Shown here: positions 1 through 64,000 of the stretch, piece after piece
Numbering within the stretch: the stretch's first letter is position 1
Layout of the letters: each line of letters begins with the position of its first letter
Assembly (NCBI GenBank): GCA_903889565.1
Contig: CAISYC010000059.1
Location: forward strand, 62,001-126,000
DNA length: 64,000 nucleotides
Source: an uncultured beta proteobacterium
Lineage (GTDB): Bacteria > Pseudomonadota > Gammaproteobacteria > Burkholderiales > SG8-41
Direction: 5' to 3'
The notes under the pieces: model-generated
What the model was told of the DNA's origin: nothing
Databases searched by the model: none
Seen by the model: only the letters and a program-made list of their open reading frames with translations
Translations under genes and position numbers: made by a program

Positions 1-387
1 AATCGCTGGTGCATGGTCGACTGGACCACGCTCGAATCGACGGCCGTCAAGGGCGTGCATATTCTCGGCGACGCCACGCTGTCGGGACCGGCGATGCCGA
101 AATCGGCGACCATGGCCAACCAGCATGCGGTTGTTTGCGCGGCAGCGATAATCGCGTTGATGCACGGCGAGGCGGTCAATCCGCGACCGGTGATGGCGAA
201 CACCTGCTACAGCTTTGTCGACGCCCGGCAGGCCATGCATGTCGCGTCGGTTTACGCCTATGACCGCGCTGAAAAAACCATGCTGGCGATCAAGGGCGCC
301 GGCGGACTGTCGGAAAAAGCCAGCGAGCAGGAAGGCCTTTATGCGTGGGGTTGGGCGCGCAATCTGTGGGCGGGTGCGCTGGCGTAA
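1..387 (+). CDS. fccB: Flavocytochrome c sulfide dehydrogenase flavoprotein, C-terminal part
   Basis: This is the last 128 codons of a flavoprotein that begins before the window; the frame is open from base 1. The visible part has the motif GVHILGDAT (about visible residues 18-26), the usual C-terminal FAD-contacting GD motif of the pyridine nucleotide-disulfide oxidoreductase fold. It is followed by PMPKS-like and TCYSFVD segments that match the C-terminal domain of flavocytochrome c sulfide dehydrogenase (FccB/SoxF). That enzyme oxidises sulfide in the periplasm and passes electrons to a c-type cytochrome subunit. The cytochrome gene, usually upstream, is outside the window. A GC-rich stem (393-398 with 408-413) follows the stop but has no T-tract. 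The family call is fairly secure; the exact substrate is inferred. Confidence 0.75.
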   Translation, partial: NRWCMVDWTTLESTAVKGVHILGDATLSGPAMPKSATMANQHAVVCAAAIIALMHGEAVNPRPVMANTCYSFVDARQAMHVASVYAYDRAEKTMLAIKGAGGLSEKASEQEGLYAWGWARNLWAGALA

Positions 388-457
388 AATGCGCGGGTGC
401 GGCAGCGACCCGCAGTACCCCATGCTGTCCGGAGCACATTCAACCGAAGTCTGCGCC

Positions 458-1426
458 ATGATGAAGATCCCGTTGCGTTTGCGTTGTGCCGCGTTCATCG
501 CCTGTGTTATCACGCCCGTTTTCGCCGCTGAATCGTATCCGGTCAAACCGATCCGCATCATCGTGCCGAGTTCGCCGAGTTCGGGGCCCGACGTGGTAAC
601 CCGTCTGATCGGCGGCGTGTTTACCGACTTGTGGGGGCAGCAGGTGGTGGCCGACAACCGCGGCGGCTCCGCCGGCAACATCGGCGCCGAAATCGCCGCG
701 CATTCGGCGCCGGATGGATATACGCTGTTCATGGCCAGCGCGCAGCAGGTCACCGGGCCGCTGGTGTTCGACAAGCTGCAGTACAGCCTGATCGGAGATT
801 TCACGCCGATCAGCCTGATCGCGTCGTCGCCCTATGTTTTGATCGTCAATCCGTCGGTGCCGGCCAATTCGGTGCGCGAGTTCATTGCGCTCGCCAGGTC
901 GCGGCCCGGCACACTGTATTACGGCACCGGCGGCGTCGGCGGCGCGCCGCATCTCGCCACCGAGATGCTGCGCACGATGGCCGGACTCAAATTTGAACAC
1001 GTGCCGTACAAGACCATCGTGTTCGCGCTGATCGATACCATGGCCGGCCAGGTGCAGTTTTCGTTTTCGGTGCTGCCGGTGGCGCTGCCCATGGTCAAGC
1101 AGGGCAAGTTGCGCGCGCTCGGTGTCACCAGCCTGAAACGGTCGTCGCTGGCGCCCGAACTCGAAGCGATCGCCGAGACGGTGCCCGGCTACGAAGTGAT
1201 CGGTTGGTACGGATTGATGGCGCCGCAAAAAACATCGCCGGCAATCGTTGCCCAGTTGAGCGCGGCAATTCTAAGGTCGCTGCAGACAGCCGAGATGCAG
1301 GAGAAACTGCGCGCGCTGGGCGCCGATCCGATCGTTTCCGGTCCGCGCGAATTCGGCGGTTTTCTCGTCGAGCAAAACGAAAAATTCCGCAAACTGGTGA
1401 ATGCCGCCGGCCTGCGCAACAAATAG
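458..1426 (+). CDS. Bug-family periplasmic solute-binding protein (TTT type)
   Basis: 322-residue extracytoplasmic binding protein of the Bug (tripartite tricarboxylate transporter receptor) family. Residues 1-24 form a signal peptide ending VFAAES. The family opening YPVKPIRIIVP follows, then DNRGGSAGNIG near residue 67, which matches the ligand-pocket signature. The usual PFxPGGxxD loop reads SSPSSGPD here, so the ligand pocket is unusual. The family normally binds small carboxylates and delivers them to TctAB-type permeases. No permease gene is adjacent. Start codons at 458 and 461 are both possible; 458 is chosen, and no strong ribosome binding site decides between them. The gene follows the fccB end by 70 bases and may be independent of it. 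Confidence 0.88.
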   Translation: MMKIPLRLRCAAFIACVITPVFAAESYPVKPIRIIVPSSPSSGPDVVTRLIGGVFTDLWGQQVVADNRGGSAGNIGAEIAAHSAPDGYTLFMASAQQVTGPLVFDKLQYSLIGDFTPISLIASSPYVLIVNPSVPANSVREFIALARSRPGTLYYGTGGVGGAPHLATEMLRTMAGLKFEHVPYKTIVFALIDTMAGQVQFSFSVLPVALPMVKQGKLRALGVTSLKRSSLAPELEAIAETVPGYEVIGWYGLMAPQKTSPAIVAQLSAAILRSLQTAEMQEKLRALGADPIVSGPREFGGFLVEQNEKFRKLVNAAGLRNK

Positions 1427-1432
1427 CGGCCT

Positions 1433-1702
1433 TCAGCGCCGCCGGTCGTAATCGCGCAGGCGCGGATTGAGCAGATCGATGTCGGCCTGCACCTGTTCGC
1501 GGCTGCGTTCGTAGACGATTTCTCTGCCCACCACGCTGCCGACATAGGCCTTGCCGCTGCGTGTCGGCGTCAGCTGGCATTTCACGCTGTGCACGCCTTC
1601 GCCGAGCACCACCTCGATGCAGTCGGCGCGCTTGTTGAAGACCACCACCTCCATGGTCTGGTCGGTCTGGGTCACGCGAACCTTGATTTTTTCGTTGAGC
1701 AT
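1433..1702 (-). CDS. Uncharacterised 89-residue protein
   Basis: Small soluble-looking protein starting MLNEKIKVRV. It has alternating hydrophobic residues suggestive of beta strands in the first 65 residues and an acidic/arginine-rich helical tail (REQVQADIDLLNPRLRDYDRRR region). No signal peptide, membrane segment or catalytic motif was recognised. It contains two cysteines (about residues 28 and 42). The ATG at 1702 was chosen because residues upstream in this frame are arginine/glycine-rich and unlike coding sequence. It ends six bases from the convergent Bug gene and lies downstream of the membrane-protein gene at 1756-2403 on the same strand, possibly in one transcript. Function unknown. 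Confidence 0.6.
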   Translation of the reverse strand: MLNEKIKVRVTQTDQTMEVVVFNKRADCIEVVLGEGVHSVKCQLTPTRSGKAYVGSVVGREIVYERSREQVQADIDLLNPRLRDYDRRR

Positions 1703-1755
1703 GGCGGCCCCGCTTTCGGTTGGTGCGATGACGGATACTACAACGCCGGCCCGTG

Positions 1756-2403
1756 CTACATGAACAATCTGGCGGCATTCCACGCGACGACCGCCGCTGC
1801 CACCACCGCCACCGGTTTGATCGCGAAGCTGCCGAGCAGCGACAGCAGCCAGCCGAGTTTGAGCGCCCACGAATGCCCTTTGGCTTCGTCGAGGACGAGC
1901 GTCAGCCTGGTTTGCGCGCCGGCAAATTCCGGCGTGTCGCCGACGATCTCGGCCGTGAATGAATAGCGGCCGGAGCGGACTTCAGCGCGCCCGAGCAGGC
2001 GTCCGATGGTGGCGTCCGCGGCTGATGCGGCGCCGGTCGAGCGGACTTCGCCGGCAAACACCGGTTCCCCGCCGCCCTTAGCAGTCATCTGCCAGCGTAC
2101 GGTGACCGGCGTGCCCGCGTTTTCCACGGTTTTCCCGTCCGGACCGGTCGTCATGCCGCCGGTTTTTTCGCGCAATGCGTCCAACGACAGCCCGCCGCGT
2201 TCGAAATTCAGCCACAGCCAGTATTGGTCGCCGATGCGTACGGTGACCGCTGTTTCCAGCGTGCCCGGCGGCGACAGCGAAATCGTCTGGTCCAGCGGCG
2301 GCGATTCGACCCACCAGCTCCAGCACGCCGAAACGATCAACCACAGAACGCTGAAGGCGAGGATCAGCAGGGCGACTGCGTTGGCCGAGATAAAGTCATT
2401 CAT
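1756..2403 (-). CDS. Uncharacterised membrane-anchored protein
   Basis: 215-residue protein with a hydrophobic segment at about residues 8-28 and another near the C-terminus (about 183-210). Between them is a probable periplasmic beta-rich domain of about 150 residues. The middle part contains phrases such as VRIGDQYWLWLNFERGG and VRSGRYSFTAEIVGD, which look like an immunoglobulin-like or beta-sandwich domain. I do not recognise the family. It lies 77 bases downstream of the AlkC-like gene on the same strand and 53 bases upstream of the 89-residue gene, so the three may be co-transcribed. Coding character is supported by absence of stops and normal codon bias. Confidence 0.65.
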   Translation of the reverse strand: MNDFISANAVALLILAFSVLWLIVSACWSWWVESPPLDQTISLSPPGTLETAVTVRIGDQYWLWLNFERGGLSLDALREKTGGMTTGPDGKTVENAGTPVTVRWQMTAKGGGEPVFAGEVRSTGAASAADATIGRLLGRAEVRSGRYSFTAEIVGDTPEFAGAQTRLTLVLDEAKGHSWALKLGWLLSLLGSFAIKPVAVVAAAVVAWNAARLFM

Positions 2404-2480
2404 CGCTATCGCTGTGCATTGTTGTGTATTGCAAGCAGTAAATTATTCGTGGCCGCTGGTGAGGCTGCATAACGCTGCAA

Positions 2481-3617
2481 TTATGCCTTGCGCCGCGCCG
2501 GTTTTTTCACGGCGGCGGTCAAATCGAATTGACCCAGCGCAAGCGCGCGGCCATTGAGCTGCGCCTCGATGCGATGAGTGCCGGCGTGATGCCGCCGCGT
2601 GCTGCGGTCGGCGAGCGACAGCGATTTCGCGAAACTGGCGGCGGCGCGCGGCGCCAGTTCGACACGCTTGAGCTTGTAGACCTTGGCTGCCGTTTTGCCG
2701 TTGGCTTTCGCGTAGTGCACCTTGAGATCGACCAGCACCCGCTGCGGACGCTTCGATTTATTGACAATCTCGAACGCAATGCTGATTCTGTCGCCGATCC
2801 GCGCGCGCTCCGGTGCAATTGCAATGCTGCGCAGCGCGACTTCGGCATTCGCGCCAAAGCCGAGCAGGGCGAGCGCCCGTTGATCGCCGGCCTTGATCGA
2901 AGAACGCAGGGCGTGTCGCAGCAGTGCCGCGCGCGGTGGCGGCGCGTTTTTAAGCCAGCGCGCGGCGGTGGCGATCAATACCGCCGGATTGTCCTTGCCG
3001 ATGTCATTGAGATTGTTGGCAACCGAGCGCCTTACATATTGCTCGGGGTCGTCTTTGAGGCATTCGAGCAGCGTGAGCACCGGCCGCGGGTCGCGCTGAA
3101 ACTCCGGCAGACGCATCGCCCATGGCAGGCGCGGGCGGGTGCCTTCTGAAACCAGGCGGCGCACATGAACGTTGTCGTCTGCGCTCCATTGTTCCAGCCG
3201 TTTCAGTGTGCGCGCCTGGTGATGAATCAGAAACGGACGGATGCTGAACTCCGCGGTGAAGCGTTGCGTGAGCTCGTATTGCGCGCGCATCGACGGCTCG
3301 AAATGGTCGAGTCCGTAGGCGGCAACGAACAGCACATGCGGCAGATAAAAAAACGGCGGCAGGTCGTTGTCGGCAGGGCTGTCCGGCCCCAGCGAATCGA
3401 TCAGGATCGATGCGGCGGTGGTGAAATCATCCGGCAGATGGCGGTGCAGGGCAGCAGCGATGTGGCGCGCGCGCGGCATCAATTCGAGCTTTTCATAACC
3501 GTCTAGCGCGGCGGCGGTAAAGCCGCGCACATCGAAGCGCGGATGGACCGCGGCTATCAGTGTCGCGATGCGTTTTGGCACCGCGCAGCCGAATCCGCTT
3601 TTTAGTGGTTCGGCCAT
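2481..3617 (-). CDS. AlkC-like DNA alkylation repair protein (HEAT-like repeats)
   Basis: 378-residue protein resembling AlkC/AlkD-type DNA glycosylases, helical-repeat enzymes that excise 3-methyladenine and other alkylated bases. Residues 1-260 are helical, with HEAT-like repeats including DDNVHVRRLVSEGTRPRLPW (about 155-175) and PEQYVRRSVANNLNDI (about 200-215), typical of this superfamily. The C-terminal 110 residues (from about 265) look like an Ig-like domain: they begin IAPERARIGDRISIAFEIVN and end in a basic tail KKPARRKA. Such a C-terminal extension is known in a subset of AlkC homologues. The product should be cytoplasmic. It is the first gene of a possible three-gene minus-strand set. 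Confidence 0.8.
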   Translation of the reverse strand: MAEPLKSGFGCAVPKRIATLIAAVHPRFDVRGFTAAALDGYEKLELMPRARHIAAALHRHLPDDFTTAASILIDSLGPDSPADNDLPPFFYLPHVLFVAAYGLDHFEPSMRAQYELTQRFTAEFSIRPFLIHHQARTLKRLEQWSADDNVHVRRLVSEGTRPRLPWAMRLPEFQRDPRPVLTLLECLKDDPEQYVRRSVANNLNDIGKDNPAVLIATAARWLKNAPPPRAALLRHALRSSIKAGDQRALALLGFGANAEVALRSIAIAPERARIGDRISIAFEIVNKSKRPQRVLVDLKVHYAKANGKTAAKVYKLKRVELAPRAAASFAKSLSLADRSTRRHHAGTHRIEAQLNGRALALGQFDLTAAVKKPARRKA

Positions 3618-3627
3618 CCGTCGATCG

Positions 3628-4593
3628 CTAGTTGCCGTCGCCCTTGATGCCGGCCACCTTGATCAGCCTGCCGAATTTCGCCAGTTCGCTTTTCAGAATA
3701 TCGCGGAATTGTTCCGGCGTGCCGCCGGTGATCATCGAGCCGTCAGCGCGCGCGGCCTCCTGAACTTCGGGCAACAGCAGAATCGCGTTGATCTCGCGGT
3801 TCAGCCGGTCGATGATGGGTTGCGGCGTGCGTGCCGCCATGCCCAATCCGGACCAGGTCGAGTTTTCGTAGCCGGTAAGGCCGGCCTCAGCGATGGTCGG
3901 CAGGTCGGGCAGTATGCTCATGCGTTTCGAACCGGTCGTTGCCAGCGCGCGCATCTTGCCCGATTTGATATGCGGCATGGTCGGCAGCGCGCTGTTGAAC
4001 AGAATCTGGATATGACCGCCCATCAGGTCGATCAGCGACGGCGCCGAGCCCTTGTACGGGACATGGGTCATTTTGATGTTGGCGGTTACCGCGAATAATT
4101 CCGCGCACATCTGGCCGAAGCCGCCGATGCCCGATGAGCCGTAGGTCAGCTCATTCGGTCGGGCCTTCGCGAGCGCGATCAATTCTTTGACGTTTTTGGC
4201 CGGCACCGAAGGATGCACCAGCAGCACGCCCGGCGTGGTCGCCATGTGGATCAGCGGGGCGAAATCGGTTTGCACGTCGTAGGGCAGCTTTGACAGATGC
4301 GGCGCCACCGTCCAGGTGCCAACGGTCGAGATGATCATGGTGTAGCCGTCGGCCGGCGCGCGGGCAACGATTTCCATGCCGATCGCGCCGTTGGCGCCGC
4401 CGCGGTTGTCGAGCACCACCGGCTGGCCGAGGCGGGCGCCGAGGCGCTCGTTGATCATGCGCGCCTGAATATCGGTGGTGCCGCCCGGCGGGAAGGGCAC
4501 GATGAATCTGATCGGTTTCGACGGATACGGTTGCGCGAACGAGGTCACCGCGACAAAGGCCGCGAACAATATGGATAACAGTCTTGCATTCAT
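3628..4593 (-). CDS. Bug-family periplasmic solute-binding protein
   Basis: 321-residue binding protein: signal peptide to about residue 20 (AFVAVTSFAQ), then YPSKPIRFIVPFPPGGTTDI, a textbook Bug opening, and LDNRGGANGAIG. The start at 4593 is preferred because AGGA lies eight bases upstream. An in-frame ATG two codons earlier (4599) would sit directly on that site. It is the last of three tandem Bug genes on the minus strand, 25 bases after the preceding one. By family it should capture a carboxylate in the periplasm for a TctAB permease, but no permease is encoded nearby. The ligand cannot be told from sequence. Confidence 0.9.
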   Translation of the reverse strand: MNARLLSILFAAFVAVTSFAQPYPSKPIRFIVPFPPGGTTDIQARMINERLGARLGQPVVLDNRGGANGAIGMEIVARAPADGYTMIISTVGTWTVAPHLSKLPYDVQTDFAPLIHMATTPGVLLVHPSVPAKNVKELIALAKARPNELTYGSSGIGGFGQMCAELFAVTANIKMTHVPYKGSAPSLIDLMGGHIQILFNSALPTMPHIKSGKMRALATTGSKRMSILPDLPTIAEAGLTGYENSTWSGLGMAARTPQPIIDRLNREINAILLLPEVQEAARADGSMITGGTPEQFRDILKSELAKFGRLIKVAGIKGDGN

Positions 4594-4618
4594 GGGCATT
4601 TTCCTGCGCTGCAGATTT

Positions 4619-5593
4619 TCAATCGACGCGTATACCGGCGTCGTGAATGACCCTGGCCCATTTGGCGATTTCGGATTTGACGAATGCGCCGCATTCGGCC
4701 GGCGTGTTGGGTGTGAATCGCGCGCCTTCGGCTGCCAGACGGGGCTCGACATCCGGCAGCCGCATGATGCGCATGATTTCGGCATTGAGCTTGTTGATGA
4801 CGTCGGGCGGCGTGCCGACCGGCGCGAACAGGCCGATCCAGTTGGTGACGTCGAAGCCGGGCAAGGCCGCTTCGGCGACGGTCGGCGTGTCGGGCAGCGC
4901 GGGCGAGCGCTGCGCGCCGGTGACCGCCAGCGCGCGCAGCCGCCCGGCCTTGACCTGCGGCAGCACCGTCGGCATGGTGGCGAAGGTCATCGCGGTCTGT
5001 CCGCCGATGAGATCGGCGATCGCCGGCGTGTTGCCCTTGTAGGGGATGTGCACGATGTCGATTTTCGCCATTGATTTAAACAGTTCGCCGGCAAGGTGGC
5101 CGGCGGTGCCGTTGCCCGCCGATGCATAGGCGAGCTGGCCCGGCCGCGCGCCTGACAGCGCAATCAATTCGCGCACGCTTTTCGCCGGCACCGACGGATG
5201 CACCACCAGCAGGTTCTGCGATTTGATCACCAGTGCGATCGGCGCAAAATCGCGTACCGGATCGAACGGCATTTTCGAAAACAGGCTGATGTTGACCGAA
5301 TGCGTGCCGATGCTGCCCATCACCAGCGTGTATCCGTCTGCCGGCGATTTGGCGACGATGTCGGCGCCGATGTTGCCGCCGGCGCCGGCACGGTTTTCGA
5401 CCACTGCCGGCTGACCCCAGCTGTCGGAGAATTTCTGCCCGAACACGCGCGCCATGACGTCGGCGATGCCGCCCGGCGGAAAGGGCACGACGATGCGAAT
5501 CGGCTTCGATGGATATTGCTGGGCGTGGGCTGCGCCCGCGAGGCAGCCGCCGCCGAACACGGCGGCCAGCGCGAGACGATTGATCCGGTTCAT
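4619..5593 (-). CDS. Bug-family periplasmic solute-binding protein
   Basis: 324-residue Bug protein. The signal peptide ends near residue 25 (GAAHAQQ) and is followed by YPSKPIRIVVPFPPGGIADV and VENRAGAGGNIGADIVAKSP, both canonical signatures. The start at 5593 is supported by GGAAGGA six bases upstream. It is the middle gene of the three-gene Bug tandem: 135 bases separate it from the upstream Bug gene and 25 from the downstream one. Sequence divergence from its neighbours in the C-terminal half suggests different ligands rather than a recent duplication. Confidence 0.9.
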   Translation of the reverse strand: MNRINRLALAAVFGGGCLAGAAHAQQYPSKPIRIVVPFPPGGIADVMARVFGQKFSDSWGQPAVVENRAGAGGNIGADIVAKSPADGYTLVMGSIGTHSVNISLFSKMPFDPVRDFAPIALVIKSQNLLVVHPSVPAKSVRELIALSGARPGQLAYASAGNGTAGHLAGELFKSMAKIDIVHIPYKGNTPAIADLIGGQTAMTFATMPTVLPQVKAGRLRALAVTGAQRSPALPDTPTVAEAALPGFDVTNWIGLFAPVGTPPDVINKLNAEIMRIMRLPDVEPRLAAEGARFTPNTPAECGAFVKSEIAKWARVIHDAGIRVD

Positions 5594-5728
5594 TGCCGTC
5601 CTTCCTGCGGTTACGCCCGTCGCAAATTCAACGGCGATGCATGATGGCAGAAATTCTACACGAGCAGCGTCGTGTCCGACCGTCCACAATGCGCGCGCCG
5701 GCGTGTGGATCGGGTTCTTTGACGGCGG

Positions 5729-6697
5729 TCAATCGCTGGACGAAATCTTCGCGTCGCGCACGACCTTGCCCCACAGTAGCATTTCACTCAACAGGTAACG
5801 ACGGAATTCGTCGGGCGGGCTGGCGCGCACCGTAACGCCGAGCTGATCGAGGCGCTCGCGCATGTCGGCGGTGGCGAGGATGGTTTTCATTTCGTCATGC
5901 AGGCGTTGCAGAATCGCCGGCGGCACGCCGGCGGGCGCGACGATGCCCCACCACGAATGCACCTCGTAGCCCGGGTAGCCCTGCTCGGCGATGGTCGGGA
6001 TCTCCGGCAGTTGCGGCATGCGTTGCGCCGAGGTGATGCCGAGCGCGCGCACGCGCTGCGATTTGATGAACGGCGCGACGAAAAAGAAGGTGCCCATCTG
6101 CATGGTGATCTGGCCGCCGATGACGTCGGTGATCGCCTGCGGCGGACCGCGATAGGGGATCTGCGTGATGGTAAATCCGGCGCGCTGCCCGATCAGCGTC
6201 ATTGCCAGGTGGCCGCGGCTGCCGATACCGCTGGAGCCCAGCGTCAGTTCGCCGGGGCGCGCCTTCGCCGCCGCCACGAGGTCGGCGAGCGTTTTGTACG
6301 GCGAGTTCGGCGCAACCACCAGTCCATAGGGCGAACTCGCAAACAGCATCACCGGCGTGAAATCCTTCAGCGTGTCGTAGGGCAGCGATTTCTGCAGGCT
6401 CGGATTGGTCGCGTGCGCATCGAAGACGACCAGAAAGGTGTAACCGTCGGCCGGCGCCCGCGCCGCCAGCGTGGTGCCGACCACGCCATTGCCGCCCGGC
6501 CGGCTGTCGACGATGACCTGCTGGCCGAGCGCGGTGGACATGCGGTCGGCCAGCAGGCGCGCGATCTGGTCCGACGAGCCGCCGACGCCAAAGCCGGTGA
6601 GCAGCCGCACCGGCTTCGCCGGCCAGGGCTGGGCGAATGCCGGGGGCGCCAGCAAAAAAATCGACAGTGCGACGGCAAGTCGCAAGGCGCTGCACAT
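5729..6697 (-). CDS. Bug-family periplasmic solute-binding protein
   Basis: 322-residue Bug protein with a signal peptide (SIFLLAPPAFAQ) and mature start QPWPAKPVRLLTGFGVGGSSDQ. The usual VPFxPGG loop is altered to TGFGVGG, but the rest, including VDSRPGGNGVVGTTLAARAPADG, is standard. The ATG at 6697 has GGAGA seven bases upstream. It is divergent from the HyuA-type gene (6809), with 111 bases between the starts, so the two may share control and the protein may deliver the substrate of the HyuAB enzyme. That link is inference from position. Confidence 0.9.
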   Translation of the reverse strand: MCSALRLAVALSIFLLAPPAFAQPWPAKPVRLLTGFGVGGSSDQIARLLADRMSTALGQQVIVDSRPGGNGVVGTTLAARAPADGYTFLVVFDAHATNPSLQKSLPYDTLKDFTPVMLFASSPYGLVVAPNSPYKTLADLVAAAKARPGELTLGSSGIGSRGHLAMTLIGQRAGFTITQIPYRGPPQAITDVIGGQITMQMGTFFFVAPFIKSQRVRALGITSAQRMPQLPEIPTIAEQGYPGYEVHSWWGIVAPAGVPPAILQRLHDEMKTILATADMRERLDQLGVTVRASPPDEFRRYLLSEMLLWGKVVRDAKISSSD

Positions 6698-6808
6698 GTG
6701 CGTGATCTCCGCGTGCCGGCATCGCCGGCATTGATTGAATTGCGGCGCGCTCAATCGGGCCGCGCCGCAGGTTACAATCAAGTCTATTCGAAAAAGAAAA
6801 TTGTCGCA

Positions 6809-8926
6809 GTGAAAAATCCCGTACAGCAGCAGCGCTACCGCCTCGGTGTCGACATCGGCGGCACCTTTACCGATCTGGTGATTCTCAACGAAGACACCGG
6901 AAACATTCAGACGCTGAAGGTGTCGTCGACGCCGCACGATCCGTCGCGGGCGGCGTTGAACGGCGTGCGCCGCGCGCGCGACGAGCTCGGTATCGATCTG
7001 GCGAGTGTTGCGCAATTCACCCACGCGAGCACGGTGGCCTCGAACACCGTGCTGCAGGCGCGCGGCGCGCGCACCGCGCTGCTGGCGACCGAGGGCTTCC
7101 GCGATCTGCTGGAAATCCAGCGCCACAAACGCTACCGCCTGTTCGACCAGTCGTATCAGAAAATCGCGCCGCTGGTGCCGCGCCACCTGTCCTTCGGCAT
7201 ACCGGAGCGCGTCGATGAAACCGGTGCGGTGATCAAGCCGCTCGACGAAGCGGCGCTGCGCCAGGTTTTGCAGACGCTGGCAAAGGAAAAAATCGAGGCG
7301 CTGGCGATCTGCTTTCTGTTTTCGTTCCGCAACGCGGCCCACGAGCAGCGCGCCGGCGAAATCGCGCGCGAAATGCTGCCCGGCTGCTTTGTCACGCTGT
7401 CCTGCGAAATCTATCCGCAGTACCGCGAATACGAGCGCGCCAGCACGACGGTGGTCAATGCCTATCTCGGCCCAGAAGTTTCGACCTATCTCGAGCGCAT
7501 GAACGGCGCGCTTTCAAGCGAAGGCATCACGGTGCCGCTGCACATGATGCAATCGAACGGCGGCATCATGGCGTGGACCGAAGCCACCGCGATGCCCTGC
7601 CGTATCGTCGAGTCCGGCCCCGCGGCCGGCGTGATCGCCGCGGCGCACTTCGGCAAACTCGCCGGTCGCGACAATCTGCTGTCCTTCGACATGGGCGGCA
7701 CCACGGCCAAGGCCGGTCTTATCGAGAACGGCGAAGTCCGCCTGTCGGCCGGGCAGGAGCTCGGCGCCGGCATTAATATTTCGCGCATCCTGCACGGCGG
7801 CGGTTACTACGTCGGTGCCGCGACGGTCGATCTCGCCGAAGTCGGCGCCGGCGGCGGTTCGATTGCCTGGCTCGATCAGGGCGTGCTCAAGGTCGGGCCG
7901 CAAAGCGCGGGTGCGGATCCGGGGCCGATCGCTTATGGCCTGGGCGGCGAACGCGTGACGGTGACCGATGTCAACCTCGTGCTCGGGCGCATCCCTGCGG
8001 CGTATTTTCTCGGCGGCACCATGCAGCTCGACATGGCGAAAGTGCGCGCCGTGGTCGAACGCGAACTGGCCGCGCCGCTCGGCATTAGCGTCGAAGAGGC
8101 CTGCGCGGCAGTGATTGAAGTAGCCAATGCGAGCATGCTGAAAATGCTGCGCATCGTCACCGTCGAGAAGGGCTGCGATCCGGGCGACTTCACGCTGGTG
8201 GCCTTCGGCGGCAACGGCCCGGTGCATGGCATCGAACTCGCCGGCGACCTCGGCATCCGCGAAGTGATCGTGCCGCCCTCGCCGGGCCTGCTCTCGGCGC
8301 AGGGATTGCTTGCCGCCGACGTGCGTTACGATTTTCGGCAGACGCATATTGCCGCCGTCACCGCGGGCGATCTCGACAAAATCGAAAACCTCTACTGCGA
8401 ACTCGAGGCACGCGGACGCGCCGCCTTGCGCAATTACGGTCTGGCCGAGGATGCAATCGCCTTTCATCGCTCTGCGGACATGCGCTATCGCCGGCAGGCC
8501 TATGAAATCAATTTGCGTCTGCCCGATGAGCCGCTGGCGGAGCCGCATCGTGCCGTCATTGCCGAGGCCTTTCATGCGCTGCATGAGAAACTCTACGGGC
8601 GGCGCGATACCGCGGGCGTGATCGAATTCGTCACGCTGATCGTCACCGCAACGGGCAATGCGCGGCGCCTTGCCCACGCGCCGCTCGCCGCAGGCGACGG
8701 CACGGTGGCGCGCGCGGTGAAGCCCGCGCACAAGGTGTTTTTCCGCGATGCCGGTCTGGTCGAATGCGCCTGCTACGACCGCGCGCTGCTGCGCGCCGGC
8801 GACGAACTGCCGGGCCCGGCGCTGATCGAGGCGGTCGATTCGACCACTGTGGTGCCGCCGTCGTGGCGCGTGCGCTGCGACGCCGTCGGTAATCTGATGA
8901 TCAACCGCGAAGGAGCAAAACGATGA
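6809..8926 (+). CDS. Hydantoinase/oxoprolinase family protein, HyuA-type subunit
   Basis: 705-residue ATP-dependent amidohydrolase or carboxylase alpha-type subunit. The N-terminal ASKHA nucleotide-binding motif RLGVDIGGTFTDLVI is at residues 10-24, and the second phosphate-binding part SGPAAGVIAAAHFG followed by LLSFDMGGTTAKAGL is at about 270-315. The family covers N-methylhydantoinase A, 5-oxoprolinase N-terminal domains and acetone/acetophenone carboxylase subunits, so the substrate is uncertain. No ATG precedes the conserved N-terminus closely. GTG at 6809 is the best start and gives the expected length, with only a purine-rich GAAAAAGAAAA tract upstream. It overlaps the HyuB-type gene by four bases (ATGA), implying translational coupling. 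Confidence 0.87.
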   Translation: MKNPVQQQRYRLGVDIGGTFTDLVILNEDTGNIQTLKVSSTPHDPSRAALNGVRRARDELGIDLASVAQFTHASTVASNTVLQARGARTALLATEGFRDLLEIQRHKRYRLFDQSYQKIAPLVPRHLSFGIPERVDETGAVIKPLDEAALRQVLQTLAKEKIEALAICFLFSFRNAAHEQRAGEIAREMLPGCFVTLSCEIYPQYREYERASTTVVNAYLGPEVSTYLERMNGALSSEGITVPLHMMQSNGGIMAWTEATAMPCRIVESGPAAGVIAAAHFGKLAGRDNLLSFDMGGTTAKAGLIENGEVRLSAGQELGAGINISRILHGGGYYVGAATVDLAEVGAGGGSIAWLDQGVLKVGPQSAGADPGPIAYGLGGERVTVTDVNLVLGRIPAAYFLGGTMQLDMAKVRAVVERELAAPLGISVEEACAAVIEVANASMLKMLRIVTVEKGCDPGDFTLVAFGGNGPVHGIELAGDLGIREVIVPPSPGLLSAQGLLAADVRYDFRQTHIAAVTAGDLDKIENLYCELEARGRAALRNYGLAEDAIAFHRSADMRYRRQAYEINLRLPDEPLAEPHRAVIAEAFHALHEKLYGRRDTAGVIEFVTLIVTATGNARRLAHAPLAAGDGTVARAVKPAHKVFFRDAGLVECACYDRALLRAGDELPGPALIEAVDSTTVVPPSWRVRCDAVGNLMINREGAKR

Positions 8927-10617
8927 ATGCGCCGCGCCATGCCGCACTCGATGCCTTTCGCATTGAAATTCTGTCCAATGCGCTCAACGCGATCACCGAA
9001 GAGATCCAGTTGACGCTGCTGCGCTCGGCCTATTCGCAGGTGGTGAAAGAGGCGCAGGATGCCTCGTGCGCGATTTTCACCGCCGAAGGGCGCATGGTCG
9101 CGCAGCCGGTGGTGGTGCCCGGGCATCTGGGTTCGATGCGCTTCATGCTGCAGGAAGTGCTGAAGGAGTTTCCGCCGGCGACACTCAAGCCCGGCGACGT
9201 TTTCATGAACAACGATCCCTACCGCGGCGGCAGCCACCTGCCCGACATCAGCGTGTTCCGGCCGGTATTCCACGAGGGCAAACTCGTTGCGTTCACCGGC
9301 TGCATGATTCATTACACTGACGTCGGCGGCATGGTGCCCGGCAGCAATCCGGTCAAGGCGACTGAGCTATACCAGGAAGGGCTGATCATTCCGCCGGTGA
9401 TGCTCTACGACGGCGGACGGCCGAACAAGACCATGTTCGACATGATCAGCGCCAACGTGCGTAATCCCGACATTTTCATGGGCGATCTGCGCGCGCAGGA
9501 AGGCGCACTGATGAAGGGCGAGGAGCGCCTGCGCGATCTGCTCGAGCGTTACGGCGCCGACGGTGTGGCGCGCGCAATGGAAATGCTGATCGATTTTTCC
9601 GAGCGAAAAGCGCGCGAGGCGATCCGCGCGATCCCCAACGGCGTGTTCGAATTCACCGACTACATGGACCACGACGGCGTCGATCTGTCCAAACCGGTGG
9701 CGATCAAGGTGCGGCTCGAAGTGCGCGACGACAGTTTCTTTTTCGATTTCACCGGTTCCGATCCGCAGGTCAAGGGGCCGCTCAACGCGCCGCTGTCGAA
9801 GGCGTGGACCACGGTGTTCTACTGCGTGCGCTGCGTGCTGCCCGACGATATCCCGTTTAACGATGGTCTCACGCGCGTCGTCGATGTCTATGCGCCCGAG
9901 GGCTGTCTCTTGAATCCGCATCATCCGGCGCCGGTCAACGCGCGCTCGGTGACGGTCAACCGCGTCGCCGATGCGGTGCTCGGCGCGCTGGCGCTCGCGG
10001 TGCCGGAGAAAGTCGGCGCGCAGTGCTGCGGCGTACCGGTCGGCGTTTCCTTCGGCGGCGTCGATCCGCGCAGCGGCAGGAATTTTGTTTTCTACGAAAG
10101 TTATTGCGGCGGCATGGGCGGCAGCCAGACCGCTGACGGCGCCGATGCGGTCAGCACCGGCACCTCGAACCAGATGAACATTCCGGTCGAATCGATCGAG
10201 ATGGATTACCCGGTGCGCATCATGCGCTATGAACTGGTCGAGGATTCCGGCGGCAGCGGCAAGTACCGCGGCGGCCTCGGCATCCGGCGCGAGTACGAAA
10301 TGCTCGCCGAAACCGCGACCTTCAACGTGCGCGGTGATCGCGCCGCGTTCGCGCCGCGCGGGCTCTATGGCGGCGGCAACGGCAGCTTCAGCGCATTTTT
10401 TCTCGACAGTGCGGGCAAGTCCGAAAAACTGCCGAGCAAAATCGGCGGCAACATCGCACGCGGCCAAAGGCTGCGCATCGCCACGCCGGGCGGCGGCGGC
10501 TTCGGCGCGCCGGCCGAACGCGCGCGCGAAGCCATGAACAAGGATATCCGCGACGGCAAGATCTCCGTCGAAAAGTCCCGCGAGGACTACGGCGTAAATG
10601 CGCGCAACCCGGCCTGA
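8923..10617 (+). CDS. Hydantoinase/oxoprolinase family protein, HyuB-type subunit
   Basis: 564-residue partner subunit of the HyuA-type protein. Recognisable family phrases are DAFRIEILSNALNAITEE at the start, VFMNNDPYRGGSHLPDI near residue 90, NAPLSKAWTTVFYCVRCVLP in the middle and ATPGGGGFGAP near the C-terminus. HyuA and HyuB together hydrolyse or carboxylate cyclic amides or ketones in an ATP-dependent way. The start overlaps the hyuA-type stop (ATGA), with an AAGGAG site in the end of that gene. The downstream Bug gene begins 46 bases later on the same strand, suggesting a HyuA-HyuB-Bug transcription unit. Confidence 0.88.
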   Translation: MNAPRHAALDAFRIEILSNALNAITEEIQLTLLRSAYSQVVKEAQDASCAIFTAEGRMVAQPVVVPGHLGSMRFMLQEVLKEFPPATLKPGDVFMNNDPYRGGSHLPDISVFRPVFHEGKLVAFTGCMIHYTDVGGMVPGSNPVKATELYQEGLIIPPVMLYDGGRPNKTMFDMISANVRNPDIFMGDLRAQEGALMKGEERLRDLLERYGADGVARAMEMLIDFSERKAREAIRAIPNGVFEFTDYMDHDGVDLSKPVAIKVRLEVRDDSFFFDFTGSDPQVKGPLNAPLSKAWTTVFYCVRCVLPDDIPFNDGLTRVVDVYAPEGCLLNPHHPAPVNARSVTVNRVADAVLGALALAVPEKVGAQCCGVPVGVSFGGVDPRSGRNFVFYESYCGGMGGSQTADGADAVSTGTSNQMNIPVESIEMDYPVRIMRYELVEDSGGSGKYRGGLGIRREYEMLAETATFNVRGDRAAFAPRGLYGGGNGSFSAFFLDSAGKSEKLPSKIGGNIARGQRLRIATPGGGGFGAPAERAREAMNKDIRDGKISVEKSREDYGVNARNPA

Positions 10618-10663
10618 CCGGCAGCGGATATCGGATCGATGCACGTCATCTGTGGAGCCCGAG

Positions 10664-11644
10664 ATGAAACTTCATATGTGTCGAATTGCCGCAATCATGC
10701 CGTTGCTGGCGCTGGCATCGCCGGCGACCGCGCAGTCATTGTCGTCGCTGGTGCCGCCGAAGCAGGTCGTGATCATCGTGCCGAACGCAGCGGCGGGGCC
10801 GAGCGATTTGCTGGCGCGCTGGATTTCGCCGAAGCTCGGCGAATCGCTGAAACAAAACGTCATCGTTGACAACAAGCCTTCCGCCAACGGCGTCACCGCC
10901 GGCGAATTCGTCGCCCGCGCGCCTGCCGACGGCAGCGTGCTCGGCGTCGGCAACACCGGTACCCATGCAATCAATGGCACGCTGTACCGCAAACTGTCGT
11001 ACGACCCGGTGCGCGATTTTGTTCCGGTGGTGAACGTGTTCGGCGCCGGCCTTGTGCTTGCCGCCAACCCGAAGCTCGATGCGAAATCGATCAGGGACAT
11101 CATCGCCATGGCGAAGGCGAAACCGGGTTCGATCAACGTTGCCATTGCCGGCGCCACCGGCGAGATCGCCACCAACGCGATCAAGGCGATGGCCGGCGTC
11201 GATCTGAACAACGTGCCCTACAAAGGCGGTGCGCCGGCGGTGATTGCGGTGATCTCGGGCGAATCGCATTTCGTGCTGACACCGTACGGCGGCGTCGCCG
11301 CGCAGGTCGATGCGGGCAAGATGAAAATCCTCGGCACCACGGCGGCCAAACGCGACCCGATGATCCCGAACGTGCCGACGCTGGCCGAGTCAGGGCTGCC
11401 GGGATTCGAGATCAGCATGTGGTACGGCGTGTTCGCGCCGGCGAAGACGCCGGCCGCAGTGGTCAACGCGTACAACCGCGAGATTACGCAGATCGTCAAT
11501 CAGCCCGAAATCAGAAACCAGATCACCGCGCAGGGCTTCGAAATCATGACCGGGCCCCCCGAGCAGTTCGCGGAAACCGTGCGCCGCGATGCCGAGAAAT
11601 TCAAGAAAATCATTCTCGACTTCAAGATGCAGCAGGATTTGTAA
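10664..11644 (+). CDS. Bug-family periplasmic solute-binding protein
   Basis: 326-residue Bug protein. The signal peptide ends near residue 24 (ASPATAQ). The family core begins PPKQVVIIVPNAAAGPSDLL, an altered version of the PGGxxD loop, then VDNKPSANGVTAGEFVARAP. The ATG at 10664 has GGAG six bases upstream. It is probably co-transcribed with the HyuAB pair immediately upstream, so it is a good candidate for the receptor of their substrate. It converges with the next Bug gene on the opposite strand, with seven bases between the two stops and no evident terminator. Confidence 0.9.
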   Translation: MKLHMCRIAAIMPLLALASPATAQSLSSLVPPKQVVIIVPNAAAGPSDLLARWISPKLGESLKQNVIVDNKPSANGVTAGEFVARAPADGSVLGVGNTGTHAINGTLYRKLSYDPVRDFVPVVNVFGAGLVLAANPKLDAKSIRDIIAMAKAKPGSINVAIAGATGEIATNAIKAMAGVDLNNVPYKGGAPAVIAVISGESHFVLTPYGGVAAQVDAGKMKILGTTAAKRDPMIPNVPTLAESGLPGFEISMWYGVFAPAKTPAAVVNAYNREITQIVNQPEIRNQITAQGFEIMTGPPEQFAETVRRDAEKFKKIILDFKMQQDL

Positions 11645-11651
11645 GCCCGCG

Positions 11652-12629
11652 CTACTCGAGGCGCACGCCAGCGTGTTTCACCAGGTCGCGCCACTTTGAA
11701 ATTTCCGCGGTGAGAAAATCGCGGAATTCCGCCGGCGTGTTGCCGACCGGTTCGGCGCCGTCTTTCGCCATGTGCTCGCCGACTTCCGGCGCCGCCAGCG
11801 CCTTTTTGATTTCCGAGTTGAGTTTTTGCACCACACCCGTGTGCGTGTTGGCCGGGGCCAGCGCGCCGTACCAGGTCGTGGTCGCATAGCCCTTGACTCC
11901 GGATTCGGCGATGGTCGGAATATCCGGCAGTGCGCGCGCGCGCTTCGCGCTGGTCACGCCGAGCACCTTCAGTTTGCCGGATCGCACATGGCCGAGTGAC
12001 GAAATGACGCTGGCAAAGGTCATGCCGACCTGGCCGCCGATGACGTCAACCAGCGCCGGTCCCGCGCCCTTGTAGGGGACGTGGATGAGTTGTACGCCGG
12101 CGAGATACTTGAACAGCTCACCCGCCATCTGGCCCGAACTGCCGATGCCGCCGGAACCGAATGTGAGTGTGCCGGGTTTCGCTTTGGCTGCGGCGATCAG
12201 TTCGCCGACGGATTTGACCGGCGTCGCCGGATTCACCACCAGCAGGAAGGGCGCCTCGGCAATCAGCGTCACCATCGAAAAATCCTTCACCGGGTCGAAC
12301 GGCAGGCCCGAATACAGGCTCGGATTGATCGAATAACTGCTCGACACGATCAGCACGTTGTAGCCGTCGGGCGTGCTCTTGGCGACCATCGCCGCGGCGA
12401 TCGAACCCGAGGCACCGCTGCGGTTGTCTACTACCACCGACTGGCCGATGTTTTCGGTCATCTTCTGCGCCACCGCGCGCGCCACCAGATCGGTCGCGCC
12501 GCCCGGCGACTGGCCGACCAGAAAACGCACCGGCTTGTCGGGATAGACGGTGTCCGCGCCCTTGCCCTGCGCGTGCGCCGGGGCGCAGGCCGCGATCGCA
12601 ACCAGCGCGACTACGATTCGCGCGCTCAC
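11652..12629 (-). CDS. Bug-family periplasmic solute-binding protein
   Basis: 325-residue Bug protein and last gene of the seven-gene minus-strand operon headed at 19142. The GTG start at 12629 overlaps the stop of the preceding Bug gene in the tetranucleotide GTGA, the best evidence for this start over an ATG farther upstream. The signal peptide runs to about residue 23 (ACAPAHAQ). The mature part has YPDKPVRFLVGQSPGGATDLV and VDNRSGASGSIAAAMVAKSTPDG. Two binding proteins encoded back to back with coupled translation is unusual and may mean two related ligands for one pathway. Confidence 0.88.
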   Translation of the reverse strand: MSARIVVALVAIAACAPAHAQGKGADTVYPDKPVRFLVGQSPGGATDLVARAVAQKMTENIGQSVVVDNRSGASGSIAAAMVAKSTPDGYNVLIVSSSYSINPSLYSGLPFDPVKDFSMVTLIAEAPFLLVVNPATPVKSVGELIAAAKAKPGTLTFGSGGIGSSGQMAGELFKYLAGVQLIHVPYKGAGPALVDVIGGQVGMTFASVISSLGHVRSGKLKVLGVTSAKRARALPDIPTIAESGVKGYATTTWYGALAPANTHTGVVQKLNSEIKKALAAPEVGEHMAKDGAEPVGNTPAEFRDFLTAEISKWRDLVKHAGVRLE

Positions 12630-13612
12630 AGTTTCAGTCCGGTGGATCTGACCAGCTGCGTCCATTTGTCGATTTCCTTTGCGATCGCCGTTCTGAGTTC
12701 ATCCGGCGTGCCGGTCAGGGCCTCGGTGCCGTCGGCGGCGAGTTTATCCGCGACTTCCGGCGTGTGCATGGCGCGGCCGAGTTCGGTTTCGAGCTTGCGG
12801 ATGATGGTTGCCGGCGTGCCGGCCGGCGCGACGATGCCGTACCAGCCGGTGACGTCGTAACCGGGAACCCCGGCTTCGGCGATGGTCGGCAGCTGCGGCA
12901 GGTTGGGCGAACGCCTGCCGCTGGTGACGCCGAGCGCGCGCAGCTTGCCGCTCGTCAGATGCGGCGCCGAAGAAATCGCACTCGCCAGCAGCAGTTGCAC
13001 CTGACCGCCGAGCAGATCGATCAGGGCCGGGCCGCTGCCCTTGAACGGGATGTGTTCCATTTTCGTTTGCGTCATTGACTTGAACAGCTCCATGCCGAGG
13101 TGGGCGGTTGAACCGGTGCCGGATGACGCATAGTTGATTTTTTCCGGATTGGATTTGGCATAGGCGATCAGTTCACGCACGTTTTTCGCCGGTAGCGCGG
13201 GATAGGCCAGCAGCACATAGGGCTGCGAAGTGAGCTGCGTGATCGGGGCAAATGCTGTACGAATGTCGTACGGCACGCGCGTCACCACCGCCGCATTGGT
13301 GATCGCGCTGCCGGATATCACCAGCAGGGTGTAGCCGTCGGGCGCGGCCTTGTGCGCGATGTCCATCGCAATGGTGCCGCCGGCGCCGGGCCGGTTGTCG
13401 GTGACTACCGGCGCCAGCCAGCGCTCGGCCAGTTGCTGGCCGGCAGCGCGTGCCATGATGTCGCTGCCGCCGCCGGGTTGAAAGCCGACGAGAATGCGGA
13501 TCGGCCGCGCCGGGTAGGCAGCAGACTGTACCGGTGCCGCAGTGACGGATATGGCGCCGATGCCGATGCCGATGCCAAGTGCGAAGGCCGAACCAATGAC
13601 GAATTTTTTCAT
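12626..13612 (-). CDS. Bug-family periplasmic solute-binding protein
   Basis: 328-residue Bug protein. The N-terminus MKKFVIGSAFALGIGIGIGA is a signal peptide. The mature part begins YPARPIRILVGFQPGGGSDIM and continues with TDNRPGAGGTIAMDIAHKAAPDG, the family core. Its start overlaps the stop of the MmgE/PrpD gene by four bases and its own stop overlaps the next Bug start, so three genes are chained by overlapping start/stop codons. It presumably imports or senses the substrate of the adjacent dehydrogenase and hydratase genes; no permease is present. Confidence 0.9.
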   Translation of the reverse strand: MKKFVIGSAFALGIGIGIGAISVTAAPVQSAAYPARPIRILVGFQPGGGSDIMARAAGQQLAERWLAPVVTDNRPGAGGTIAMDIAHKAAPDGYTLLVISGSAITNAAVVTRVPYDIRTAFAPITQLTSQPYVLLAYPALPAKNVRELIAYAKSNPEKINYASSGTGSTAHLGMELFKSMTQTKMEHIPFKGSGPALIDLLGGQVQLLLASAISSAPHLTSGKLRALGVTSGRRSPNLPQLPTIAEAGVPGYDVTGWYGIVAPAGTPATIIRKLETELGRAMHTPEVADKLAADGTEALTGTPDELRTAIAKEIDKWTQLVRSTGLKL

Positions 13613-15048
13613 GCGGGCGACGAGAGAATACGCACGATTTCCGCGGCGTCATCGAGTTTTTCGAGATCATCAATCATGGCGATGGCGCGATCGATATTTT
13701 TCTTCGCCACCGCTTGCGCCGCGAACGACAGGCAATCGCGGAACTTGGCTTCGAGTTGCTCCTGTGAAACCGGATGGCGCGGATCGCCGGGCACGCCGTC
13801 GGCCTTTCGCGAAAGCACGCGGCCATCGCGCAGCTTGATTTCGACCGTCGGGCGCGACAGCGCCGACTCGCCGCCGACCGGCACTGTCGCATCGGGATCG
13901 GCGCGCCAGCTGACGCGATCGGCCATGGCCAGAACCGCCGGGTCTTTCAGCGCGGCATCGGTGTAATCGCGCAACTGGACGTTGCCATGGGTCATCATCA
14001 CCGCGGTGGTAAAGGGAATGCTGAACTTGCCGTCAATCGCCAGCTGCGGACGGCGTTTCGCTTCGAGCGGCTCGGACAGCAAACGCGCGCCGCCGGTGCC
14101 GCCGATCACGCTGATCGTCTCGATGTCGGCGGGTTTCAGATTGAATTCGTTGCGCAGTTCGAGCACTGCGGTGTTGGTGGCGCGCGTGTAGCCGCAGGCC
14201 GGCCACACCTTGAAGCCGTGCTTGGCGAGCAGCGGAAATTCGCGGCCGAGTCCGTCGAGCAGTGCGTTCCAGTCGGGCGCGTCGTCGCGCACATAGGTGC
14301 GAAACAGGCCGTAGCGGCCTTCGATGACCTGTTTAGAGCCGACAATGCCGCGTTGCGCGAGTTCGGCGGCAAGCACCGCGCCCTGTCCCGAAAAGCCGGC
14401 CTGCATCGAACGCATATGCGTCGCCGCGCCGACCGCCATCTGGCGGCTGCCGCTCATCTGGTTAAAGCCGATGCCGAGCGCGTTTTCGCATTGTGATGTG
14501 TCGAGGCCGAGCAGGTGCGCCGCGGTGGCGGCGCCGGAGATGAAGCCGAACATTTGCGTCGGAAACCAGCCTTCGGCGATCGTCCAGTCGGGAATCCGGA
14601 TCGCCTGATTCAGGCGCGTGTGGATGTCGGTGCCGGCGGCAATGGCGGCGAGCAGCGTGCGGCCGCTGACGGGGCGGCCGGCCGCGCTGCACTTTTCGGC
14701 CAGCGCCAGCGCCACCGGGATGGTGACGATGCTGACGTGACCGCCGGCACCGACGTCGTCGTAGTCGAGCATGTGGCCGAGGCTGCCGTTGACCAGCGCC
14801 GCCCACGATGCCGGAGCTTTTGCGCCGAAACCGAGCAGTGTGCTGTCGGGTTTGCCGCCGAGTTCGCCGACGTAATCAGCGAGCGTCGTCGCTTCGGGGG
14901 CGAGTCCGCTGGCGCCGATCGCAACGCCCAGCGTGTCGAGCACGCACTGTTTAAGCATGGTGACCAGCGGCGCCGGCAGCGCGTCGAAGGCCAGCGTGGC
15001 GGCGTGTTGCGCAAGCAGGCGGGTCGCATTGTTGTCGACTGGATTCAT
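13609..15048 (-). CDS. MmgE/PrpD family protein
   Basis: 479-residue member of the MmgE/PrpD superfamily, which includes 2-methylcitrate dehydratase, cis-aconitate decarboxylase and iminodisuccinate epimerase. Family features are the helical N-terminal domain with DTLGVAIGASGLAPEATTL (about 35-55), SLGHMLDYDDVG (about 90-102), the KHGFKVWPACGYTR segment near 280 and the GGTGGARLLSEPLEAKRRPQ lid region. It acts in the cytoplasm on small polycarboxylates; the reaction could be dehydration, decarboxylation or epimerisation. It sits three bases after the aconitase-like small subunit gene and four bases inside the next Bug gene, in the middle of the catabolic operon. Confidence 0.87.
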   Translation of the reverse strand: MNPVDNNATRLLAQHAATLAFDALPAPLVTMLKQCVLDTLGVAIGASGLAPEATTLADYVGELGGKPDSTLLGFGAKAPASWAALVNGSLGHMLDYDDVGAGGHVSIVTIPVALALAEKCSAAGRPVSGRTLLAAIAAGTDIHTRLNQAIRIPDWTIAEGWFPTQMFGFISGAATAAHLLGLDTSQCENALGIGFNQMSGSRQMAVGAATHMRSMQAGFSGQGAVLAAELAQRGIVGSKQVIEGRYGLFRTYVRDDAPDWNALLDGLGREFPLLAKHGFKVWPACGYTRATNTAVLELRNEFNLKPADIETISVIGGTGGARLLSEPLEAKRRPQLAIDGKFSIPFTTAVMMTHGNVQLRDYTDAALKDPAVLAMADRVSWRADPDATVPVGGESALSRPTVEIKLRDGRVLSRKADGVPGDPRHPVSQEQLEAKFRDCLSFAAQAVAKKNIDRAIAMIDDLEKLDDAAEIVRILSSPA

Positions 15049-15051
15049 GCT

Positions 15052-15573
15052 TCAGTTTTTCTGCCCGACACATTCACGCATGTAGCGCGCGTAGGCCGAT
15101 TCCGGCAAGCCGCCGGCAGCAAAAATCTGCTCGATCACGGAGGGGAACTTGCGCAATGCCACGCTTTTGCCCGAAGCAGGGGCGCGCACGATGCCGGCCT
15201 GATAATCGACCTCCAGCGTCTCGTCGTCCTCGACAATGCCACAGATGCCGGGCGCGACGAAAATCGGGATCGCGCGCGCGATGCTGTTGCGCAAAAACAG
15301 TCGTGCCACCGATTCGGCGAGAATGACCGCGATGCCGACTTCGCGCAGCACCAGCCCGGGCCGGCTCGAGCCGCAGCCGAAATTGCGGCCGGCGACCAGA
15401 ATATCGCCGGCTTTGACTTCACGCGGGAACTCCGGACGGTAGGCCTCCATGGTGTGCAGCTTGAGTTCCTCCATCGTCGGGTAAAGGTAATACGGATTGA
15501 TTGCGTCGGTCTCGATCGAATCGCCGAATTTCCAGACGCGTCCGCGCAGCGTGCTGTTGAGATCAAATGCCAT
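15052..15573 (-). CDS. Aconitase/isopropylmalate isomerase family small subunit (LeuD-like)
   Basis: 173-residue small ('swivel') subunit of a two-subunit hydro-lyase of the LeuD/homoaconitase type. It shows FGDSIETDAINPYYLY near the start and the signature GRNFGCGSSRPGLVL near residue 75, where LeuD has NFGCGSSRE. The ATG at 15573 was chosen to match the family start; it overlaps the large-subunit gene by 11 bases. Together the pair would hydrate or isomerise an unsaturated dicarboxylate or tricarboxylate. True leucine biosynthesis is unlikely because leuB and leuA are absent and the context is a catabolic operon. Dimethylmaleate or citraconate hydratases have the same architecture. Confidence 0.87.
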   Translation of the reverse strand: MAFDLNSTLRGRVWKFGDSIETDAINPYYLYPTMEELKLHTMEAYRPEFPREVKAGDILVAGRNFGCGSSRPGLVLREVGIAVILAESVARLFLRNSIARAIPIFVAPGICGIVEDDETLEVDYQAGIVRAPASGKSVALRKFPSVIEQIFAAGGLPESAYARYMRECVGQKN

Positions 15574-16843
15574 CGAACACCTCGCGTGGATCGACGATCC
15601 TGCCGGCGACCGCAGCGGCGGCAACGGTCAGCGGCCCGGCCAGATAGATGTCGGCTTTCATGCTGCCCTTGCGGCCCTTGAAATTGCGCGTCGTCGCCGT
15701 GATGCAGGCTTCGCCGTCCGACAGATAGCCGACCTTGGGCTGGCAGACGCCGCAGCCCGGCGTAATGACCTGGGCGCCGGCTTCGATCAGGCTTTCGACC
15801 AACCCCGCCTTGATGCATTGCAGATAGACCTGCTGCGAGGCCGGCGAAATCAGGAAGCGCATGCCTTTGGCGACCTTGCGGCCTTTCAGCATGCGCGCCG
15901 CAATCTCGATGTCCTCGTAACGGCCGTTGGCGCAGGAGCCGATGATGGCCTGCTGAATTGGCACACCCGAGACCTCCGACACCGGCCCTACATTGCCGAA
16001 CTGATGCGGCTTTGCGACGGCAAAGGGCATCGTATCGACATCGAGCACGATTTCCTTTTCGTAGTGCGCGCCGGCATCGGCGGCGAGCGGCTCGAACGGA
16101 TGATCGGTGCGCGTACTGAGAAATTCACGGGTCTTGTCGTCGCAGGGAAACATCGCCAGCTTGGCGCCGACTTCGACGCCGTGCGCGGAGAGACACATGC
16201 GGCTGTCGATCGACAGCTGCGGCACCAGCGTGCCGGCGTACTCGATCGACATGCTGCCGGCAAAGTCGTCGCCGTAGCGGCCGGCCAGATGCAGGATGAT
16301 GTCCTTGGCGATCGGATAGTTCGGCTGTTTGCCGTTCAGCACCAGTTTCAGTGTCGGCGGCACCTGAAACCACAACTCGCCAAACAACAGCACGTACAGC
16401 ATGTCGGCACGCGTGATGCCCATGCCGCCCGCGTTGAGCGCGCCATAGCTGATGGTGTGCGAATCGTTGCCGACCACCAGTTCGCCGGGGCGCATGAGGC
16501 CGTAATCGGCCATCATCTGATGCGAAATGCCCGGTTCCGAATCGTGAAAGCATTTGATGCCGAGGCGCGCGACTTCGCGCCGGATCAGCGCGTTCTCGTC
16601 GGCCTGTTTTTGCGACAGCGTCGGCTGGTGATGATCGAGCAGCACAAAAATGCGGTCGCGGTCCCACACGCGCGGCAGCCCGTCCTTGAAACCGGCCTGC
16701 ACCGCCAGATCGACCATCGGTTCGTTGGCGTGGTAGTGCATCATCGCGCCGTCGATGCGTGCTTCGAGGAAGTCGCCGCACTGCACGGGCTTGCCGGCGA
16801 GGTTATGGCGCGAGAACAGTTTCTCGGCGATGGTTTGTGCCAT
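15563..16843 (-). CDS. Aconitase/isopropylmalate isomerase family large subunit (LeuC-like)
   Basis: 426-residue catalytic subunit of a [4Fe-4S] hydro-lyase. The three cluster cysteines are present: one in IIGSCANGRYED (about residue 298) and two in PGCGVCQPKVG (about 359-362). The N-terminus MAQTIAEKLFSRHNL and the DSHTISYGALNAGGMGI substrate/cluster region (about 152-168) are standard. At 426 residues it matches the short archaeal-type LeuC/homoaconitase/dimethylmaleate hydratase group rather than the roughly 470-residue proteobacterial LeuC. It lies 30 bases after the GntR gene and overlaps the small subunit gene. The substrate is probably a citraconate-, aconitate- or dimethylmaleate-like acid (inference). 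Confidence 0.88.
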   Translation of the reverse strand: MAQTIAEKLFSRHNLAGKPVQCGDFLEARIDGAMMHYHANEPMVDLAVQAGFKDGLPRVWDRDRIFVLLDHHQPTLSQKQADENALIRREVARLGIKCFHDSEPGISHQMMADYGLMRPGELVVGNDSHTISYGALNAGGMGITRADMLYVLLFGELWFQVPPTLKLVLNGKQPNYPIAKDIILHLAGRYGDDFAGSMSIEYAGTLVPQLSIDSRMCLSAHGVEVGAKLAMFPCDDKTREFLSTRTDHPFEPLAADAGAHYEKEIVLDVDTMPFAVAKPHQFGNVGPVSEVSGVPIQQAIIGSCANGRYEDIEIAARMLKGRKVAKGMRFLISPASQQVYLQCIKAGLVESLIEAGAQVITPGCGVCQPKVGYLSDGEACITATTRNFKGRKGSMKADIYLAGPLTVAAAAVAGRIVDPREVFDGI

Positions 16844-16873
16844 GATGGTTATAGGCCTGCGTTGGTGTCAGTT

Positions 16874-17590
16874 TCAGTCGCGTTTGCCGGGAAACAGCTG
16901 CTTGAGGCGTTCGCGTTGCGCCGAACGCACATGACGGCGCGCCGCCTCTTCGGCTGCCGCAGCATCGCGTTTGAGGATGGCGGCGGCCAGTTCGCGATGC
17001 TCGCTTTCCGCGGTTTTCGCGCGATGCGGCAGCAGCATCTGGCTCTTGCCCAGCAGCCACATCGAATCGTTGACCGCGGCGAGGCTTTTTTCGAGATAGC
17101 GGTTGTGCGCGCCGCGATGCACGGCTTCGTGGATGAGTCGGTTATGCCGCACCAGCGCTTCGAAATCGCCGCGCAGCATTTCTTCGCGCTTGACCAGTTC
17201 CGCGAGTTCCATGCGCTCGAATTCCGATGCATGCTGCGCGCAGAGGAGCGCTGCCGTGCCTTCGAGCACCTCACGCATGACGTACAGTTCAACCATGGCC
17301 GTACGATCGAGCGAGGAGACGACGAGCCCGTTGCGCGGCTCGAGCGCCAGCACGCCTTCCATTTCGAGCCTGCGCAGCGCGTCGCGCACCGGCGTGCGGC
17401 TGACCTTCAGCCATTCCGCGATCTCGACTTCCATCACGCGCTCGCCGGGTTTCAGTTTGCCCTGTTCGATCGCTTCGCGCAGTTCGGCGTAAACGAGTTC
17501 GCTGCGCGACGCGTACTGACGGTCGATGCCGGATGCGGTGCTCGACGGGCGGGACGCCGTTTTACGGCGCAGCGGCGTGATCGATCCCAT
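16874..17590 (-). CDS. GntR-family regulator, FCD subfamily
   Basis: 238-residue transcription factor. A winged helix-turn-helix spans about residues 30-95, with VEIAEWLKVSRTPVRDALRR as recognition region. The C-terminal all-helical FCD ligand domain has aspartate and histidines (DFEALVRHNRLIHEAVH, later LLPHRAK and ESEHREL) placed as in the metal-binding FCD group. The ATG at 17590 has GGGAG seven bases upstream. It is encoded inside the operon it probably controls, after the FAD dehydrogenase (43-base gap) and before the hydro-lyase large subunit. FCD regulators often bind TGTATACA-cored palindromes, and one lies at 19196-19207. The effector is likely the pathway substrate. Confidence 0.9.
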   Translation of the reverse strand: MGSITPLRRKTASRPSSTASGIDRQYASRSELVYAELREAIEQGKLKPGERVMEVEIAEWLKVSRTPVRDALRRLEMEGVLALEPRNGLVVSSLDRTAMVELYVMREVLEGTAALLCAQHASEFERMELAELVKREEMLRGDFEALVRHNRLIHEAVHRGAHNRYLEKSLAAVNDSMWLLGKSQMLLPHRAKTAESEHRELAAAILKRDAAAAEEAARRHVRSAQRERLKQLFPGKRD

Positions 17591-17633
17591 GCAGAGCTCC
17601 CGATACGCGTTAAAAACGCCAGTGTTTGTTTGC

Positions 17634-19142
17634 TTAGTTTGCCGTCGCTGCGGCGCCGGCGTGCACAAAATTCGCCGCTTCACGCCCGGCAATGCGTCCG
17701 AACACTGCGCCGGCCATCAGGCCGGTGCTGCCCGGATAGTTGAAATAATACAGGCCGCCGACCAGTTCGCCCGCGGCATAGAGGCCGGGAATCGGATTGT
17801 CCTCGATATCGAGCACGTGCGCGTCGGGATTGATCTTGAGGCCGCCGAAAGTGAAGGTAATGCCGCAGCCGACCGAGTAGGCTTCGAACGGCGGTTTCTC
17901 CAGCCGGTTGGCCCAGTTGGTCTTGTCGATCGCGAGTCCGCTGGTGCCGCGGCCGTCACGGACATTGGGATCGAAGGCGACATCGGTTTTGACCGCGGCG
18001 TTGTACTCGCGGACGGTATCGAGGAAGTTCTGCGGGTGCACATCCTGCATTTTCTCGACCAGTTGCTCGAGCGTGTCGGCCTGCACCTTGGTCGCGCCGC
18101 GCAGCTTGTACTCGTCGCGCATCAGCGGTTTGACCTGCTGGTCGAAAATCTGCCAGGCAAAGCTGCCCGGCTGCTGCAGCACCACGCGACCGTATTTTGC
18201 ATAGGTGTAGTTGCGGAAGTCGGCGCCTTCGTCGACGAAGCGCTTGCCTTCGGAATTGACCATGATGCCGAACGGATAGCTGTGGCGGTAACCGGCATGC
18301 GGATGCTCGACATCGCCGAAATCGGCGGCATAACGCTCCCATGCGACCGAGTGACAGCCGGACCACTGGCCGTACGACTGCGCGCCGATGTCGAGCGCCA
18401 TGCGGATGCCGTCGCCGGTGTTGTAGCGGGTGCCGCGCACCTTGGCGATATCGAAGCCGGGGCCGAGGTAGCGCGTGCGCATCTCGCGGTTGGCCTCGAA
18501 GCCGCCGCAGGCGAGCACCACCGCGCGCGTGCGGACCACCGCATCGATGCCGTCGCAACGCACGCGCACGCCCTCGACGCCCTGCGCGCCGCGCACGATT
18601 TCAGTCCCCTGCGCGCCGTATTTGACCGGGATGCCGTGTTGGTCGAGCGATTTGTAGAGCAATTCCATCAGGCCGCGGCCGCCGCCGTTGGCGTAGATCA
18701 CGATGCCGCCGAAAAATTTGAAACGGCCGTTGACGTTATAAGCCTGGCGGCCGTAATTCGGCACGAAGCGCGCGCCGCGGCCGCGCATCCACTGCACGGT
18801 GTCGAAACTGTTCTTGACGATGGTTTCGGCAAGATCGGGGTCGATGTAGTACTGGGTGATGCGGCCAAGGTCGTCGAGATAGTCTTCCGCGGTGTACTGG
18901 CCGAAATCGGAGCGCGCGATCTCGTCATCGGTGAGATCGGGGACCACCTTCTTGATATCCTCGGTGCCGTGATGAACCATGCGGAAGCCGCCGCCGGTGT
19001 AGGCGCTGTTGCCGCCGCGTTTGTCTGCGGGCGCGCGTTCAAGCACGAGGACGCTGGCGCCCTGTTCGCGCGCCGACAGCGCGGCGCAGAGGGCGGCGTT
19101 GCCGCCGCCGATGACGACGACATCAAACTGTTCACTGCTCAT
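17634..19142 (-). CDS. FAD-dependent tricarballylate dehydrogenase-like flavoprotein
   Basis: 502-residue FAD-binding protein of the fumarate reductase/succinate dehydrogenase flavoprotein superfamily. The Rossmann motif VVIGGGNAALCAALSA is at residues 9-24. The C-terminal FAD contact PIPGLYAAGELVGGLYYFNYPGSTGL is near residues 450-475. The GNAAL variant and length fit the TcuA group, which oxidises tricarballylate to cis-aconitate. The start at 19142 has CGGAG about nine bases upstream. It heads the seven-gene operon and is divergent from the isocitrate-lyase-like gene. No TcuB-like reoxidase is adjacent, so the electron acceptor is unknown. Related flavoproteins dehydrogenate other 2-ene-forming acids or 3-ketosteroids. 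Confidence 0.82.
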   Translation of the reverse strand: MSSEQFDVVVIGGGNAALCAALSAREQGASVLVLERAPADKRGGNSAYTGGGFRMVHHGTEDIKKVVPDLTDDEIARSDFGQYTAEDYLDDLGRITQYYIDPDLAETIVKNSFDTVQWMRGRGARFVPNYGRQAYNVNGRFKFFGGIVIYANGGGRGLMELLYKSLDQHGIPVKYGAQGTEIVRGAQGVEGVRVRCDGIDAVVRTRAVVLACGGFEANREMRTRYLGPGFDIAKVRGTRYNTGDGIRMALDIGAQSYGQWSGCHSVAWERYAADFGDVEHPHAGYRHSYPFGIMVNSEGKRFVDEGADFRNYTYAKYGRVVLQQPGSFAWQIFDQQVKPLMRDEYKLRGATKVQADTLEQLVEKMQDVHPQNFLDTVREYNAAVKTDVAFDPNVRDGRGTSGLAIDKTNWANRLEKPPFEAYSVGCGITFTFGGLKINPDAHVLDIEDNPIPGLYAAGELVGGLYYFNYPGSTGLMAGAVFGRIAGREAANFVHAGAAATAN

Positions 19143-19195
19143 TGCACGAAACTCCGGAGGGTTGGCGGGGCGCGGCATCCCGAGCGATGGATGCA

Positions 19196-19207
19196 CATGT
19201 ATACATG
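19196..19207. promoter_or_regulatory. Perfect palindrome CATGTATACATG, candidate GntR operator
   Basis: A perfect 12-base palindrome lies between the divergent FAD dehydrogenase (start 19142) and isocitrate-lyase-like gene (start 19286). Its TGTATACA core is the form bound by several FCD-type GntR regulators, such as MdcY and MatR of malonate operons. The GntR gene is in the left operon. A site here could control both directions. Binding is not shown, only inferred. Confidence 0.55.
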
Positions 19208-19285
19208 AGAATACGGTAGAATGATGCACCGGTCAATCTCGCGGCCGTAGCGCGCTGCGGCGACCGCCTGCCAAGGAAATTACAA

Positions 19286-20221
19286 ATGAAAACAGCCTCG
19301 AAAGGCGCCTTGTTGCGCGCGCTGATGAACCGCAGGGGAAAAGTGCTGGCGATCCTGCATCCGCCGACCGCGGCGCACGCGCGCATCATGGAAAAATCCG
19401 GTTGCGAGGCGGTCTTCGTCGGCACCGGCGGCGTGGTCGGCGCTTACACGGGGCTCGCCGACGTCGGCGCGCTGGGCATGATGGAGTGCGTGCAGATCGC
19501 CGGCTGGATCGCCGCCAGCGTCAACATGCCGGTCATCATGGACGGCGACACCGGCCACGGCGGGGTGATGGCAGTGCGCCGCATGGTGCGCGAATGCATC
19601 CGCGCGGGCATCGCCGGCGTGCGCATCGACGACCAGCCGATCGAAGGCAAGCGGCGCACCCAGAGCGCGGGCGTGGAAGTGGTGCCGATCGAACAGGCGG
19701 TCGCGCGCTATCGCGCCGCGGTCGACATGAAGAACGAACTCGACCCGGATTTCGTCGTGATGGCGCAGTGTTATGCGCGTGATGCGTCGAACAGCAGCCT
19801 TGATGATTGCATCGTGCGCCTGAAGGCCTACCGCGAAGAGGCGGGGGTGGATTGGGTGCAGCTCGAATCGCCGCATTCAATCGAGGAAATCAAACTGGCG
19901 CGCGCCGCAGTCGAGGGGCCGCTGTCGTTCATGAAAGGCAAGCTGCCAGGTTACCTTGGTTTTGACGAGCACCTCGCGCTCGGTATCAACATCGCGTGGT
20001 ATCCGGGATTTACCCACCATGTGACGTGGGCGGCTTTGTCAGACTTCATGCAGGCGTTTCAACAGAAGGGCGTCGGGGCGTGGGACGATTTCGTCGCCTC
20101 GCGTGCGGACCACCCTTATCTGATGCCGGAGATCGGTGCCGACGGCGAAGGGCTCGCCAAACAGCGCGAACTCGAAGAGAAATATTTGTCGGGGGCGGCG
20201 TTGAGCAAATACCGGAAATGA
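19286..20221 (+). CDS. Isocitrate lyase/PEP mutase superfamily protein
   Basis: 311-residue TIM-barrel protein. The superfamily metal site appears as VIMDGDTGHGGV (about residues 84-95), and VRIDDQP (about 112-118) matches the strand before the active-site loop. In lyases that loop reads K-R/K-C-G-H; here it reads KRRTQSAG, so the catalytic cysteine is replaced. It is therefore not an ordinary isocitrate or methylisocitrate lyase; it could be a hydrolase, a mutase or a lyase with another base. AAGGA lies seven bases before the ATG. It is divergent from the catabolic operon and shares its intergenic region, so it probably acts in the same pathway. Exact reaction unknown. Confidence 0.8.
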   Translation: MKTASKGALLRALMNRRGKVLAILHPPTAAHARIMEKSGCEAVFVGTGGVVGAYTGLADVGALGMMECVQIAGWIAASVNMPVIMDGDTGHGGVMAVRRMVRECIRAGIAGVRIDDQPIEGKRRTQSAGVEVVPIEQAVARYRAAVDMKNELDPDFVVMAQCYARDASNSSLDDCIVRLKAYREEAGVDWVQLESPHSIEEIKLARAAVEGPLSFMKGKLPGYLGFDEHLALGINIAWYPGFTHHVTWAALSDFMQAFQQKGVGAWDDFVASRADHPYLMPEIGADGEGLAKQRELEEKYLSGAALSKYRK

Positions 20222-20263
20222 ATCCACGGTATGAATCTCGCCGAACCCGCTATCCTTCGCCCG

Positions 20264-21341
20264 CTAATTTAGCGCGAAGGCCTCGTTTACCGACGTTAAG
20301 AATGCCGTGCCGGTGACCGGCGCGCCGCCGGCGAAGTAGATTGCATCGCCGATGGTCGCCGCACCCGCGCCGTGGCGCGGCGTCGGCAGCGGCGCATAAC
20401 TTTCCCACCGGTCGGTTTTGACGTCATAGCCCTCGTTTTGCCCGTGCAGCTTGCCGGTCGATTCGCCGCCCATGATAAAAATGCGCTCGCGCAGCACGGC
20501 CGCAGCGTGGCCGCCGCGCGGCGTCGGCAACGGCGCGCGTGTTTCCCAGGCGTCGGTCTGCAAATCGTAAACGTGATGCAGATCGCTGCTGCGGCTGGAG
20601 CCGTCGAGACCGCCGCCGATGACATGAATGCGGCCGTTTAGCGCCACCGCGCCGGCGTGATCGCGCGCATCCGGCAGCGGCGCGCGCGGCTCCCAATTAT
20701 CCGCGGCGGGATCGTAAACCTCGTGCCAATCGACGCTCTTCTTGATGTCGCGTCCGCTGGCGCCGGCGATGGCGTGAATTTTTCCGTCAAGCGCAATCAC
20801 TGAAGCGGCCGCGCGCGCGCGGCAGCGGCGCGACCGTCCGCCATTCGCCATTCGCGATGTCGAAAGCATAGACGTCTTGGTGCGGCAGGCGAATCTGGTC
20901 GATAAAGCCGCCGACGGCGTAGAGCACGCCGTTGCCGATGGCGACGCCGATATGGCTGGCGCCGCGCGGCAGCGGTGCGGCCTCGGTCCAGGCATTTTTA
21001 GCTGCGTCGTAGATGTGGTGATAGGCGCGATCGAAACGCAGATTGCCGTAGCCGCCGACCACGTGCATGCGGCCGTTCCACGCCGCCGCCCATGCCATTT
21101 CGCTGCGCGGAAACGGCAGCAGCATGCGCGTCGTCCAGCGGCCGGGTTTTGCCGCGCGAGCGGCCGCGCTGTCAAAACTTTTCTGCGCTTCGGCATTGGG
21201 CGGAAGACGCGTGATCGAGGCGTCGCGCGCGTGTATGATGGTCGCGCCGTCGTTTCCCGCTTGCGCGCGCAGCCAGGCAGGCGCCATGGCGAACGCGGCG
21301 AGCGCGGCTTTGACGAGCGTTCGGCGTTGCGCGGAATGCAC
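20264..21341 (-). pseudogene. Exported Kelch-repeat protein, interrupted by a frameshift
   Basis: The two halves are in different frames. The upstream half (21341 to about 20815) starts at GTG with a Tat-like leader (QRRTLVKAALAAFAMAP) and carries Kelch blades such as AAWNGRMHVVGGYG and GNGVLYAVGG. The downstream half (about 20815 to 20264) continues with HAIAGASG, GRIHVIGGGLDG and ERIFIMGGEST blades to the stop. The switch falls in an alternating GC run at 20808-20822, a likely slippage or sequencing-error site; total length is one base off a multiple of three. The intact product would be a periplasmic beta-propeller of about 355 residues with six or so repeats. It starts six bases after the sulfurtransferase gene. 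Function unknown; a binding or catalytic propeller is possible. Confidence 0.75.
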
Positions 21342-21346
21342 GGGTT

Positions 21347-22192
21347 TTACGGGCCTGTCGCCACAGGACGGGCCGGATCGCTGCACCATTCGCTCCACGA
21401 CCCCGGATAAATGCGCGAGCCGGCGAGGCCGGCGATTTCCATCGCCAGATGATTGTGGCAGGCGGTAACGCCGGAGCCGCATTGATGCACCACCTGCGCA
21501 GGCTTCGCCGTGCCGAGCAGCGCGGCGAATTCCTGTTTCAGCACGGTGGCTGGTTTGAAACAGCCGTCGGTACCGAGGTTCAGCTGGAAAAAGCGGTTGA
21601 GTGCGCCTGGAATATGCCCGCCCACGGGATCGAGCGTTTCGTTCTCGCCGCGAAAGCGGTCGGCGCTGCGCGCATCCAGCAAGCGCAGGTCCGGCTTGCC
21701 GATCGCGGCTTCGACCAACGCGGCATCGACGGTGATGGCAAGCGGCGCGCCGACAAAATTGCCGGGCGTGATTGCAGGCGCAACCGCATCGACCGCGCCG
21801 CCGGCTTTGCGCCACGCATTCCAGCCGCCGTCGAGCACGGCGACCTTCGCGTGACCGACCCAGCGCAGCATCCACCACAGGCGCGCCGCATAGGGCCCGC
21901 CGGAGGCGTCGTAGGCAACGACCTGCATGCCGCAGCGCAGACCAAGCGCGGCCATGCGCGCGCAGAATTGTTTCGCCTCAGGCAGCGGATGGCGGCCGTT
22001 GCGGCCGTTCTTGCTGCCGGACAAATCCCGATCGAGGTTGACGTGGCGTGCGCCCCGGATATGCGCCTCGGCATAGGCACGCGCACCGGTCGCGGGATCG
22101 GCCAGATCGTGACGGCAGTCGAAGACGATCCAGTCGGGATCTTCAAGGTGAGACGCGAGTTCGCCTGCGCTGATGAGTGTGGTGAACATCAA
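21347..22192 (-). CDS. Rhodanese-type sulfurtransferase (thiosulfate/3-mercaptopyruvate)
   Basis: 281-residue two-domain rhodanese. The N-terminal domain (about 1-130) has VFDCRHDL and the CH2A-like YAEAHIRGARHVNLDRD. The C-terminal catalytic domain has LLDARSADRFRG and GHIPGALN, and its active-site loop is CGSGVTACHN, with the nucleophilic cysteine first. CGSGVTA is the loop of 3-mercaptopyruvate/thiosulfate sulfurtransferases (SseA-like), which move sulfane sulfur to thiols or cyanide. No signal peptide is evident. It is encoded 91 bases after the Rieske oxygenase gene and directly before the Kelch gene on the same strand. Confidence 0.88.
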   Translation of the reverse strand: MMFTTLISAGELASHLEDPDWIVFDCRHDLADPATGARAYAEAHIRGARHVNLDRDLSGSKNGRNGRHPLPEAKQFCARMAALGLRCGMQVVAYDASGGPYAARLWWMLRWVGHAKVAVLDGGWNAWRKAGGAVDAVAPAITPGNFVGAPLAITVDAALVEAAIGKPDLRLLDARSADRFRGENETLDPVGGHIPGALNRFFQLNLGTDGCFKPATVLKQEFAALLGTAKPAQVVHQCGSGVTACHNHLAMEIAGLAGSRIYPGSWSEWCSDPARPVATGP

Positions 22193-22283
22193 GACCAGGG
22201 GTTCAGAATGGAGAATTGAGGTTTGAGGGAGGGAGCGCCGTGCTGCCGCATGGCGGCGACAAAACCACGGGCTTGCTCAATCC

Positions 22284-23390
22284 TCAATCCTGCTGTCGCC
22301 CCAGTTCGCGGCGCAGGAATTCGTGAAAGTGCAGCATGCCGTCTTCCATCGGCGACTGATAGGGGCCGACTTCGCTGATGCCCTGCTTGTGGAGGGCGCG
22401 CCGGCCGTCGGTCATGCGCATGCAGATTTCGTCGTCTTCGACCGCGGTTTCGCGGTAGGCTGCCTGCTCGGCTTCGACGAACTCGCGCTCGAACAGCGCG
22501 ATTTCCTCGGGATAATAAAATTCGATCACGTTGCTGCAGGCTTCGGGGCCGCGCGGCACGATGGTGCTGATCACCAGCACGTGCGGATACCACTCGACCA
22601 TGATGTTCGGGTAATAGGTCAGCCAGATCGCGCCGTGCGGCGGGTTGCGGCCTTCGTTGTAGCGCATCAGCACGTCCTGCCATTTCTGGTAGACCGGCGT
22701 GCCGCCCTGCGCAAGGCCCGTTTTGACGCCGCAGGTCTGCACGCTGTACCAGTCGCCGAATTCCCACTTCAGATCGTCGATGGCGACGAAGTTGCCGAGT
22801 CCCGGATGGAAGGGCACGACGTGGTAATCCTCGAGGTAGACCTCGATGAATGTCTTCCAGTTGCAGGCGTATTCGTCGATCTGCACGCGGTCGAGCATGA
22901 AGTCCGAAAAATCGAGGTCCTGTTTCACGCCGAGACCGGCCAGGTCGCGCGCGACATCGCGTTTGCCGTTGAACAGCAGGCCGTTCCAGTTTTGCAACGG
23001 CGTTGAGCCGAGATCGAGGCAGGGGTTGCCGAGAAAATGCGGCGCGCCGAGCAGTTTGCCATCGAGTCCGTAGGTCCAGCGGTGCAGCGGACACACGATC
23101 GATTTCGTCGCGCCGCGGTCCTTCAGAATGATCGCCTGGCGGTGGCGGCAGACGTTGCTGATCAACTGCACGTTCTGCTCGCCGCGCACCAGCGCCTTGC
23201 TGTTGTCGAATCGCGCCAGCACCTGATAATCGCCGCGGTTCGGCGTCATCAGTTCGTGACCGACGTAGCCGGGACCCTGCTCAAACAGGAGCTTTTGTTC
23301 GAGCGCGTAAATCTGCGGATCGAAGTACCAGGGAATCGGAAGCTGCGGCGAAGTCTTGGTCAGCGCTTGTAAAGTCGCCAGATCGGACAT
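22284..23390 (-). CDS. Rieske ring-hydroxylating oxygenase, large subunit type
   Basis: 368-residue Rieske non-haem iron oxygenase. The [2Fe-2S] ligands are C81 and H83 in CRHRQ and C100 and H103 in CPLHRW. The mononuclear iron region is FIEVYLEDYHVVPFHPGL (about 190-207), with the spaced histidines expected for this family. Such proteins hydroxylate or demethylate aromatic or quaternary amine substrates using a separate reductase, which is not encoded nearby. In many Burkholderiales a gene of this type sits beside xseB-ispA-dxs, as here, so the position may be ancestral. Substrate unknown. Confidence 0.87.
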   Translation of the reverse strand: MSDLATLQALTKTSPQLPIPWYFDPQIYALEQKLLFEQGPGYVGHELMTPNRGDYQVLARFDNSKALVRGEQNVQLISNVCRHRQAIILKDRGATKSIVCPLHRWTYGLDGKLLGAPHFLGNPCLDLGSTPLQNWNGLLFNGKRDVARDLAGLGVKQDLDFSDFMLDRVQIDEYACNWKTFIEVYLEDYHVVPFHPGLGNFVAIDDLKWEFGDWYSVQTCGVKTGLAQGGTPVYQKWQDVLMRYNEGRNPPHGAIWLTYYPNIMVEWYPHVLVISTIVPRGPEACSNVIEFYYPEEIALFEREFVEAEQAAYRETAVEDDEICMRMTDGRRALHKQGISEVGPYQSPMEDGMLHFHEFLRRELGRQQD

Positions 23391-23997
23391 ACGGCGTGTT
23401 CTCTAATCTCTAGACAGGAAGTGAAGGGGTGGCATCGCCGAGACGACGCGCTAAAACCATTTGTTTACAAGCCCTTAGGCGAGAGGCTATTTTCCCCGCA
23501 TTTGCTGCCGAGGGCAACCACAATTTGCCGGCGAGGCTGTATCTGGCTGTTTATCTGCGACAAATGCCTGACGATGCGGTTCGGTTGAAGGTTGCGGGAG
23601 CGCCATCCGCGCCCGGCGCAAGCCGTGCGCCCGGCGGGCGTCGCGGCACCGCTGGTCAGGCGCGCAGGCGCAAAAAAATTCGACGTCGCGGGCGCGCTCA
23701 AGACAGCGTCATTGCGCGGCCATCGGATTGTCGCGTCGCGTCATACCGGTCGATGCCAATGCGTGAAATCGCGGGCCATCGTCGACTGCCGATCGCGACC
23801 GCGCGCGGTGGCCGTTCGCGCGAATGCCAATGAGGGTTATGCGGGTATCGGGCATCGGCGCCGCGCGTATCCTGCGCATGCTGTTGCGCCGGTTTGATTT
23901 ACCTCGTGCATCAGGCGGTTTTCCGCGCGTGTTTCGTTGACCGCAAGGCGCTGATTGCGCTATGTTCGTGGTTTGAATGCGGTCGCTTTCTCCGGCA
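23391..23997. other. About 600 bases without a convincing gene
   Basis: This region lies between divergent transcription units (Rieske gene leftwards, xseB rightwards). Short open frames exist here, for example one of 134 codons on the plus strand at 23429-23833. Their products are arginine-rich and low in recognisable motifs, typical of non-coding GC-rich sequence. The right end carries a promoter candidate for xseB. I saw no tRNA, strong terminator or repeat. Confidence 0.5.
23937..23966 (+). promoter_or_regulatory. Candidate sigma-70 promoter for xseB-ispA-dxs
   Basis: TTGACC at 23937-23942 and TATGTT at 23961-23966 are separated by 18 bases. Transcription would begin near 23973, about 25 bases before the preferred xseB start at 23998. 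That leaves no room for translation from the earlier ATG at 23977 with a normal leader. Confidence 0.45.
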
Positions 23998-24246
23998 ATG
24001 CCGAAACCCGAAAAATCAGATAAAAGCCCGACCTACGAGAGCGCGCTGGCCGAGCTCGAAACGATCGTTTCGCGCATGGAGGACGGGCAGCTTTCGCTCG
24101 AGCAATCGCTCACCGCGTACAGGCGCGGTGCCGAACTTTTGAAGTTCTGCCAGGGTCAACTGGCCGATGCCCAACAGCAGGTCAAGGTGCTTGAAGCCGG
24201 TGTGATGAAAAACTTTGCCGGCGACGATGACGACCCATCCGCCTGA
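23998..24246 (+). CDS. xseB: Exodeoxyribonuclease VII small subunit
   Basis: 82-residue helical protein with the XseB signature YESALAELETIVSRMEDGQLS followed by SLEQSLTAYRRGAELLKFCQ. It is the small subunit of exonuclease VII, which degrades single-stranded DNA with several copies around one XseA. The ATG at 23998 gives the usual family length; an in-frame ATG seven codons earlier (23977) cannot be excluded. xseA is not nearby, which is normal. The stop lies 20 bases inside ispA, indicating an xseB-ispA-dxs operon. Confidence 0.92.
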   Translation: MPKPEKSDKSPTYESALAELETIVSRMEDGQLSLEQSLTAYRRGAELLKFCQGQLADAQQQVKVLEAGVMKNFAGDDDDPSA

Positions 24247-25129
24247 GTTCCAGCGCTGGGCGGCTGTCCAGCAAAACCTGATCGAGTCGCAGCTGCAGTC
24301 CCTGCTGCCGGCCGCGGACATCGTGCCGCAGCGACTGCACGAAGCGATGCGCTACGCAGTGCTTGGCGGCGGCAAGCGCGTGCGTCCGCTGCTGGCCTTC
24401 GCCGCCGGCGAAGTGACTGCCGCAGCGCCGTCGCGCGTTGTGATCGTCGGCGCCGCGGTCGAACTCATACATGCCTATTCGCTGGTGCACGACGATCTGC
24501 CGTGCATGGATGACGATGTGCTGCGTCGTGGCAAGCCGACCTGTCATGTCGAGTTCGATGAGGCCACCGCATTGCTGGTCGGCGACGCCCTGCAGAGCCT
24601 CGCCTTCCAACTGCTTGCCGAACACCGTCTGGCCGATGATGCAGTGGTGCAACTCGAGATGGTCAAGCTGCTGGCAGCGGCCTCCGGTTCGCGCGGCATG
24701 GCCGGCGGACAGGCGATCGATCTTGCCGCCACCGGCAAGACGCTGACGCTGCCCGAACTCGAGTTCATGCACATCCACAAGACCGGCGCGATCATCCGCG
24801 CCGCCACGCTGCTGGGCGCGCATTGCGGCCGCGCGCTCGATAAAAAAGAACTCGCGCGACTCGATCATTTCGCCAAATGCATCGGGCTTGCCTTTCAGGT
24901 AGTGGACGACGTGCTCGATACCGAAGCATCGACTGCCACGCTCGGCAAGACCGCGGGCAAGGACGCCGAGCAGAACAAGGCGACCTACGTTACCGTGCTG
25001 GGTGTTGCGCAGTCGAAAAAACTCGCTGCCGAATTGCGCGCCGACGCGCTGGCTGCAGTTGAACCCTTCGGCGCGCGCGCGCTGCGCCTGCGCGAGCTCG
25101 CCGATTTCATCGTATTGCGAAAGTTCTGA
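24227..25129 (+). CDS. ispA: Farnesyl diphosphate synthase
   Basis: 300-residue trans-prenyltransferase. The first aspartate-rich motif DDLPCMDDD is at about residues 83-91 and the second, DDVLD, is near 226-230; both bind Mg-diphosphate. GGGKRVRP near residue 45 binds isopentenyl diphosphate. The short spacing in the first motif (DDxxxxD form) and length fit bacterial IspA, making C15 farnesyl diphosphate from IPP and DMAPP in the cytoplasm. The start MTTHPPEF at 24227 overlaps xseB by 20 bases; an alternative start lies four codons earlier. Its stop TGA shares a base with the dxs ATG. Confidence 0.94.
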
Positions 25130-26988
25130 TGTACGAATTGCTCAATAACATTAATTCCCCCGCCGATCTGCGCCAGCTCGATCGTCGCGATCTGCCGCGG
25201 CTGGCGCAGGAACTGCGCGAGTTTCTGATCGATTCGGTCAGCAAAACCGGCGGCCACCTGTCGTCCAACCTCGGCACCGTCGAGCTGACGATTGCGCTGC
25301 ATTATGTGTTCGACACGCCGCACGACCGGCTGGTGTGGGACGTCGGCCACCAGACCTACGGCCACAAAGTGCTGACCGGGCGTCGCGAGGCGATGGAGCG
25401 TCTGCGCATGTGGGAGGGCATTTCCGGTTTTCCGAAGCGCGATGAGAGCGAATTCGACACCTTCGGCACCGCGCATTCTTCGACCTCGATCAGCGCCGCC
25501 TTCGGCATGGCGATCGCATCACGCCTGGCCGGCATCAAGCGCCACGCGGTGGCCATCATCGGCGACGGCGCGATGACTGCCGGCATGGCCTTCGAGGCGC
25601 TCAACAATGCCGGCGCCTCGGATGCCGATCTGCTGGTGATCCTCAACGACAACGACATGTCGATCTCGCCGCCGGTGGGCGCGCTGAACAAGCATCTGGT
25701 CAAGCTGATGTCGGGCCGTTTCTATGCCGCCGCGCGCGGCCTCGGCGAGCGCGTGCTGGGCGATCTCGCCAAGCGCGCCGAAGAGCACATGAAGGGCATG
25801 GTCACGCCGAGCACCATGTTCGAGGAATTCGGCTTCAACTATCTGGGGCCGATCGACGGTCACGATCTCGATGCGCTGGTGCCGACACTCAAAAACATCA
25901 GCGAACTGAAGGGCCCGCAGCTGTTGCATGTGGTAACGCGCAAGGGTCAGGGCTACAAGCTGGCGGAGGCCGATCCGGTGCTCTATCACGGCGTGTCGAA
26001 GTTCAAACCCGACGACGGCATTGTCGGCGGCGGCAAGAGCGGCAAGAGCAGCAAGCCGGCCTACACGCAGATTTTCGGCGACTGGCTGTGCGACATGGCC
26101 GAGAAGGATCAGCGTCTCGTCGGCATCACGCCGGCGATGCGCGAGGGCTCGGGGCTGGTGCGCTTCTCAGAACTTTATCCGGACCGCTATTTCGACGTCG
26201 GCATCGCCGAGCAGCATGCGCTGACGTTTGCGGCGGGGCTGGCCTGCGAAGGCAGCAAGCCGGTGGTGGCGATTTATTCGACCTTTCTGCAGCGCGCCTA
26301 CGATCAATTGATTCACGATGTCATGCTGCAGAATCTGCCGCTGGTGCTGGCGATCGATCGCGGCGGTCTGGTCGGCGCCGACGGCGCTACCCACAACGGC
26401 AGCTTCGATCTGTCGTATCTGCGCTGTCTGCCCAATATGACGGTGATGACGCCGTCGGATGAAAACGAATGCCGCCAGATGCTCTACACGGCGTATCAGA
26501 TGAATTCGCCGGCGGCGGTGCGTTATCCACGCGGTGCCGGGCCCGGCGTCGAGATTCAGCAGGAGATGACTGCGCTGCCGATCGGCAAGGGTGAAATCCG
26601 CCGCCAGGGCAAAAAAATTGCGCTGTTGTCAAAGAAGGTGGCGATTCTTGCTTTCGGCAGCATGGTCGCGGTTTCGCTCAAGGTCGCCGAGGAATTCGAC
26701 GCCACCGTCGCCAACATGCGTTTTGTGAAGCCGCTCGATGACGAACTGGTTGCGCATTTGGCGGCCGGTCACGATCTGCTGGTGACGATCGAGGAAAATG
26801 CGATTGAAGGCGGCGCCGGCAGCGCGGTGCTCGAATCGCTGCAGCGCCAGGGCATCAAGGCGTCAGTGCTGCTGCTCGGCTTGCCCGATCGTTTCATCGA
26901 TCACGGCGATCCGGCGCTGCAACTGGCGAACTGCGGACTCGATCACGTCGGCATCATGGCGTCGATCCGCGCCAAGCTCCACGAGTAG
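25129..26988 (+). CDS. dxs: 1-deoxy-D-xylulose-5-phosphate synthase
   Basis: 619-residue thiamine diphosphate enzyme that condenses pyruvate and glyceraldehyde 3-phosphate, the first step of the MEP isoprenoid pathway. It begins [17 protein letters not shown]. The ThDP-binding motif is [20 protein letters not shown] (about 143-162). The transketolase-like central region carries [15 protein letters not shown] (about 409-423), and the C-terminal domain is complete. The start overlaps the ispA stop by one base (TGATG), so the two MEP/prenyl genes are translationally coupled. Confidence 0.96.
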
Positions 26989-27036
26989 CGCCGGTAGTAT
27001 ACTGGCCGGCCTCAAATCCCCCCGCATGGTGGCTTT

Positions 27037-27678
27037 ATGACACGACGCGTCACGGGCAGCTCGTCGCATGCCGACGAGATGGATGGCTACGCCAAGATCG
27101 ACCAGTACAACCCGCGCACGGTGGAGAGCATTGCCACGCGCTTTCGCGGCATCCTCGACGATCTTGGTGAAGACAGCACGCGCGAGGGCCTGGTCAAGAC
27201 GCCGGAGCGGGTGGCCAAGGCGCTGCATTACCTGACGCATGGCTACGACCTCGATCCGGCGGCGATTCTGCGTTCGGCGATGTTCAAGGAAGAATACCGC
27301 CAGATGGTGATCGTAAAGGACATCGAGGTCTATTCGATGTGCGAACACCATGTGCTGCCGTTTTTCGGCAAGGCCCACGTCGCCTATATTCCGAACGGCC
27401 AGATCGTCGGCCTGTCGAAAATCCCGCGCGTGGTCGATGCCTTTGCGCGGCGCTTGCAGGTGCAGGAGCGCCTGACGGTCGAAATCCTCAACTGTATCGA
27501 AGACACGCTGAAGCCGCTGGGTGTCGCCGTCGTCATCGAGGCGCAGCACATGTGCATGATCATGCGCGGCATCCAGAAGCAGCATTCGACCGCCACCACC
27601 TCGGCCTTCACGGGCGGCTTCGAGCAGGAAAAAACCCGCGCCGAATTCATCCGCCTCATCACTCGCGGCAACGACTGA
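27037..27678 (+). CDS. folE: GTP cyclohydrolase I (FolE type)
   Basis: 213-residue enzyme converting GTP to dihydroneopterin triphosphate for tetrahydrofolate synthesis. The zinc ligands are visible: MCEHHVLPF (Cys and His near residue 105) and QHMCMIMRG (Cys near 175). [14 protein letters not shown] and TTSAFTGGF are standard FolE segments, so this is the classic type I form rather than FolE2. The first 20 residues are variable. The gene starts 48 bases after dxs; TATACT at 26998-27003 could be a -10 element but no good -35 is seen. The ribBA gene follows after four bases. Confidence 0.94.
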
Positions 27679-27682
27679 GCCC

Positions 27683-28912
27683 ATGCCGACCAGCGAATCC
27701 GTGATCGAGCAACTGCTGCCGGTGGTGCGCGGCGGCGGCATGCTGATCCTCATCGATGACGAGGACCGCGAGAACGAGGGCGACCTCTTTGTTGCCGCCG
27801 AACGCGCCAGCGCGGAGGCGATCAACTTCATGGCCACGCATGCGCGCGGCCTCGTTTCGCTGGCGCTGACCGAGGGGCGCATGCGCGAACTCGGCCTCGC
27901 GCTGATCGCCGACGAGCAGGGCAACCAGACCAAATTCGGCACCGCCTTCGCCACCCCGATCGATGCGCGCGAAGGCGTCGGTTCCGGCATGTCGGCGCAG
28001 GACCGTGCTCGCACCATTGCGGTGGCGATTGCCGACGGGACGCGGCCCGGCGATCTTATCCGGCCCGGCCGACTGCAGACTTTGCGCGCGGTCGATGGCG
28101 GCGTGCTGTCGCGCCGCGGTCACACTGAGGCGGCGGTCGATCTCGCGCGCATGGCCGGGCTGAAGCCGGCCGGCGTGATCTGCGAGATCATGAAAGACGA
28201 CGGCACGATGGCGCGCATGGCCGATCTCGAACAATTTGCAGCACAGCACAAGATACCGCTGCTGCGCATTGCCGATCTCATCGCCTATCGCAAGCACGAG
28301 CGCCAAATCCGGCGCAAATCGGAAACCGTGCTGCCGACGCGCGACAGCGGCAGCTGGCGCTTCATGGTCTACAGCGACGACCTCGAAACCACGCCGGTCG
28401 TTGCCATGGTCAAGGGCGAGATCGGCGCCGATGGTAACGACAATGAGCCGGTGCTGACGCGTCTGCATTCGCAGTGCCTGACCGGCGACGTGTTCGGTTC
28501 CGAGCGCTGCGATTGCGGCGAGCAGCTCGAAGCGGCGATGGCGAAAATCGAGGCCGAGGGCCGCGGCGTCATCGTCTACATGTTCGACGAGGGGCGCGGC
28601 ATCGGCCTGTTGAACAAGATCCGCGCCTATGCGCTGCAGGATCAGGGCAAGGACACCGTCGAAGCCAACCACGCGCTGGGCTTCGCCGCCGACATGCGCG
28701 ACTTCAAGACCGGCGCGCACATCCTGTTCGATCTCGGCGCGCGCAAGGTGCGCCTGATGACCAACAACCCGGACAAGGTCAAGGCGCTGGAGGATTACGG
28801 TCTTTCGGTGACTGAGCGTGTCGCCATCGACATCCCGCCGCGCGAGGCCAATCGCCGCTATCTGGATACCAAGCGCAGCAAGTTCGGGCATCTGCTGTCG
28901 CTGGCCGGCTAA
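27683..28912 (+). CDS. ribBA: Bifunctional DHBP synthase / GTP cyclohydrolase II
   Basis: 409-residue fusion enzyme of riboflavin synthesis. The N-terminal RibB part (about 1-200) has IDDEDRENEGDLFVAAE and RRGHTEAAVDL; it makes 3,4-dihydroxy-2-butanone 4-phosphate from ribulose 5-phosphate. The C-terminal RibA part (about 215-409) keeps the zinc cysteines in SQCLTGDVFGSERCDCG and the GTP-site stretch DEGRGIGLLNKIRAYALQ, so both activities look intact. It starts four bases after folE; the two GTP cyclohydrolases are thus co-transcribed. No FMN riboswitch is visible upstream. A small GTAAC/GTTAC stem (28939-28952) follows the stop. Confidence 0.94.
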   Translation: MPTSESVIEQLLPVVRGGGMLILIDDEDRENEGDLFVAAERASAEAINFMATHARGLVSLALTEGRMRELGLALIADEQGNQTKFGTAFATPIDAREGVGSGMSAQDRARTIAVAIADGTRPGDLIRPGRLQTLRAVDGGVLSRRGHTEAAVDLARMAGLKPAGVICEIMKDDGTMARMADLEQFAAQHKIPLLRIADLIAYRKHERQIRRKSETVLPTRDSGSWRFMVYSDDLETTPVVAMVKGEIGADGNDNEPVLTRLHSQCLTGDVFGSERCDCGEQLEAAMAKIEAEGRGVIVYMFDEGRGIGLLNKIRAYALQDQGKDTVEANHALGFAADMRDFKTGAHILFDLGARKVRLMTNNPDKVKALEDYGLSVTERVAIDIPPREANRRYLDTKRSKFGHLLSLAG

Positions 28913-28954
28913 GCGGCCGACTCGGGTTCCGCCAAGAAGTAACCGGAGTTACAT

Positions 28955-29641
28955 TCAAAAACGTTTCGTCAGCACCATCTTTTCCCCGTCGCGCTTCATG
29001 TCCATGCGGTTGAGGAAGCTGTTGCCGAGCAGGATGACCGGCAGGTTGTCGCCGACGAGAACCATCGCATCGACGTTGTTCAGCGTGATCGTGCCGACTT
29101 TCACTTCATCGAGCTTGATGCGATAGGCCGGTGTGACGCCATTGGCGGTCGATGATGCGCCCTTTTGTCCGTCGAGATAGCTGATGCCGAGCCGCTTGGC
29201 TTCGGCGCTGCTGAACGAAACATAGGATGCGCCCGTATCGACGAGAAACTGCACACCCACGCCGTTGATGGCGCCGGCGGTGACGAAATGTCCGCCCTGG
29301 CCCGCCACCAGCGTCACGCTCTGGGTGCCGGCGCTAGCCGCGGCGCCCCCGCTCAGGCGTTCGTTTTGTCCCAGCGTCAGCGTCTGCCGCTTGCCGCCGA
29401 ACTCGACCACCGCCGATTGGCCGCTGATGCTGATGAGCTTGATGCCTTCGGCCGTGGTTTCACCCGTCGAGATCCAGCGCGGCTTTCCGCCGTCGATGAC
29501 GACCAGTGCCTTGTTGCCGAGCATGCCGTTGATATTGATGTCGGCGGCACCGGCGAACGCGGGCAATAGCCAGCCCAGCGCCGCTATCGTATGATGAAGC
29601 GCCCTGCGTAGAGCCTGCTTCGAGATGAAATCGGTCGCCAT
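28955..29641 (-). CDS. Exported retropepsin-like aspartic protease
   Basis: 228-residue protein of the bacterial 'clan AA' aspartic protease family often found in Proteobacteria. A hydrophobic leader spans residues 15-33 (HHTIAALGWLLPAFAGA). The catalytic motif is FLVDTGASYVSFS (about 133-145), with the aspartate in DTGAS, and LVGDNLPVILLGNSFLNRM (about 198-216) matches the conserved GMSFL-like C-terminal segment. Only one DTG is present, so it must dimerise like retropepsin. Location is periplasmic or membrane-anchored. Its ATG lies 17 bases inside the divergent amidotransferase gene, so the two starts overlap head to head. Confidence 0.82.
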   Translation of the reverse strand: MATDFISKQALRRALHHTIAALGWLLPAFAGAADININGMLGNKALVVIDGGKPRWISTGETTAEGIKLISISGQSAVVEFGGKRQTLTLGQNERLSGGAAASAGTQSVTLVAGQGGHFVTAGAINGVGVQFLVDTGASYVSFSSAEAKRLGISYLDGQKGASSTANGVTPAYRIKLDEVKVGTITLNNVDAMVLVGDNLPVILLGNSFLNRMDMKRDGEKMVLTKRF

Positions 29642-30335
29642 ATTCCAGCATTTCAGAACTGAAGGTCCCGGTTATTTTGCCACGTTCCTCGAATGCCACG
29701 GCATTCCGTGGCGTCTCGTCCGCATCGATCAGGGCGAGGCAGTGCCGGCCTCGGCGCATGATTTCGGCGGCCTTGTGTTCATGGGCGGGCCGATGAGCGT
29801 CAACGACGATCTGGCATGGATTGCGCCGGTGCTGGCGCTGATCCGCGACGCCGTTGCCAGTGACGTGCCGGTGCTCGGTCATTGTCTTGGCGGCCAGTTG
29901 ATGTCAAAGGCGCTGGGCGGAACGGTTGGCGCGAATCCGGTGAAGGAAATCGGCTGGGGCGAGGTGACTGTCGCCCGGTCGGCGGAGGCGCAGCGCTGGT
30001 TTGGTCCCGCAGGCGCGGCCTTCCGCTCGTTTCACTGGCACGGTGAAACTTTCACCATTCCGCCGGGCGCACAGCTGTTGGCATCGAGCACGTGTTGCGT
30101 CAATCAGGCGTTTGCGATCGGGCCGCATCTCGGCATGCAGTGTCACATTGAAATGACGTCGGAGATGATCGCCAGCTGGTGCGAATCGGGTGCGCGAGAG
30201 ATCGAGCGTTCGAGCGACAGCCCCGGCGTGCAGCAACCGGCCGAGATAAAGACCGATCTCGATGCGCGGCTGGCGGGTTTGCACGCGGTTGCCGATAGCG
30301 TCTATGCGCAGTGGATTGAAAACCTGAAGCGTTAG
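29625..30335 (+). CDS. Class I glutamine amidotransferase-like protein
   Basis: 236-residue protein with a GATase1 fold. The nucleophile elbow is VLGHCLGGQLMS (cysteine near residue 87). The His-Glu pair is in QCHIEMTSEM (about 172-181), and FHWHGETF (about 131-138) matches the group related to GMP synthase amidotransferase domains and gamma-glutamyl-polyamine hydrolases. It has no partner synthase domain. Substrate unknown; candidates are glutamine or gamma-glutamyl compounds. The 5' end overlaps that of the divergent protease gene by 17 bases, so their promoters must lie inside each other's coding regions. Confidence 0.83.
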   Translation: MKSVAIFQHFRTEGPGYFATFLECHGIPWRLVRIDQGEAVPASAHDFGGLVFMGGPMSVNDDLAWIAPVLALIRDAVASDVPVLGHCLGGQLMSKALGGTVGANPVKEIGWGEVTVARSAEAQRWFGPAGAAFRSFHWHGETFTIPPGAQLLASSTCCVNQAFAIGPHLGMQCHIEMTSEMIASWCESGAREIERSSDSPGVQQPAEIKTDLDARLAGLHAVADSVYAQWIENLKR

Positions 30336-30345
30336 TCAAAGTTTC

Positions 30346-30477
30346 CGTCGCTCCCGCGAAAGCGGGAGCCCGGAACCCTGCGCGAGTTTTCGTGGCCGAA
30401 TTGCCGCGACCGAATGCCCCCATCCTGCCTTCCCCCACGCGCGGGGGAAAGTAATTTCCGCTTTCGCGGGAATGACG
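30346..30477. repeat. REP-like inverted repeat element
   Basis: Two 23-base arms (30346-30368 and 30455-30477) are inverted copies matching at 19 of 23 positions. Each contains TCCCGCGAAAGCGG. The left arm is itself a perfect hairpin with a GAAA loop (30350-30369). A third stem, TCCCCC/GGGGGA, lies at 30431-30448. Similar CGTCATTCCCGCGAAAGCGGGAAT repeats are scattered in many beta- and gammaproteobacterial genomes. It sits between convergent genes and may act as terminator or mRNA-end stabiliser. Confidence 0.65.
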
Positions 30478-30494
30478 CAATTAGCGTGCGGAGA

Positions 30495-30992
30495 TCAGTC
30501 GCGGAAATTCTTGAACTGCAGCGGCACCTCGGTCACCTGCCGCTTCATCAGCGTGATGACTTCCTGCAGGTTGTCTTTTTTGGCGCCCGACACGCGCACG
30601 GTGTCGCCCTGAATGCTGCCGGTGGCCTTGAGTTTGCTGTCCTTGATCATCTTGACGATTTTCTTGGCCAGCTCCTGCTCGATGCCGTTGCGCAGCTTGA
30701 GCGCCTGCTTGACGGTGTCGCCGGCGGCTTTTTCGACAGTGCCCGGATCGAGCGAGCGCACATCGACCGCACGCTTGGTCAGTTTGCCGGTCAGCACATC
30801 CTTGACCTGGCCGAGCTTGAAGTTGTCGTCGGCGAACACCATGAGGATGGTGTCGTCGCCCTGTTCCTGGATTTCGACGCGTGAATCCGAACCCTTGAAG
30901 TCGAAGCGGTTGGTGACTTCCTTGTTGCACTGCTCGACCGCGTTCTTGACTTCGACCTTGTTGACTTCCGAAACGATATCGAACGATGGCAT
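30495..30992 (-). CDS. yajQ: YajQ-family nucleotide-binding protein
   Basis: 165-residue protein with the conserved start [21 protein letters not shown] and two RNP-like/ferredoxin-like domains, ending [10 protein letters not shown] as usual. Members bind nucleotides including cyclic di-GMP, and in Xanthomonas the homologue acts with a LysR regulator; the general role is unsettled. It is the third gene after argG and ppnP on the minus strand (48 bases after ppnP) and ends against the REP-like repeat. Confidence 0.94.
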
Positions 30993-31040
30993 GGCGATGT
31001 TCTCCGTTGGTTACCGTTTTTGACTGCGGTTTGCTGCGAT

Positions 31041-31349
31041 CTAGCCGAAGTGGCAGACGTAATCGAGCGGTTCGAGCGCTTCGATGTCGAAGGCGCTGTT
31101 GGCGCCGACCTTGAAACTTTCGCCGGCGCGGAAGACGCGCGGCTCTGCGCCGGCCAGCGTGACGCGGCAGCTGCCGGCGATGATTTCCATCAGTTCCGGT
31201 TCGCCGGTCTTGAAGGTGAGTTTGCCCGGAAAGATGACGCCGACCGATTTGCGGCTGCCGTCGGTAAAATTCACCGTGTGGCTGACGCACTTGCCGTCAA
31301 AATAAACGTTGGCTTTCTTGACGACGCTGACATTGTCGAATTTGGACAT
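31041..31349 (-). CDS. ppnP: Pyrimidine/purine nucleoside phosphorylase
   Basis: 102-residue single-domain cupin of the YaiE/PpnP (DUF1255) family. Recognisable are [21 protein letters not shown] at the start, [22 protein letters not shown] in the middle and the end [17 protein letters not shown]. Characterised members phosphorolyse diverse nucleosides to bases and ribose 1-phosphate. It lies four bases after argG, implying co-transcription, although no functional link to arginine is evident. Confidence 0.92.
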
Positions 31350-31353
31350 GAGG

Positions 31354-32574
<1,221 letters not shown>

Positions 32575-32759
32575 GCGGGTTTCCGGGAGCGAAAAGGCGC
32601 AATTTTAAGCACAGCCCGCGGCGAGGGCCAGCATTATCCTCGCGCCGCCGCGGGTGAAACGATAAAATGGCGGCCAGGTCCGCAGACACGGCCGGCCACC
32701 GGTTGCGCGGGAGCGCGCGACGGCGGCAAGGGCGGTGCCGGAACCATCCGGGAGGAATC

Positions 32760-33737
32760 ATGTGTTTCATCAAAATGAGCCTGCTGCCGGCGCTGTTGCT
32801 GGCGTTGCCGGCGCACAGCGTTTGCGCGCAGACGGTGCAGGCGGATTACCCGACCAAGCCGATTCGCGTCGTCGTGCCCTATGCCGCCGGCGGGCCGATG
32901 GACTACATCGGCCGTTCGCTCGGTCGCAAGATGCAGAACATTACCACGCTGGTGATCGACAACCGGCCCGGCGCCGGCGGCGCGCTCGGCACCGATCTGG
33001 TGGCGAAGGCCCTGCCCGACGGCTACACCATACTGCATACGTCCTCGAGCCACGCCAGCCTGCCGGTGATCATGAAGGCGCTGCCGTACGATCCGATCCG
33101 GGATTTCACGCCGATCACGCTGATCGTCAACAGTGTCGGCTTTTTGCTGGTGGCGCATAACGGCATTGCGGCGAAGACGGTTCCGGAATTCATCGCGGCC
33201 GCCAGGGCGCAGCCGGGCAAGATCACCTACGGCTCGGGCGGCATCGGCAACGTCATGCATTTCGCCGCCGAACTGTTCAACGACAAGGCCGGCACGCAGC
33301 TTTTGCATGTGCCGTACAAGGGCGTCGGTCAGGCGATCGTCGATTTGATGGCGGGGCGGGTCGATACCTGCTTCGGCCCGGCGACCGCGCTGCTGCCGCA
33401 GATCAAGTCTGGACGTATCAAGGCGCTCGGCATCACTGCGGCGACGCGCTGGAGCGGCCTGCCCGAGGTGCCGACGATCGACGAGTCCGGCGTCAAGGGC
33501 TACATCTTCGTGCCGTGGTACGGCTTGTGGTTTCCGGCGCGCACGCCCGACGCCTACGTCAAGCGCATCCGCAATGAAGTTGCCATCGCGCTGAAGGATC
33601 CGGAGATCAGCAACGCGATGGGCGAGCAGGGCTTCGCGCCGGTGGGTTCGACGCCGGTGGAGTTCGCGAAGGTCATCGCCGATGAGATCCAGACCAACCG
33701 CCGGCTCGCCGCCAAAATCAATCTGCAACCGGAATAG
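32760..33737 (+). CDS. Bug-family periplasmic solute-binding protein
   Basis: 325-residue Bug protein. The signal peptide runs to about residue 24 (LPAHSVCAQ). The family core is YPTKPIRVVVPYAAGGPMDY followed by IDNRPGAGGALGTDLVAKALPDG. A strong GGGAGGA site precedes the ATG at 32760. The CoA-transferase gene begins 59 bases downstream and the CitE-type gene follows it, so this receptor probably feeds the acid they activate and cleave. It is the eighth Bug gene in the window and again has no permease beside it. Confidence 0.91.
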   Translation: MCFIKMSLLPALLLALPAHSVCAQTVQADYPTKPIRVVVPYAAGGPMDYIGRSLGRKMQNITTLVIDNRPGAGGALGTDLVAKALPDGYTILHTSSSHASLPVIMKALPYDPIRDFTPITLIVNSVGFLLVAHNGIAAKTVPEFIAAARAQPGKITYGSGGIGNVMHFAAELFNDKAGTQLLHVPYKGVGQAIVDLMAGRVDTCFGPATALLPQIKSGRIKALGITAATRWSGLPEVPTIDESGVKGYIFVPWYGLWFPARTPDAYVKRIRNEVAIALKDPEISNAMGEQGFAPVGSTPVEFAKVIADEIQTNRRLAAKINLQPE

Positions 33738-33796
33738 GCCGTCCCGCATCGTCGGAGGCGGTCGCCGCATTCAATCAATCACCGAACAGAAGATCA

Positions 33797-34996
33797 ATGT
33801 CACAACCACTTGAAGGCATCAGGGTTCTTGAACTCGGCAATTTCATCGCCGGACCGTTTTGCGGCATGCTGTTGGGCGACATGGGCGCCGACGTCATCAA
33901 GATCGAGCGCCCCGCGCGCGGCGACCAGACGCGCGCGATGCCGCCGCTGGTCAATGGCGAGAGTGCCAGCTTCGCTGCGCTCAACCGCAACAAACGCAGC
34001 CTCGTGCTCGATCTCAAGCAGCAGGCGGCACGCGACGTCGTGCTTGAACTTGTCAAAACCAGCGATGTCTTTCTCGAAAATAACCGCCCCGGTGCGCTCG
34101 AGGGCATCGGCCTCGGGCCCGAACAGGTGCGCGCGGTCAATCCGAACATCGTCTACACCTCGGCCTCGGGTTTCGGTCAGAGCGGCCCCTATCGCCGCCG
34201 CGCCGGCGTCAATCTGATCGTCGAAGCGTTTTCCGGCGCATTGTCGGTGACGGGCTTGCCGACCGACATGCCGATGCGCACCGGCATACAGGCGGCGGAT
34301 ATTTTCGGCGCGATGTTCTCGACTTATGCCACGCTGTGCGGCCTGATCGGCAAATTGCAGGGCAAGGGCGGACGCACGGCCGACGTCTCGCTGGTCGAAG
34401 CGTCGATTTCAGCGGCGGCGTGGGAAACCGCGTTTTATCTCGCCACCGGCGAAGTGCCGGTGCGCTGCGGTCATCAGCACCGGTTGAACACGCCGTATCA
34501 ATTGTTTGAAACCTGCGATGGCCACTACCTCGCGATCGGCACGCCCAACGACGAATTGTTCCGCCGCTTCATGACCGCGGTCGATCTCACGGCAGCGATT
34601 GCCGATCCGCGCTTTGCGACTTATGTGCTGCGCAAGCAGAACGAAGCTGCGTTGCTTGAAATCGTCACGCCGGCGGTCAGGAAAAAGGGCGCGGCCGACC
34701 TTGAAGCCCTGCTGATGGAGGCGGGCGTGCCCTGTTCGCGCGTCAACAACATGCAGGAAGTGTTCGACAATCCGCATATCGTGGCGCGGAAGGTGCTCGA
34801 AGAAGTCGAGCATCCGAAAATGGGCAAGACCCGCAACGTGCGCAATCCGGTGCTGTTCGACGAGGGCAGCCCGTCGATCCGCCGGCCGGCGCCATTGCTG
34901 GCTCAGCACTCGGCGGAAATCCTGCGCGAGCTCGGCTATGACGAAGCGCGTATTGCCGCGATGGCTGACGCCGGTGCGGTCATGCTGGCGAAATAA
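33797..34996 (+). CDS. CaiB/BaiF family (type III) CoA-transferase
   Basis: 399-residue class III CoA-transferase. It begins MSQPLEGIRVLELGNFIAGPF; DMGADVIKIERPARGDQTR (about 29-47) and LNRNKRSLVLDLK (about 62-74) are family landmarks. The expected catalytic aspartate is in IQAADIFGAMFSTYA (about 167-180). The enzyme moves CoA from a donor such as succinyl-CoA to a carboxylic acid. The CitE-type lyase gene begins 21 bases after its stop, suggesting the CoA thioester made here is cleaved next, for example citramalyl- or malyl-CoA. Substrate not determinable from sequence. Confidence 0.9.
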   Translation: MSQPLEGIRVLELGNFIAGPFCGMLLGDMGADVIKIERPARGDQTRAMPPLVNGESASFAALNRNKRSLVLDLKQQAARDVVLELVKTSDVFLENNRPGALEGIGLGPEQVRAVNPNIVYTSASGFGQSGPYRRRAGVNLIVEAFSGALSVTGLPTDMPMRTGIQAADIFGAMFSTYATLCGLIGKLQGKGGRTADVSLVEASISAAAWETAFYLATGEVPVRCGHQHRLNTPYQLFETCDGHYLAIGTPNDELFRRFMTAVDLTAAIADPRFATYVLRKQNEAALLEIVTPAVRKKGAADLEALLMEAGVPCSRVNNMQEVFDNPHIVARKVLEEVEHPKMGKTRNVRNPVLFDEGSPSIRRPAPLLAQHSAEILRELGYDEARIAAMADAGAVMLAK

Positions 34997-35017
34997 TAAT
35001 TAAACGGAGAATCAATC

Positions 35018-35905
35018 ATGCGTTTGTGGCGCACACTTTTATTCGTACCGGCCAATCAGCGAAGAATGCTCGACAAAATCGTCTCGCTGCCGGCCGACGG
35101 CTTCATATTCGACCTCGAAGACACGGTGCCGCCGGCGGAGAAGGCGAATGCGCGCGCGATGTCGAAAGAGACCATCGCCAAAACTCCGGGCAACAAGAGC
35201 TGGGTGCGCGTCAACGCGGTACCGAGCGGATTTCTGCACGAAGACCTCGAGGCTTTCGTCGGCGCGCAGGGATTGGCGGGTTTTGTCGTGCCCAAGCAGG
35301 ACAGCGTCGGCGACGTTGCCGCGGTCGATCGCATGATCGGCAGCATCGAAACGCGCAAGGGGCTTGCTCTCGGCAGCACAAGTATTATTGTCATGATCGA
35401 GAGCGCTGCCGGCGTACTGTCGGCACGTGAAATCATCGGCGGCGCGGCGCGCATCGAATCGGCGGTCTATGCCGGCGGCGAGGACGGCGACATGAACGTG
35501 TCGCTCGGCGCGACGTGGTCGAGCGAAGGCCCGGAAATGATGTTCGTGCGGCAGATGACCTTTGTCGCCGCGCGCGCCAACAACATTCAATATCCGCTCG
35601 ATGGCGTGTTTTCAAACGTGCGCGATCCGGAAGCATTCCGGCGCGACACGCTGCTGTCGAAGCGTCTTGGTTTCCGCGGCCGCACCGTGATACATCCGAC
35701 GCAGATCGACATCGCCAATGAAATTTATTCGCCGACTGCCGCCGAGATCGATTACGCGGGTCGCGTGATCGCCGCCTACAACGAGGCGCTGGCGCGCGGC
35801 GTAGGCAGCACCACTGTCGATGGCAAGCTGGTGGATGTGGCAATGGCGAAAACGGCGCAGAACACACTCGATCTTGTCGCCAAGATCAAGGCGCAGGGCG
35901 CCTAG
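35018..35905 (+). CDS. HpcH/HpaI/CitE family aldolase/lyase (CoA-ester lyase type)
   Basis: 295-residue TIM-barrel protein close to citrate lyase beta/malyl-CoA lyase enzymes. It shows LFVPANQRRMLDKI at the start and FIFDLEDTVPPAEK (about 29-42) with the acidic metal region. IVMIESAAGVLSARE (about 127-141) follows, then GGEDGDMNVSLGA, where CitE has its metal-binding aspartate, and GFRGRTVIHPTQI near residue 218. It would split a 3-hydroxyacyl-CoA such as citramalyl-CoA into acetyl-CoA and an oxoacid. AACGGAG lies before the ATG. Its stop overlaps the convergent chorismate mutase gene by four bases. Confidence 0.87.
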   Translation: MRLWRTLLFVPANQRRMLDKIVSLPADGFIFDLEDTVPPAEKANARAMSKETIAKTPGNKSWVRVNAVPSGFLHEDLEAFVGAQGLAGFVVPKQDSVGDVAAVDRMIGSIETRKGLALGSTSIIVMIESAAGVLSAREIIGGAARIESAVYAGGEDGDMNVSLGATWSSEGPEMMFVRQMTFVAARANNIQYPLDGVFSNVRDPEAFRRDTLLSKRLGFRGRTVIHPTQIDIANEIYSPTAAEIDYAGRVIAAYNEALARGVGSTTVDGKLVDVAMAKTAQNTLDLVAKIKAQGA

Positions 35906-36459
35906 TTCCCTTTCGCGGTTTTCAGCAGCGGCGCCAGCGCCGCGGCGTGCGCCGCATCGCCGGCGCGCGCGGCGAGACGCGCGTGCGCATCCGGCGCGCG
36001 CAATGCCGGCGTCGCTTGCGCCAGCGCGCTTAGTAATTCTGATGTGAGTCGATCCAGCTGCGGACGGATGTCGCGCTGCAAATCCGGCGCGTTTTCGAAT
36101 GGCGGCAGGGCGGCGGCGCGCCATTTGCCGAGCCGCTCGTGCTGCGCGATTTTCGAGGCTTCGATCTGCGCCTGAAAAAAGGCGCTCGCTGCGGCCGGTT
36201 CAAGTCCGTAGTCTGGAGCCTGTTTGCCGATCGCTTCGACAATCTCGAGTTCGCGCGCAAGGTCTTCGACAGCGGCGCCCGAGTTCCATTTACTGCGCGC
36301 AACCGCATCGGCCAGCGCGAGACGCTGATCGATCAGATTGAGCAATTGTTCCAGCGGATCCTGTTTTGCGGCCTGCAGTGCGCAGCCGGCAAGCAGCAGA
36401 ATGACGGCAATGAGCGCGCTGCCGTCGCGCAGCGCGCGTTCAGACAATCGTGCGGCCAA
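35902..36459 (-). CDS. Secreted chorismate mutase, AroQ-gamma type
   Basis: 185-residue protein with a signal sequence (ALIAVILLLAGCALQ). The LAGC motif suggests it may be a lipoprotein. The chorismate mutase helix follows: PLEQLLNLIDQRLALADAVARSKWNSGAAVED (about 35-66; the Arg and Lys are the expected active-site residues), then LGKWRAAALPPF. Exported AroQ-gamma enzymes convert chorismate to prephenate outside the cytoplasm; their role is unclear and in some pathogens linked to virulence. The ATG lies 20 bases inside argF, so it is probably translated from the argD/argF transcript. Confidence 0.82.
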   Translation of the reverse strand: MAARLSERALRDGSALIAVILLLAGCALQAAKQDPLEQLLNLIDQRLALADAVARSKWNSGAAVEDLARELEIVEAIGKQAPDYGLEPAAASAFFQAQIEASKIAQHERLGKWRAAALPPFENAPDLQRDIRPQLDRLTSELLSALAQATPALRAPDAHARLAARAGDAAHAAALAPLLKTAKGN

Positions 36460-37360
36460 GCAGCAGAAATTCGATCAGTGCTTTCTGCACGTGCAGGCGG
36501 TTTTCGGCCTCGTCCCAGACCACGCTTTGCGGGCCATCGATCACCTCGGCGGCGACTTCCTCGCCGCGGTGCGCCGGCAGGCAGTGCATGAACAGCGCGT
36601 CGGGTTTGGCCAGCCGCATCATCTCGCCATCGACCTGCCAGTCTTCGAAGTCGCGCTTGCGCTCTTCGTTCTCGGCCTCGAAACCCATGCTGGTCCAGAC
36701 GTCGGTCGTGACAAGATCGGCGTCGCGCACCGCATCGTGCGGATTGGCGAACGATTCGAAATGCGCGCTGTTGATGCCGTTCACCTGTAAAGGCGTGAGT
36801 TCATAGCCGGGCGGCGTCGATACGTGCACCTTGAAACCGAAAATTTCCGCCGCCTGCAGCCAGGTGATGCAGACGTTGTTCGAGTCGCCGATCCATGCCA
36901 CCGTTTTGCCGCGGATCGATTTGCGGTGCTCGATGTAGGTGAAGATGTCGGCCATGATCTGGCAGGGATGGTATTCGTTGGTCAGGCCGTTGATCACCGG
37001 CACGCGCGAGTTCGAGGCGAAGCGCTCGATGATCGACTGCTCGAAGGTGCGGATCATGATGACGTCGACCATGCGCGAAATCACGCGCGCGACGTCTTCG
37101 AGCGGCTCGCCGCGGCCCATTTGCGTGTCGCGCGTCATCAGCGTGATGACCGAGCCGCCCAGCTGGTTCATGCCGGCTTCGAACGACACGCGGGTGCGCG
37201 TCGAGTGCTTCTCGAACACCATTGCCAGCGTGCGGTCCACCAGCGGCTGGTACGGCTCGTAGCGCTTGAACTTGTCCTTGATCCACAGTGCGCGCGCGAA
37301 CAGGTACTCGTATTCGTCGAGCGTGAAATCGCGGAATTGCAAATAGTGACGGAGTTCCAT
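36440..37360 (-). CDS. argF: Ornithine carbamoyltransferase
   Basis: 306-residue enzyme forming citrulline from ornithine and carbamoyl phosphate. The carbamoyl-phosphate loop is STRTRVSFEAGMNQLGG (about 54-70), HPCQIMADI is near residue 131, and the ornithine-site motif FMHCLPAHRGEEV is near 263-275, with the reactive cysteine. The gene follows argD by 32 bases on the same strand, so argD-argF form an arginine operon. The chorismate mutase gene overlaps its 3' end. Confidence 0.96.
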   Translation of the reverse strand: MELRHYLQFRDFTLDEYEYLFARALWIKDKFKRYEPYQPLVDRTLAMVFEKHSTRTRVSFEAGMNQLGGSVITLMTRDTQMGRGEPLEDVARVISRMVDVIMIRTFEQSIIERFASNSRVPVINGLTNEYHPCQIMADIFTYIEHRKSIRGKTVAWIGDSNNVCITWLQAAEIFGFKVHVSTPPGYELTPLQVNGINSAHFESFANPHDAVRDADLVTTDVWTSMGFEAENEERKRDFEDWQVDGEMMRLAKPDALFMHCLPAHRGEEVAAEVIDGPQSVVWDEAENRLHVQKALIEFLLLGRTIV

Positions 37361-37392
37361 CGCGGAAGAATCCCGGGTGCGTCAGCGCGTGC

Positions 37393-38598
37393 TCAGGCGG
37401 TTTTGACCGCGGCCGGCGCAATGTGGCTTTTGGCGAGGAAGCCGGCGATCAGCGCGCCCAGCTGCGTGACCAGCTGCTGGGCTTCGGCGCGTTGCATGTT
37501 CAGCGGCGGCAGCAGACGCACCACATTGTCGGCGGTGACGTTGATCAACAGCCCCTCGGCCAATGCATCCTTGACCAGCTGGTTGCATTCGACCTCGAGC
37601 TCGATGCCTATCATCAGACCCTTGTTGCGAATCTCGCGCACGCCGCTGCTGCCGGCCAGCGCATTGCGCAGGCCGTCATGGATGAATTCGCCGATGGCGA
37701 CGGCATTCGCCATCAGCTTTTCGTCGTCGATAATGGCGAGGGTTTCGAGCGCGGCGGCGCAGGCCAGCGGATTGCCGCCGAAGGTCGAGCCGTGGTTGCC
37801 GGGTTTAAACACGCCGGCGGCGGGGCCGGCGGCGAGGCAGGCGCCGATCGGCACGCCGGAGGCGAGGCCCTTGGCCAGCGTCATCACATCGGGCTTCACG
37901 CCGGAGTGCTGGAACGCGAACCACTTGCCGGTGCGGCCGATGCCGCTTTGCACTTCGTCGAGCATCAGCAGCCAGCCGTTGGCGTCGCAAATTTCGCGCA
38001 GGCCGTTGAGGTAGCCGTCATGACAGATGTTGATGCCGCCTTCGCCCTGAATCAGTTCGACCAGCACGGCGACGACGTTGCGGTTGTTCTGCGCGACTTT
38101 CCTGACTGCTGCGAGGTCGTCGAACGGCACGCGCACGAAGCCCGGCACCAGCGGCTCGAAACCGGCCTGAACCTTGCGACTGCCGGTCGCCGACAGCGTG
38201 GCAATGGTGCGCCCGTGGAACGCTTTTTCGAGCACGATAATGGCCGGCGCATCGATGCCCTTGTGGTGGCCGTAGAGGCGCGCCAGCTTGATCGCCGCTT
38301 CGTTGGCTTCGCAGCCGGAATTGCAGAAGAACACTTCGTCCATGCCGGAGATCGCGGCGAGCCGCTCGCCAAGTTGTTCCTGACGCTCGATTTCGTAGAG
38401 GTTGGAGGTATGGATCAGCTTGGCAGCCTGCTCGCAGATCGCCTTGACCAGCCGCGGATGGCTGTGACCGACCCCGCACACTGCAATGCCGGCGAGCGCG
38501 TCGAGGTAGCGTTTGCCCTGCTTGTCCCACAGCCAGCAGCCTTCGCCGCGCTCGAAGGCGACGGGCAGGCGCTTGTAGGTGTGCATGACGTGCGACAT
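37393..38598 (-). CDS. argD: Acetylornithine aminotransferase
   Basis: 401-residue class III PLP aminotransferase. It carries LDALAGIAVCGVGHSHPRLV near residues 28-47 and FFCNSGCEANEAAIKLAR (about 92-109), which binds the PLP phosphate. LDEVQSGIGRTGKWFAFQ follows, and the PLP lysine is in MTLAKGLASGVPIGA (about 240-254). The context with argF supports N-acetylornithine as substrate; succinyldiaminopimelate is a common second substrate. The 5' leader contains a 7-base stem (38623-38642) of unknown meaning. Confidence 0.95.
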   Translation of the reverse strand: MSHVMHTYKRLPVAFERGEGCWLWDKQGKRYLDALAGIAVCGVGHSHPRLVKAICEQAAKLIHTSNLYEIERQEQLGERLAAISGMDEVFFCNSGCEANEAAIKLARLYGHHKGIDAPAIIVLEKAFHGRTIATLSATGSRKVQAGFEPLVPGFVRVPFDDLAAVRKVAQNNRNVVAVLVELIQGEGGINICHDGYLNGLREICDANGWLLMLDEVQSGIGRTGKWFAFQHSGVKPDVMTLAKGLASGVPIGACLAAGPAAGVFKPGNHGSTFGGNPLACAAALETLAIIDDEKLMANAVAIGEFIHDGLRNALAGSSGVREIRNKGLMIGIELEVECNQLVKDALAEGLLINVTADNVVRLLPPLNMQRAEAQQLVTQLGALIAGFLAKSHIAPAAVKTA

Positions 38599-38764
38599 CG
38601 CGTTTCAACTCCCAAAAGCAAGACGGCGGCTGCCGCCGCCGTGAATCATAAAAACTTCAAAATCTGCTGCCGGCTAACCGGCATTGAACGAATAGTGTGT
38701 GCCAAACCGCCGCCGCGGTGCAAGTGAAATTTTGGTGTCAGGCGACGCTGGTAAACTAGCCCGC

Positions 38765-39103
38765 ATGTTTCTCGATGCCCTCGAAATCGTCATCCTCGGT
38801 ACCACCCTCGAGGGCCGGCAATTCCGGCCCAGTGACTGGGCCGAACGCCTGTGCGGCATGATGTCGGTGTTCGGCGAAGACCGGCATCTGAGTTACTCCC
38901 CCTATCTGAAGCCGATGATGACTTCCGGGGTGCGCTGCGTGGTGGTCGACCGGGAACTGGAGCAGATCGATCCGGCGGCCTATGCGTTTCTGCTCGGCTT
39001 CGCGCGGGACAACGAACTGACGATGCGGCCCGGACGGCGCAAACCGCGTCCGGGTCAGACGGCGCCGGCGGGCGGCGCCGGTGACGCTACGCCATCGCCT
39101 TGA
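38765..39103 (+). CDS. DUF3579 domain protein
   Basis: 112-residue uncharacterised protein beginning [20 protein letters not shown], followed by [28 protein letters not shown]-like sequence and [19 protein letters not shown], which match the DUF3579 family found mainly in Betaproteobacteria. The last 20 residues are proline/glycine-rich and variable. It is divergent from argD and convergent with rpsT, whose 3' end it overlaps by 17 bases. That argD-DUF3579-rpsT arrangement is common in the group. Function unknown; no catalytic motif seen. Confidence 0.85.
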
Positions 39104-39350
39104 TCGCGGCGGACAGGCGGCTCTTGTGGCGCGAGGCCTTGTTCTTGTGCACGATCTTCTTGTCGGCAATCGTGTCGATCACCTTGGTGGCGTCGCGCAG
39201 GACGCCGCGCGCCGCGACCTTGTCGCCGTTCTTGATCGCCGCTTGCACGCTTTTGATCGCGGTGCGCAGTTTCGAGCGCAGGCTCGCGTTGTGGGCGCGA
39301 CGCTGGATGCTCTGGCGCGCTGCTTTTTTCGCTGATGCTATATTGGCCAT
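39087..39350 (-). CDS. rpsT: 30S ribosomal protein S20
   Basis: 87-residue basic helical protein: it begins [20 protein letters not shown] and contains [12 protein letters not shown] and [20 protein letters not shown], the standard S20 sequence. It binds 16S rRNA in the 30S subunit. The gene is divergent from murJ, the usual bacterial arrangement, and has its own promoter at 39413-39441. Its last 17 bases are antisense to the end of the DUF3579 gene. Confidence 0.97.
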
Positions 39351-39412
39351 GATTACTCCGCTGACTTCGCTGATCGCCGCCGGATTGTCGGGGGACGGCT
39401 AAAAAGGGCGCT

Positions 39413-39441
39413 ATGATACGGCTGTCGCGCCCATTTAGCAA
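39413..39441 (-). promoter_or_regulatory. Promoter of rpsT
   Basis: On the minus strand TTGCTA (39441-39436) is followed after exactly 17 bases by TATCAT (39418-39413). Transcription would begin near 39406, giving a leader of about 55 bases before the rpsT ATG at 39350. Both boxes match the sigma-70 consensus at four or five positions. Confidence 0.6.
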
Positions 39442-39486
39442 GCAGAATCACCGGTTTAGCGCGCCCCCGTAGAAGGTCTTAAGACT

Positions 39487-41022
39487 ATGAATTTGTTGAA
39501 GGCGCTGGCCACCGTCAGCAGTATGACGCTGGTTTCGCGGGTGCTCGGCTTTGTGCGCGACACGGTGATCGCGCGCGCATTCGGCGCCGGGGTGGCCACC
39601 GACGCGTTTTTTGTCGCGTTCAAAATTCCCAACCTATTGCGGCGGCTGTTTGCGGAGGGTGCGTTTGCGCAGGCCTTCGTGCCGATACTGGCCGAATACA
39701 AGGAGCGCCGCGGCGAGGCGGATACCCGAGCGCTGGTCGATCGCGTGTCGGGTTTGCTCGCGCTGGCTCTGTTCGTGGTGACTCTGCTCGGCGTGCTGGC
39801 GGCGCCATTCATCGTGCAGATCAGCGCGCCCGGGTTCTCGGCGGATGCGCAGAAATTCGAGCTGACCACCGGCCTGCTGCGCGTGACGTTTCCGTACATT
39901 TTTTTCATTTCTCTGGTTTCGCTGGCCGGCGGAATACTCAACACCTACAGCAAGTTTTCGGTGCCGGCATTGACGCCGGCGCTGCTCAACATTTCGTTCA
40001 TCGTCTTCACCTTATGGCTGGCGCCGTACTTCGATCCGCCGGTCATGGCACTGGGATGGGCGGTGTTTTGCGGCGGTGTGCTGCAACTCGCGTTTCAGGT
40101 GCCGCATCTGCACCGGCTTGGCCTGCTGCCGCGCTTCAAGCTTGACTTCGGCAACGAGGGCGTGTGGCGCGTGATCCGGCAGATGGGGCCGGCGGTGTTC
40201 GGCGTGTCGATCAGCCAGATCAGCCTGTTGATCAACACGATTTTCGCCTCGTTTCTGGTCACCGGCAGCGTGTCGTGGCTGTACTACGCCGACCGCCTGA
40301 TGGAATTTCCGACCGGCATGCTGGGGGTTGCACTGAGCACCATTCTGCTGCCGAGCCTCGCCAAGCATTACGCCGACGAATCGCCGCAGGAATACGCCAA
40401 GCTGCTCGACTGGGGTTTGCGGCTGACGCTGATGCTGGCCCTGCCGTCGGCGGTCGCGCTGGCGTTACTGGCGGTGCCGCTGATCACGACGCTGTTTCAC
40501 TACGGCGAGTTTTCCGTCACCGACGTGATGATGACGCGCAACGCTCTGATTGCGTATAGCGCGGGGCTGCTCGGCCTCATCCTGGTCAAGGTGCTGGCGC
40601 CCGGATTCTATGCGCGCCAGAACATCCGTACGCCGGTCAAGATTGCACTGATTTCGCTGGGCGCCACGCAGGCGATGAACCTGTTGTTCATGTGGCCGCT
40701 GAAGCACGCCGGGCTTGCGCTGTCGATCGGGCTTGGCGCCTGCCTTAACGCCGGCCTGCTCTATCGACAACTGCGCGTGCATGGCATCTATACGCCGCAG
40801 CCGGGCTGGATCGTATTTGCGGCCAAGATCGGCATTGCCATTGTGGCGATGGGGCTTTGCCTGTGGTTCGGCGCCGGCCGCGCCGACAGCTGGCTGGCTG
40901 CCCGCGCCGCCGCGCGCGTGTTGCGCCTGGGCGGCCTCGTGCTGGTCGGCGTGATCGCTTATTTTGCGACCTTGTGGCTGCTTGGATTTCGTGTGCGCGA
41001 TTTCGCGCGGCGCGCGGCTTGA
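39487..41022 (+). CDS. murJ: Lipid II flippase MurJ
   Basis: 511-residue polytopic membrane protein of the MVF/MurJ family with about 14 transmembrane helices. It begins [25 protein letters not shown], and [22 protein letters not shown] and [16 protein letters not shown] are strict MurJ signatures containing the essential arginines of TM1-2. It moves lipid-linked peptidoglycan precursor across the inner membrane. The ATG is preceded by GAAGG and by a 10-base palindrome GTCTTAAGAC (39476-39485). Divergent from rpsT. Confidence 0.95.
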
Positions 41023-41047
41023 GCAATCGGGCCGTCGCAGGTATCCT
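41019..41047 (+). promoter_or_regulatory. Candidate promoter for the transglutaminase-like gene
   Basis: TTGAGC (41019-41024) and TATCCT (41042-41047) are spaced by 17 bases, starting at the very end of murJ. The implied leader of about 140 bases includes a GC-rich hairpin (CCCGCG...CGCGGG, near 41080-41100). Confidence 0.35.
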
Positions 41048-41193
41048 AGCTTCCCCATGCGAGCTGCCCCCCCACTGGCCCGCGCGGTTTCCGCGGGTCA
41101 TCCCAACAAGCCTCCCTCCCGGTAGGGCTGTCGCCGCGTCGTGCACGCGGCAGGTCTTTGACTATCCGGGATATCAACTTCAGAGGTGTGACC

Positions 41194-42312
41194 ATGAACA
41201 GACGGGAATTCATCAGGAAAACCACGAGCGCATTGCCGGCTGCGGCCGCAATGTCCGTGATGCCGCAGTTTGTATCGAATGCGCTGGCGGCCGCGGCCGA
41301 CAAATGGCGCGTATTCGAAGTGACCACCAAGGTCGGCGTGCTCACACCCGCCGGTGTGTCGCGTGTGTGGTTGCCGCTGCCGCTGGCCGCTGACACCGAT
41401 TTCCAGAAAAATCTCGGCAGCACCTGGAGCGCTGAAGGCGGCACCGCGACCGTTGTGACCGACGGCAAGTACGGCGCCGAGATGCTTTATTTCGAAGCGT
41501 CGTCGTCGGACAAGGTGCCGGCGGTTCAGGTGACGAGCCGTTTTGCGACACGCGATCGCGCGGTCGATCTGTCCAAGCCCGGCAGCGGTGCGAAGGCTGA
41601 CCGCGTGGAATTGCAGCGCTATCTGGCGCCGACCGAATTGATTCCGACTGACGGCATAGTGCGCGACACCGCGCGCGCGATCACCAAAAATGCCGGCGCC
41701 GGCGAGATCGAAAAGGCGCGCGCGATTTACGAGTGGATTGTCGAGAACACCTACCGCGATCCGAAGACGCGCGGTTGCGGCGTCGGCGACATCAAATATC
41801 TGCTCGAATCGAAAAATCTCGGCGGCAAGTGCGCCGACCTCAATGCCCTGTTCGTCGGCCTTGCCCGTGCCAGCGGCATTCCCGCGCGCGATATCTACGG
41901 CGTGCGCGTGGCGAAATCGGGGTTCGGTTACCGCAGTCTGGGTGTGGGCACCGACATCGTTACGCGGGCCCAGCATTGCCGCGCCGAGTTTTATTCGGCC
42001 GCCTACGGCTGGGTGCCGGTTGATCCGGCCGATGTGCGCAAGGTGGTGCTTGAAGAGCGCGCCGACGGCCAGCTGCTGACGCTCGACGACCAGCAGGTGA
42101 GAGCCGCGCGCGCAAGATTGTTCGGTTCGTGGGAAATGAACTGGCTCGCATTCAACACTGCGGCCGATGTCGCATTGCCGAAATCAGCGAACGGCAAGAT
42201 CGGTTTTCTGATGTATCCGCAGGCGGAAACGGCATCCGGCCGGCTCGACAGTCTGGACCCGGATAACTTCCGCTACACGATGACGGCGCAGGAGCTGACT
42301 TCGTTTGGATGA
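41194..42312 (+). CDS. Tat-exported transglutaminase-like protein
   Basis: 372-residue protein. The N-terminus MNRREFIRKTTSALPAAAA is a twin-arginine leader, so it is folded in the cytoplasm and exported to the periplasm. The transglutaminase/protease-like core is around residues 170-290: ARAIYEWIVENTYRDP, then GGKCADLNALFVGLARASGIPAR, with the candidate nucleophilic cysteine at about 213. QHCRAEFYSAAYGWVPVDPAD follows, supplying histidine and aspartate. The activity (peptide hydrolysis or amide transfer) is unknown. AGAGGTG precedes the ATG at 41194. The TlpA-like gene follows and may belong to the same unit. Confidence 0.84.
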   Translation: MNRREFIRKTTSALPAAAAMSVMPQFVSNALAAAADKWRVFEVTTKVGVLTPAGVSRVWLPLPLAADTDFQKNLGSTWSAEGGTATVVTDGKYGAEMLYFEASSSDKVPAVQVTSRFATRDRAVDLSKPGSGAKADRVELQRYLAPTELIPTDGIVRDTARAITKNAGAGEIEKARAIYEWIVENTYRDPKTRGCGVGDIKYLLESKNLGGKCADLNALFVGLARASGIPARDIYGVRVAKSGFGYRSLGVGTDIVTRAQHCRAEFYSAAYGWVPVDPADVRKVVLEERADGQLLTLDDQQVRAARARLFGSWEMNWLAFNTAADVALPKSANGKIGFLMYPQAETASGRLDSLDPDNFRYTMTAQELTSFG

Positions 42313-42320
42313 CCGTGTGC

Positions 42321-42353
42321 CGGAACGCGGCCGCAGTTGCCGGCGGCGTTCCG
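42321..42353. terminator. GC-rich hairpin after the transglutaminase-like gene
   Basis: CGGAACGC (42321-42328) pairs with GCGTTCCG (42346-42353), with further pairing inside. It begins nine bases after the stop codon. There is no T-tract, so it may stabilise mRNA or weakly terminate rather than act as a classic terminator. Confidence 0.35.
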
Positions 42354-42387
42354 TTGGTCGCATGACGCCTTCATCCGGCCCCGCACG

Positions 42388-42918
42388 ATGAGCCACCGCG
42401 GCGCAATCGCTCTGCTGCTGTGTGTCGTCATGGTGACCGCTGCCGGCGGTATCCGCGCCCAGGCGCTCAGTCCCTGGGGCGGCGGCACGCTTCCACCGAT
42501 CGAACTGGCCGATCTCGACGGCATCAAGCACCGCCTTGCCGATTTTCGCGGGCAGGTCGTGCTGGTCAATTTCTGGGCGACCTGGTGCGAACCCTGCCGC
42601 GAGGAGATGCCTTCGATGCAGCGTCTGAAAAAGCGTCTCGCCGGGCGGCCGTTCGTTGTGCTCGCAGTCAATGTCGGCGAGGGCGAGACGCGGATCGGCG
42701 AGTTTCTGCAGAAGGAGCCGTTTGATTTCGTGTTTCTGCGCGATCACAGCAGCGCGGCGATGAAAGCGTGGCGGGTGCGCGCGCTGCCGGCGAGTTTTCT
42801 GGTCGGCGCCGATGGCCGTGTCCGCTACAGCCGCACCGGCGAACTCAACTGGGACGCGCCCGCGCTGCTGCCTTTGATCGAACGTCTGTTGCGCGAACCG
42901 GCGGCTCAGAGGTCGTAG
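42388..42918 (+). CDS. TlpA/ResA-like thioredoxin-fold protein
   Basis: 176-residue exported thiol-disulfide protein. The hydrophobic leader is residues 5-25. VNFWATWCEPCREEMPSMQ contains the active pair C67-x-x-C70. The cis-proline region is RALPASFLVGADG. The GRPFVVLAVNVGEGE stretch and overall form fit TlpA/ResA proteins, which reduce disulfides of periplasmic proteins such as apocytochrome c. The ATG at 42388 gives a normal leader. It converges with cysB, overlapping its end by 13 bases. Confidence 0.88.
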   Translation: MSHRGAIALLLCVVMVTAAGGIRAQALSPWGGGTLPPIELADLDGIKHRLADFRGQVVLVNFWATWCEPCREEMPSMQRLKKRLAGRPFVVLAVNVGEGETRIGEFLQKEPFDFVFLRDHSSAAMKAWRVRALPASFLVGADGRVRYSRTGELNWDAPALLPLIERLLREPAAQRS

Positions 42919-43850
42919 TCGATTTTTGGTTTTCTGTGCACCGCATCATCGACGACTTTGCGGCTTAACTGCGGCGCGAACATGGCGATGAAATCGTAGA
43001 TATAGCCGCGCAGATAGGCGTTGCGCGGAATGCCGATGCGCGTGGTGCTCGATTCGAACAGGTGGCTGGCGTCCATCGCGCGCAGGTTTTTGTCCTGCTC
43101 CGGATCGAACGCCATGTTGGCGAGGATGCCGATGCCGAGCCCGAGCGCAACATAGGTTTTGATGACGTCGGAATCGATCGCGGTCAGAACCACATTCGGT
43201 TTGAGCCCCTTTGATTCGAACGCGTGGTTGATCTGCGAGCGCCCGGTGAAGGCGGTGTCGTAGGTGATGATCGGATGGCGCGCGATTTCGTCGATGGTCA
43301 GCGTTTTCTTCTTGAGTATCGGGTGATCGGGCGGCGCGACTACGCAGCGGTTCCACGCATAGCACGGCAGCATCACCAGTTCTTCGTAGTTCGCGATCGC
43401 CTCTGTCGCAATGCAGAAATCGGCTTCGCCGCTGATGGCGAACTGGCAGACCTGCACCGGATTGCCCTGGATCAGTCCCAGCTTGACCTTGGGGTAGCGC
43501 TGGCTGAAACGGCGTATCACCTCGGGCAGCGCATAGCGGGCCTGTGTGTGTGTGGTCGCGATGGTCAGCTTGCCGGCATCCTGGTTCGAATAATCGGCTG
43601 CCGCCTGCTTCAGATTCTCGGCTTCGTGCAGGATGCGCTCGGCGATTTCGAGCACGGCTTTGCCGGGCGGGGTTACCGCCACCACGCGCTTGCCATTGCG
43701 CACGAAGATCTCGACGCCCAGTTCGTCTTCGAGCAGGCGAATCTGTTTGCTGATGCCCGGTTGCGAGGTGTGCAGGGATTCCGCCGCCGCCGACAAATTG
43801 AGCCCCTGTTTGCTGACCTCGACAAGATAGCGTAATTGCTGAATTTTCAT
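42906..43850 (-). CDS. cysB: CysB-type LysR regulator of sulfur assimilation
   Basis: 314-residue LysR-family activator. The helix-turn-helix is in residues 1-60 (MKIQQLRYLVEVSKQGLNLS, SLHTSQPGISKQIRLLEDELG), the form specific to CysB/Cbl. The effector domain has ATTHTQARYALPEVI (about 98-112) and GNPVQVCQFAISGEADFCIATEA, which bind sulfate or N-acetylserine in CysB. It is divergent from the sulfite reductase gene with a 110-base AT-rich region between starts, which is the expected site of action. The close relative Cbl cannot be excluded. Confidence 0.9.
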   Translation of the reverse strand: MKIQQLRYLVEVSKQGLNLSAAAESLHTSQPGISKQIRLLEDELGVEIFVRNGKRVVAVTPPGKAVLEIAERILHEAENLKQAAADYSNQDAGKLTIATTHTQARYALPEVIRRFSQRYPKVKLGLIQGNPVQVCQFAISGEADFCIATEAIANYEELVMLPCYAWNRCVVAPPDHPILKKKTLTIDEIARHPIITYDTAFTGRSQINHAFESKGLKPNVVLTAIDSDVIKTYVALGLGIGILANMAFDPEQDKNLRAMDASHLFESSTTRIGIPRNAYLRGYIYDFIAMFAPQLSRKVVDDAVHRKPKIDYDL

Positions 43851-43883
43851 GATGTTATATGCAAATAATCATTGGTTATTTAA

Positions 43884-43913
43884 TTGTAACATAACAGTCT
43901 TTAGCGCTATAAC
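43884..43913 (+). promoter_or_regulatory. Candidate promoter of the sulfite reductase gene
   Basis: Within the AT-rich divergent region, TTGTAA (43884-43889) and TATAAC (43908-43913) are separated by 18 bases. The flanking AT-rich sequence (43855-43900, with repeated TTATTTAAT-like stretches) would suit binding by the adjacent CysB protein. This is a visual match only. Confidence 0.4.
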
Positions 43914-43960
43914 GCACCATTGATACCATGCGGGTCGCCCAAAAAACAAGCCTATAAAAC

Positions 43961-45661
43961 ATGTACATTTACGACGAAATCGACCAGCGCATTGTCGATG
44001 ACCGGGTCAACCAGTTTCGCGACCAGACGCGCCGCTTTCTTGCCGGCAGTTTGAGCGAGGATGATTTCCGGCCGCTGCGTTTGCAAAACGGTCTGTATAT
44101 CCAACGCTTTGCGCCGATGCTGCGCGTGGCGATCCCCTACGGTCTGCTTGGCAGCCATCAACTGCGGGCACTCGCTTACATCGCGCGCAAGTGGGACCGC
44201 GGTTACGGCCATTTCAGCACGCGGCAGAACATCCAGTTCAACTGGCCGAAACTTGAAGAGGTGCCGGACATACTCGCCAAACTGGCGACGGTGCAGATGC
44301 ACGCGATCCAGACCAGCGGCAATTGCATCCGCAACACGACGACCGATCACTTCGCCGGTGTGGCGGCGGATGAAGTGATCGATCCGCTGGTGTGGTGCGA
44401 AATCATCCGCCAGTGGTCGGCCTTCCATCCGGAATTCGCGTTTCTGCCGCGCAAATTCAAAATCGCGGTCAGTGGCGCGGAAAAAGACCGCGCCGCGATC
44501 CAGGTGCACGACATCGGTTTGCAGGCGACGCAGGACGAGCAGGGCAACATCTGCTTCCGTGTGCTGGTCGGCGGCGGGCTCGGGCGCACGCCCATCATCG
44601 GCACCGAGATCTGCGCGTTTCTGCCGTGGCAGCACCTGTTGAGCTACCTTGACGCCGTGCTGCGCGTTTACAACCGCTACGGCCGGCGCGACAACAAATA
44701 CAAGGCGCGCATCAAGATACTGGTCAAGGAGCTGAAGCCCGAAGTATTTCGCGCCGAAGTCGAGGCGGAGTGGGCGCATCTCAAAGACGGCCCCGCGACG
44801 CTGGTGGCGCAGGAAGTCGAGCGCATCACCAAACGATTCACGCGGCCCGCGTACCAGAAACTCGATGCGCTGGCTTCCGGTTACGTGCTGGCTCTCGGCC
44901 GCGACAAGGCCTTCGCCAACTGGGCACGCCGCAACGTTCATTCGCACAAGGTTGCCGGTTACGCTGCAGTGACGTTGTCGCTGAAGAAAACCGGCGTGCC
45001 GCCGGGCGATGTCACCGCGGATCAGATGGATGCGATTGCCGATCTCGCCGACCGCTACAGCTTCGGCGAATTGCGCGTGTCGCACGAGCAGAATCTGATT
45101 CTCGCCGACGTGCGCCAGGCCGATTTATTCGAGCTGTGGCAGCAGGCGCGCGAACTCGGGCTGGCGACGCCCAATATCGGCCTGCTGACCAATATCATCG
45201 CCTGCCCGGGCGGCGATTTCTGTTCGCTGGCGAATGCGAAATCGATCCCGGTGGCGGAGGCGATTGCGCAGCGTTTTGACGATCTCGATTACCTGCACGA
45301 TATCGGCGAACTCGATCTGAATATTTCCGGCTGCATGAATTCCTGCGGCCATCACCATGTCGGTCACATCGGCGTGTTGGGCGTCGACAAACACGGCGCC
45401 GAGTTTTATCAAATCTCGATCGGCGGCGCGCAGGGCAACGATGCCGCGCTTGGCAAGGTGCTGGGGCCCTCGGTGTCGCAATCGGAAGTGCCTGACGTGA
45501 TCGAGAAACTGATCGATCTTTATCTCGAACGCCGCGACAGCGCAGAAGAACGTTTCGTCGATGTGGTGCGCCGCATTGGCATCGAACCATTCAAGGAGCA
45601 TGTGTATGGCGGTCATCATAAAAAACCAGCAGGTCGCGGCGAACAACTGGCTGTTGCTTAG
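43961..45661 (+). CDS. cysI: Ferredoxin/NADPH-type sulfite reductase haemoprotein subunit
   Basis: 566-residue siroheme and [4Fe-4S] enzyme of assimilatory sulfur metabolism, reducing sulfite to sulfide. The cofactor cysteines are C415 and C421 in ACPGGDFC and C458 and C462 in SGCMNSCG, the canonical Cx5C...Cx3C set. TRQNIQFNWPKLEEV and TSGNCIRN bind siroheme and substrate. A nitrite reductase function is possible by family. The neighbouring CysB, DUF934 and SUMT genes favour sulfite. No flavoprotein (cysJ) is present, as in most Betaproteobacteria. AAGGAG at its 3' end serves the next gene. Confidence 0.91.
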   Translation: MYIYDEIDQRIVDDRVNQFRDQTRRFLAGSLSEDDFRPLRLQNGLYIQRFAPMLRVAIPYGLLGSHQLRALAYIARKWDRGYGHFSTRQNIQFNWPKLEEVPDILAKLATVQMHAIQTSGNCIRNTTTDHFAGVAADEVIDPLVWCEIIRQWSAFHPEFAFLPRKFKIAVSGAEKDRAAIQVHDIGLQATQDEQGNICFRVLVGGGLGRTPIIGTEICAFLPWQHLLSYLDAVLRVYNRYGRRDNKYKARIKILVKELKPEVFRAEVEAEWAHLKDGPATLVAQEVERITKRFTRPAYQKLDALASGYVLALGRDKAFANWARRNVHSHKVAGYAAVTLSLKKTGVPPGDVTADQMDAIADLADRYSFGELRVSHEQNLILADVRQADLFELWQQARELGLATPNIGLLTNIIACPGGDFCSLANAKSIPVAEAIAQRFDDLDYLHDIGELDLNISGCMNSCGHHHVGHIGVLGVDKHGAEFYQISIGGAQGNDAALGKVLGPSVSQSEVPDVIEKLIDLYLERRDSAEERFVDVVRRIGIEPFKEHVYGGHHKKPAGRGEQLAVA

Positions 45662-46136
45662 GCCGGGTGCCGACAAAAGCCTGCCGGCGCTGCCGCCGGC
45701 GGGGGATGTCATCGTGTCGCTGGCGCAGTGGACCGCGCAACGCGACGCGCTGCTCGCGCGCGGCGGCCATCTCGGTGTGTGGCTGGCAAACACCGACGAT
45801 CCCGCGGTAATTGCCGGCGACCTCAAGCACTTCGAGCTGATCGCAGTCGATTTTCCGCACTTCACCGACGGCCGCGGTTATTCGATCGGCCGCCTGCTGC
45901 GCGAACGGTACGGCTGGCAGGGCGAACTGCGCGCGATCGGCGATGTCATCCGTGATGTAATCTTTTATCTGTCGCGCTGCGGTTTCGATGCGTTCGAACT
46001 CAAGGCCGGCGAAGACGCGCAGGCCGCGCTGTCCGCGTTCGGCGATTTCAGCGAGGCCTATCAGACCTCGGTCGAGCGCCCGCAACCGTTGTTCCGGCGG
46101 CGCGTGCTGGGCGGGGGCCCGGCGACGACGCAATGA
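45606..46136 (+). CDS. DUF934 protein of the sulfite reductase operon
   Basis: 176-residue protein starting MAVIIKNQQVAANNWLLL, with VDFPHFTDGRGYSIGRLLRER (about 90-110) and ELRAIGDVIRDVIFYLSRCGFDAF, which identify the DUF934 family encoded next to sulfite reductase in many Proteobacteria. It is thought to be an accessory factor for sulfite reduction, but the role is unproven. The ATG at 45606 has AAGGAG seven bases upstream. It overlaps the reductase gene by 56 bases in another frame, and its end overlaps the SUMT gene by four bases. Confidence 0.88.
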   Translation: MAVIIKNQQVAANNWLLLRPGADKSLPALPPAGDVIVSLAQWTAQRDALLARGGHLGVWLANTDDPAVIAGDLKHFELIAVDFPHFTDGRGYSIGRLLRERYGWQGELRAIGDVIRDVIFYLSRCGFDAFELKAGEDAQAALSAFGDFSEAYQTSVERPQPLFRRRVLGGGPATTQ

Positions 46137-46915
46137 CTGTGGCGCGCGGCACTGTTTATCTCGTCGGCGCAGGACCGGGCGCCCCCGATTTGCTGACCTT
46201 GCGCGCGGCGCGCTTGCTGGAGCGAGCCGACATTGTTTTTCACGATGCGCTGGTTCATCCCGAGGTCATCGCGCTTGCAAGCCGCGCCGAGAAAATCGCC
46301 GTCGGCAAGCGCTGCGGGCGGCACTCGACCGCGCAGCGTTTTATCAACAAGCGGCTGATCGACGCCGCGGCGCGTTACCACACGATCGTGCGCCTGAAAG
46401 GCGGCGACCCGATGCTGTTCGGTCGCGCGCAGGAAGAAATCGACGCCCTGCGCGAAGCCGGAGTGGCGGTCGAAGTGGTGCCCGGCGTCACTGCCGCGCT
46501 GGCGGCTTGTGCCGATCTCAAGATTTCGCTGACGCAGCGCGGCATCAGCCGCAACGTCGCTTTCGTCACGCCGCGTATCGGCGAGGGCAAGCACCCGAGC
46601 GAATGGATACGCGCAGTGTGCAATGTCGACAGTGCGGCCATCTATATGGCGGCCGGCCAATCGGAACAGTTGTCGGCGGCATTGATGGCGGCAGGGCTCT
46701 CCGCAGAAACTGCCGTAGTTCTGGTCGAAAATGCGACGCTGCCGGACATGCAAAAAATTCACACTGTGCTGGCCGAGTTGCCGCGCGCGGCGTCGCGGCT
46801 CGGCAACGGCCCGGCGATCGTTTTGCTCGGCGCCGCCTTTGCGCGCAGCGCATGCGCGATCGACATTCGCGACGGCGCAATATCGGCGCTCGATGCGCGC
46901 GCCGGCGCGGCCTGA
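46133..46915 (+). CDS. cobA: Uroporphyrinogen-III C-methyltransferase (SUMT)
   Basis: 260-residue SAM-dependent methyltransferase making precorrin-2, the precursor of siroheme used by the upstream sulfite reductase. The family motifs are YLVGAGPGAPDLLTLRAARL (about 7-26), then VRLKGGDPMLFGRAQEE (about 84-100) and VEVVPGVTAALAACAD. It is the single-domain form; the CysG oxidase/chelatase part is not fused and must be elsewhere. The start overlaps the DUF934 stop (ATGA). A short stem with one bulge follows the gene (46937-46957). Confidence 0.92.
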   Translation: MTVARGTVYLVGAGPGAPDLLTLRAARLLERADIVFHDALVHPEVIALASRAEKIAVGKRCGRHSTAQRFINKRLIDAAARYHTIVRLKGGDPMLFGRAQEEIDALREAGVAVEVVPGVTAALAACADLKISLTQRGISRNVAFVTPRIGEGKHPSEWIRAVCNVDSAAIYMAAGQSEQLSAALMAAGLSAETAVVLVENATLPDMQKIHTVLAELPRAASRLGNGPAIVLLGAAFARSACAIDIRDGAISALDARAGAA

Positions 46916-47006
46916 GCGGCACCTGACACGATTCGCCTAGGGCGCTGCCGCGCCTAGACCGGCTCTTCCAAAACACGCTACAATTCAAGCTTTTAGCTTG
47001 GCTTGT

Positions 47007-47960
47007 ATGCGTATTTCACGGACCATTCCGGTCGCTGCCGATACCCCCGTCGCACTGACCATCGGCAATTTCGACGGCGTTCACCTCGGGCATCAGGCGA
47101 TGCTCGCGCGGTTGATCGCGGCGGCGCATGAGCGCGCGCTGCCGTCGTGCGTGATGACCTTCGAGCCGCACCCGCGCGAATTTTTCGCGCCCGACCAGGC
47201 GCCGACGCGGCTGACCTCGTTGCGCGAAAAACTCGAGCTGCTCGAACGCGCGGGTGTGGATCGCGTGCAACTCTGCCGTTTCAATTTCGATTTCGCCAAA
47301 ACCGCGCCTGAGGATTTCATCGAACGCCTGCTGCAGCGCGGACTCGGCGCGCGCTGGATCCAGGTCGGCGACGATTTCCGTTTCGGTGCGCGCCGCGCCG
47401 GCGACTTCACCATGCTGAAGGCGGCCGAAGCGCGCGGCGTTTTCGAAGTGCACGCGATGACCAGCGTGACGGTCGAGGGCGTGCGCGTGTCGAGCACCGC
47501 GGTGCGCGAGCGGCTTGCCGCCGGCGACATGGACGGCGCGCAACGCCTGCTCGGGCGGCCCTATTCGATCAGCGGACGGGTGGTGCACGGCGACAGTTTC
47601 GGCCGCACGCTGGGTTGTCCGACGGCCAACGTGTTGATGAAGCACAACCGGCCGCCGCTGGCCGGCATCTTCGCCGTCGAGGTGCACGGTGTCGACGGCG
47701 TTGCGCGGCCTGGGGTGGCCAGCCTCGGCGTGCGGCCGACGGTGGCACGCGATGCGCGTCCCTGTCTCGAAGTCAACCTGTTCGATTTTGATCGCGATCT
47801 CTACGGCCGGCACCTGAAGGTCGAATTCCTGCATAAATTCCGCGACGAGGAAAAATACGCCGACGTCGAAACGCTGCGGCGCCAGATCGCGCGCGACGTC
47901 GAAATCGCGAAACACTATTTCGTCACCCGCGCCACCAACCGCAAGACCCGCAATGGCTGA
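47007..47960 (+). CDS. ribF: Bifunctional riboflavin kinase / FAD synthetase
   Basis: 317-residue enzyme making FMN and then FAD. The N-terminal nucleotidyltransferase domain has [17 protein letters not shown] (about 19-35) and [15 protein letters not shown] (about 161-175). The C-terminal kinase domain has [12 protein letters not shown] (about 199-210) and [13 protein letters not shown]. The ATG at 47007 is preferred over an in-frame TTG three codons earlier. Its 3' end overlaps ileS by eight bases, and the ribF-ileS-lspA-ispH order is conserved in many bacteria. TACAAT at 46979-46984 is a possible -10 element. Confidence 0.94.
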
Positions 47961-50817
47961 TTACAAAAAAACCCTCAACCTGCCGGACACGCCGTTCCCG
48001 ATGCGCGGCGATCTCGCCAAACGCGAACCGCTGATGTTGAAGTCGTGGCAGGAACGCAAGCTCTACGAGCGCATCCGCGCGGCATCCAAAGGGCGGCCAA
48101 AATTCATTCTGCACGACGGGCCGCCGTACGCGAATGGTGACATTCATATCGGCCATGCGGTCAACAAGATCCTCAAGGACATCATCGTCAAATCGAAAGC
48201 GCTGTCCGGCTTCGACGCGCCCTATGTGCCGGGCTGGGATTGCCACGGCATGCCGATCGAAATCCAGATCGAAAAAGAGTTCGGCAAAGGGCTCGGTGTC
48301 AGCGAGGTGCAGCAGAAATCGCGCGCCTACGCCGCGGTGCAGATCGAGCGCCAGAAGGCCGACTTCATTCGCCTCGGCGTGCTCGGCGAATGGGAGCGCC
48401 CGTATCTGACGATGGATTTCAGAAACGAAGCCGACGAGATCCGCGCGCTCGGCAAACTGATCGGGAAGGGCTATGTTTACCGCGGGCTGAAGCCGGTCAA
48501 TTGGTGTTTCGATTGCGGCTCCGCGCTGGCGGAGGCGGAGGTCGAATACATCGACCGCAAGGATACTGCGGTCGATGTCGGCTTCGCGTTCAAGGATGCG
48601 GGCGCAATCGGCAAGGCCTTCGGCGGCGTTGTGCTGAAGAACCTGCCGGGCTGGATCGTCATCTGGACCACCACGCCGTGGACGCTGCCGGCGAATCAGG
48701 CGCTTAACGCGCATCCGGAATTCGACTACAGCCTGATCGAGACCTCGCGCGGCTATCTGATTCTCGCATCAGAGCTCAAGGCCGCCTGCCTGCAACGCTA
48801 CGGTCTCGAGGGCGTGACAGTCGCCACCTGCAAGGGTGCGGCGCTGGAAAAAATCGCCTTCGGCCATCCGTTCTACGAGCGCACTTCGCCGGTGTATCTG
48901 GCGGAGTACGTCACGCTCGAAACCGGCACCGGCATCGTGCACAGCGCGCCGTCGTACGGCATTGAAGACTTCAATTCCTGCCGCGCCTACGGCATGAAGG
49001 ACGACGAAATTCTCACACCGGTGCAGGGCAACGGCCGCTACAGCGAGTCGTTGCCGCTGTTCGGCGGACTCAACATCTGGAAGGCCAATCCGCTGATTGT
49101 CGAAACGCTGCGCGAAAAGGGCGCGCTGTTTCACGAGAAGGCCGAGTTGCACAGCTATATGCATTGCTGGCGGCACAAATCGCCGATCATTTACCGCGCG
49201 ACCACCCAGTGGTTTGCCGGCATGGAGGCGGTGCCCGGTTATCGCGGCGTGAAGCCCGCGGAAACGCTGCGCGCGACCGCGCTGCGCGGCGTCGAGGCAA
49301 CGACGTTTTACCCGGACTGGGGCAAGGCGCGGCTGCACGGCATGATCGCCAACCGGCCCGACTGGACGCTGTCGCGCCAGCGCCAGTGGGGCGTGCCGAT
49401 GCCGCTCTTCATCCACAAGGAAACACGCGAACTGCATCCGCGCACGCTCGAATTGCTCGAAACCATCGCCAGGCGCGTCGAACAATCCGGCATCGAAGCG
49501 TGGCAGCAGATCGAAGCCGCGGAGCTGCTCGGCGCCGACGCGGATCAGTACGAAAAAATCCGTGACACGCTGGACGTCTGGTTCGATTCGGGCTCGACGC
49601 ACGAAACTGTGCTGCGCGGCTCGCACAAGGACGTGCTGCAGTTCCCGGCCGATTTGTATCTCGAAGGTTCGGATCAGCATCGCGGCTGGTTTCATTCGTC
49701 GCTGCTGGTGTCGTGCATGATCAACGGCGTGCCGCCTTACAAAAGCCTGCTGACCCACGGCTTCGTGGTTGACGGCAAGGGCCGCAAGATGTCGAAGTCG
49801 ACGGGCAACGTGATCGCGCCGCAGAAAGTGCTCGACTCGCTGGGCGCCGACATTCTGCGTTTGTGGGTCGGCCAGACCGATTATTCGGGCGAACTGTCGA
49901 TCTCCGATGAAATTCTGAAACGCGTGGTCGAATCGTACCGGCGCATCCGCAATACGCTGCGCTTCCTGCTTGCCAACGTCGCCGATTTCGATCCGCAGGC
50001 GCACGCATTGCCGCTCGAAGAGTGGCTTGAAATCGATCGTTACGCCTGGATGATGACGCAGGATCTGCAGGCGGCACTGACGCCGTCCGAGTTGGGCGCA
50101 CAGGAACCGCGCTCGCAGGGTTTTTACGGCCGCTATGAATTTCACAACGTCGTGCAGAAGCTGCAGAGTTTCTGTTCCGAGGATCTCGGTGGCTTCTATC
50201 TCGACGTGCTGAAAGACCGGCTCTATACCGCGGGCGAAAACAGCCGCGCGCGACGCTCGGCGCAGAATGCGATTTATCACATGATCCAGTCGCTGGTGCG
50301 CCTGATGGCGCCGGTGCTGTCGTTTACCGCGAGTGAAGTCTGGGAGACCCTCAACGGCGGCGGCAGCAGCGTGTTCGAACAGACCTGGTACCAGTTCCCG
50401 CAACCGCGCGACGCGGATGGTCTGCGCGGGCGCTGGCAAAAAGTGCGCGCGCTGCGTTCGGATGTGCTCAAACTGCTCGAAGAATTGCGCGTTGCCGGCA
50501 GCATCGGCTCCTCGCTGGCGGGCGAAGTCGATTTGTACGCCGACGGCACGCAGCATGAGTTTCTCGCGTCGTTCGGCGACGATCTGCGCTTTCCGCTGAT
50601 TACCTCGCGCGCGACGCTGCACCGCGGCGCCGATGCGGCGGCGCAGGCCACTTCGCTGGAGGGCGTCACCGTGCGGGTGGTTGCCACCGCGCACGCGAAA
50701 TGCGAGCGCTGCTGGCACTACCGCGCCGACGTCGGCGCCGATGCGGCGCATGCCGATCTGTGCGGTCGCTGCGTCGCCAACCTCTACGGGGCGGGAGAAC
50801 CGCGCCGCTTTGCATGA
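47953..50817 (+). CDS. ileS: Isoleucyl-tRNA synthetase
   Basis: 954-residue class I aminoacyl-tRNA synthetase. The HIGH motif is [16 protein letters not shown] (about 57-72) and the KMSKS motif is [11 protein letters not shown] (about 613-623). The editing domain lies between ([18 protein letters not shown] near 240). The C-terminal zinc finger CERCWHY...[10 protein letters not shown] is complete. This is the bacterial zinc-containing, mupirocin-sensitive type. It starts inside the end of ribF and is followed by lspA after ten bases. Confidence 0.97.
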
Positions 50818-50827
50818 GTGACCGCGC

Positions 50828-51295
50828 ATGACGCGCTGGCTGGCGATTGCCCTCGCGGTCATCGCCCTCGATCAGGCGTCGAAATACGCGATGGCTGGCT
50901 GGCTGGTCGATGGCCAGAGCATCGTGGTGACCTCGTTTTTCAATCTTGTGCTCTGGCACAACACCGGCGCAGCTTTCAGTTTTCTCGCCGGCGCCGCCGG
51001 CTGGCAGCGCGCGTTTTTCATTGTCATTGCCCTGATCGCAACGGTCTGGATCGCGCTGTTGTTGCGCAAACAGACACAATTCACGCTGTTCGGTCTGGCG
51101 CTCGCGCTGATTCTGGGCGGCGCGCTGGGCAATCTGATCGACCGCATCTGGCTCGGCGCGGTGATCGATTTTCTCGATTTTCACGCCGCCGACTGGCATT
51201 GGCCGGCCTTCAACCTCGCCGATTCGGCGATTACCTGCGGCGCCGCATTAATGGTGTGGGACAGCCTGAAAAGCCCCGCGCCCGGCAAGTCCTGA
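50828..51295 (+). CDS. lspA: Prolipoprotein signal peptidase
   Basis: 155-residue inner-membrane protease with four transmembrane segments. The conserved motifs are HNTGAAFSFLAG (about 42-53), GGALGNLIDRIWLG (about 98-111, catalytic Asp) and FNLADSAIT (about 128-136, catalytic Asp). It removes signal peptides from diacylated lipoproteins and is the target of globomycin. It lies ten bases after ileS; ispH follows after 34 bases. Confidence 0.95.
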   Translation: MTRWLAIALAVIALDQASKYAMAGWLVDGQSIVVTSFFNLVLWHNTGAAFSFLAGAAGWQRAFFIVIALIATVWIALLLRKQTQFTLFGLALALILGGALGNLIDRIWLGAVIDFLDFHAADWHWPAFNLADSAITCGAALMVWDSLKSPAPGKS

Positions 51296-51315
51296 GGCGG
51301 TGGCGGGGCTTCGGC

Positions 51316-51321
51316 TATAAT
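51316..51321 (+). promoter_or_regulatory. TATAAT box just before ispH
   Basis: A perfect TATAAT lies nine bases before the ispH ATG, but no -35 element is visible. If it works, the transcript would be leaderless or nearly so. The same box may simply be coincidental, because ispH can be read from the ileS-lspA transcript. Confidence 0.25.
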
Positions 51322-51329
51322 TCCGCCCC

Positions 51330-52262
51330 ATGCAAGTCCTGCTCGCCAAACCCCGCGGCTTTTGCGCCGGCGTCGATCGCGCGATCGAAATCGTCGAGCG
51401 CGCTCTCGTGATACACGGCGCGCCGATCTATGTGCGGCATGAAGTCGTGCATAACAAATTCGTCGTCGATGATCTGCGCGCCAAGGGCGCGGTATTCGTC
51501 GAGGAACTCGACGAGGTGCCCGCCGGGAGCACGGTGATTTTCAGCGCTCACGGCGTGTCGAAGACCGTGCGTCTCGATGCCGAGGCGCGCAACCTGCGCG
51601 TGTTCGACGCCACCTGCCCGCTGGTGACCAAGGTGCATATGGAAGTCGCAAAGCTGCGCCAGCAGGGCCGCGAAATCGTCATGATCGGACACCAGGGCCA
51701 TCCCGAGGTCGAGGGCACGATGGGCCAGTCGCAGGGCGGCATGTATCTGGTCGAACGTCCGGCCGATGTCGCTGCGCTCAAGGTCAACGACGACAACAAT
51801 CTCGCCTTTGTCACGCAGACCACGCTGTCGGTTGATGACGCGAGCCAGATCATCGCCGCCTTGCGCGCGCGTTTTCCGAAAATCACCGGTCCGCGCAAGG
51901 ACGACATCTGCTATGCGACGCAAAACCGGCAGGATGCGATCAAGGAACTTGCGCATCGCTGCGATCTGGTGATCGTCGTCGGCTCGCCGAACAGTTCGAA
52001 TTCGAACCGTCTGCGCGAAGTGGCGGCGAATCAGGGCGTGGCCGCCTATATGGTGGACAACGCGCGCGAACTGAAAGCCGAATGGGTGGCCGGTCGCCGC
52101 TGCGTCGGCATCACCGCCGGCGCCTCGGCCCCCGAAGTGCTGGTGCAGGACGTGGTTGCGCGCCTGCGCGAAATGGGCGCCACCGAGGTGGCCGAACTCT
52201 CCGGCATTACCGAGCACGTCACCTTCCCGCTGCCGAAGAATCTCGCCGCCACCGATTGCTGA
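51330..52262 (+). CDS. ispH: 4-hydroxy-3-methylbut-2-enyl diphosphate reductase
   Basis: 310-residue [4Fe-4S] enzyme, the last step of the MEP pathway, making IPP and DMAPP. The three cluster cysteines are in [14 protein letters not shown] (C12), [12 protein letters not shown] (near 97) and [11 protein letters not shown] (near 193). The [10 protein letters not shown] substrate loop is present near 222. It complements ispA and dxs found earlier in the window. A strong hairpin terminator follows at 52337. Confidence 0.96.
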
Positions 52263-52336
52263 ACGGCTCGCCGTTGCAGCGACGCCGTATCCTGCAGTGC
52301 GTTGGCGAACGGGCGTTTCCAAAAAACAGACAAAAA

Positions 52337-52361
52337 AATCCCCGCCACGCGGGCGGGGATT
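52337..52361. terminator. Bidirectional hairpin terminator between ispH and pilY1
   Basis: AATCCCCGCC (52337-52346) pairs perfectly with GGCGGGGATT (52352-52361) around a five-base loop. An A-tract lies on the left (52332-52338) and TTAATTT on the right, so it can serve ispH rightwards and pilY1 leftwards. Confidence 0.8.
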
Positions 52362-52379
52362 TAATTTGCCGCCTTCGTT

Positions 52380-55300
52380 TTATTGCTCGGGTTCCATGTA
52401 CCAGTAGATCTTGGTCGCCGACCCCATGCTGCCGACCAGATTCGACTGCAGGCGCGCATCCGAAACCACGATCTGGTAGATGCTCTTGCCTTCGACGATC
52501 AGCTGCCCGGTCGAAATATAACCGTGGGTGATGAAGGTCGATAAATAGCGGTCGGACGGTTGTGACACGCTGCCGTTGATCGGCAGGTAATCGCCGGTGA
52601 TCGCGTTGATTTCATTGAGCCGGCCTTCGCCCGGCGGCACGCAGGCGCCGCCGCTCTGACCCAGCGGCGCGTAGGTGCCGAAGGTCAGTTGATTGTTGAA
52701 CACCGTCGGCGCATTCGACGACTTTTCGCCGTTATCATAGGCGCGATACCAGCCCTTGTTGGTATTGAGGATGGTGTTCGACGTGTTGGTCGCAATATCC
52801 GTCGTCGGCCGCGCATACAGATTGGTGGTCAGGATCGGCGACGTGTTGGAGGCGACGAGACCCGTATCCGTATCGACGACCATGTAGAAGTTATTGGCCG
52901 GTGCGAATGCAGAGCAGGTGTTCGTCATCACCGTCGGCGTCACCTGGTTGTAGCTCAGGCACAGCGGATGTTCGAGGTCGCCGGTGCCGACATAGACGGC
53001 ATCGAATCGGTACGGCGAATTCTGCCGCACCGCCGCCGGCGGGAACAGAATCTTGCGCCGTTCGCCCGAACTGATGTCGCTCGACAGACTCGCCAGCAGT
53101 TTCGCGTTCCAGTTGGTGACGTTTGTGTCGTCGATATCCATCCGCCACAGATTGCCGTAGGTGTCGCCGACGTAGAGGCGGTCGAGCAGATTCTGCGCGT
53201 CGAGGTCGGTATTGAGCGAGGTGACCGCGGAGGGGATTGCATAAATCATCGACGACGCGCCGCTGCCAAGGAAGGGCCCCGACTGGCCGACGCCCCAGGA
53301 TTGCACCAGCGTCGTGTTGTACGCATCGATCACATAGACCGCGCGGCCCATCGTGCGGGTGCCGACCGGAATCGAATCGTCGGCCGGATCGTAGCCGCCG
53401 CCGAAGATCATCACCGGATTGGCGTTGGCGCGCACCTTGCCGATATAGGGCGTCGACCACGTTTGTCCGATCTGGTTGAACTGCGGCGCGCTGGTGCAGA
53501 CGCCGTTGCCCACGCAGACCTTGGCCGGCGTCTGGCTGGCGTCGATCTTCCAGCCGAAGACCGGCGCATCCGGATTGGTCACGTCGATCGCGTAATACGC
53601 GCGACCGCCGCGACGCAGGCCGAAGTACAACCAGACCTTGTCGCCCGAACTCTGCACGATGTTGCCGTCGCCGTTGACGTCGACGATGTACACCGACGGT
53701 GTGCCGTCGGCGACATAGTCTTCGGCGCCCGCCGTGTTATTCAGCAGGGTTTGAATCTGCGGCAGCGCCTCTTCGACCATGAAGCTCCATTTCTCAAGGC
53801 CGGTCGAGGTGTCGATCGAGGTCAGCAGCCCGTTGTTCTGCAGGTAGTACATGCGCTGGATGACCGGCGCTGACGAGGTATAGCTGACCACCGATGGCGT
53901 CGAGTGCTGCACGTCGGCGTGAGCCCAGCTGCGCCAGGTCAGACAGGTCGTGCTGAAGCCGTCGCTGCAATTGTTGTTGCTGGTGACGTCACCTCCGCGC
54001 AGGTAGTTGATCAGGGTTTCCTGCGTGGCGTCGCTCATGGTCGCCGTGCCGCTGCAGGCCGCGGCGTCGCCAAGCCGGCACTTCGAGATGTTGCCCGCAT
54101 TGCTGAAGTGCACCTTGTTGGCCGCATTGGTCAGCAGGATCGACGAGCCGGAGTTGCCGTTCTGCTGCGCCACCGCATTGGTCAGGAACGTATACACGTT
54201 GCGCGTGTCCGGCGTCACCGTTCCCAGATTGTTGATCAATTGATAGCCGGTGCCGCCGTTGACCGGGCTGCTACCGTCCGTGACCGAGGTGGGTTGCCAG
54301 TAACTAACCGCATTCGGATCGACCACCGACTGGCTGATGCCGGTAATCGGATCCGTCTGCACGGTTTCGATATTCCAGGTCAGCGGCGGATTGGGCGAGG
54401 TTTTGGTCAGCTGCGTCTGGCCGATCAGGCACAAACCGATGCCCGAGCCGCAGATGGTCGCATCGCCGTTGTTCGGATACTGGCTCAACTCGTATTTTTT
54501 TACCGTGCCGAGCCAGGCCATGTTCGGCGTCGGCTGGAAGAACGCGAGATAGACGTCAGTCGCATTCTGCGTCCGGTTCAGTGCCGAGATCGGCACCGTC
54601 GGCGCGGCGATGGTCGGATTCCAGTTGGTGATCGCAGCCAGTGCGGCAATGATCGATGCGGCAAGTCCCGAGCTGTTGGTCGCGGAATAATCGACGCCGT
54701 TGCCGCGCAAGGCGGCGTTCTGCAGCACCGGCGTGTTGGCGCCGGCGAAGCCGATCGTATAGGTATTGACCGATTGCCGGCCGGTGATGGTGTCGGCAGT
54801 TGAATCGCTCGGGAAGTTGCGCGCGCCCGGGCTGATGTCGGCGTTGGCCATGAAATAGGTCAACTCGTCGAGCCAGATGTAACCGCCGTCATAGGTGGTG
54901 CCGGCGAGATCGGTCGGTCCGAAGGGCACGCCCGGTGTGACTTCAAACTGGCCGGTGGCGGTGTGCGCATTGTTGGCGTCGAGCGTTGTCCGTGGTGCGA
55001 CGACGCCGAGCGGTCCCGCCCAACTCAGGCTCTTGATGTCGGCATTAGCGCTGTAGTCATCCTCCGGGCCGCCGTCGGTGATCAGAATCTGGAAGTTCTT
55101 CTGGCAGCCGGCGGGGCTGGTCGTGTTCGGGTTGTTCAGCATCGGCGACGCATAGTTGCCGGTGGCCGTGCAGCCGGTGCCGGGGCCGGTCGTCGTACAG
55201 ATCGCGGTTGTGTCGCGACCGGTGGTGACGGAGACCGCAGTCGAGGTGGTGGCGGTCGAAGTGCCCCACTTCGGCGAGCGGCCGCTGAAGTAGCGGTAGG

Positions 55301-58300
55301 CTTCGTAGAGCGACTCGGTGAGCGGCGTGCGCGAGGACGCGGTCAGGCTGTTGAGCGCCGCGATCAGCGTGGCGCGGTTGTTATAGGCCGGCAGATCGGA
55401 CGTGCTGCTGCCCATGCGCGTGATCACGCGCTGCACGTTGGCGCCGTCGTCGATGGTTGCGCCGCTGCAGGGGTTGGCCGCCATGGTCGTCAGAATCGGT
55501 GCCAGCGTGACCGACGCACCCGCCACGGTCGCATTAGCGGTGTCGGTCAGCACCAGGCGTGCCGGACTGGCGAGTATGCCGGTGATATAGGAGACCAGCG
55601 CATTGGAGGGTGCATTGGTCGGGTCGGCACCGGAAACGCTGACACGCTGGCCGACGGCAAAGCCGGCGCTGCTGGCGACGGTGACGGTTCCACTGCCGTT
55701 GGCAATCGAGCCGGTCGTCGAGGGATTGGTGGCGTTGGTGGCGAGCGTAAAGTCCGTCGAATTCGGATCGATCGCATTGGGTGCCGTCGCACTGATGGTG
55801 GTGGTCAAAGCCGCGCCTGCGGCGCCGGCGCCCGGCAACGACACGGACTGGCCGTTGGTGAAGCCGGAATTGAGTCCGGTGAAAACCGCCGTACCCGGAG
55901 TGATCGTGCCGACACTCGACGCGCAAGCCGCCGTCTTGTTGAAGGCCATCAGGCCCATGCGCACGCCGTTGGTCGAGGCGATGATGCTGCTCAGCGCGTC
56001 CTTGGCGATCTGCAGACGCGTCTTGCGGCCGATCGGCGCGCCGCTCGGGCCTTTCGGGCCGAACACCCAGTTCAGATAGTTGACCGAATACACATTAATG
56101 TTGAGGCCGCCGTTGCTTGCGTGACCCGAATCGGCATACGGCGCGCTGCTGCCCGCCGCCGCGCTGTACGACGCGCCCCACGAGGTCCCGAACGGCGTGT
56201 CCTGATAGCTCTTGATGTAGCCGTTGCTCGGGTTGCCGTTGGTGCCGTTGTCGGCCAGGCAATCGTGATAGAGGTTGGTGTCGGCCGCTGCATAGTTGAA
56301 CACGGCGTAGTCGGTGAAGCTGTTGCCGCCGGTGGTCGATGTGGTCGGCGAGGGCTGCGTACAACCGGCGGTGGCCGAGGGCACGCCGTTGCTGATATAG
56401 GTGCAGGCGGGGTTCGCCGGCGCGCCCGGGCGCGTCGTGCAGGCCTGACTCTGGTTCGCGGCATTGGAGCAGCCGCTGGTGGCGCTGCCGAGCACCGAAC
56501 CGGCAAGCTGGTTGCCGTTGACGCTGATGTTGGCGAGTCCGCTGGTCGAGCAGTAATTGCTGACCTGATAACTGCTGGAGCCGTAGGTGTTGGTCGACAA
56601 GATGTTGCTGGCCGGACAGGTACTGGCATCGACATTGGCGCCCGTCGGGTGGGTGCAGGTTGCAGCTGCGCCGCAGACGCCGCCGTAATAATAGGTGCCC
56701 GCGCCCTCGACATAGAGGCTTTGCCGGCCGGTCCAGGCGCAGCCGCCGAAGACTGCGGTGTAAAACACGTTGCCGCTGCCGGCCGGCGCCGTGCACGCCG
56801 CCGGCAGGTTGGTGGTGACGCAGTCTGTGGTGCCGTTGGCGGCAGGGCCCGGCGTCACGGCGGTGCTCACGCAGGTGGCGGCGGAGCCGGCGGCAGTCTT
56901 GAAGTAATAGAGCGTCTGCCCGGCGCCGTCGGTAAATTTGGATTCCTTGATTGCGGCCTGAACACCGGCGACGCCGCCATCGGCGTCGAGCGTGCAGGTG
57001 CGCGAGCAGATGTTTTGTGTGACGACCGTGCTCGAGGTAATGAGCTTGAGGTTGAGCGAGACTGCCAGATTGGCGCCCAGCGTGCTGAGATTGGTATAGA
57101 CACCCATGGTGCAGTTGGCGTTCGGCACGCCGTTGGCGGTGCACAGCGTGACCAGCGGATTGCCGCCGGAGGTGGTGATGGTGGCGATCTGCGCCACGAC
57201 ATATTGGACATAGTCCGAGACGTTGATGATATTGCCGGCGGCAAAGCTGCTGGCGCCGTTGGTGTTGGCGGCAGTCATGTTGAAGGTCGTCGCCGATTGT
57301 TTGTTTGCCAGCGTGCCGGCGTGGTCATAGTAGGCCGGCGTGCCGGTAGTGTAGGAGTCGTCCGGGCCCGGCGGGTTGTCGCGATTGCCGAACCAGGCCA
57401 TCGCCGGCGCGGCGGCGGCCGAACCGGCATTGATACTGTAGAAGCTGAGGATGTCCCTCAAGACCTGATAGCTGCCGGCAGCGAGGCTGGCGTAGGAGGC
57501 CGGTTCGTTCCAGGTGTAGGGCGCGCTGATCACGGCACTCAGAAATCCAAAGCCGCCGAGATCGGCCTTTGGCGTCGTCCATCCCGCGTAAGAGTCGCCG
57601 GACTGCACTGTGCCGACCGTGCCCTTGTCGATGCGCGTGCGGATCGGCTGGCCCTGCTGGCCGATGTTGGTGGTGTTGTTGCCGTAACCCGGGGAGTTCG
57701 GATAGCTGTCGCGCACGGCCGAGGCGTTGATCGGCGCGACCGCATGGTCGGTGCGCAGCGAAATCGAACTGCCGGCGTTGCCGACGCCGGAACTGGGCGA
57801 ACTCGCCGGCGCGATCGTGTAGGGACCGACGTTACTGCTGCTGAAACCGGCGGAAGACGCGGTTGTGCCGTAGGTAGTGTCGCCCGAGGTGAAGCGTCCG
57901 TTCTGCAGGTTGAGGAAACGCTCCCAGCGCACCCATTTCTGATTGAGGTAGCGGCCGCTGTTGCGCGGCGCCGCGGTCGGCGCAAAGATGGTCGATGGCG
58001 TCAGGCCCTGCGGCGTCACGCCGTCGGAGGGATCGACCTGCGACGACAGGCCGGTCGCATTGGTGTTCGCCGGCAGCGTCGGGTCGTTGCCCGAGTCGTT
58101 GCAGCGGTTGTAGGTACGGTAGTCGTTGGCCGCGCTGAAAGTTACGCCGCCGCGGGTGCCGGCGATCGACTGCACATGGCCGCGGAAACGGTCGAAGCTG
58201 GTCGCGCGCAGCCGCAGTGAATAGATCGAGGAAATGGTCGTGAAGTAGAGCCACGAGCCGTCGTTGTAATCGCGGTGGATGTAGCGGGGGCCCGGATCGT

Positions 58301-58973
58301 TGTTGCCGCCGGCCGGTTCGATGGCAAGGGCAGTCGCCTTCGCCGAAGCCCATAGCGCCAGCCGCGCTTCGGGTGTGCTGCCGGCCCAGAAGCCGTACAC
58401 GCTGGACGCATATTTATTGCGCGACGAGGCATACAGCAAATACCCGCTGGTAGCGACGGCGTTGGCCGCGGGCGTGCCGCTCATGGTGTAGGTGATGGTC
58501 GTCGAGGTCGGCACGCTGACGATCGGGAAGCTGCCGTTGTAGAGCGGATCGGTGGCGTTATAAACGTTGACGGTCCAGCCGGCCGCATAACCGTGGGCCG
58601 ATGCAAAGGTGACGGTGGCGGTAGTGCCGGCGCGCACGATCGAGGTGACGGTGGGGCCGATGCCGGTGGCGATGTACGAACCGGATTCGGCGTTTTGCGG
58701 CGTGGCGCCGAAGCCGATGATGGGATCGTTCCACAGATATTCGACATGCGAGTCGTAGGCGCCCGGATATTCCGTCCAGTCCTCGAAATAGTTCATCGAG
58801 TCCGAGGTGTCGAGCACGATCATGATGTTCGGCTCGGCGGTGGCGGCGCCGCTGTTGGTGTTCAGATAGATGTCGGTGTCGCGCGCAAACGCGGGCGCGA
58901 TGGCGGCCGGGTTGGCCATCAGGCTGATCAGCAACCAGGTGACTGCTTTGCGGAAGAATGATGTTTTATTCAC
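52380..58973 (-). CDS. pilY1: PilY1-type pilus tip protein, very large form
   Basis: 2197 residues, roughly twice Pseudomonas PilY1 (about 1160). The GTG at 58973 starts a signal peptide (cut near residue 30, APAFA) and has GCGAGG six bases upstream. A von Willebrand A MIDAS, LDTSDSM, lies at 54-60, but the next VWA elements come only near 985-1005 (RLQIAKDALSSII, RMGLMAFN), 1216 (SSRTPLTESLYEAY) and 1298 (ITDGGPEDDY). So about 900 residues are inserted, including a cysteine-rich part near 610-905. The PilY1 propeller occupies about 1680-2197 and contains a calcium-loop-like DVNGDGN near 1764. It is exported and probably mounted on minor pilins for adhesion, pilus extension or surface sensing. 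Last gene of the operon. Confidence 0.9.
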   Translation of the reverse strand: MNKTSFFRKAVTWLLISLMANPAAIAPAFARDTDIYLNTNSGAATAEPNIMIVLDTSDSMNYFEDWTEYPGAYDSHVEYLWNDPIIGFGATPQNAESGSYIATGIGPTVTSIVRAGTTATVTFASAHGYAAGWTVNVYNATDPLYNGSFPIVSVPTSTTITYTMSGTPAANAVATSGYLLYASSRNKYASSVYGFWAGSTPEARLALWASAKATALAIEPAGGNNDPGPRYIHRDYNDGSWLYFTTISSIYSLRLRATSFDRFRGHVQSIAGTRGGVTFSAANDYRTYNRCNDSGNDPTLPANTNATGLSSQVDPSDGVTPQGLTPSTIFAPTAAPRNSGRYLNQKWVRWERFLNLQNGRFTSGDTTYGTTASSAGFSSSNVGPYTIAPASSPSSGVGNAGSSISLRTDHAVAPINASAVRDSYPNSPGYGNNTTNIGQQGQPIRTRIDKGTVGTVQSGDSYAGWTTPKADLGGFGFLSAVISAPYTWNEPASYASLAAGSYQVLRDILSFYSINAGSAAAAPAMAWFGNRDNPPGPDDSYTTGTPAYYDHAGTLANKQSATTFNMTAANTNGASSFAAGNIINVSDYVQYVVAQIATITTSGGNPLVTLCTANGVPNANCTMGVYTNLSTLGANLAVSLNLKLITSSTVVTQNICSRTCTLDADGGVAGVQAAIKESKFTDGAGQTLYYFKTAAGSAATCVSTAVTPGPAANGTTDCVTTNLPAACTAPAGSGNVFYTAVFGGCAWTGRQSLYVEGAGTYYYGGVCGAAATCTHPTGANVDASTCPASNILSTNTYGSSSYQVSNYCSTSGLANISVNGNQLAGSVLGSATSGCSNAANQSQACTTRPGAPANPACTYISNGVPSATAGCTQPSPTTSTTGGNSFTDYAVFNYAAADTNLYHDCLADNGTNGNPSNGYIKSYQDTPFGTSWGASYSAAAGSSAPYADSGHASNGGLNINVYSVNYLNWVFGPKGPSGAPIGRKTRLQIAKDALSSIIASTNGVRMGLMAFNKTAACASSVGTITPGTAVFTGLNSGFTNGQSVSLPGAGAAGAALTTTISATAPNAIDPNSTDFTLATNATNPSTTGSIANGSGTVTVASSAGFAVGQRVSVSGADPTNAPSNALVSYITGILASPARLVLTDTANATVAGASVTLAPILTTMAANPCSGATIDDGANVQRVITRMGSSTSDLPAYNNRATLIAALNSLTASSRTPLTESLYEAYRYFSGRSPKWGTSTATTSTAVSVTTGRDTTAICTTTGPGTGCTATGNYASPMLNNPNTTSPAGCQKNFQILITDGGPEDDYSANADIKSLSWAGPLGVVAPRTTLDANNAHTATGQFEVTPGVPFGPTDLAGTTYDGGYIWLDELTYFMANADISPGARNFPSDSTADTITGRQSVNTYTIGFAGANTPVLQNAALRGNGVDYSATNSSGLAASIIAALAAITNWNPTIAAPTVPISALNRTQNATDVYLAFFQPTPNMAWLGTVKKYELSQYPNNGDATICGSGIGLCLIGQTQLTKTSPNPPLTWNIETVQTDPITGISQSVVDPNAVSYWQPTSVTDGSSPVNGGTGYQLINNLGTVTPDTRNVYTFLTNAVAQQNGNSGSSILLTNAANKVHFSNAGNISKCRLGDAAACSGTATMSDATQETLINYLRGGDVTSNNNCSDGFSTTCLTWRSWAHADVQHSTPSVVSYTSSAPVIQRMYYLQNNGLLTSIDTSTGLEKWSFMVEEALPQIQTLLNNTAGAEDYVADGTPSVYIVDVNGDGNIVQSSGDKVWLYFGLRRGGRAYYAIDVTNPDAPVFGWKIDASQTPAKVCVGNGVCTSAPQFNQIGQTWSTPYIGKVRANANPVMIFGGGYDPADDSIPVGTRTMGRAVYVIDAYNTTLVQSWGVGQSGPFLGSGASSMIYAIPSAVTSLNTDLDAQNLLDRLYVGDTYGNLWRMDIDDTNVTNWNAKLLASLSSDISSGERRKILFPPAAVRQNSPYRFDAVYVGTGDLEHPLCLSYNQVTPTVMTNTCSAFAPANNFYMVVDTDTGLVASNTSPILTTNLYARPTTDIATNTSNTILNTNKGWYRAYDNGEKSSNAPTVFNNQLTFGTYAPLGQSGGACVPPGEGRLNEINAITGDYLPINGSVSQPSDRYLSTFITHGYISTGQLIVEGKSIYQIVVSDARLQSNLVGSMGSATKIYWYMEPEQ

Positions 58974-59029
58974 GGCATGCCTCGCTTTGCTATGTACGAC
59001 AATGAATCGGTGTATTGATTGATAAACGT

Positions 59030-59521
59030 TCAACAGGCGCCCGGCGGGGCCAGCGACTGTACGCCCGTGTGCACGACCGTCGTGCCGCCCAAGGTGCCGA
59101 CGGCTGAGCCCCTGACGTCGAACTGCACGGCGCTCAACTGTGTCGAGCCCATCATGTTGCCGAACTGTGCCCACTGCCCGCAGTGCAACTGCGTCGGCGT
59201 GATCGTGACCGTGCCGCCGTAGACGACAGGCGGATCGGTGCAGGGCCCCTGCCCGGTGGAATTGACGTTGCAGCCCGCGGACAACGGCGTCAGCGCCAGA
59301 AAATTCGGCGCGAGGCGGCCGTTGTTGTCATTGATCCATTTGTTGATCGCTAATTCGGCATTTGAAAAATTCAGCTGCGTGACGTGGCTGGCGCCGCCGA
59401 TTTTCAGTTCGAGTATCGAGGTCTTCAGCATCGACAGCACGAACATCGACATCACCGCCAGCATGATCAGGCTGACGATAAGAACGGCGCCGCGCTGGCG
59501 CAAGCGGTGGCTGGCGGACAT
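59030..59521 (-). CDS. pilX: Minor pilin assembly protein PilX-like
   Basis: 163-residue protein with a type IV prepilin-like leader RLRQRGAVLIVSLIMLAVMS. The residue after the glycine is alanine and the fifth position is valine instead of glutamate, as in many PilX proteins. The N-terminal helix SMLKTSILELKIGG and a C-terminal region with cysteines follow. It is part of the pilus tip complex with PilV, PilW and PilY1. The ATG overlaps the pilW stop by one base (TGATG). The pilY1 start is 56 bases downstream. Confidence 0.83.
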   Translation of the reverse strand: MSASHRLRQRGAVLIVSLIMLAVMSMFVLSMLKTSILELKIGGASHVTQLNFSNAELAINKWINDNNGRLAPNFLALTPLSAGCNVNSTGQGPCTDPPVVYGGTVTITPTQLHCGQWAQFGNMMGSTQLSAVQFDVRGSAVGTLGGTTVVHTGVQSLAPPGAC

Positions 59522-60678
59522 CAGAGACCTCTGCGCTGCGAGATGTTGCGCAGTTGGAACAACTGCGAAAAGACCTTGCGCTTGTAGCGGCAGGCCGCCG
59601 GCGTGATGACATCGGTATTGCAGTTGTAGTCGGCCACGTTGTCGCCGTTCAGATCGTAGCTTTTGCCGCTGTCGTCGTACTGCGCCGTCAGCGTCGGCGA
59701 GCGCACCAGCAGGGCGATGCGCACCGCGACCACGTTCACCCAGTCCGAGGGGCCCGGCGTCAGGGTAAACGTGTCGGCAATGCCGTCCGGTCCGGAGGGG
59801 CCGGTATTGTCGATGCCGTAGAGCACGCTCATGCGCTCGATGCCCTCGGCCAGCGCGACTTCCGTCATCACGCTGCCCTGAAGCTCCTGCCGCACCAGCG
59901 TGGGCACCGGTTTGCCGTCGTCGTCGTTGCCGCCGGCCAGCGTGCCGGCGGTGGTCTGGCAGGTGGTGCCGGCGGCGAAGCGGCTGCACGGGCGGATGTA
60001 ATAGACGTGGGCGGCGTATTCGAAAATGTCGATGTCGTTGCCGTTGGGCAGCGTGCGCGTGTAGCCCGCGGTCTTCAGGTTCGTAAAGTCGGCGCCGTAA
60101 AAAATCAGGCCCTGTGAGGGGTCGGATTGCACATAGATTGTGGTCGCGTAGTTGGCTTGCGCGGCCAGCCCGTCAGCGAGATTGCCGTCGGCGTTGGGGT
60201 CGGGGATGCGATAACCGATCGCGCCGCGGGTGACGAGTATTTGTTGCCCGCCTGGAACCGCCAGGTAATTGGCGATGGCGATGCACGGCAGGGTGGTATT
60301 GATGTTGGTCGGCGTGAGTCCGATAAACCCGTAGACCGGTACTGACAAGGTGAGCGCCCAGTTCGATGTAGGCGGGTTGGTCGCCGAACCGCAATCGGTG
60401 GTGGTGGCAACGCCGTCGATCGCGGTGTTGATGACCGAACCATCCTGCGCATAACCGTAAAAGCTGGCCATGCGCAGCGAGCCGCCGATGTAGCGCATGG
60501 CGGCGGCGGCGTTATCCTGCATGCGCGCGAAATCGTCCTGTATCTTGAATGCGCTGGAGGTATTGCTGATCATGGTGAACAGGCCGAGCGTCAGGAACAG
60601 CCCGATGGCCAGGCCCACCATCATTTCGACCAGCGACAGGCCGCCTTGCCGGGTAGCGGAAAAGCTGAGTGGGGTCAT
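59521..60678 (-). CDS. pilW: Minor pilin PilW-like
   Basis: 385-residue minor pilin. The prepilin peptidase site is in RQGGLSLVEMMVGLAIGLFL: cleavage after glycine, glutamate at +5. The large C-terminal head has cysteine pairs (for example CGSATNPP and CSRFAAGTTCQ) likely forming disulfides in the periplasm. It is part of the priming complex for type IV pilus assembly. The start overlaps the pilV stop in ATGA and the end overlaps the pilX start, so the four minor-pilin genes are translationally coupled. Confidence 0.87.
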   Translation of the reverse strand: MTPLSFSATRQGGLSLVEMMVGLAIGLFLTLGLFTMISNTSSAFKIQDDFARMQDNAAAAMRYIGGSLRMASFYGYAQDGSVINTAIDGVATTTDCGSATNPPTSNWALTLSVPVYGFIGLTPTNINTTLPCIAIANYLAVPGGQQILVTRGAIGYRIPDPNADGNLADGLAAQANYATTIYVQSDPSQGLIFYGADFTNLKTAGYTRTLPNGNDIDIFEYAAHVYYIRPCSRFAAGTTCQTTAGTLAGGNDDDGKPVPTLVRQELQGSVMTEVALAEGIERMSVLYGIDNTGPSGPDGIADTFTLTPGPSDWVNVVAVRIALLVRSPTLTAQYDDSGKSYDLNGDNVADYNCNTDVITPAACRYKRKVFSQLFQLRNISQRRGL

Positions 60679-61346
60679 GGGCAGGCCTGCAGCAGATTGA
60701 CGTCCGTTGTGGCGAGCCGGCGACTGGCTTCGGACACCGCGTAAACGCCGTTGTTGTTCGCGCTTGAGTACAGCCCCTGGCCGCAGTTCGAAGCCGTCGG
60801 CACAGCGGTATCTCCGCTGCCCTGCCAGGCCACGCTGATCCGCAGCGTGGTCGTGTAGAGACTGCCTGCGGGCGCAGGGGCGCCCGGACACTGGGCGATG
60901 GTCGTGGCGAGTTGTTCGATACAGCCGTTGGCGTTGACGATGCCGCCGACGCGCGTGCCGCCGACGATCAGACTTTCGGTATAACCCATCAGCTGGCCTT
61001 CCCAAATTGCGACGTCATATTGCTGCAACTCGGAATTGGTGCAGACGGCGGTGGCGCAGTTGGTGATGTTGTTCTTCAGGAGGTTGCCGTAATACAGCCC
61101 GTTGCTGGCGCCGACCGGCGTTGCCACCGGAGCGTTGGCGGCATAGTTCGCCGCCTGGCCGCGGTTGCCGAGGATGCGCTCGGCCATGTCGGCGGCGATC
61201 GACAGCGCCTGCTGCCGCTGAAACGCCTCGAAGGCCGCGCGCTGGCCCTTGGCCATCAGGCCGGCGATGCCAAGCAGGCCGAACAGCAGAATGACCAGCG
61301 TGACCAGCACCTCGATCAGCGTAAAGCCGCGGCGCGTGGTCAGCAT
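60675..61346 (-). CDS. pilV: Minor pilin PilV-like
   Basis: 223-residue minor pilin starting MLTTRRGFTLIEVLVTLVILLFGLLG. The GFTLIEV prepilin signature and the long hydrophobic helix are typical of PilV, as is the following RQQALSIAADMAERILGNR. Several cysteines sit in the globular part. It overlaps fimT by seven bases and pilW by four. By family it helps seat PilY1 at the pilus tip. Confidence 0.87.
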   Translation of the reverse strand: MLTTRRGFTLIEVLVTLVILLFGLLGIAGLMAKGQRAAFEAFQRQQALSIAADMAERILGNRGQAANYAANAPVATPVGASNGLYYGNLLKNNITNCATAVCTNSELQQYDVAIWEGQLMGYTESLIVGGTRVGGIVNANGCIEQLATTIAQCPGAPAPAGSLYTTTLRISVAWQGSGDTAVPTASNCGQGLYSSANNNGVYAVSEASRRLATTDVNLLQACP

Positions 61347-61957
61347 GGCGGGGCGATTCCTACGCAGGCGTTGGAGCCGCTGGTGAGCTTGCGGCTGTTG
61401 ACGCGCCCGTCGATGCCGAACAGGATGGCGCGCGTTTTGTTGTTGCAGACATCGTTATCGCCCATCGGATCGATGACATAGATGCCGTCGGTCACGCTGG
61501 GCGCGCCGGCTGAACGGACGACGCGCCCGTCGGGCCGGAAAATGATGCGGGTCGCGAAATCCGCGACCGGGCTGCAGGTGTAAAGCCGGCCGCTGGCGCT
61601 CGCCGTTCCCGTGCCGAAACCGTTGAAGCGCTTGACCTCGATATCGACGCCGGCGTCGTAGGTCGCGTTGTCATTGACGTCGACGTAGATGCGCCAGCCC
61701 TGATCCCAGCCGACGCCGAGTTTTTCCATGATGACGCGGCGGCTTTGCACCACCGCCGTCGCGCGCGCGAAACCGATTTCCGACATGATGTCGGAAGTGA
61801 CGGTGCGCACGCGCTCGTCGGCGACGAAATCCGTCATGCTGGGCAGGCCGACCGCGACCAGAATGGCGACGATCAGCAGCACGATCATCAGTTCGATGAG
61901 CGTGAAGCCGCGCACAAGCGCGCGGCGCAGAGCGGCGGCGGTTACGACGGATTGCAT
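61340..61957 (-). CDS. fimT: Pseudopilin FimT/GspH-like
   Basis: 205-residue protein with GFTLIELMIVLLIVAILVAV preceded by a leader of about 16 residues. It continues DFVADERVRTVTSDIMSEIGFARATAVVQSR, the FimT/GspH signature. FimT-like minor pilins can bind DNA in natural transformation; whether this one does is unknown. The ATG at 61957 is 16 bases inside the pilE-like gene end; an upstream TTG was considered less likely. Confidence 0.85.
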   Translation of the reverse strand: MQSVVTAAALRRALVRGFTLIELMIVLLIVAILVAVGLPSMTDFVADERVRTVTSDIMSEIGFARATAVVQSRRVIMEKLGVGWDQGWRIYVDVNDNATYDAGVDIEVKRFNGFGTGTASASGRLYTCSPVADFATRIIFRPDGRVVRSAGAPSVTDGIYVIDPMGDNDVCNNKTRAILFGIDGRVNSRKLTSGSNACVGIAPPC

Positions 61958-62403
61958 GAATCCTGTTCCCACAGGCAATCGTTGTTGCCGTAGACGCCGT
62001 TGTTATCGACTTCGCGCCAGCGTTGCGCGATGTTGTTGATGACCAGCGTGCCATCGGCGGAGACGGTGCCGCCGGCGATGGGCGCCATGGTGATGGTGAA
62101 GGTCGGCGGCGACACCGCATTGTTCACTATGAATACCGGCGCCTGATACTTGGACGAGACCTGGGTCGGGATGCTCATGTTGATCTGACCGGCGGCGACG
62201 CCGAGGCCGGTTGCATATTGGCGCGCATCGAGAAAATACTGTTCCTCGCGCTGGGCGAGGTCGCTCATGAACTGCTGACCGGTCGAGCGCGCCGCCTTCG
62301 CCATCTGCTTTTGGTAAGACGGAAACGCAACGGCGACCAGAATGCCCACAATGGCCATCGTTACCATCAGTTCGATCAGGGTAAAGCCGGATGCGCGTCG
62401 CAT
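61942..62403 (-). CDS. pilE: Type IV pilin PilE-like, first gene of the minor pilin operon
   Basis: 153-residue pilin. The short leader MRRASG is cleaved before FTLIELMVTMAIVGILVAVAFP. The conserved QREEQYFLDARQYATGLG segment and a C-terminal cysteine pair (CLWEQDSC) closing a disulfide loop are PilE features. GGGGAG lies seven bases before the ATG at 62403. It could be a minor or a major pilin; being encoded with pilVWXY1 favours a minor one. Confidence 0.86.
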   Translation of the reverse strand: MRRASGFTLIELMVTMAIVGILVAVAFPSYQKQMAKAARSTGQQFMSDLAQREEQYFLDARQYATGLGVAAGQINMSIPTQVSSKYQAPVFIVNNAVSPPTFTITMAPIAGGTVSADGTLVINNIAQRWREVDNNGVYGNNDCLWEQDSCNPS

Positions 62404-62730
62404 TTGATTACTCCCCAGTGATTGGCATCTTAATGATGCCGCTTGACCAGTTCCATGCATAACCGATAAGCGGTCAGTCTGTTGGAACGAACGGAAAACG
62501 CACTAAAGTGTGCCAGCTTCCAAAATAAAAACAATGGGTTGAATTGCCTGCCGGCGTCGCTTGCCGGCGCCGGAATTCTAGCATCGGGGGGCATGGCCAC
62601 ATGGTTGTCGCCGGCCGCGTTAAATAAGTCACGGAACGGCAATTTTCGATGCCGGGGTTCGGAGCGACGGAATCGGGCTACGGATTAGACAGAGTCCAGA
62701 CCTTGGCCTAGAATCAAGCCGCCCCCGACC
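62404..62730. other. Intergenic region between pilE and the Fur-family gene
   Basis: About 330 bases between divergent genes with no convincing reading frame. It holds the Fur-gene promoter at the right edge and, on the minus strand, a TGGCAC...GTGC stretch (62514-62499) resembling but not matching sigma-54. No repeat or RNA gene seen. Confidence 0.5.
62685..62714 (+). promoter_or_regulatory. Candidate promoter of the Fur-family gene
   Basis: TTAGAC (62685-62690) and TAGAAT (62709-62714) are spaced by 18 bases. Transcription would begin near 62721, only about ten bases before the ATG, and no ribosome binding site is visible, so the message may be nearly leaderless. Confidence 0.4.
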
Positions 62731-63153
62731 ATGCACACCACAACTCATACCCGCGAAAGTTTGCCCGCATTGCTGCGTGCCCATGGCATTGCGCCGACGC
62801 ATCAGCGGATCGAGATCGCGCATGCGATTTTTTCGCGTGGCGAGCACGTGTCGGCCGACCGCATACTCGCGCTGACCAACGATCGCGCGACCGAAACTTC
62901 GAAGGCGACCGTATACAACACGCTGAAATTATTCGTCGCGCGCAAGTTGATTCGTGAAGTGATCGCCGATCCGGGCAAGGTGTTTTACGATCCGAACACC
63001 GAACCGCATCATCACTTCTACAACGTCGATTCGGGCGAGTTGACCGACATCGATGCGCGCGAAATCCGCGTCACCGGTCTGCCGCCGTTGCCGCAGGGCG
63101 CGCTCGCCGAGGGCATCGACGTCATCGTGCGCGTGCGTTCGCGCGTCAGTTGA
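62731..63153 (+). CDS. Fur-family transcriptional regulator, Irr-like
   Basis: 140-residue protein. The winged-helix part (about 10-75) has APTHQRIEIAHAIF and TSKATVYNTLKLFVARKLI. The dimer/metal part has DPNTEPHHHFYNVDSGELTDID (about 90-111), with the HHH cluster seen in Irr-type haem- or iron-responsive members. The protein contains no cysteine, so the structural CxxC zinc sites of classical Fur and PerR are missing. Role: probably iron- or haem-dependent control of iron or oxidative stress genes. It ends eight bases into the convergent ParA gene. Confidence 0.85.
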   Translation: MHTTTHTRESLPALLRAHGIAPTHQRIEIAHAIFSRGEHVSADRILALTNDRATETSKATVYNTLKLFVARKLIREVIADPGKVFYDPNTEPHHHFYNVDSGELTDIDAREIRVTGLPPLPQGALAEGIDVIVRVRSRVS

Positions 63154-63910
63154 AAAAGCCGCTGCCGCCGAGCTCCTGCATCAGCGCGCCGTAATCGCGC
63201 GCGCCCGGACTGGCCGGGGAAAACGCAAAAATATCCTTGCTGCGCATCGGGCTCTCGGCGAGCGCGACGTTTTCGACGATGCGCGTTTCGCACACGGCAT
63301 CACCGTAGCGGCGCTTGAGTTCGGCATGAATGTCCGACGACAGCCGGCGGCGCCCGTCGTAGCGCGTGACCAGCACGCGCCGTTCGATGCGGCGTTTGAG
63401 TTTGATCTCCAGCGCATTGAGCGCACGGTCGAGACGGTCAACGCCCTGCAGTGATAGAAAATCCGCCGATACCGGTATCAGCACGCGATCGGCGGCGATC
63501 AGCGCATTGAGCGTGAGCACGCCGAGCATCGGACAGCAATCGATGATGACGGGGGCCGAGGGCGCGCCAAGCGCGGCGCGGATGCCGTCGCGCAGCCGCG
63601 TCGAAATGTTGGCGTCGCCGCCGCACAGCGCGTCGATCTTGCTCAGATCCAGCGTGGCCGGCACGATGCGGCGGCCCGACGGCAGACGGTGCACCACCTG
63701 ATCGAGTGGCACGCCGCGCTGGAAAAACGCATAGGCGCCGGCGTCCGCGGTGAATGCCGATGCGCCGCTGGCCAGCGTCAAATGGCCCTGCGGATCGAGG
63801 TCAATCGCGATCGGGTCGAGCTTCAGCATGGCGAGTCCGGCCGCGATATTGAGCGCGGTCGTGGTTTTGCCGACGCCGCCTTTCTGATTGAATACCGCGA
63901 TCACCGTCAT
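63146..63910 (-). CDS. ParA/Soj-family ATPase without a visible ParB
   Basis: 254-residue P-loop protein. The deviant Walker A motif FNQKGGVGKTTTALNIAAG is at residues 7-25, Walker A' is in AIDLDPQGHLTL, and Walker B-like VIIDCCPMLGVLTLNAL is near 120-136. In place of the usual DCPPSLG it has DCCPMLG. The protein lacks the N-terminal helix-turn-helix of plasmid ParA, so it is the short chromosomal type. It may position a cargo such as the chromosome, chemotaxis clusters or pilus machinery. No parB gene or parS-like site is present nearby; the last 90 bases of the window hold no further gene. Confidence 0.85.
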   Translation of the reverse strand: MTVIAVFNQKGGVGKTTTALNIAAGLAMLKLDPIAIDLDPQGHLTLASGASAFTADAGAYAFFQRGVPLDQVVHRLPSGRRIVPATLDLSKIDALCGGDANISTRLRDGIRAALGAPSAPVIIDCCPMLGVLTLNALIAADRVLIPVSADFLSLQGVDRLDRALNALEIKLKRRIERRVLVTRYDGRRRLSSDIHAELKRRYGDAVCETRIVENVALAESPMRSKDIFAFSPASPGARDYGALMQELGGSGFFN

Positions 63911-64000
63911 GATGTTTTCTAAGCGCCCGTTTCGACCCGGTGCAGGATACGTCGGCGCCGCCGCGCGCGACCGCGGGAACAGCCGCCGAAAACAACCGGT

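Follow-up and report, generated by a model that had tools for sequence, protein, structure and literature searches.

A conserved operon containing a GntR regulator and a divergent gene for an isocitrate lyase-fold protein without the lyase cysteine and arginine: a probable unit for di- or tricarboxylate catabolism

The methylcitrate cycle is carried out by PrpD, AcnB or AcnD, and PrpB, and nicotinate fermentation uses dimethylmaleate hydratase (DmdAB) together with dimethylmalate lyase. In the itaconate/methylsuccinate cluster of Cupriavidus necator, as far as the available text of its description goes, an MmgE/PrpD isomerase acts on the free substituted succinate, dehydrogenation, hydration and cleavage follow, and a TctC-type gene is found nearby; this route is CoA-dependent, with a CoA transferase, an acyl-CoA dehydrogenase and a citramalyl-CoA lyase (PMC12290011). 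The tcuABC genes of Salmonella, an operon for tricarballylate, include a dehydrogenase of the TcuA-like family (available part of PMC10468695). A plasmid operon of Hydrogenophaga sp. BPS33 (L182) has the order Bug-TcuA-LeuC-LeuD-Bug-PrpF.

We analysed a 64,000-nucleotide stretch of DNA (the window) from an uncultured betaproteobacterium. Eight genes were recovered from the list of open reading frames (ORFs) and by a codon-scored gene caller, whose choices of start are given here. Seven lie on the minus strand: a TcuA-like FAD dehydrogenase (17634..19142; FAD_binding_2; longest ORF start 19229), an FCD-type GntR regulator (16874..17590; Pfam GntR and FCD; longest ORF start 17692), the LeuC/homoaconitase-family large subunit AcnL (15563..16843; Pfam Aconitase, NF001614), the LeuD/DmdB-family small subunit AcnS (15052..15573; TIGR02087; longest ORF start 15624), an MmgE/PrpD-family protein (13609..15048, with the start at 15048 or 15051; PF03972/PF19305) and two Bug/TctC receptors (12626..13612 and 11652..12629, the latter with a longest ORF start at 12665; Pfam TctC). 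The gaps between the FAD and GntR genes and between GntR and AcnL are 43 and 30 bases, AcnL and AcnS overlap by 11 bases, PrpD abuts AcnS or lies 3 bases away, and the first receptor gene overlaps PrpD, and the second the first, by 4 bases each. The eighth gene, on the plus strand (19286..20221), is divergent, starts 143 bases from the FAD start and encodes an ICL/PEP-mutase-family protein. The families are backed by Pfam for all eight genes and by NCBIfam for six, the NCBIfam models giving no match for the two Bug proteins. The packed seven-gene set facing an ICL/PEP-mutase-family gene that the first-pass annotation had described, and its positions, are thus confirmed. The window operon has no transporter membrane gene, and scanning the window for Rfam families (at gathering thresholds) and for tRNAs gave no match.

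The same three superfamilies occur in the methylcitrate cycle, but the window proteins do not reach the curated PrpD and PrpB models and the active site of the ICL-like protein is changed. Like DmdAB and its lyase, the window set pairs a LeuCD-type hydratase with an ICL-superfamily protein; the canonical lyase residues are absent, and the hydratase comparison was made through the broad LeuD/DmdB model. In contrast to the C. necator cluster, the operon contains no CoA enzyme, and its dehydrogenase, hydratase and lyase-like protein come from free-acid families. Relative to Salmonella tcuABC, as outlined in the available part of PMC10468695, TcuB was not found above the curated cut-off, the hydratase, PrpD and ICL-like genes are additional, and GntR lies inside the operon. 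The BPS33 operon has an FAD dehydrogenase 58% identical to that of the window, with LeuCD and Bug receptors, but a PrpF-type isomerase replaces PrpD, LeuC is only 38% identical and an ICL-like gene is not annotated in the stretch shown. A literature search with little coverage of subscription journals did not return this gene set among the matches listed, nor a paper on dimethylmaleate hydratase and dimethylmalate lyase together.

The genes probably form one conserved, co-regulated catabolic unit for a di- or tricarboxylate. We consider the chances evenly balanced that the operon and the divergent gene degrade a substituted succinate as the free acid, without CoA and under GntR control. The substrate class that we infer is a tricarballylate-like 1,4-dicarboxylate with an alkyl or carboxymethyl group. 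The Bug receptors would bind this acid outside the cell, and the MmgE/PrpD protein would epimerise the carbon alpha to a carboxylate via an enolate, which would make both stereoisomers usable. The TcuA-like flavoprotein would then desaturate the succinate backbone to a fumarate-, maleate- or aconitate-type alkene, the LeuCD-type Fe-S hydro-lyase would hydrate the alkene, and the ICL-fold enzyme would use its metal site to convert the hydroxy-acid, probably by C–C cleavage or decarboxylation, another general acid standing in for the usual cysteine. GntR is predicted to bind ATGTATACAT between the divergent genes and to govern both transcripts. If this is true, environmental bacteria would possess a conserved module under GntR regulation that degrades substituted succinates as free acids and complements the methylsuccinate route that depends on CoA.

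The genes are adjacent more often than expected by chance, and their adjacency is conserved in the neighbourhoods of other genera. Among 74 genomes of the host family, 23 of the 34 AcnL orthologues lie within 10 kb of an ICL-like orthologue (0.17 expected) and 25 of the 34 within 10 kb of an FAD orthologue; genome-level co-occurrence (25/3/11/35) gives a Fisher p=3.6e-8, with relatedness ignored. The AcnL orthologues counted are the 34 of 37 matches with at least 71% identity, and the co-location counts use 39 of 70 ICL-like matches (at least 65% identity) and all 44 PrpD and 42 FAD matches. Eleven AcnL places are not near an ICL-like gene: five are further copies (two in G054, and G007, G020 and G005), three (G032, G030, G008) are on a different contig from the ICL-like gene and three belong to genomes where the ICL-like orthologue was not found (G031, G037, G027). 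The pathway idea had been made to depend on the genes co-occurring in such a comparison, and they do. A further set of named loci, the best 80 of 87, was retrieved with the peptide patterns [IM][MIL]DGDTGH and G[VI]RIDDQP; in L109, L122 and L130 the ICL gene had escaped the gene caller. AcnLS is present in 26 of these best 80 of 87 loci, 25 of which also have the FAD gene; among the latter are the environmental isolate Shinella lacus CPCC 100929 (L124), where a TctA permease gene adjoins, a deltaproteobacterial MAG, and HRbin23, where an oligopeptide-type ABC transporter adjoins. Contigs of beta-, alpha- and deltaproteobacteria, as well as HRbin23, retain the core of dehydrogenase, LeuCD-type hydratase and ICL-fold protein.

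The AlphaFold model of the ICL-like protein (pLDDT 88.2, pTM 0.86) has the ICL/PEP-mutase barrel fold, and its top Foldseek match is 1xg3, the C123S form of E. coli PrpB (E=4e-18). The metal- and active-site aspartates D59, D86 and D88 (PrpB D58, D85 and D87) are found in 80/80 named loci (best 80 of 87), D86 and D88 partly by construction because one search pattern held DGDTGH. In the same 80 loci the position of the catalytic cysteine (PrpB C123, Mtb ICL C191) never holds Cys, being occupied by R, K, G, A, S, T or M, and the arginine of the ARTDA motif (PrpB R158, which we take to be equivalent to Mtb R228) is replaced by Gln throughout. Both positions lie outside the two search patterns, though the patterns still select this subfamily; a pattern-free search found the identical motif in 38 other orthologues, and some contigs enter the motif counts twice, as family locus and as named locus. 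Named orthologues with both residues replaced come from Proteobacteria, Rokubacteria and Chloroflexota (best 80 of 87). The ICL-like protein of L076 (40% identical) retains Arg, and that of L077 (35%) retains Arg and Cys. The C191S variant of Mtb ICL is inactive (available text of PMC7609661). With both residues missing, C–C cleavage by the ICL-like protein is not secured. Of the dehydrogenation, hydration and C–C cleavage proposed in the first-pass annotation, the conserved core bears out the enzyme set, while the cleavage residues are lost.

The first-pass annotation had given PrpD no role and mentioned neither the operator nor the alternative partners. By sequence, the nearest structures to the PrpD protein are IRG1, IDS-epimerase and cis-aconitate decarboxylase. 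Four of six IDS-epimerase residues (H85, D88, H99, H150, K198 and K266, counted including the 20-residue tag of 2hp0) are retained as H92, D95, H104 and K280, and F162 and R213 stand for H150 and K198. Phe occupies the H150 site in 27/27 named loci (best 80 of 87) and Arg the K198 site in all 26 that cover it; because of these replacements a function as epimerase is not secured. According to the available text of PMC12290011, the MmgE/PrpD protein of C. necator isomerises methylsuccinate, and a 1,4-dicarboxylate core is common to the known substrates of the family. A role as cis-aconitate decarboxylase is disfavoured: Phe162, Arg213 and Cys285 stand against His159, the Lys of TKP and His277 of ACOD1 (positions counted by hand, with a one-residue offset), where H277A abolishes and H159A lowers activity (available text of PMC11814083).

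AcnL and AcnS fall into the LeuC/LeuD subfamily of HACN-type hydro-lyases. AcnL exceeds the cut-off of NF001614 (425 vs 385 bits), just misses that of TIGR02086 (407 vs 410) and retains three Fe-S cysteines; the motifs GSC (45/45) and GCxxC/GCSxC (44/44) are complete in every match that covers them, out of 46 matches with some contigs counted twice. The structures nearest to AcnS by sequence are 3vba, 2pkp and 1v7l. A role in leucine biosynthesis was rejected, since three other loci of the genome (C15, C61, C8) exceed the curated leuC equivalog cut-off, on which AcnL scores 187.5 vs 560 bits. The first-pass annotation would have given up the pathway idea had the hydro-lyase only isopropylmalate isomerase activity and the genome no other LeuCD, and these loci remove that objection. 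The small-subunit loop is linked to substrate specificity. In AcnS it reads NPYYLYP, against NPYY[R/L/K/Q]YP among relatives, most of which have Arg where the window has Leu, and it is two residues shorter than in the isopropylmalate/homoaconitase small subunits compared. The loop is not diagnostic of the substrate.

New relative to the first-pass annotation is a conserved palindrome in the divergent promoter, ATGTATACAT (19197..19206), a predicted operator of the GntR regulator. Atu1419, another regulator of the FCD-GntR type, has this 10-mer as its proven operator (available text of PMC7797058), and the window protein shares with it the GntR and FCD domains and a 10-bp palindrome at the promoter. 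The palindrome is the single match in the window with at most one mismatch; as 0.28 are expected by chance, the match is weak alone. In the whole genome, the 12-mer CATGTATACATG is found at a single position. The core TGTATACA is present in 13 of the 14 named loci (best 80 of 87) with a GntR orthologue, one of which (L090) rests on a 73-residue match, and in 14 of 31 FAD/Acn-type loci (2.4 expected), compared with 0/37 amidohydrolase-only loci (2.5 expected). Among family loci, an overlapping set, 16 have a GntR match and 13 of these contain it, the exceptions being L054 (same contig as L091), L076 and L077. Two GntR loci have the relevant stretch of DNA but not the exact core: L091, where the first 187 bases span the distances found at other loci, and L076, where the GntR is more distant (53% identical; 29% in L077). 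The putative pairing of GntR with the palindrome would offer a direct handle on the inducer, and hence on the substrate.

PrpD, an aconitase-type hydratase and a PrpB-like protein together embody methylcitrate enzyme logic, and PrpB gives the best NCBIfam score of the ICL-like protein (122 bits). In a methylcitrate-like path, PrpD would dehydrate an alkylated citrate, AcnLS would rehydrate it to an isocitrate isomer, the ICL-like lyase would cleave this product and the FAD dehydrogenase would feed in a saturated analogue. Such a path is unlikely, however: the ICL-like score is far under the PrpB cut-off of 354, PrpD is far under the 2-methylcitrate dehydratase cut-offs (43.5 vs 950, 27.2 vs 575, 23.7 vs 458), and the ICL-like protein lacks PrpB's Cys and Arg. 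The first-pass annotation had likened the pairing of LeuCD and ICL proteins to dimethylmaleate hydratase and dimethylmalate lyase; here the flavoprotein would make the alkene from a dialkylsuccinate, for a LeuCD-like hydratase and a 2,3-dimethylmalate lyase. AcnS does score above the LeuD/DmdB model TIGR02087 (134 vs 109 bits), and the 2,3-dimethylmalate lyase structures 3fa3/3fa4 are among the sequence and fold matches of the ICL-like protein, but 3fa3 ranks under several other superfamily members. As Cys and Arg are missing in 80/80 loci (best 80 of 87), neither the analogy nor a normal retro-aldol step can be taken for granted; we hold this path to be quite improbable, and membership in it is not supported.

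Nor is membership in the Tcu pathway. The FAD protein passes the broad TcuA model NF006130 (563 vs 369 bits), which upholds in part the noted resemblance to tricarballylate dehydrogenase and would fit classical tricarballylate use, with TcuA supplying cis-aconitate to the TCA cycle and the other genes as passengers. It misses a second TcuA model (TIGR02485, 261 vs 373 bits), the solved structures closest to it in sequence are those of flavocytochrome c fumarate reductases, and it is only 38% identical to a TcuB-paired TcuA, with a different FNYPG segment. The classical pathway was rejected because a search of the genome for TcuB (TIGR02484) gave one weak match (36.8 bits) and none above the cut-off of 246.6. 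The genome also has aconitase-length homologues (open frames of ~780-900 residues), so that a dedicated hydratase would add little to this route, and eight more full-length FAD paralogues (42-57% identical), which makes the family broad here; we judge classical tricarballylate use very unlikely. Bug, FAD, PrpD and LeuCD could instead be generic shuffling modules without a single pathway, adjacent here by chance. Groupings of FAD+PrpD+Bug and LeuCD+ICL+Bug recur at other places in the same genome, and gene order differs strongly between loci. Yet orthologues, not merely family members, are kept together across genera, and the loci share one conserved palindrome; we hold a chance assembly to be unlikely.

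Besides the proposed degradation of substituted succinates, the ICL-like enzyme probably takes part in a second pathway. At 37 of the 80 named loci (best 80 of 87) there is an Amidohydrolase_2 gene but neither FAD nor AcnLS; 18 of these 37 have less than 5 kb of sequence on at least one side, so that partners may be hidden. In genus g9, the ICL-like gene has neither FAD nor AcnLS close by at 10 of 12 loci, eight of which carry PrpD. It is possible, if short of likely, that the ICL-like protein is a functionally distinct superfamily branch, whose different reaction would conclude an undescribed polycarboxylate pathway independent of CoA and would be common to two unrelated feeder modules: the dehydrogenase with the LeuCD hydratase, or the Amidohydrolase_2 protein. 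Such a conserved branch without the lyase Cys and Arg would be a defined, expressible target for the discovery of new reactions. A rapidly built tree, which left 28 of its 78 inner branches open and carried a warning of long branches, has a minimum of 13 changes in each of two context labels; this only indicates that partners were swapped repeatedly. In the tree, operator and motif counts, L124 and L137 were assigned AcnLS (36-38% identical) by hand. A plasmid search for ICL-like orthologues gave best identities all below 60%. A CapA-like gene missing from the window operon lies downstream of the ICL-like gene in many relatives; its nearest homologue in the window's own genome is 51% identical and lies on another contig.

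Gene calling and Pfam/NCBIfam family matches bore out a packed set of seven minus-strand genes with a divergent isocitrate lyase (ICL)/PEP-mutase-family gene. The seven encode a TcuA-like FAD dehydrogenase (19142-17634), an FCD-type GntR regulator (17590-16874), the LeuC-like and LeuD-like hydro-lyase subunits AcnL (16843-15563) and AcnS (15573-15052), together AcnLS, an MmgE/PrpD protein (15048-13609) and two Bug/TctC receptors (13612-12626 and 12629-11652), and they overlap or are separated by at most 43 bases. The ICL-like gene faces them on the plus strand (19286-20221). The source assembly has 74 contigs (5.04 Mb) and is 99.7% complete. Pointing at the operon from the plus strand (6698-11644) are a hydantoinase A/B (oxoprolinase) pair and then another Bug receptor; 4619-6655 contains two additional Bug genes, and a HyuB-HyuA-like pair also occurs near LeuC paralogues at another locus (L173). 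On the minus strand, what we take to be a kelch-repeat gene (20264-21341) is split over two overlapping frames, 20264-20800 and 20787-21341, of 178 and 184 aa, compared with the ~268 aa usual for the cluster in named-genome loci L078-L081; a frameshift or a misassembly may be the cause.

The association of these genes is more than chance. Among 74 genomes of the SG8-41 family, including the window's own, orthologues of the ICL-like gene (at least 65% identity) were found at 39 places in 36 genomes, and 34 AcnL orthologues (at least 71% identity) in 28 genomes. An ICL-like orthologue lies within 10 kb of 23 of the 34 AcnL orthologues, where ~0.17 would be expected from 21 kb of a 4.2-Mb genome, and a FAD orthologue within 10 kb of 25. 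The ICL-like gene is present in 25 of the 28 AcnL genomes (Fisher p=3.6e-8, uncorrected for kinship). Gene order and strand are reshuffled among the family loci, a pattern that favours selection for the gene set over inheritance of a single unbroken block. Among the best 80 of 87 ICL-like loci in named genomes, 26 contain AcnLS (L124 and L137 being counted on 36-38% identity), 30 the FAD gene and 25 both. Such loci span Betaproteobacteria (mostly MAGs), Alphaproteobacteria, a deltaproteobacterial MAG (L143) and HRbin23 (L146); TctA and IclR-family genes adjoin the locus of the alphaproteobacterial isolate Shinella lacus (L124), and an oligopeptide-type ABC transporter that of HRbin23. The first-pass annotation had proposed a carboxylate degradation system whose genes should recur together; the neighbourhoods uphold this general idea, and the cluster is a real, conserved catabolic unit, probably co-regulated.

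The predicted model of the ICL-like protein (pLDDT 88.2) has E. coli 2-methylisocitrate lyase as its top Foldseek match (E=4e-18). In M. tuberculosis isocitrate lyase the core residues described are Asp108, Cys191 and Arg228, and a C191S variant is inactive (PMC7609661). Across the best 80 of 87 named orthologues, the Asp is present in all 80, Cys gives way to R, K, G, A, S, T or M in all 80, and the Arg position is invariably Gln, the same change as in 9hhs, a solved structure titled R152Q mutant of 2-methylisocitrate lyase. With Cys and Arg replaced in 80/80, we rejected the reading of the window protein as an ordinary isocitrate or methylisocitrate lyase and, by extension, as an ordinary dimethylmalate lyase; the proposed analogy to dimethylmaleate hydratase and dimethylmalate lyase thus does not extend to membership. 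Elsewhere in the window genome, three further LeuC-type genes have ICL-like neighbours that keep both residues (L169, L170, L187), and a fourth such neighbour (L173) keeps Arg with Ser for Cys.

The likeness of the flavoprotein to tricarballylate dehydrogenase also stops short of membership. It passes the NCBIfam TcuA model NF006130 (563 vs 369 bits) but not TIGR02485 (261 vs 373 bits), no TcuB was found above cut-off in the window genome, and the TcuB-paired TcuA of Gemmobacter (L186) is only 38% identical. A [FY]NYPGS segment occurs in 52/52 FAD orthologue matches, some contigs being counted twice, with Tyr first in eight; the Gemmobacter TcuA is without it. AcnLS retains the Fe-S cysteines and its subfamily scores, and AcnS has a loop shorter by two residues than those of the isopropylmalate and homoaconitase small subunits compared. 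The LeuC-like subunit scores far under the leuC cut-off (187.5 vs 560 bits) and three genes elsewhere in the genome exceed it, removing the first-pass concern that this hydro-lyase might be the genome's only LeuCD.

The PrpD protein scores far under 2-methylcitrate dehydratase cut-offs. Of the six residues singled out in IDS-epimerase it retains four (H92, D95, H104, K280); Phe162 and Arg213 replace the two others in 27/27 and 26/26 orthologues covering them, and Cys285 aligns with His277 of ACOD1. A C. necator relative is described as isomerising methylsuccinate, and the authors of that account regard a 1,4-dicarboxylate core as common to all known MmgE/PrpD family substrates (PMC12290011). 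In the proposed pathway, an acid captured by the Bug receptors would be epimerised by PrpD via an enolate, desaturated as a free succinate-type acid by the FAD enzyme and hydrated by AcnLS; the ICL-fold protein would then carry out a metal-dependent step, probably C-C cleavage or decarboxylation in which an unconventional residue serves as the acid. Such a pathway would parallel the CoA-dependent methylsuccinate route, but with free acids. The gene content, its conservation, the palindrome and the residue changes are observations; the substrate, the reactions and their order are inferred from them. Because two PrpD and two ICL residues differ from those of known enzymes, the first (PrpD) and last (ICL-fold) steps are the weakest.

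The 143-base divergent intergenic region contains the palindrome ATGTATACAT (19197-19206). It is the sole window match at up to one mismatch, a finding of little weight by itself given 0.28 matches expected by chance; in the whole genome, the 12-mer CATGTATACATG is found at one single place. Evidence for the putative operator is stronger across relatives. Of the best 80 of 87 named loci, 14 have a GntR orthologue, and 13 of these carry TGTATACA, placed either before the GntR operon or in the gap that separates the FAD gene from the ICL-like one. The remaining locus, L091, has no 10-mer match at up to three mismatches in the 187 bases before the GntR match; as these span the distances seen elsewhere, it is a real exception. 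Two further true exceptions, L076 and L077, are family loci whose GntR genes are more distantly related. TGTATACA occurs in 14/31 FAD/Acn-type loci (2.4 matches expected) and in 0/37 amidohydrolase-only loci (2.5 expected). The FCD-GntR Atu1419, which belongs to the VanR group, has this same 10-mer as its experimentally demonstrated site (PMC7797058). We infer that the GntR regulator pairs with this palindrome. Since the site lies between the FAD and ICL-like genes in the window, L078, L079 and L089, the simplest reading is that GntR would control both divergent transcripts. Burkholderia sp. Ax-1724 (L115) carries two TGTATACA palindromes, at 9749 and 9921, upstream of its ICL-like gene; PrpD-type and enolase-superfamily genes lie alongside, and no GntR orthologue was matched in the locus.

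The window genome has 11 LeuC-family genes besides full-length aconitases and 13 PEP-mutase-family genes; 6 of the former have one of the latter no more than 5 kb away (0.34 expected). PrpD-type and Bug genes are neighbours of several FAD paralogues (L175, L177, L178, L180). A Hydrogenophaga sp. BPS33 plasmid (L182, 7944-14510) carries a parallel operon, Bug-TcuA-LeuC-LeuD-Bug-PrpF, where, unlike in the window cluster, no ICL-like gene is annotated. The window operon is thus one of several polycarboxylate modules, and of the modules examined it is the one whose ICL-like protein has changed most. The cluster is a variant of already known kinds of system; the ICL-like branch is one component whose novelty could exceed this.

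Several results count against the proposed pathway. The ICL-like gene also turns up without the rest of the FAD/AcnLS/PrpD set. Among the best 80 of 87 named loci, 37 have an Amidohydrolase_2 gene (~384 aa) without FAD or AcnLS, although in 18 of them the sequence extends less than 5 kb to one side or both. In genus g9, FAD and AcnLS are not nearby in 10/12 ICL-like loci, and PrpD is in 8 of these 10. On a tree built by a quick method and carrying a long-branch warning, each of the two context labels requires at least 13 changes. The Amidohydrolase_2 protein, in 42 of the best 80 of 87 loci overall and often directly adjacent, is spread over Proteobacteria, Rokubacteria and Chloroflexota; two such proteins gave no NCBIfam match. 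A CapA-like protein occurs in 20 of the best 80 of 87 named loci. Its CapA/PGA_cap-family gene lies 3' of the ICL-like gene in L095, L097, L084 and others, and it belongs to many FAD/Acn-type clusters. It is absent from the window operon, and the nearest homologue in the window genome (contig C21) is 51% identical. The sole NCBIfam match of two tested CapA-like proteins was MslH, far under cut-off (78.7 and 87.5 vs 700), described as a calcineurin-fold lasso-peptide epimerase (PMC10406935). In L145 and L154, the stretch given has one stop codon within the ICL-like match.
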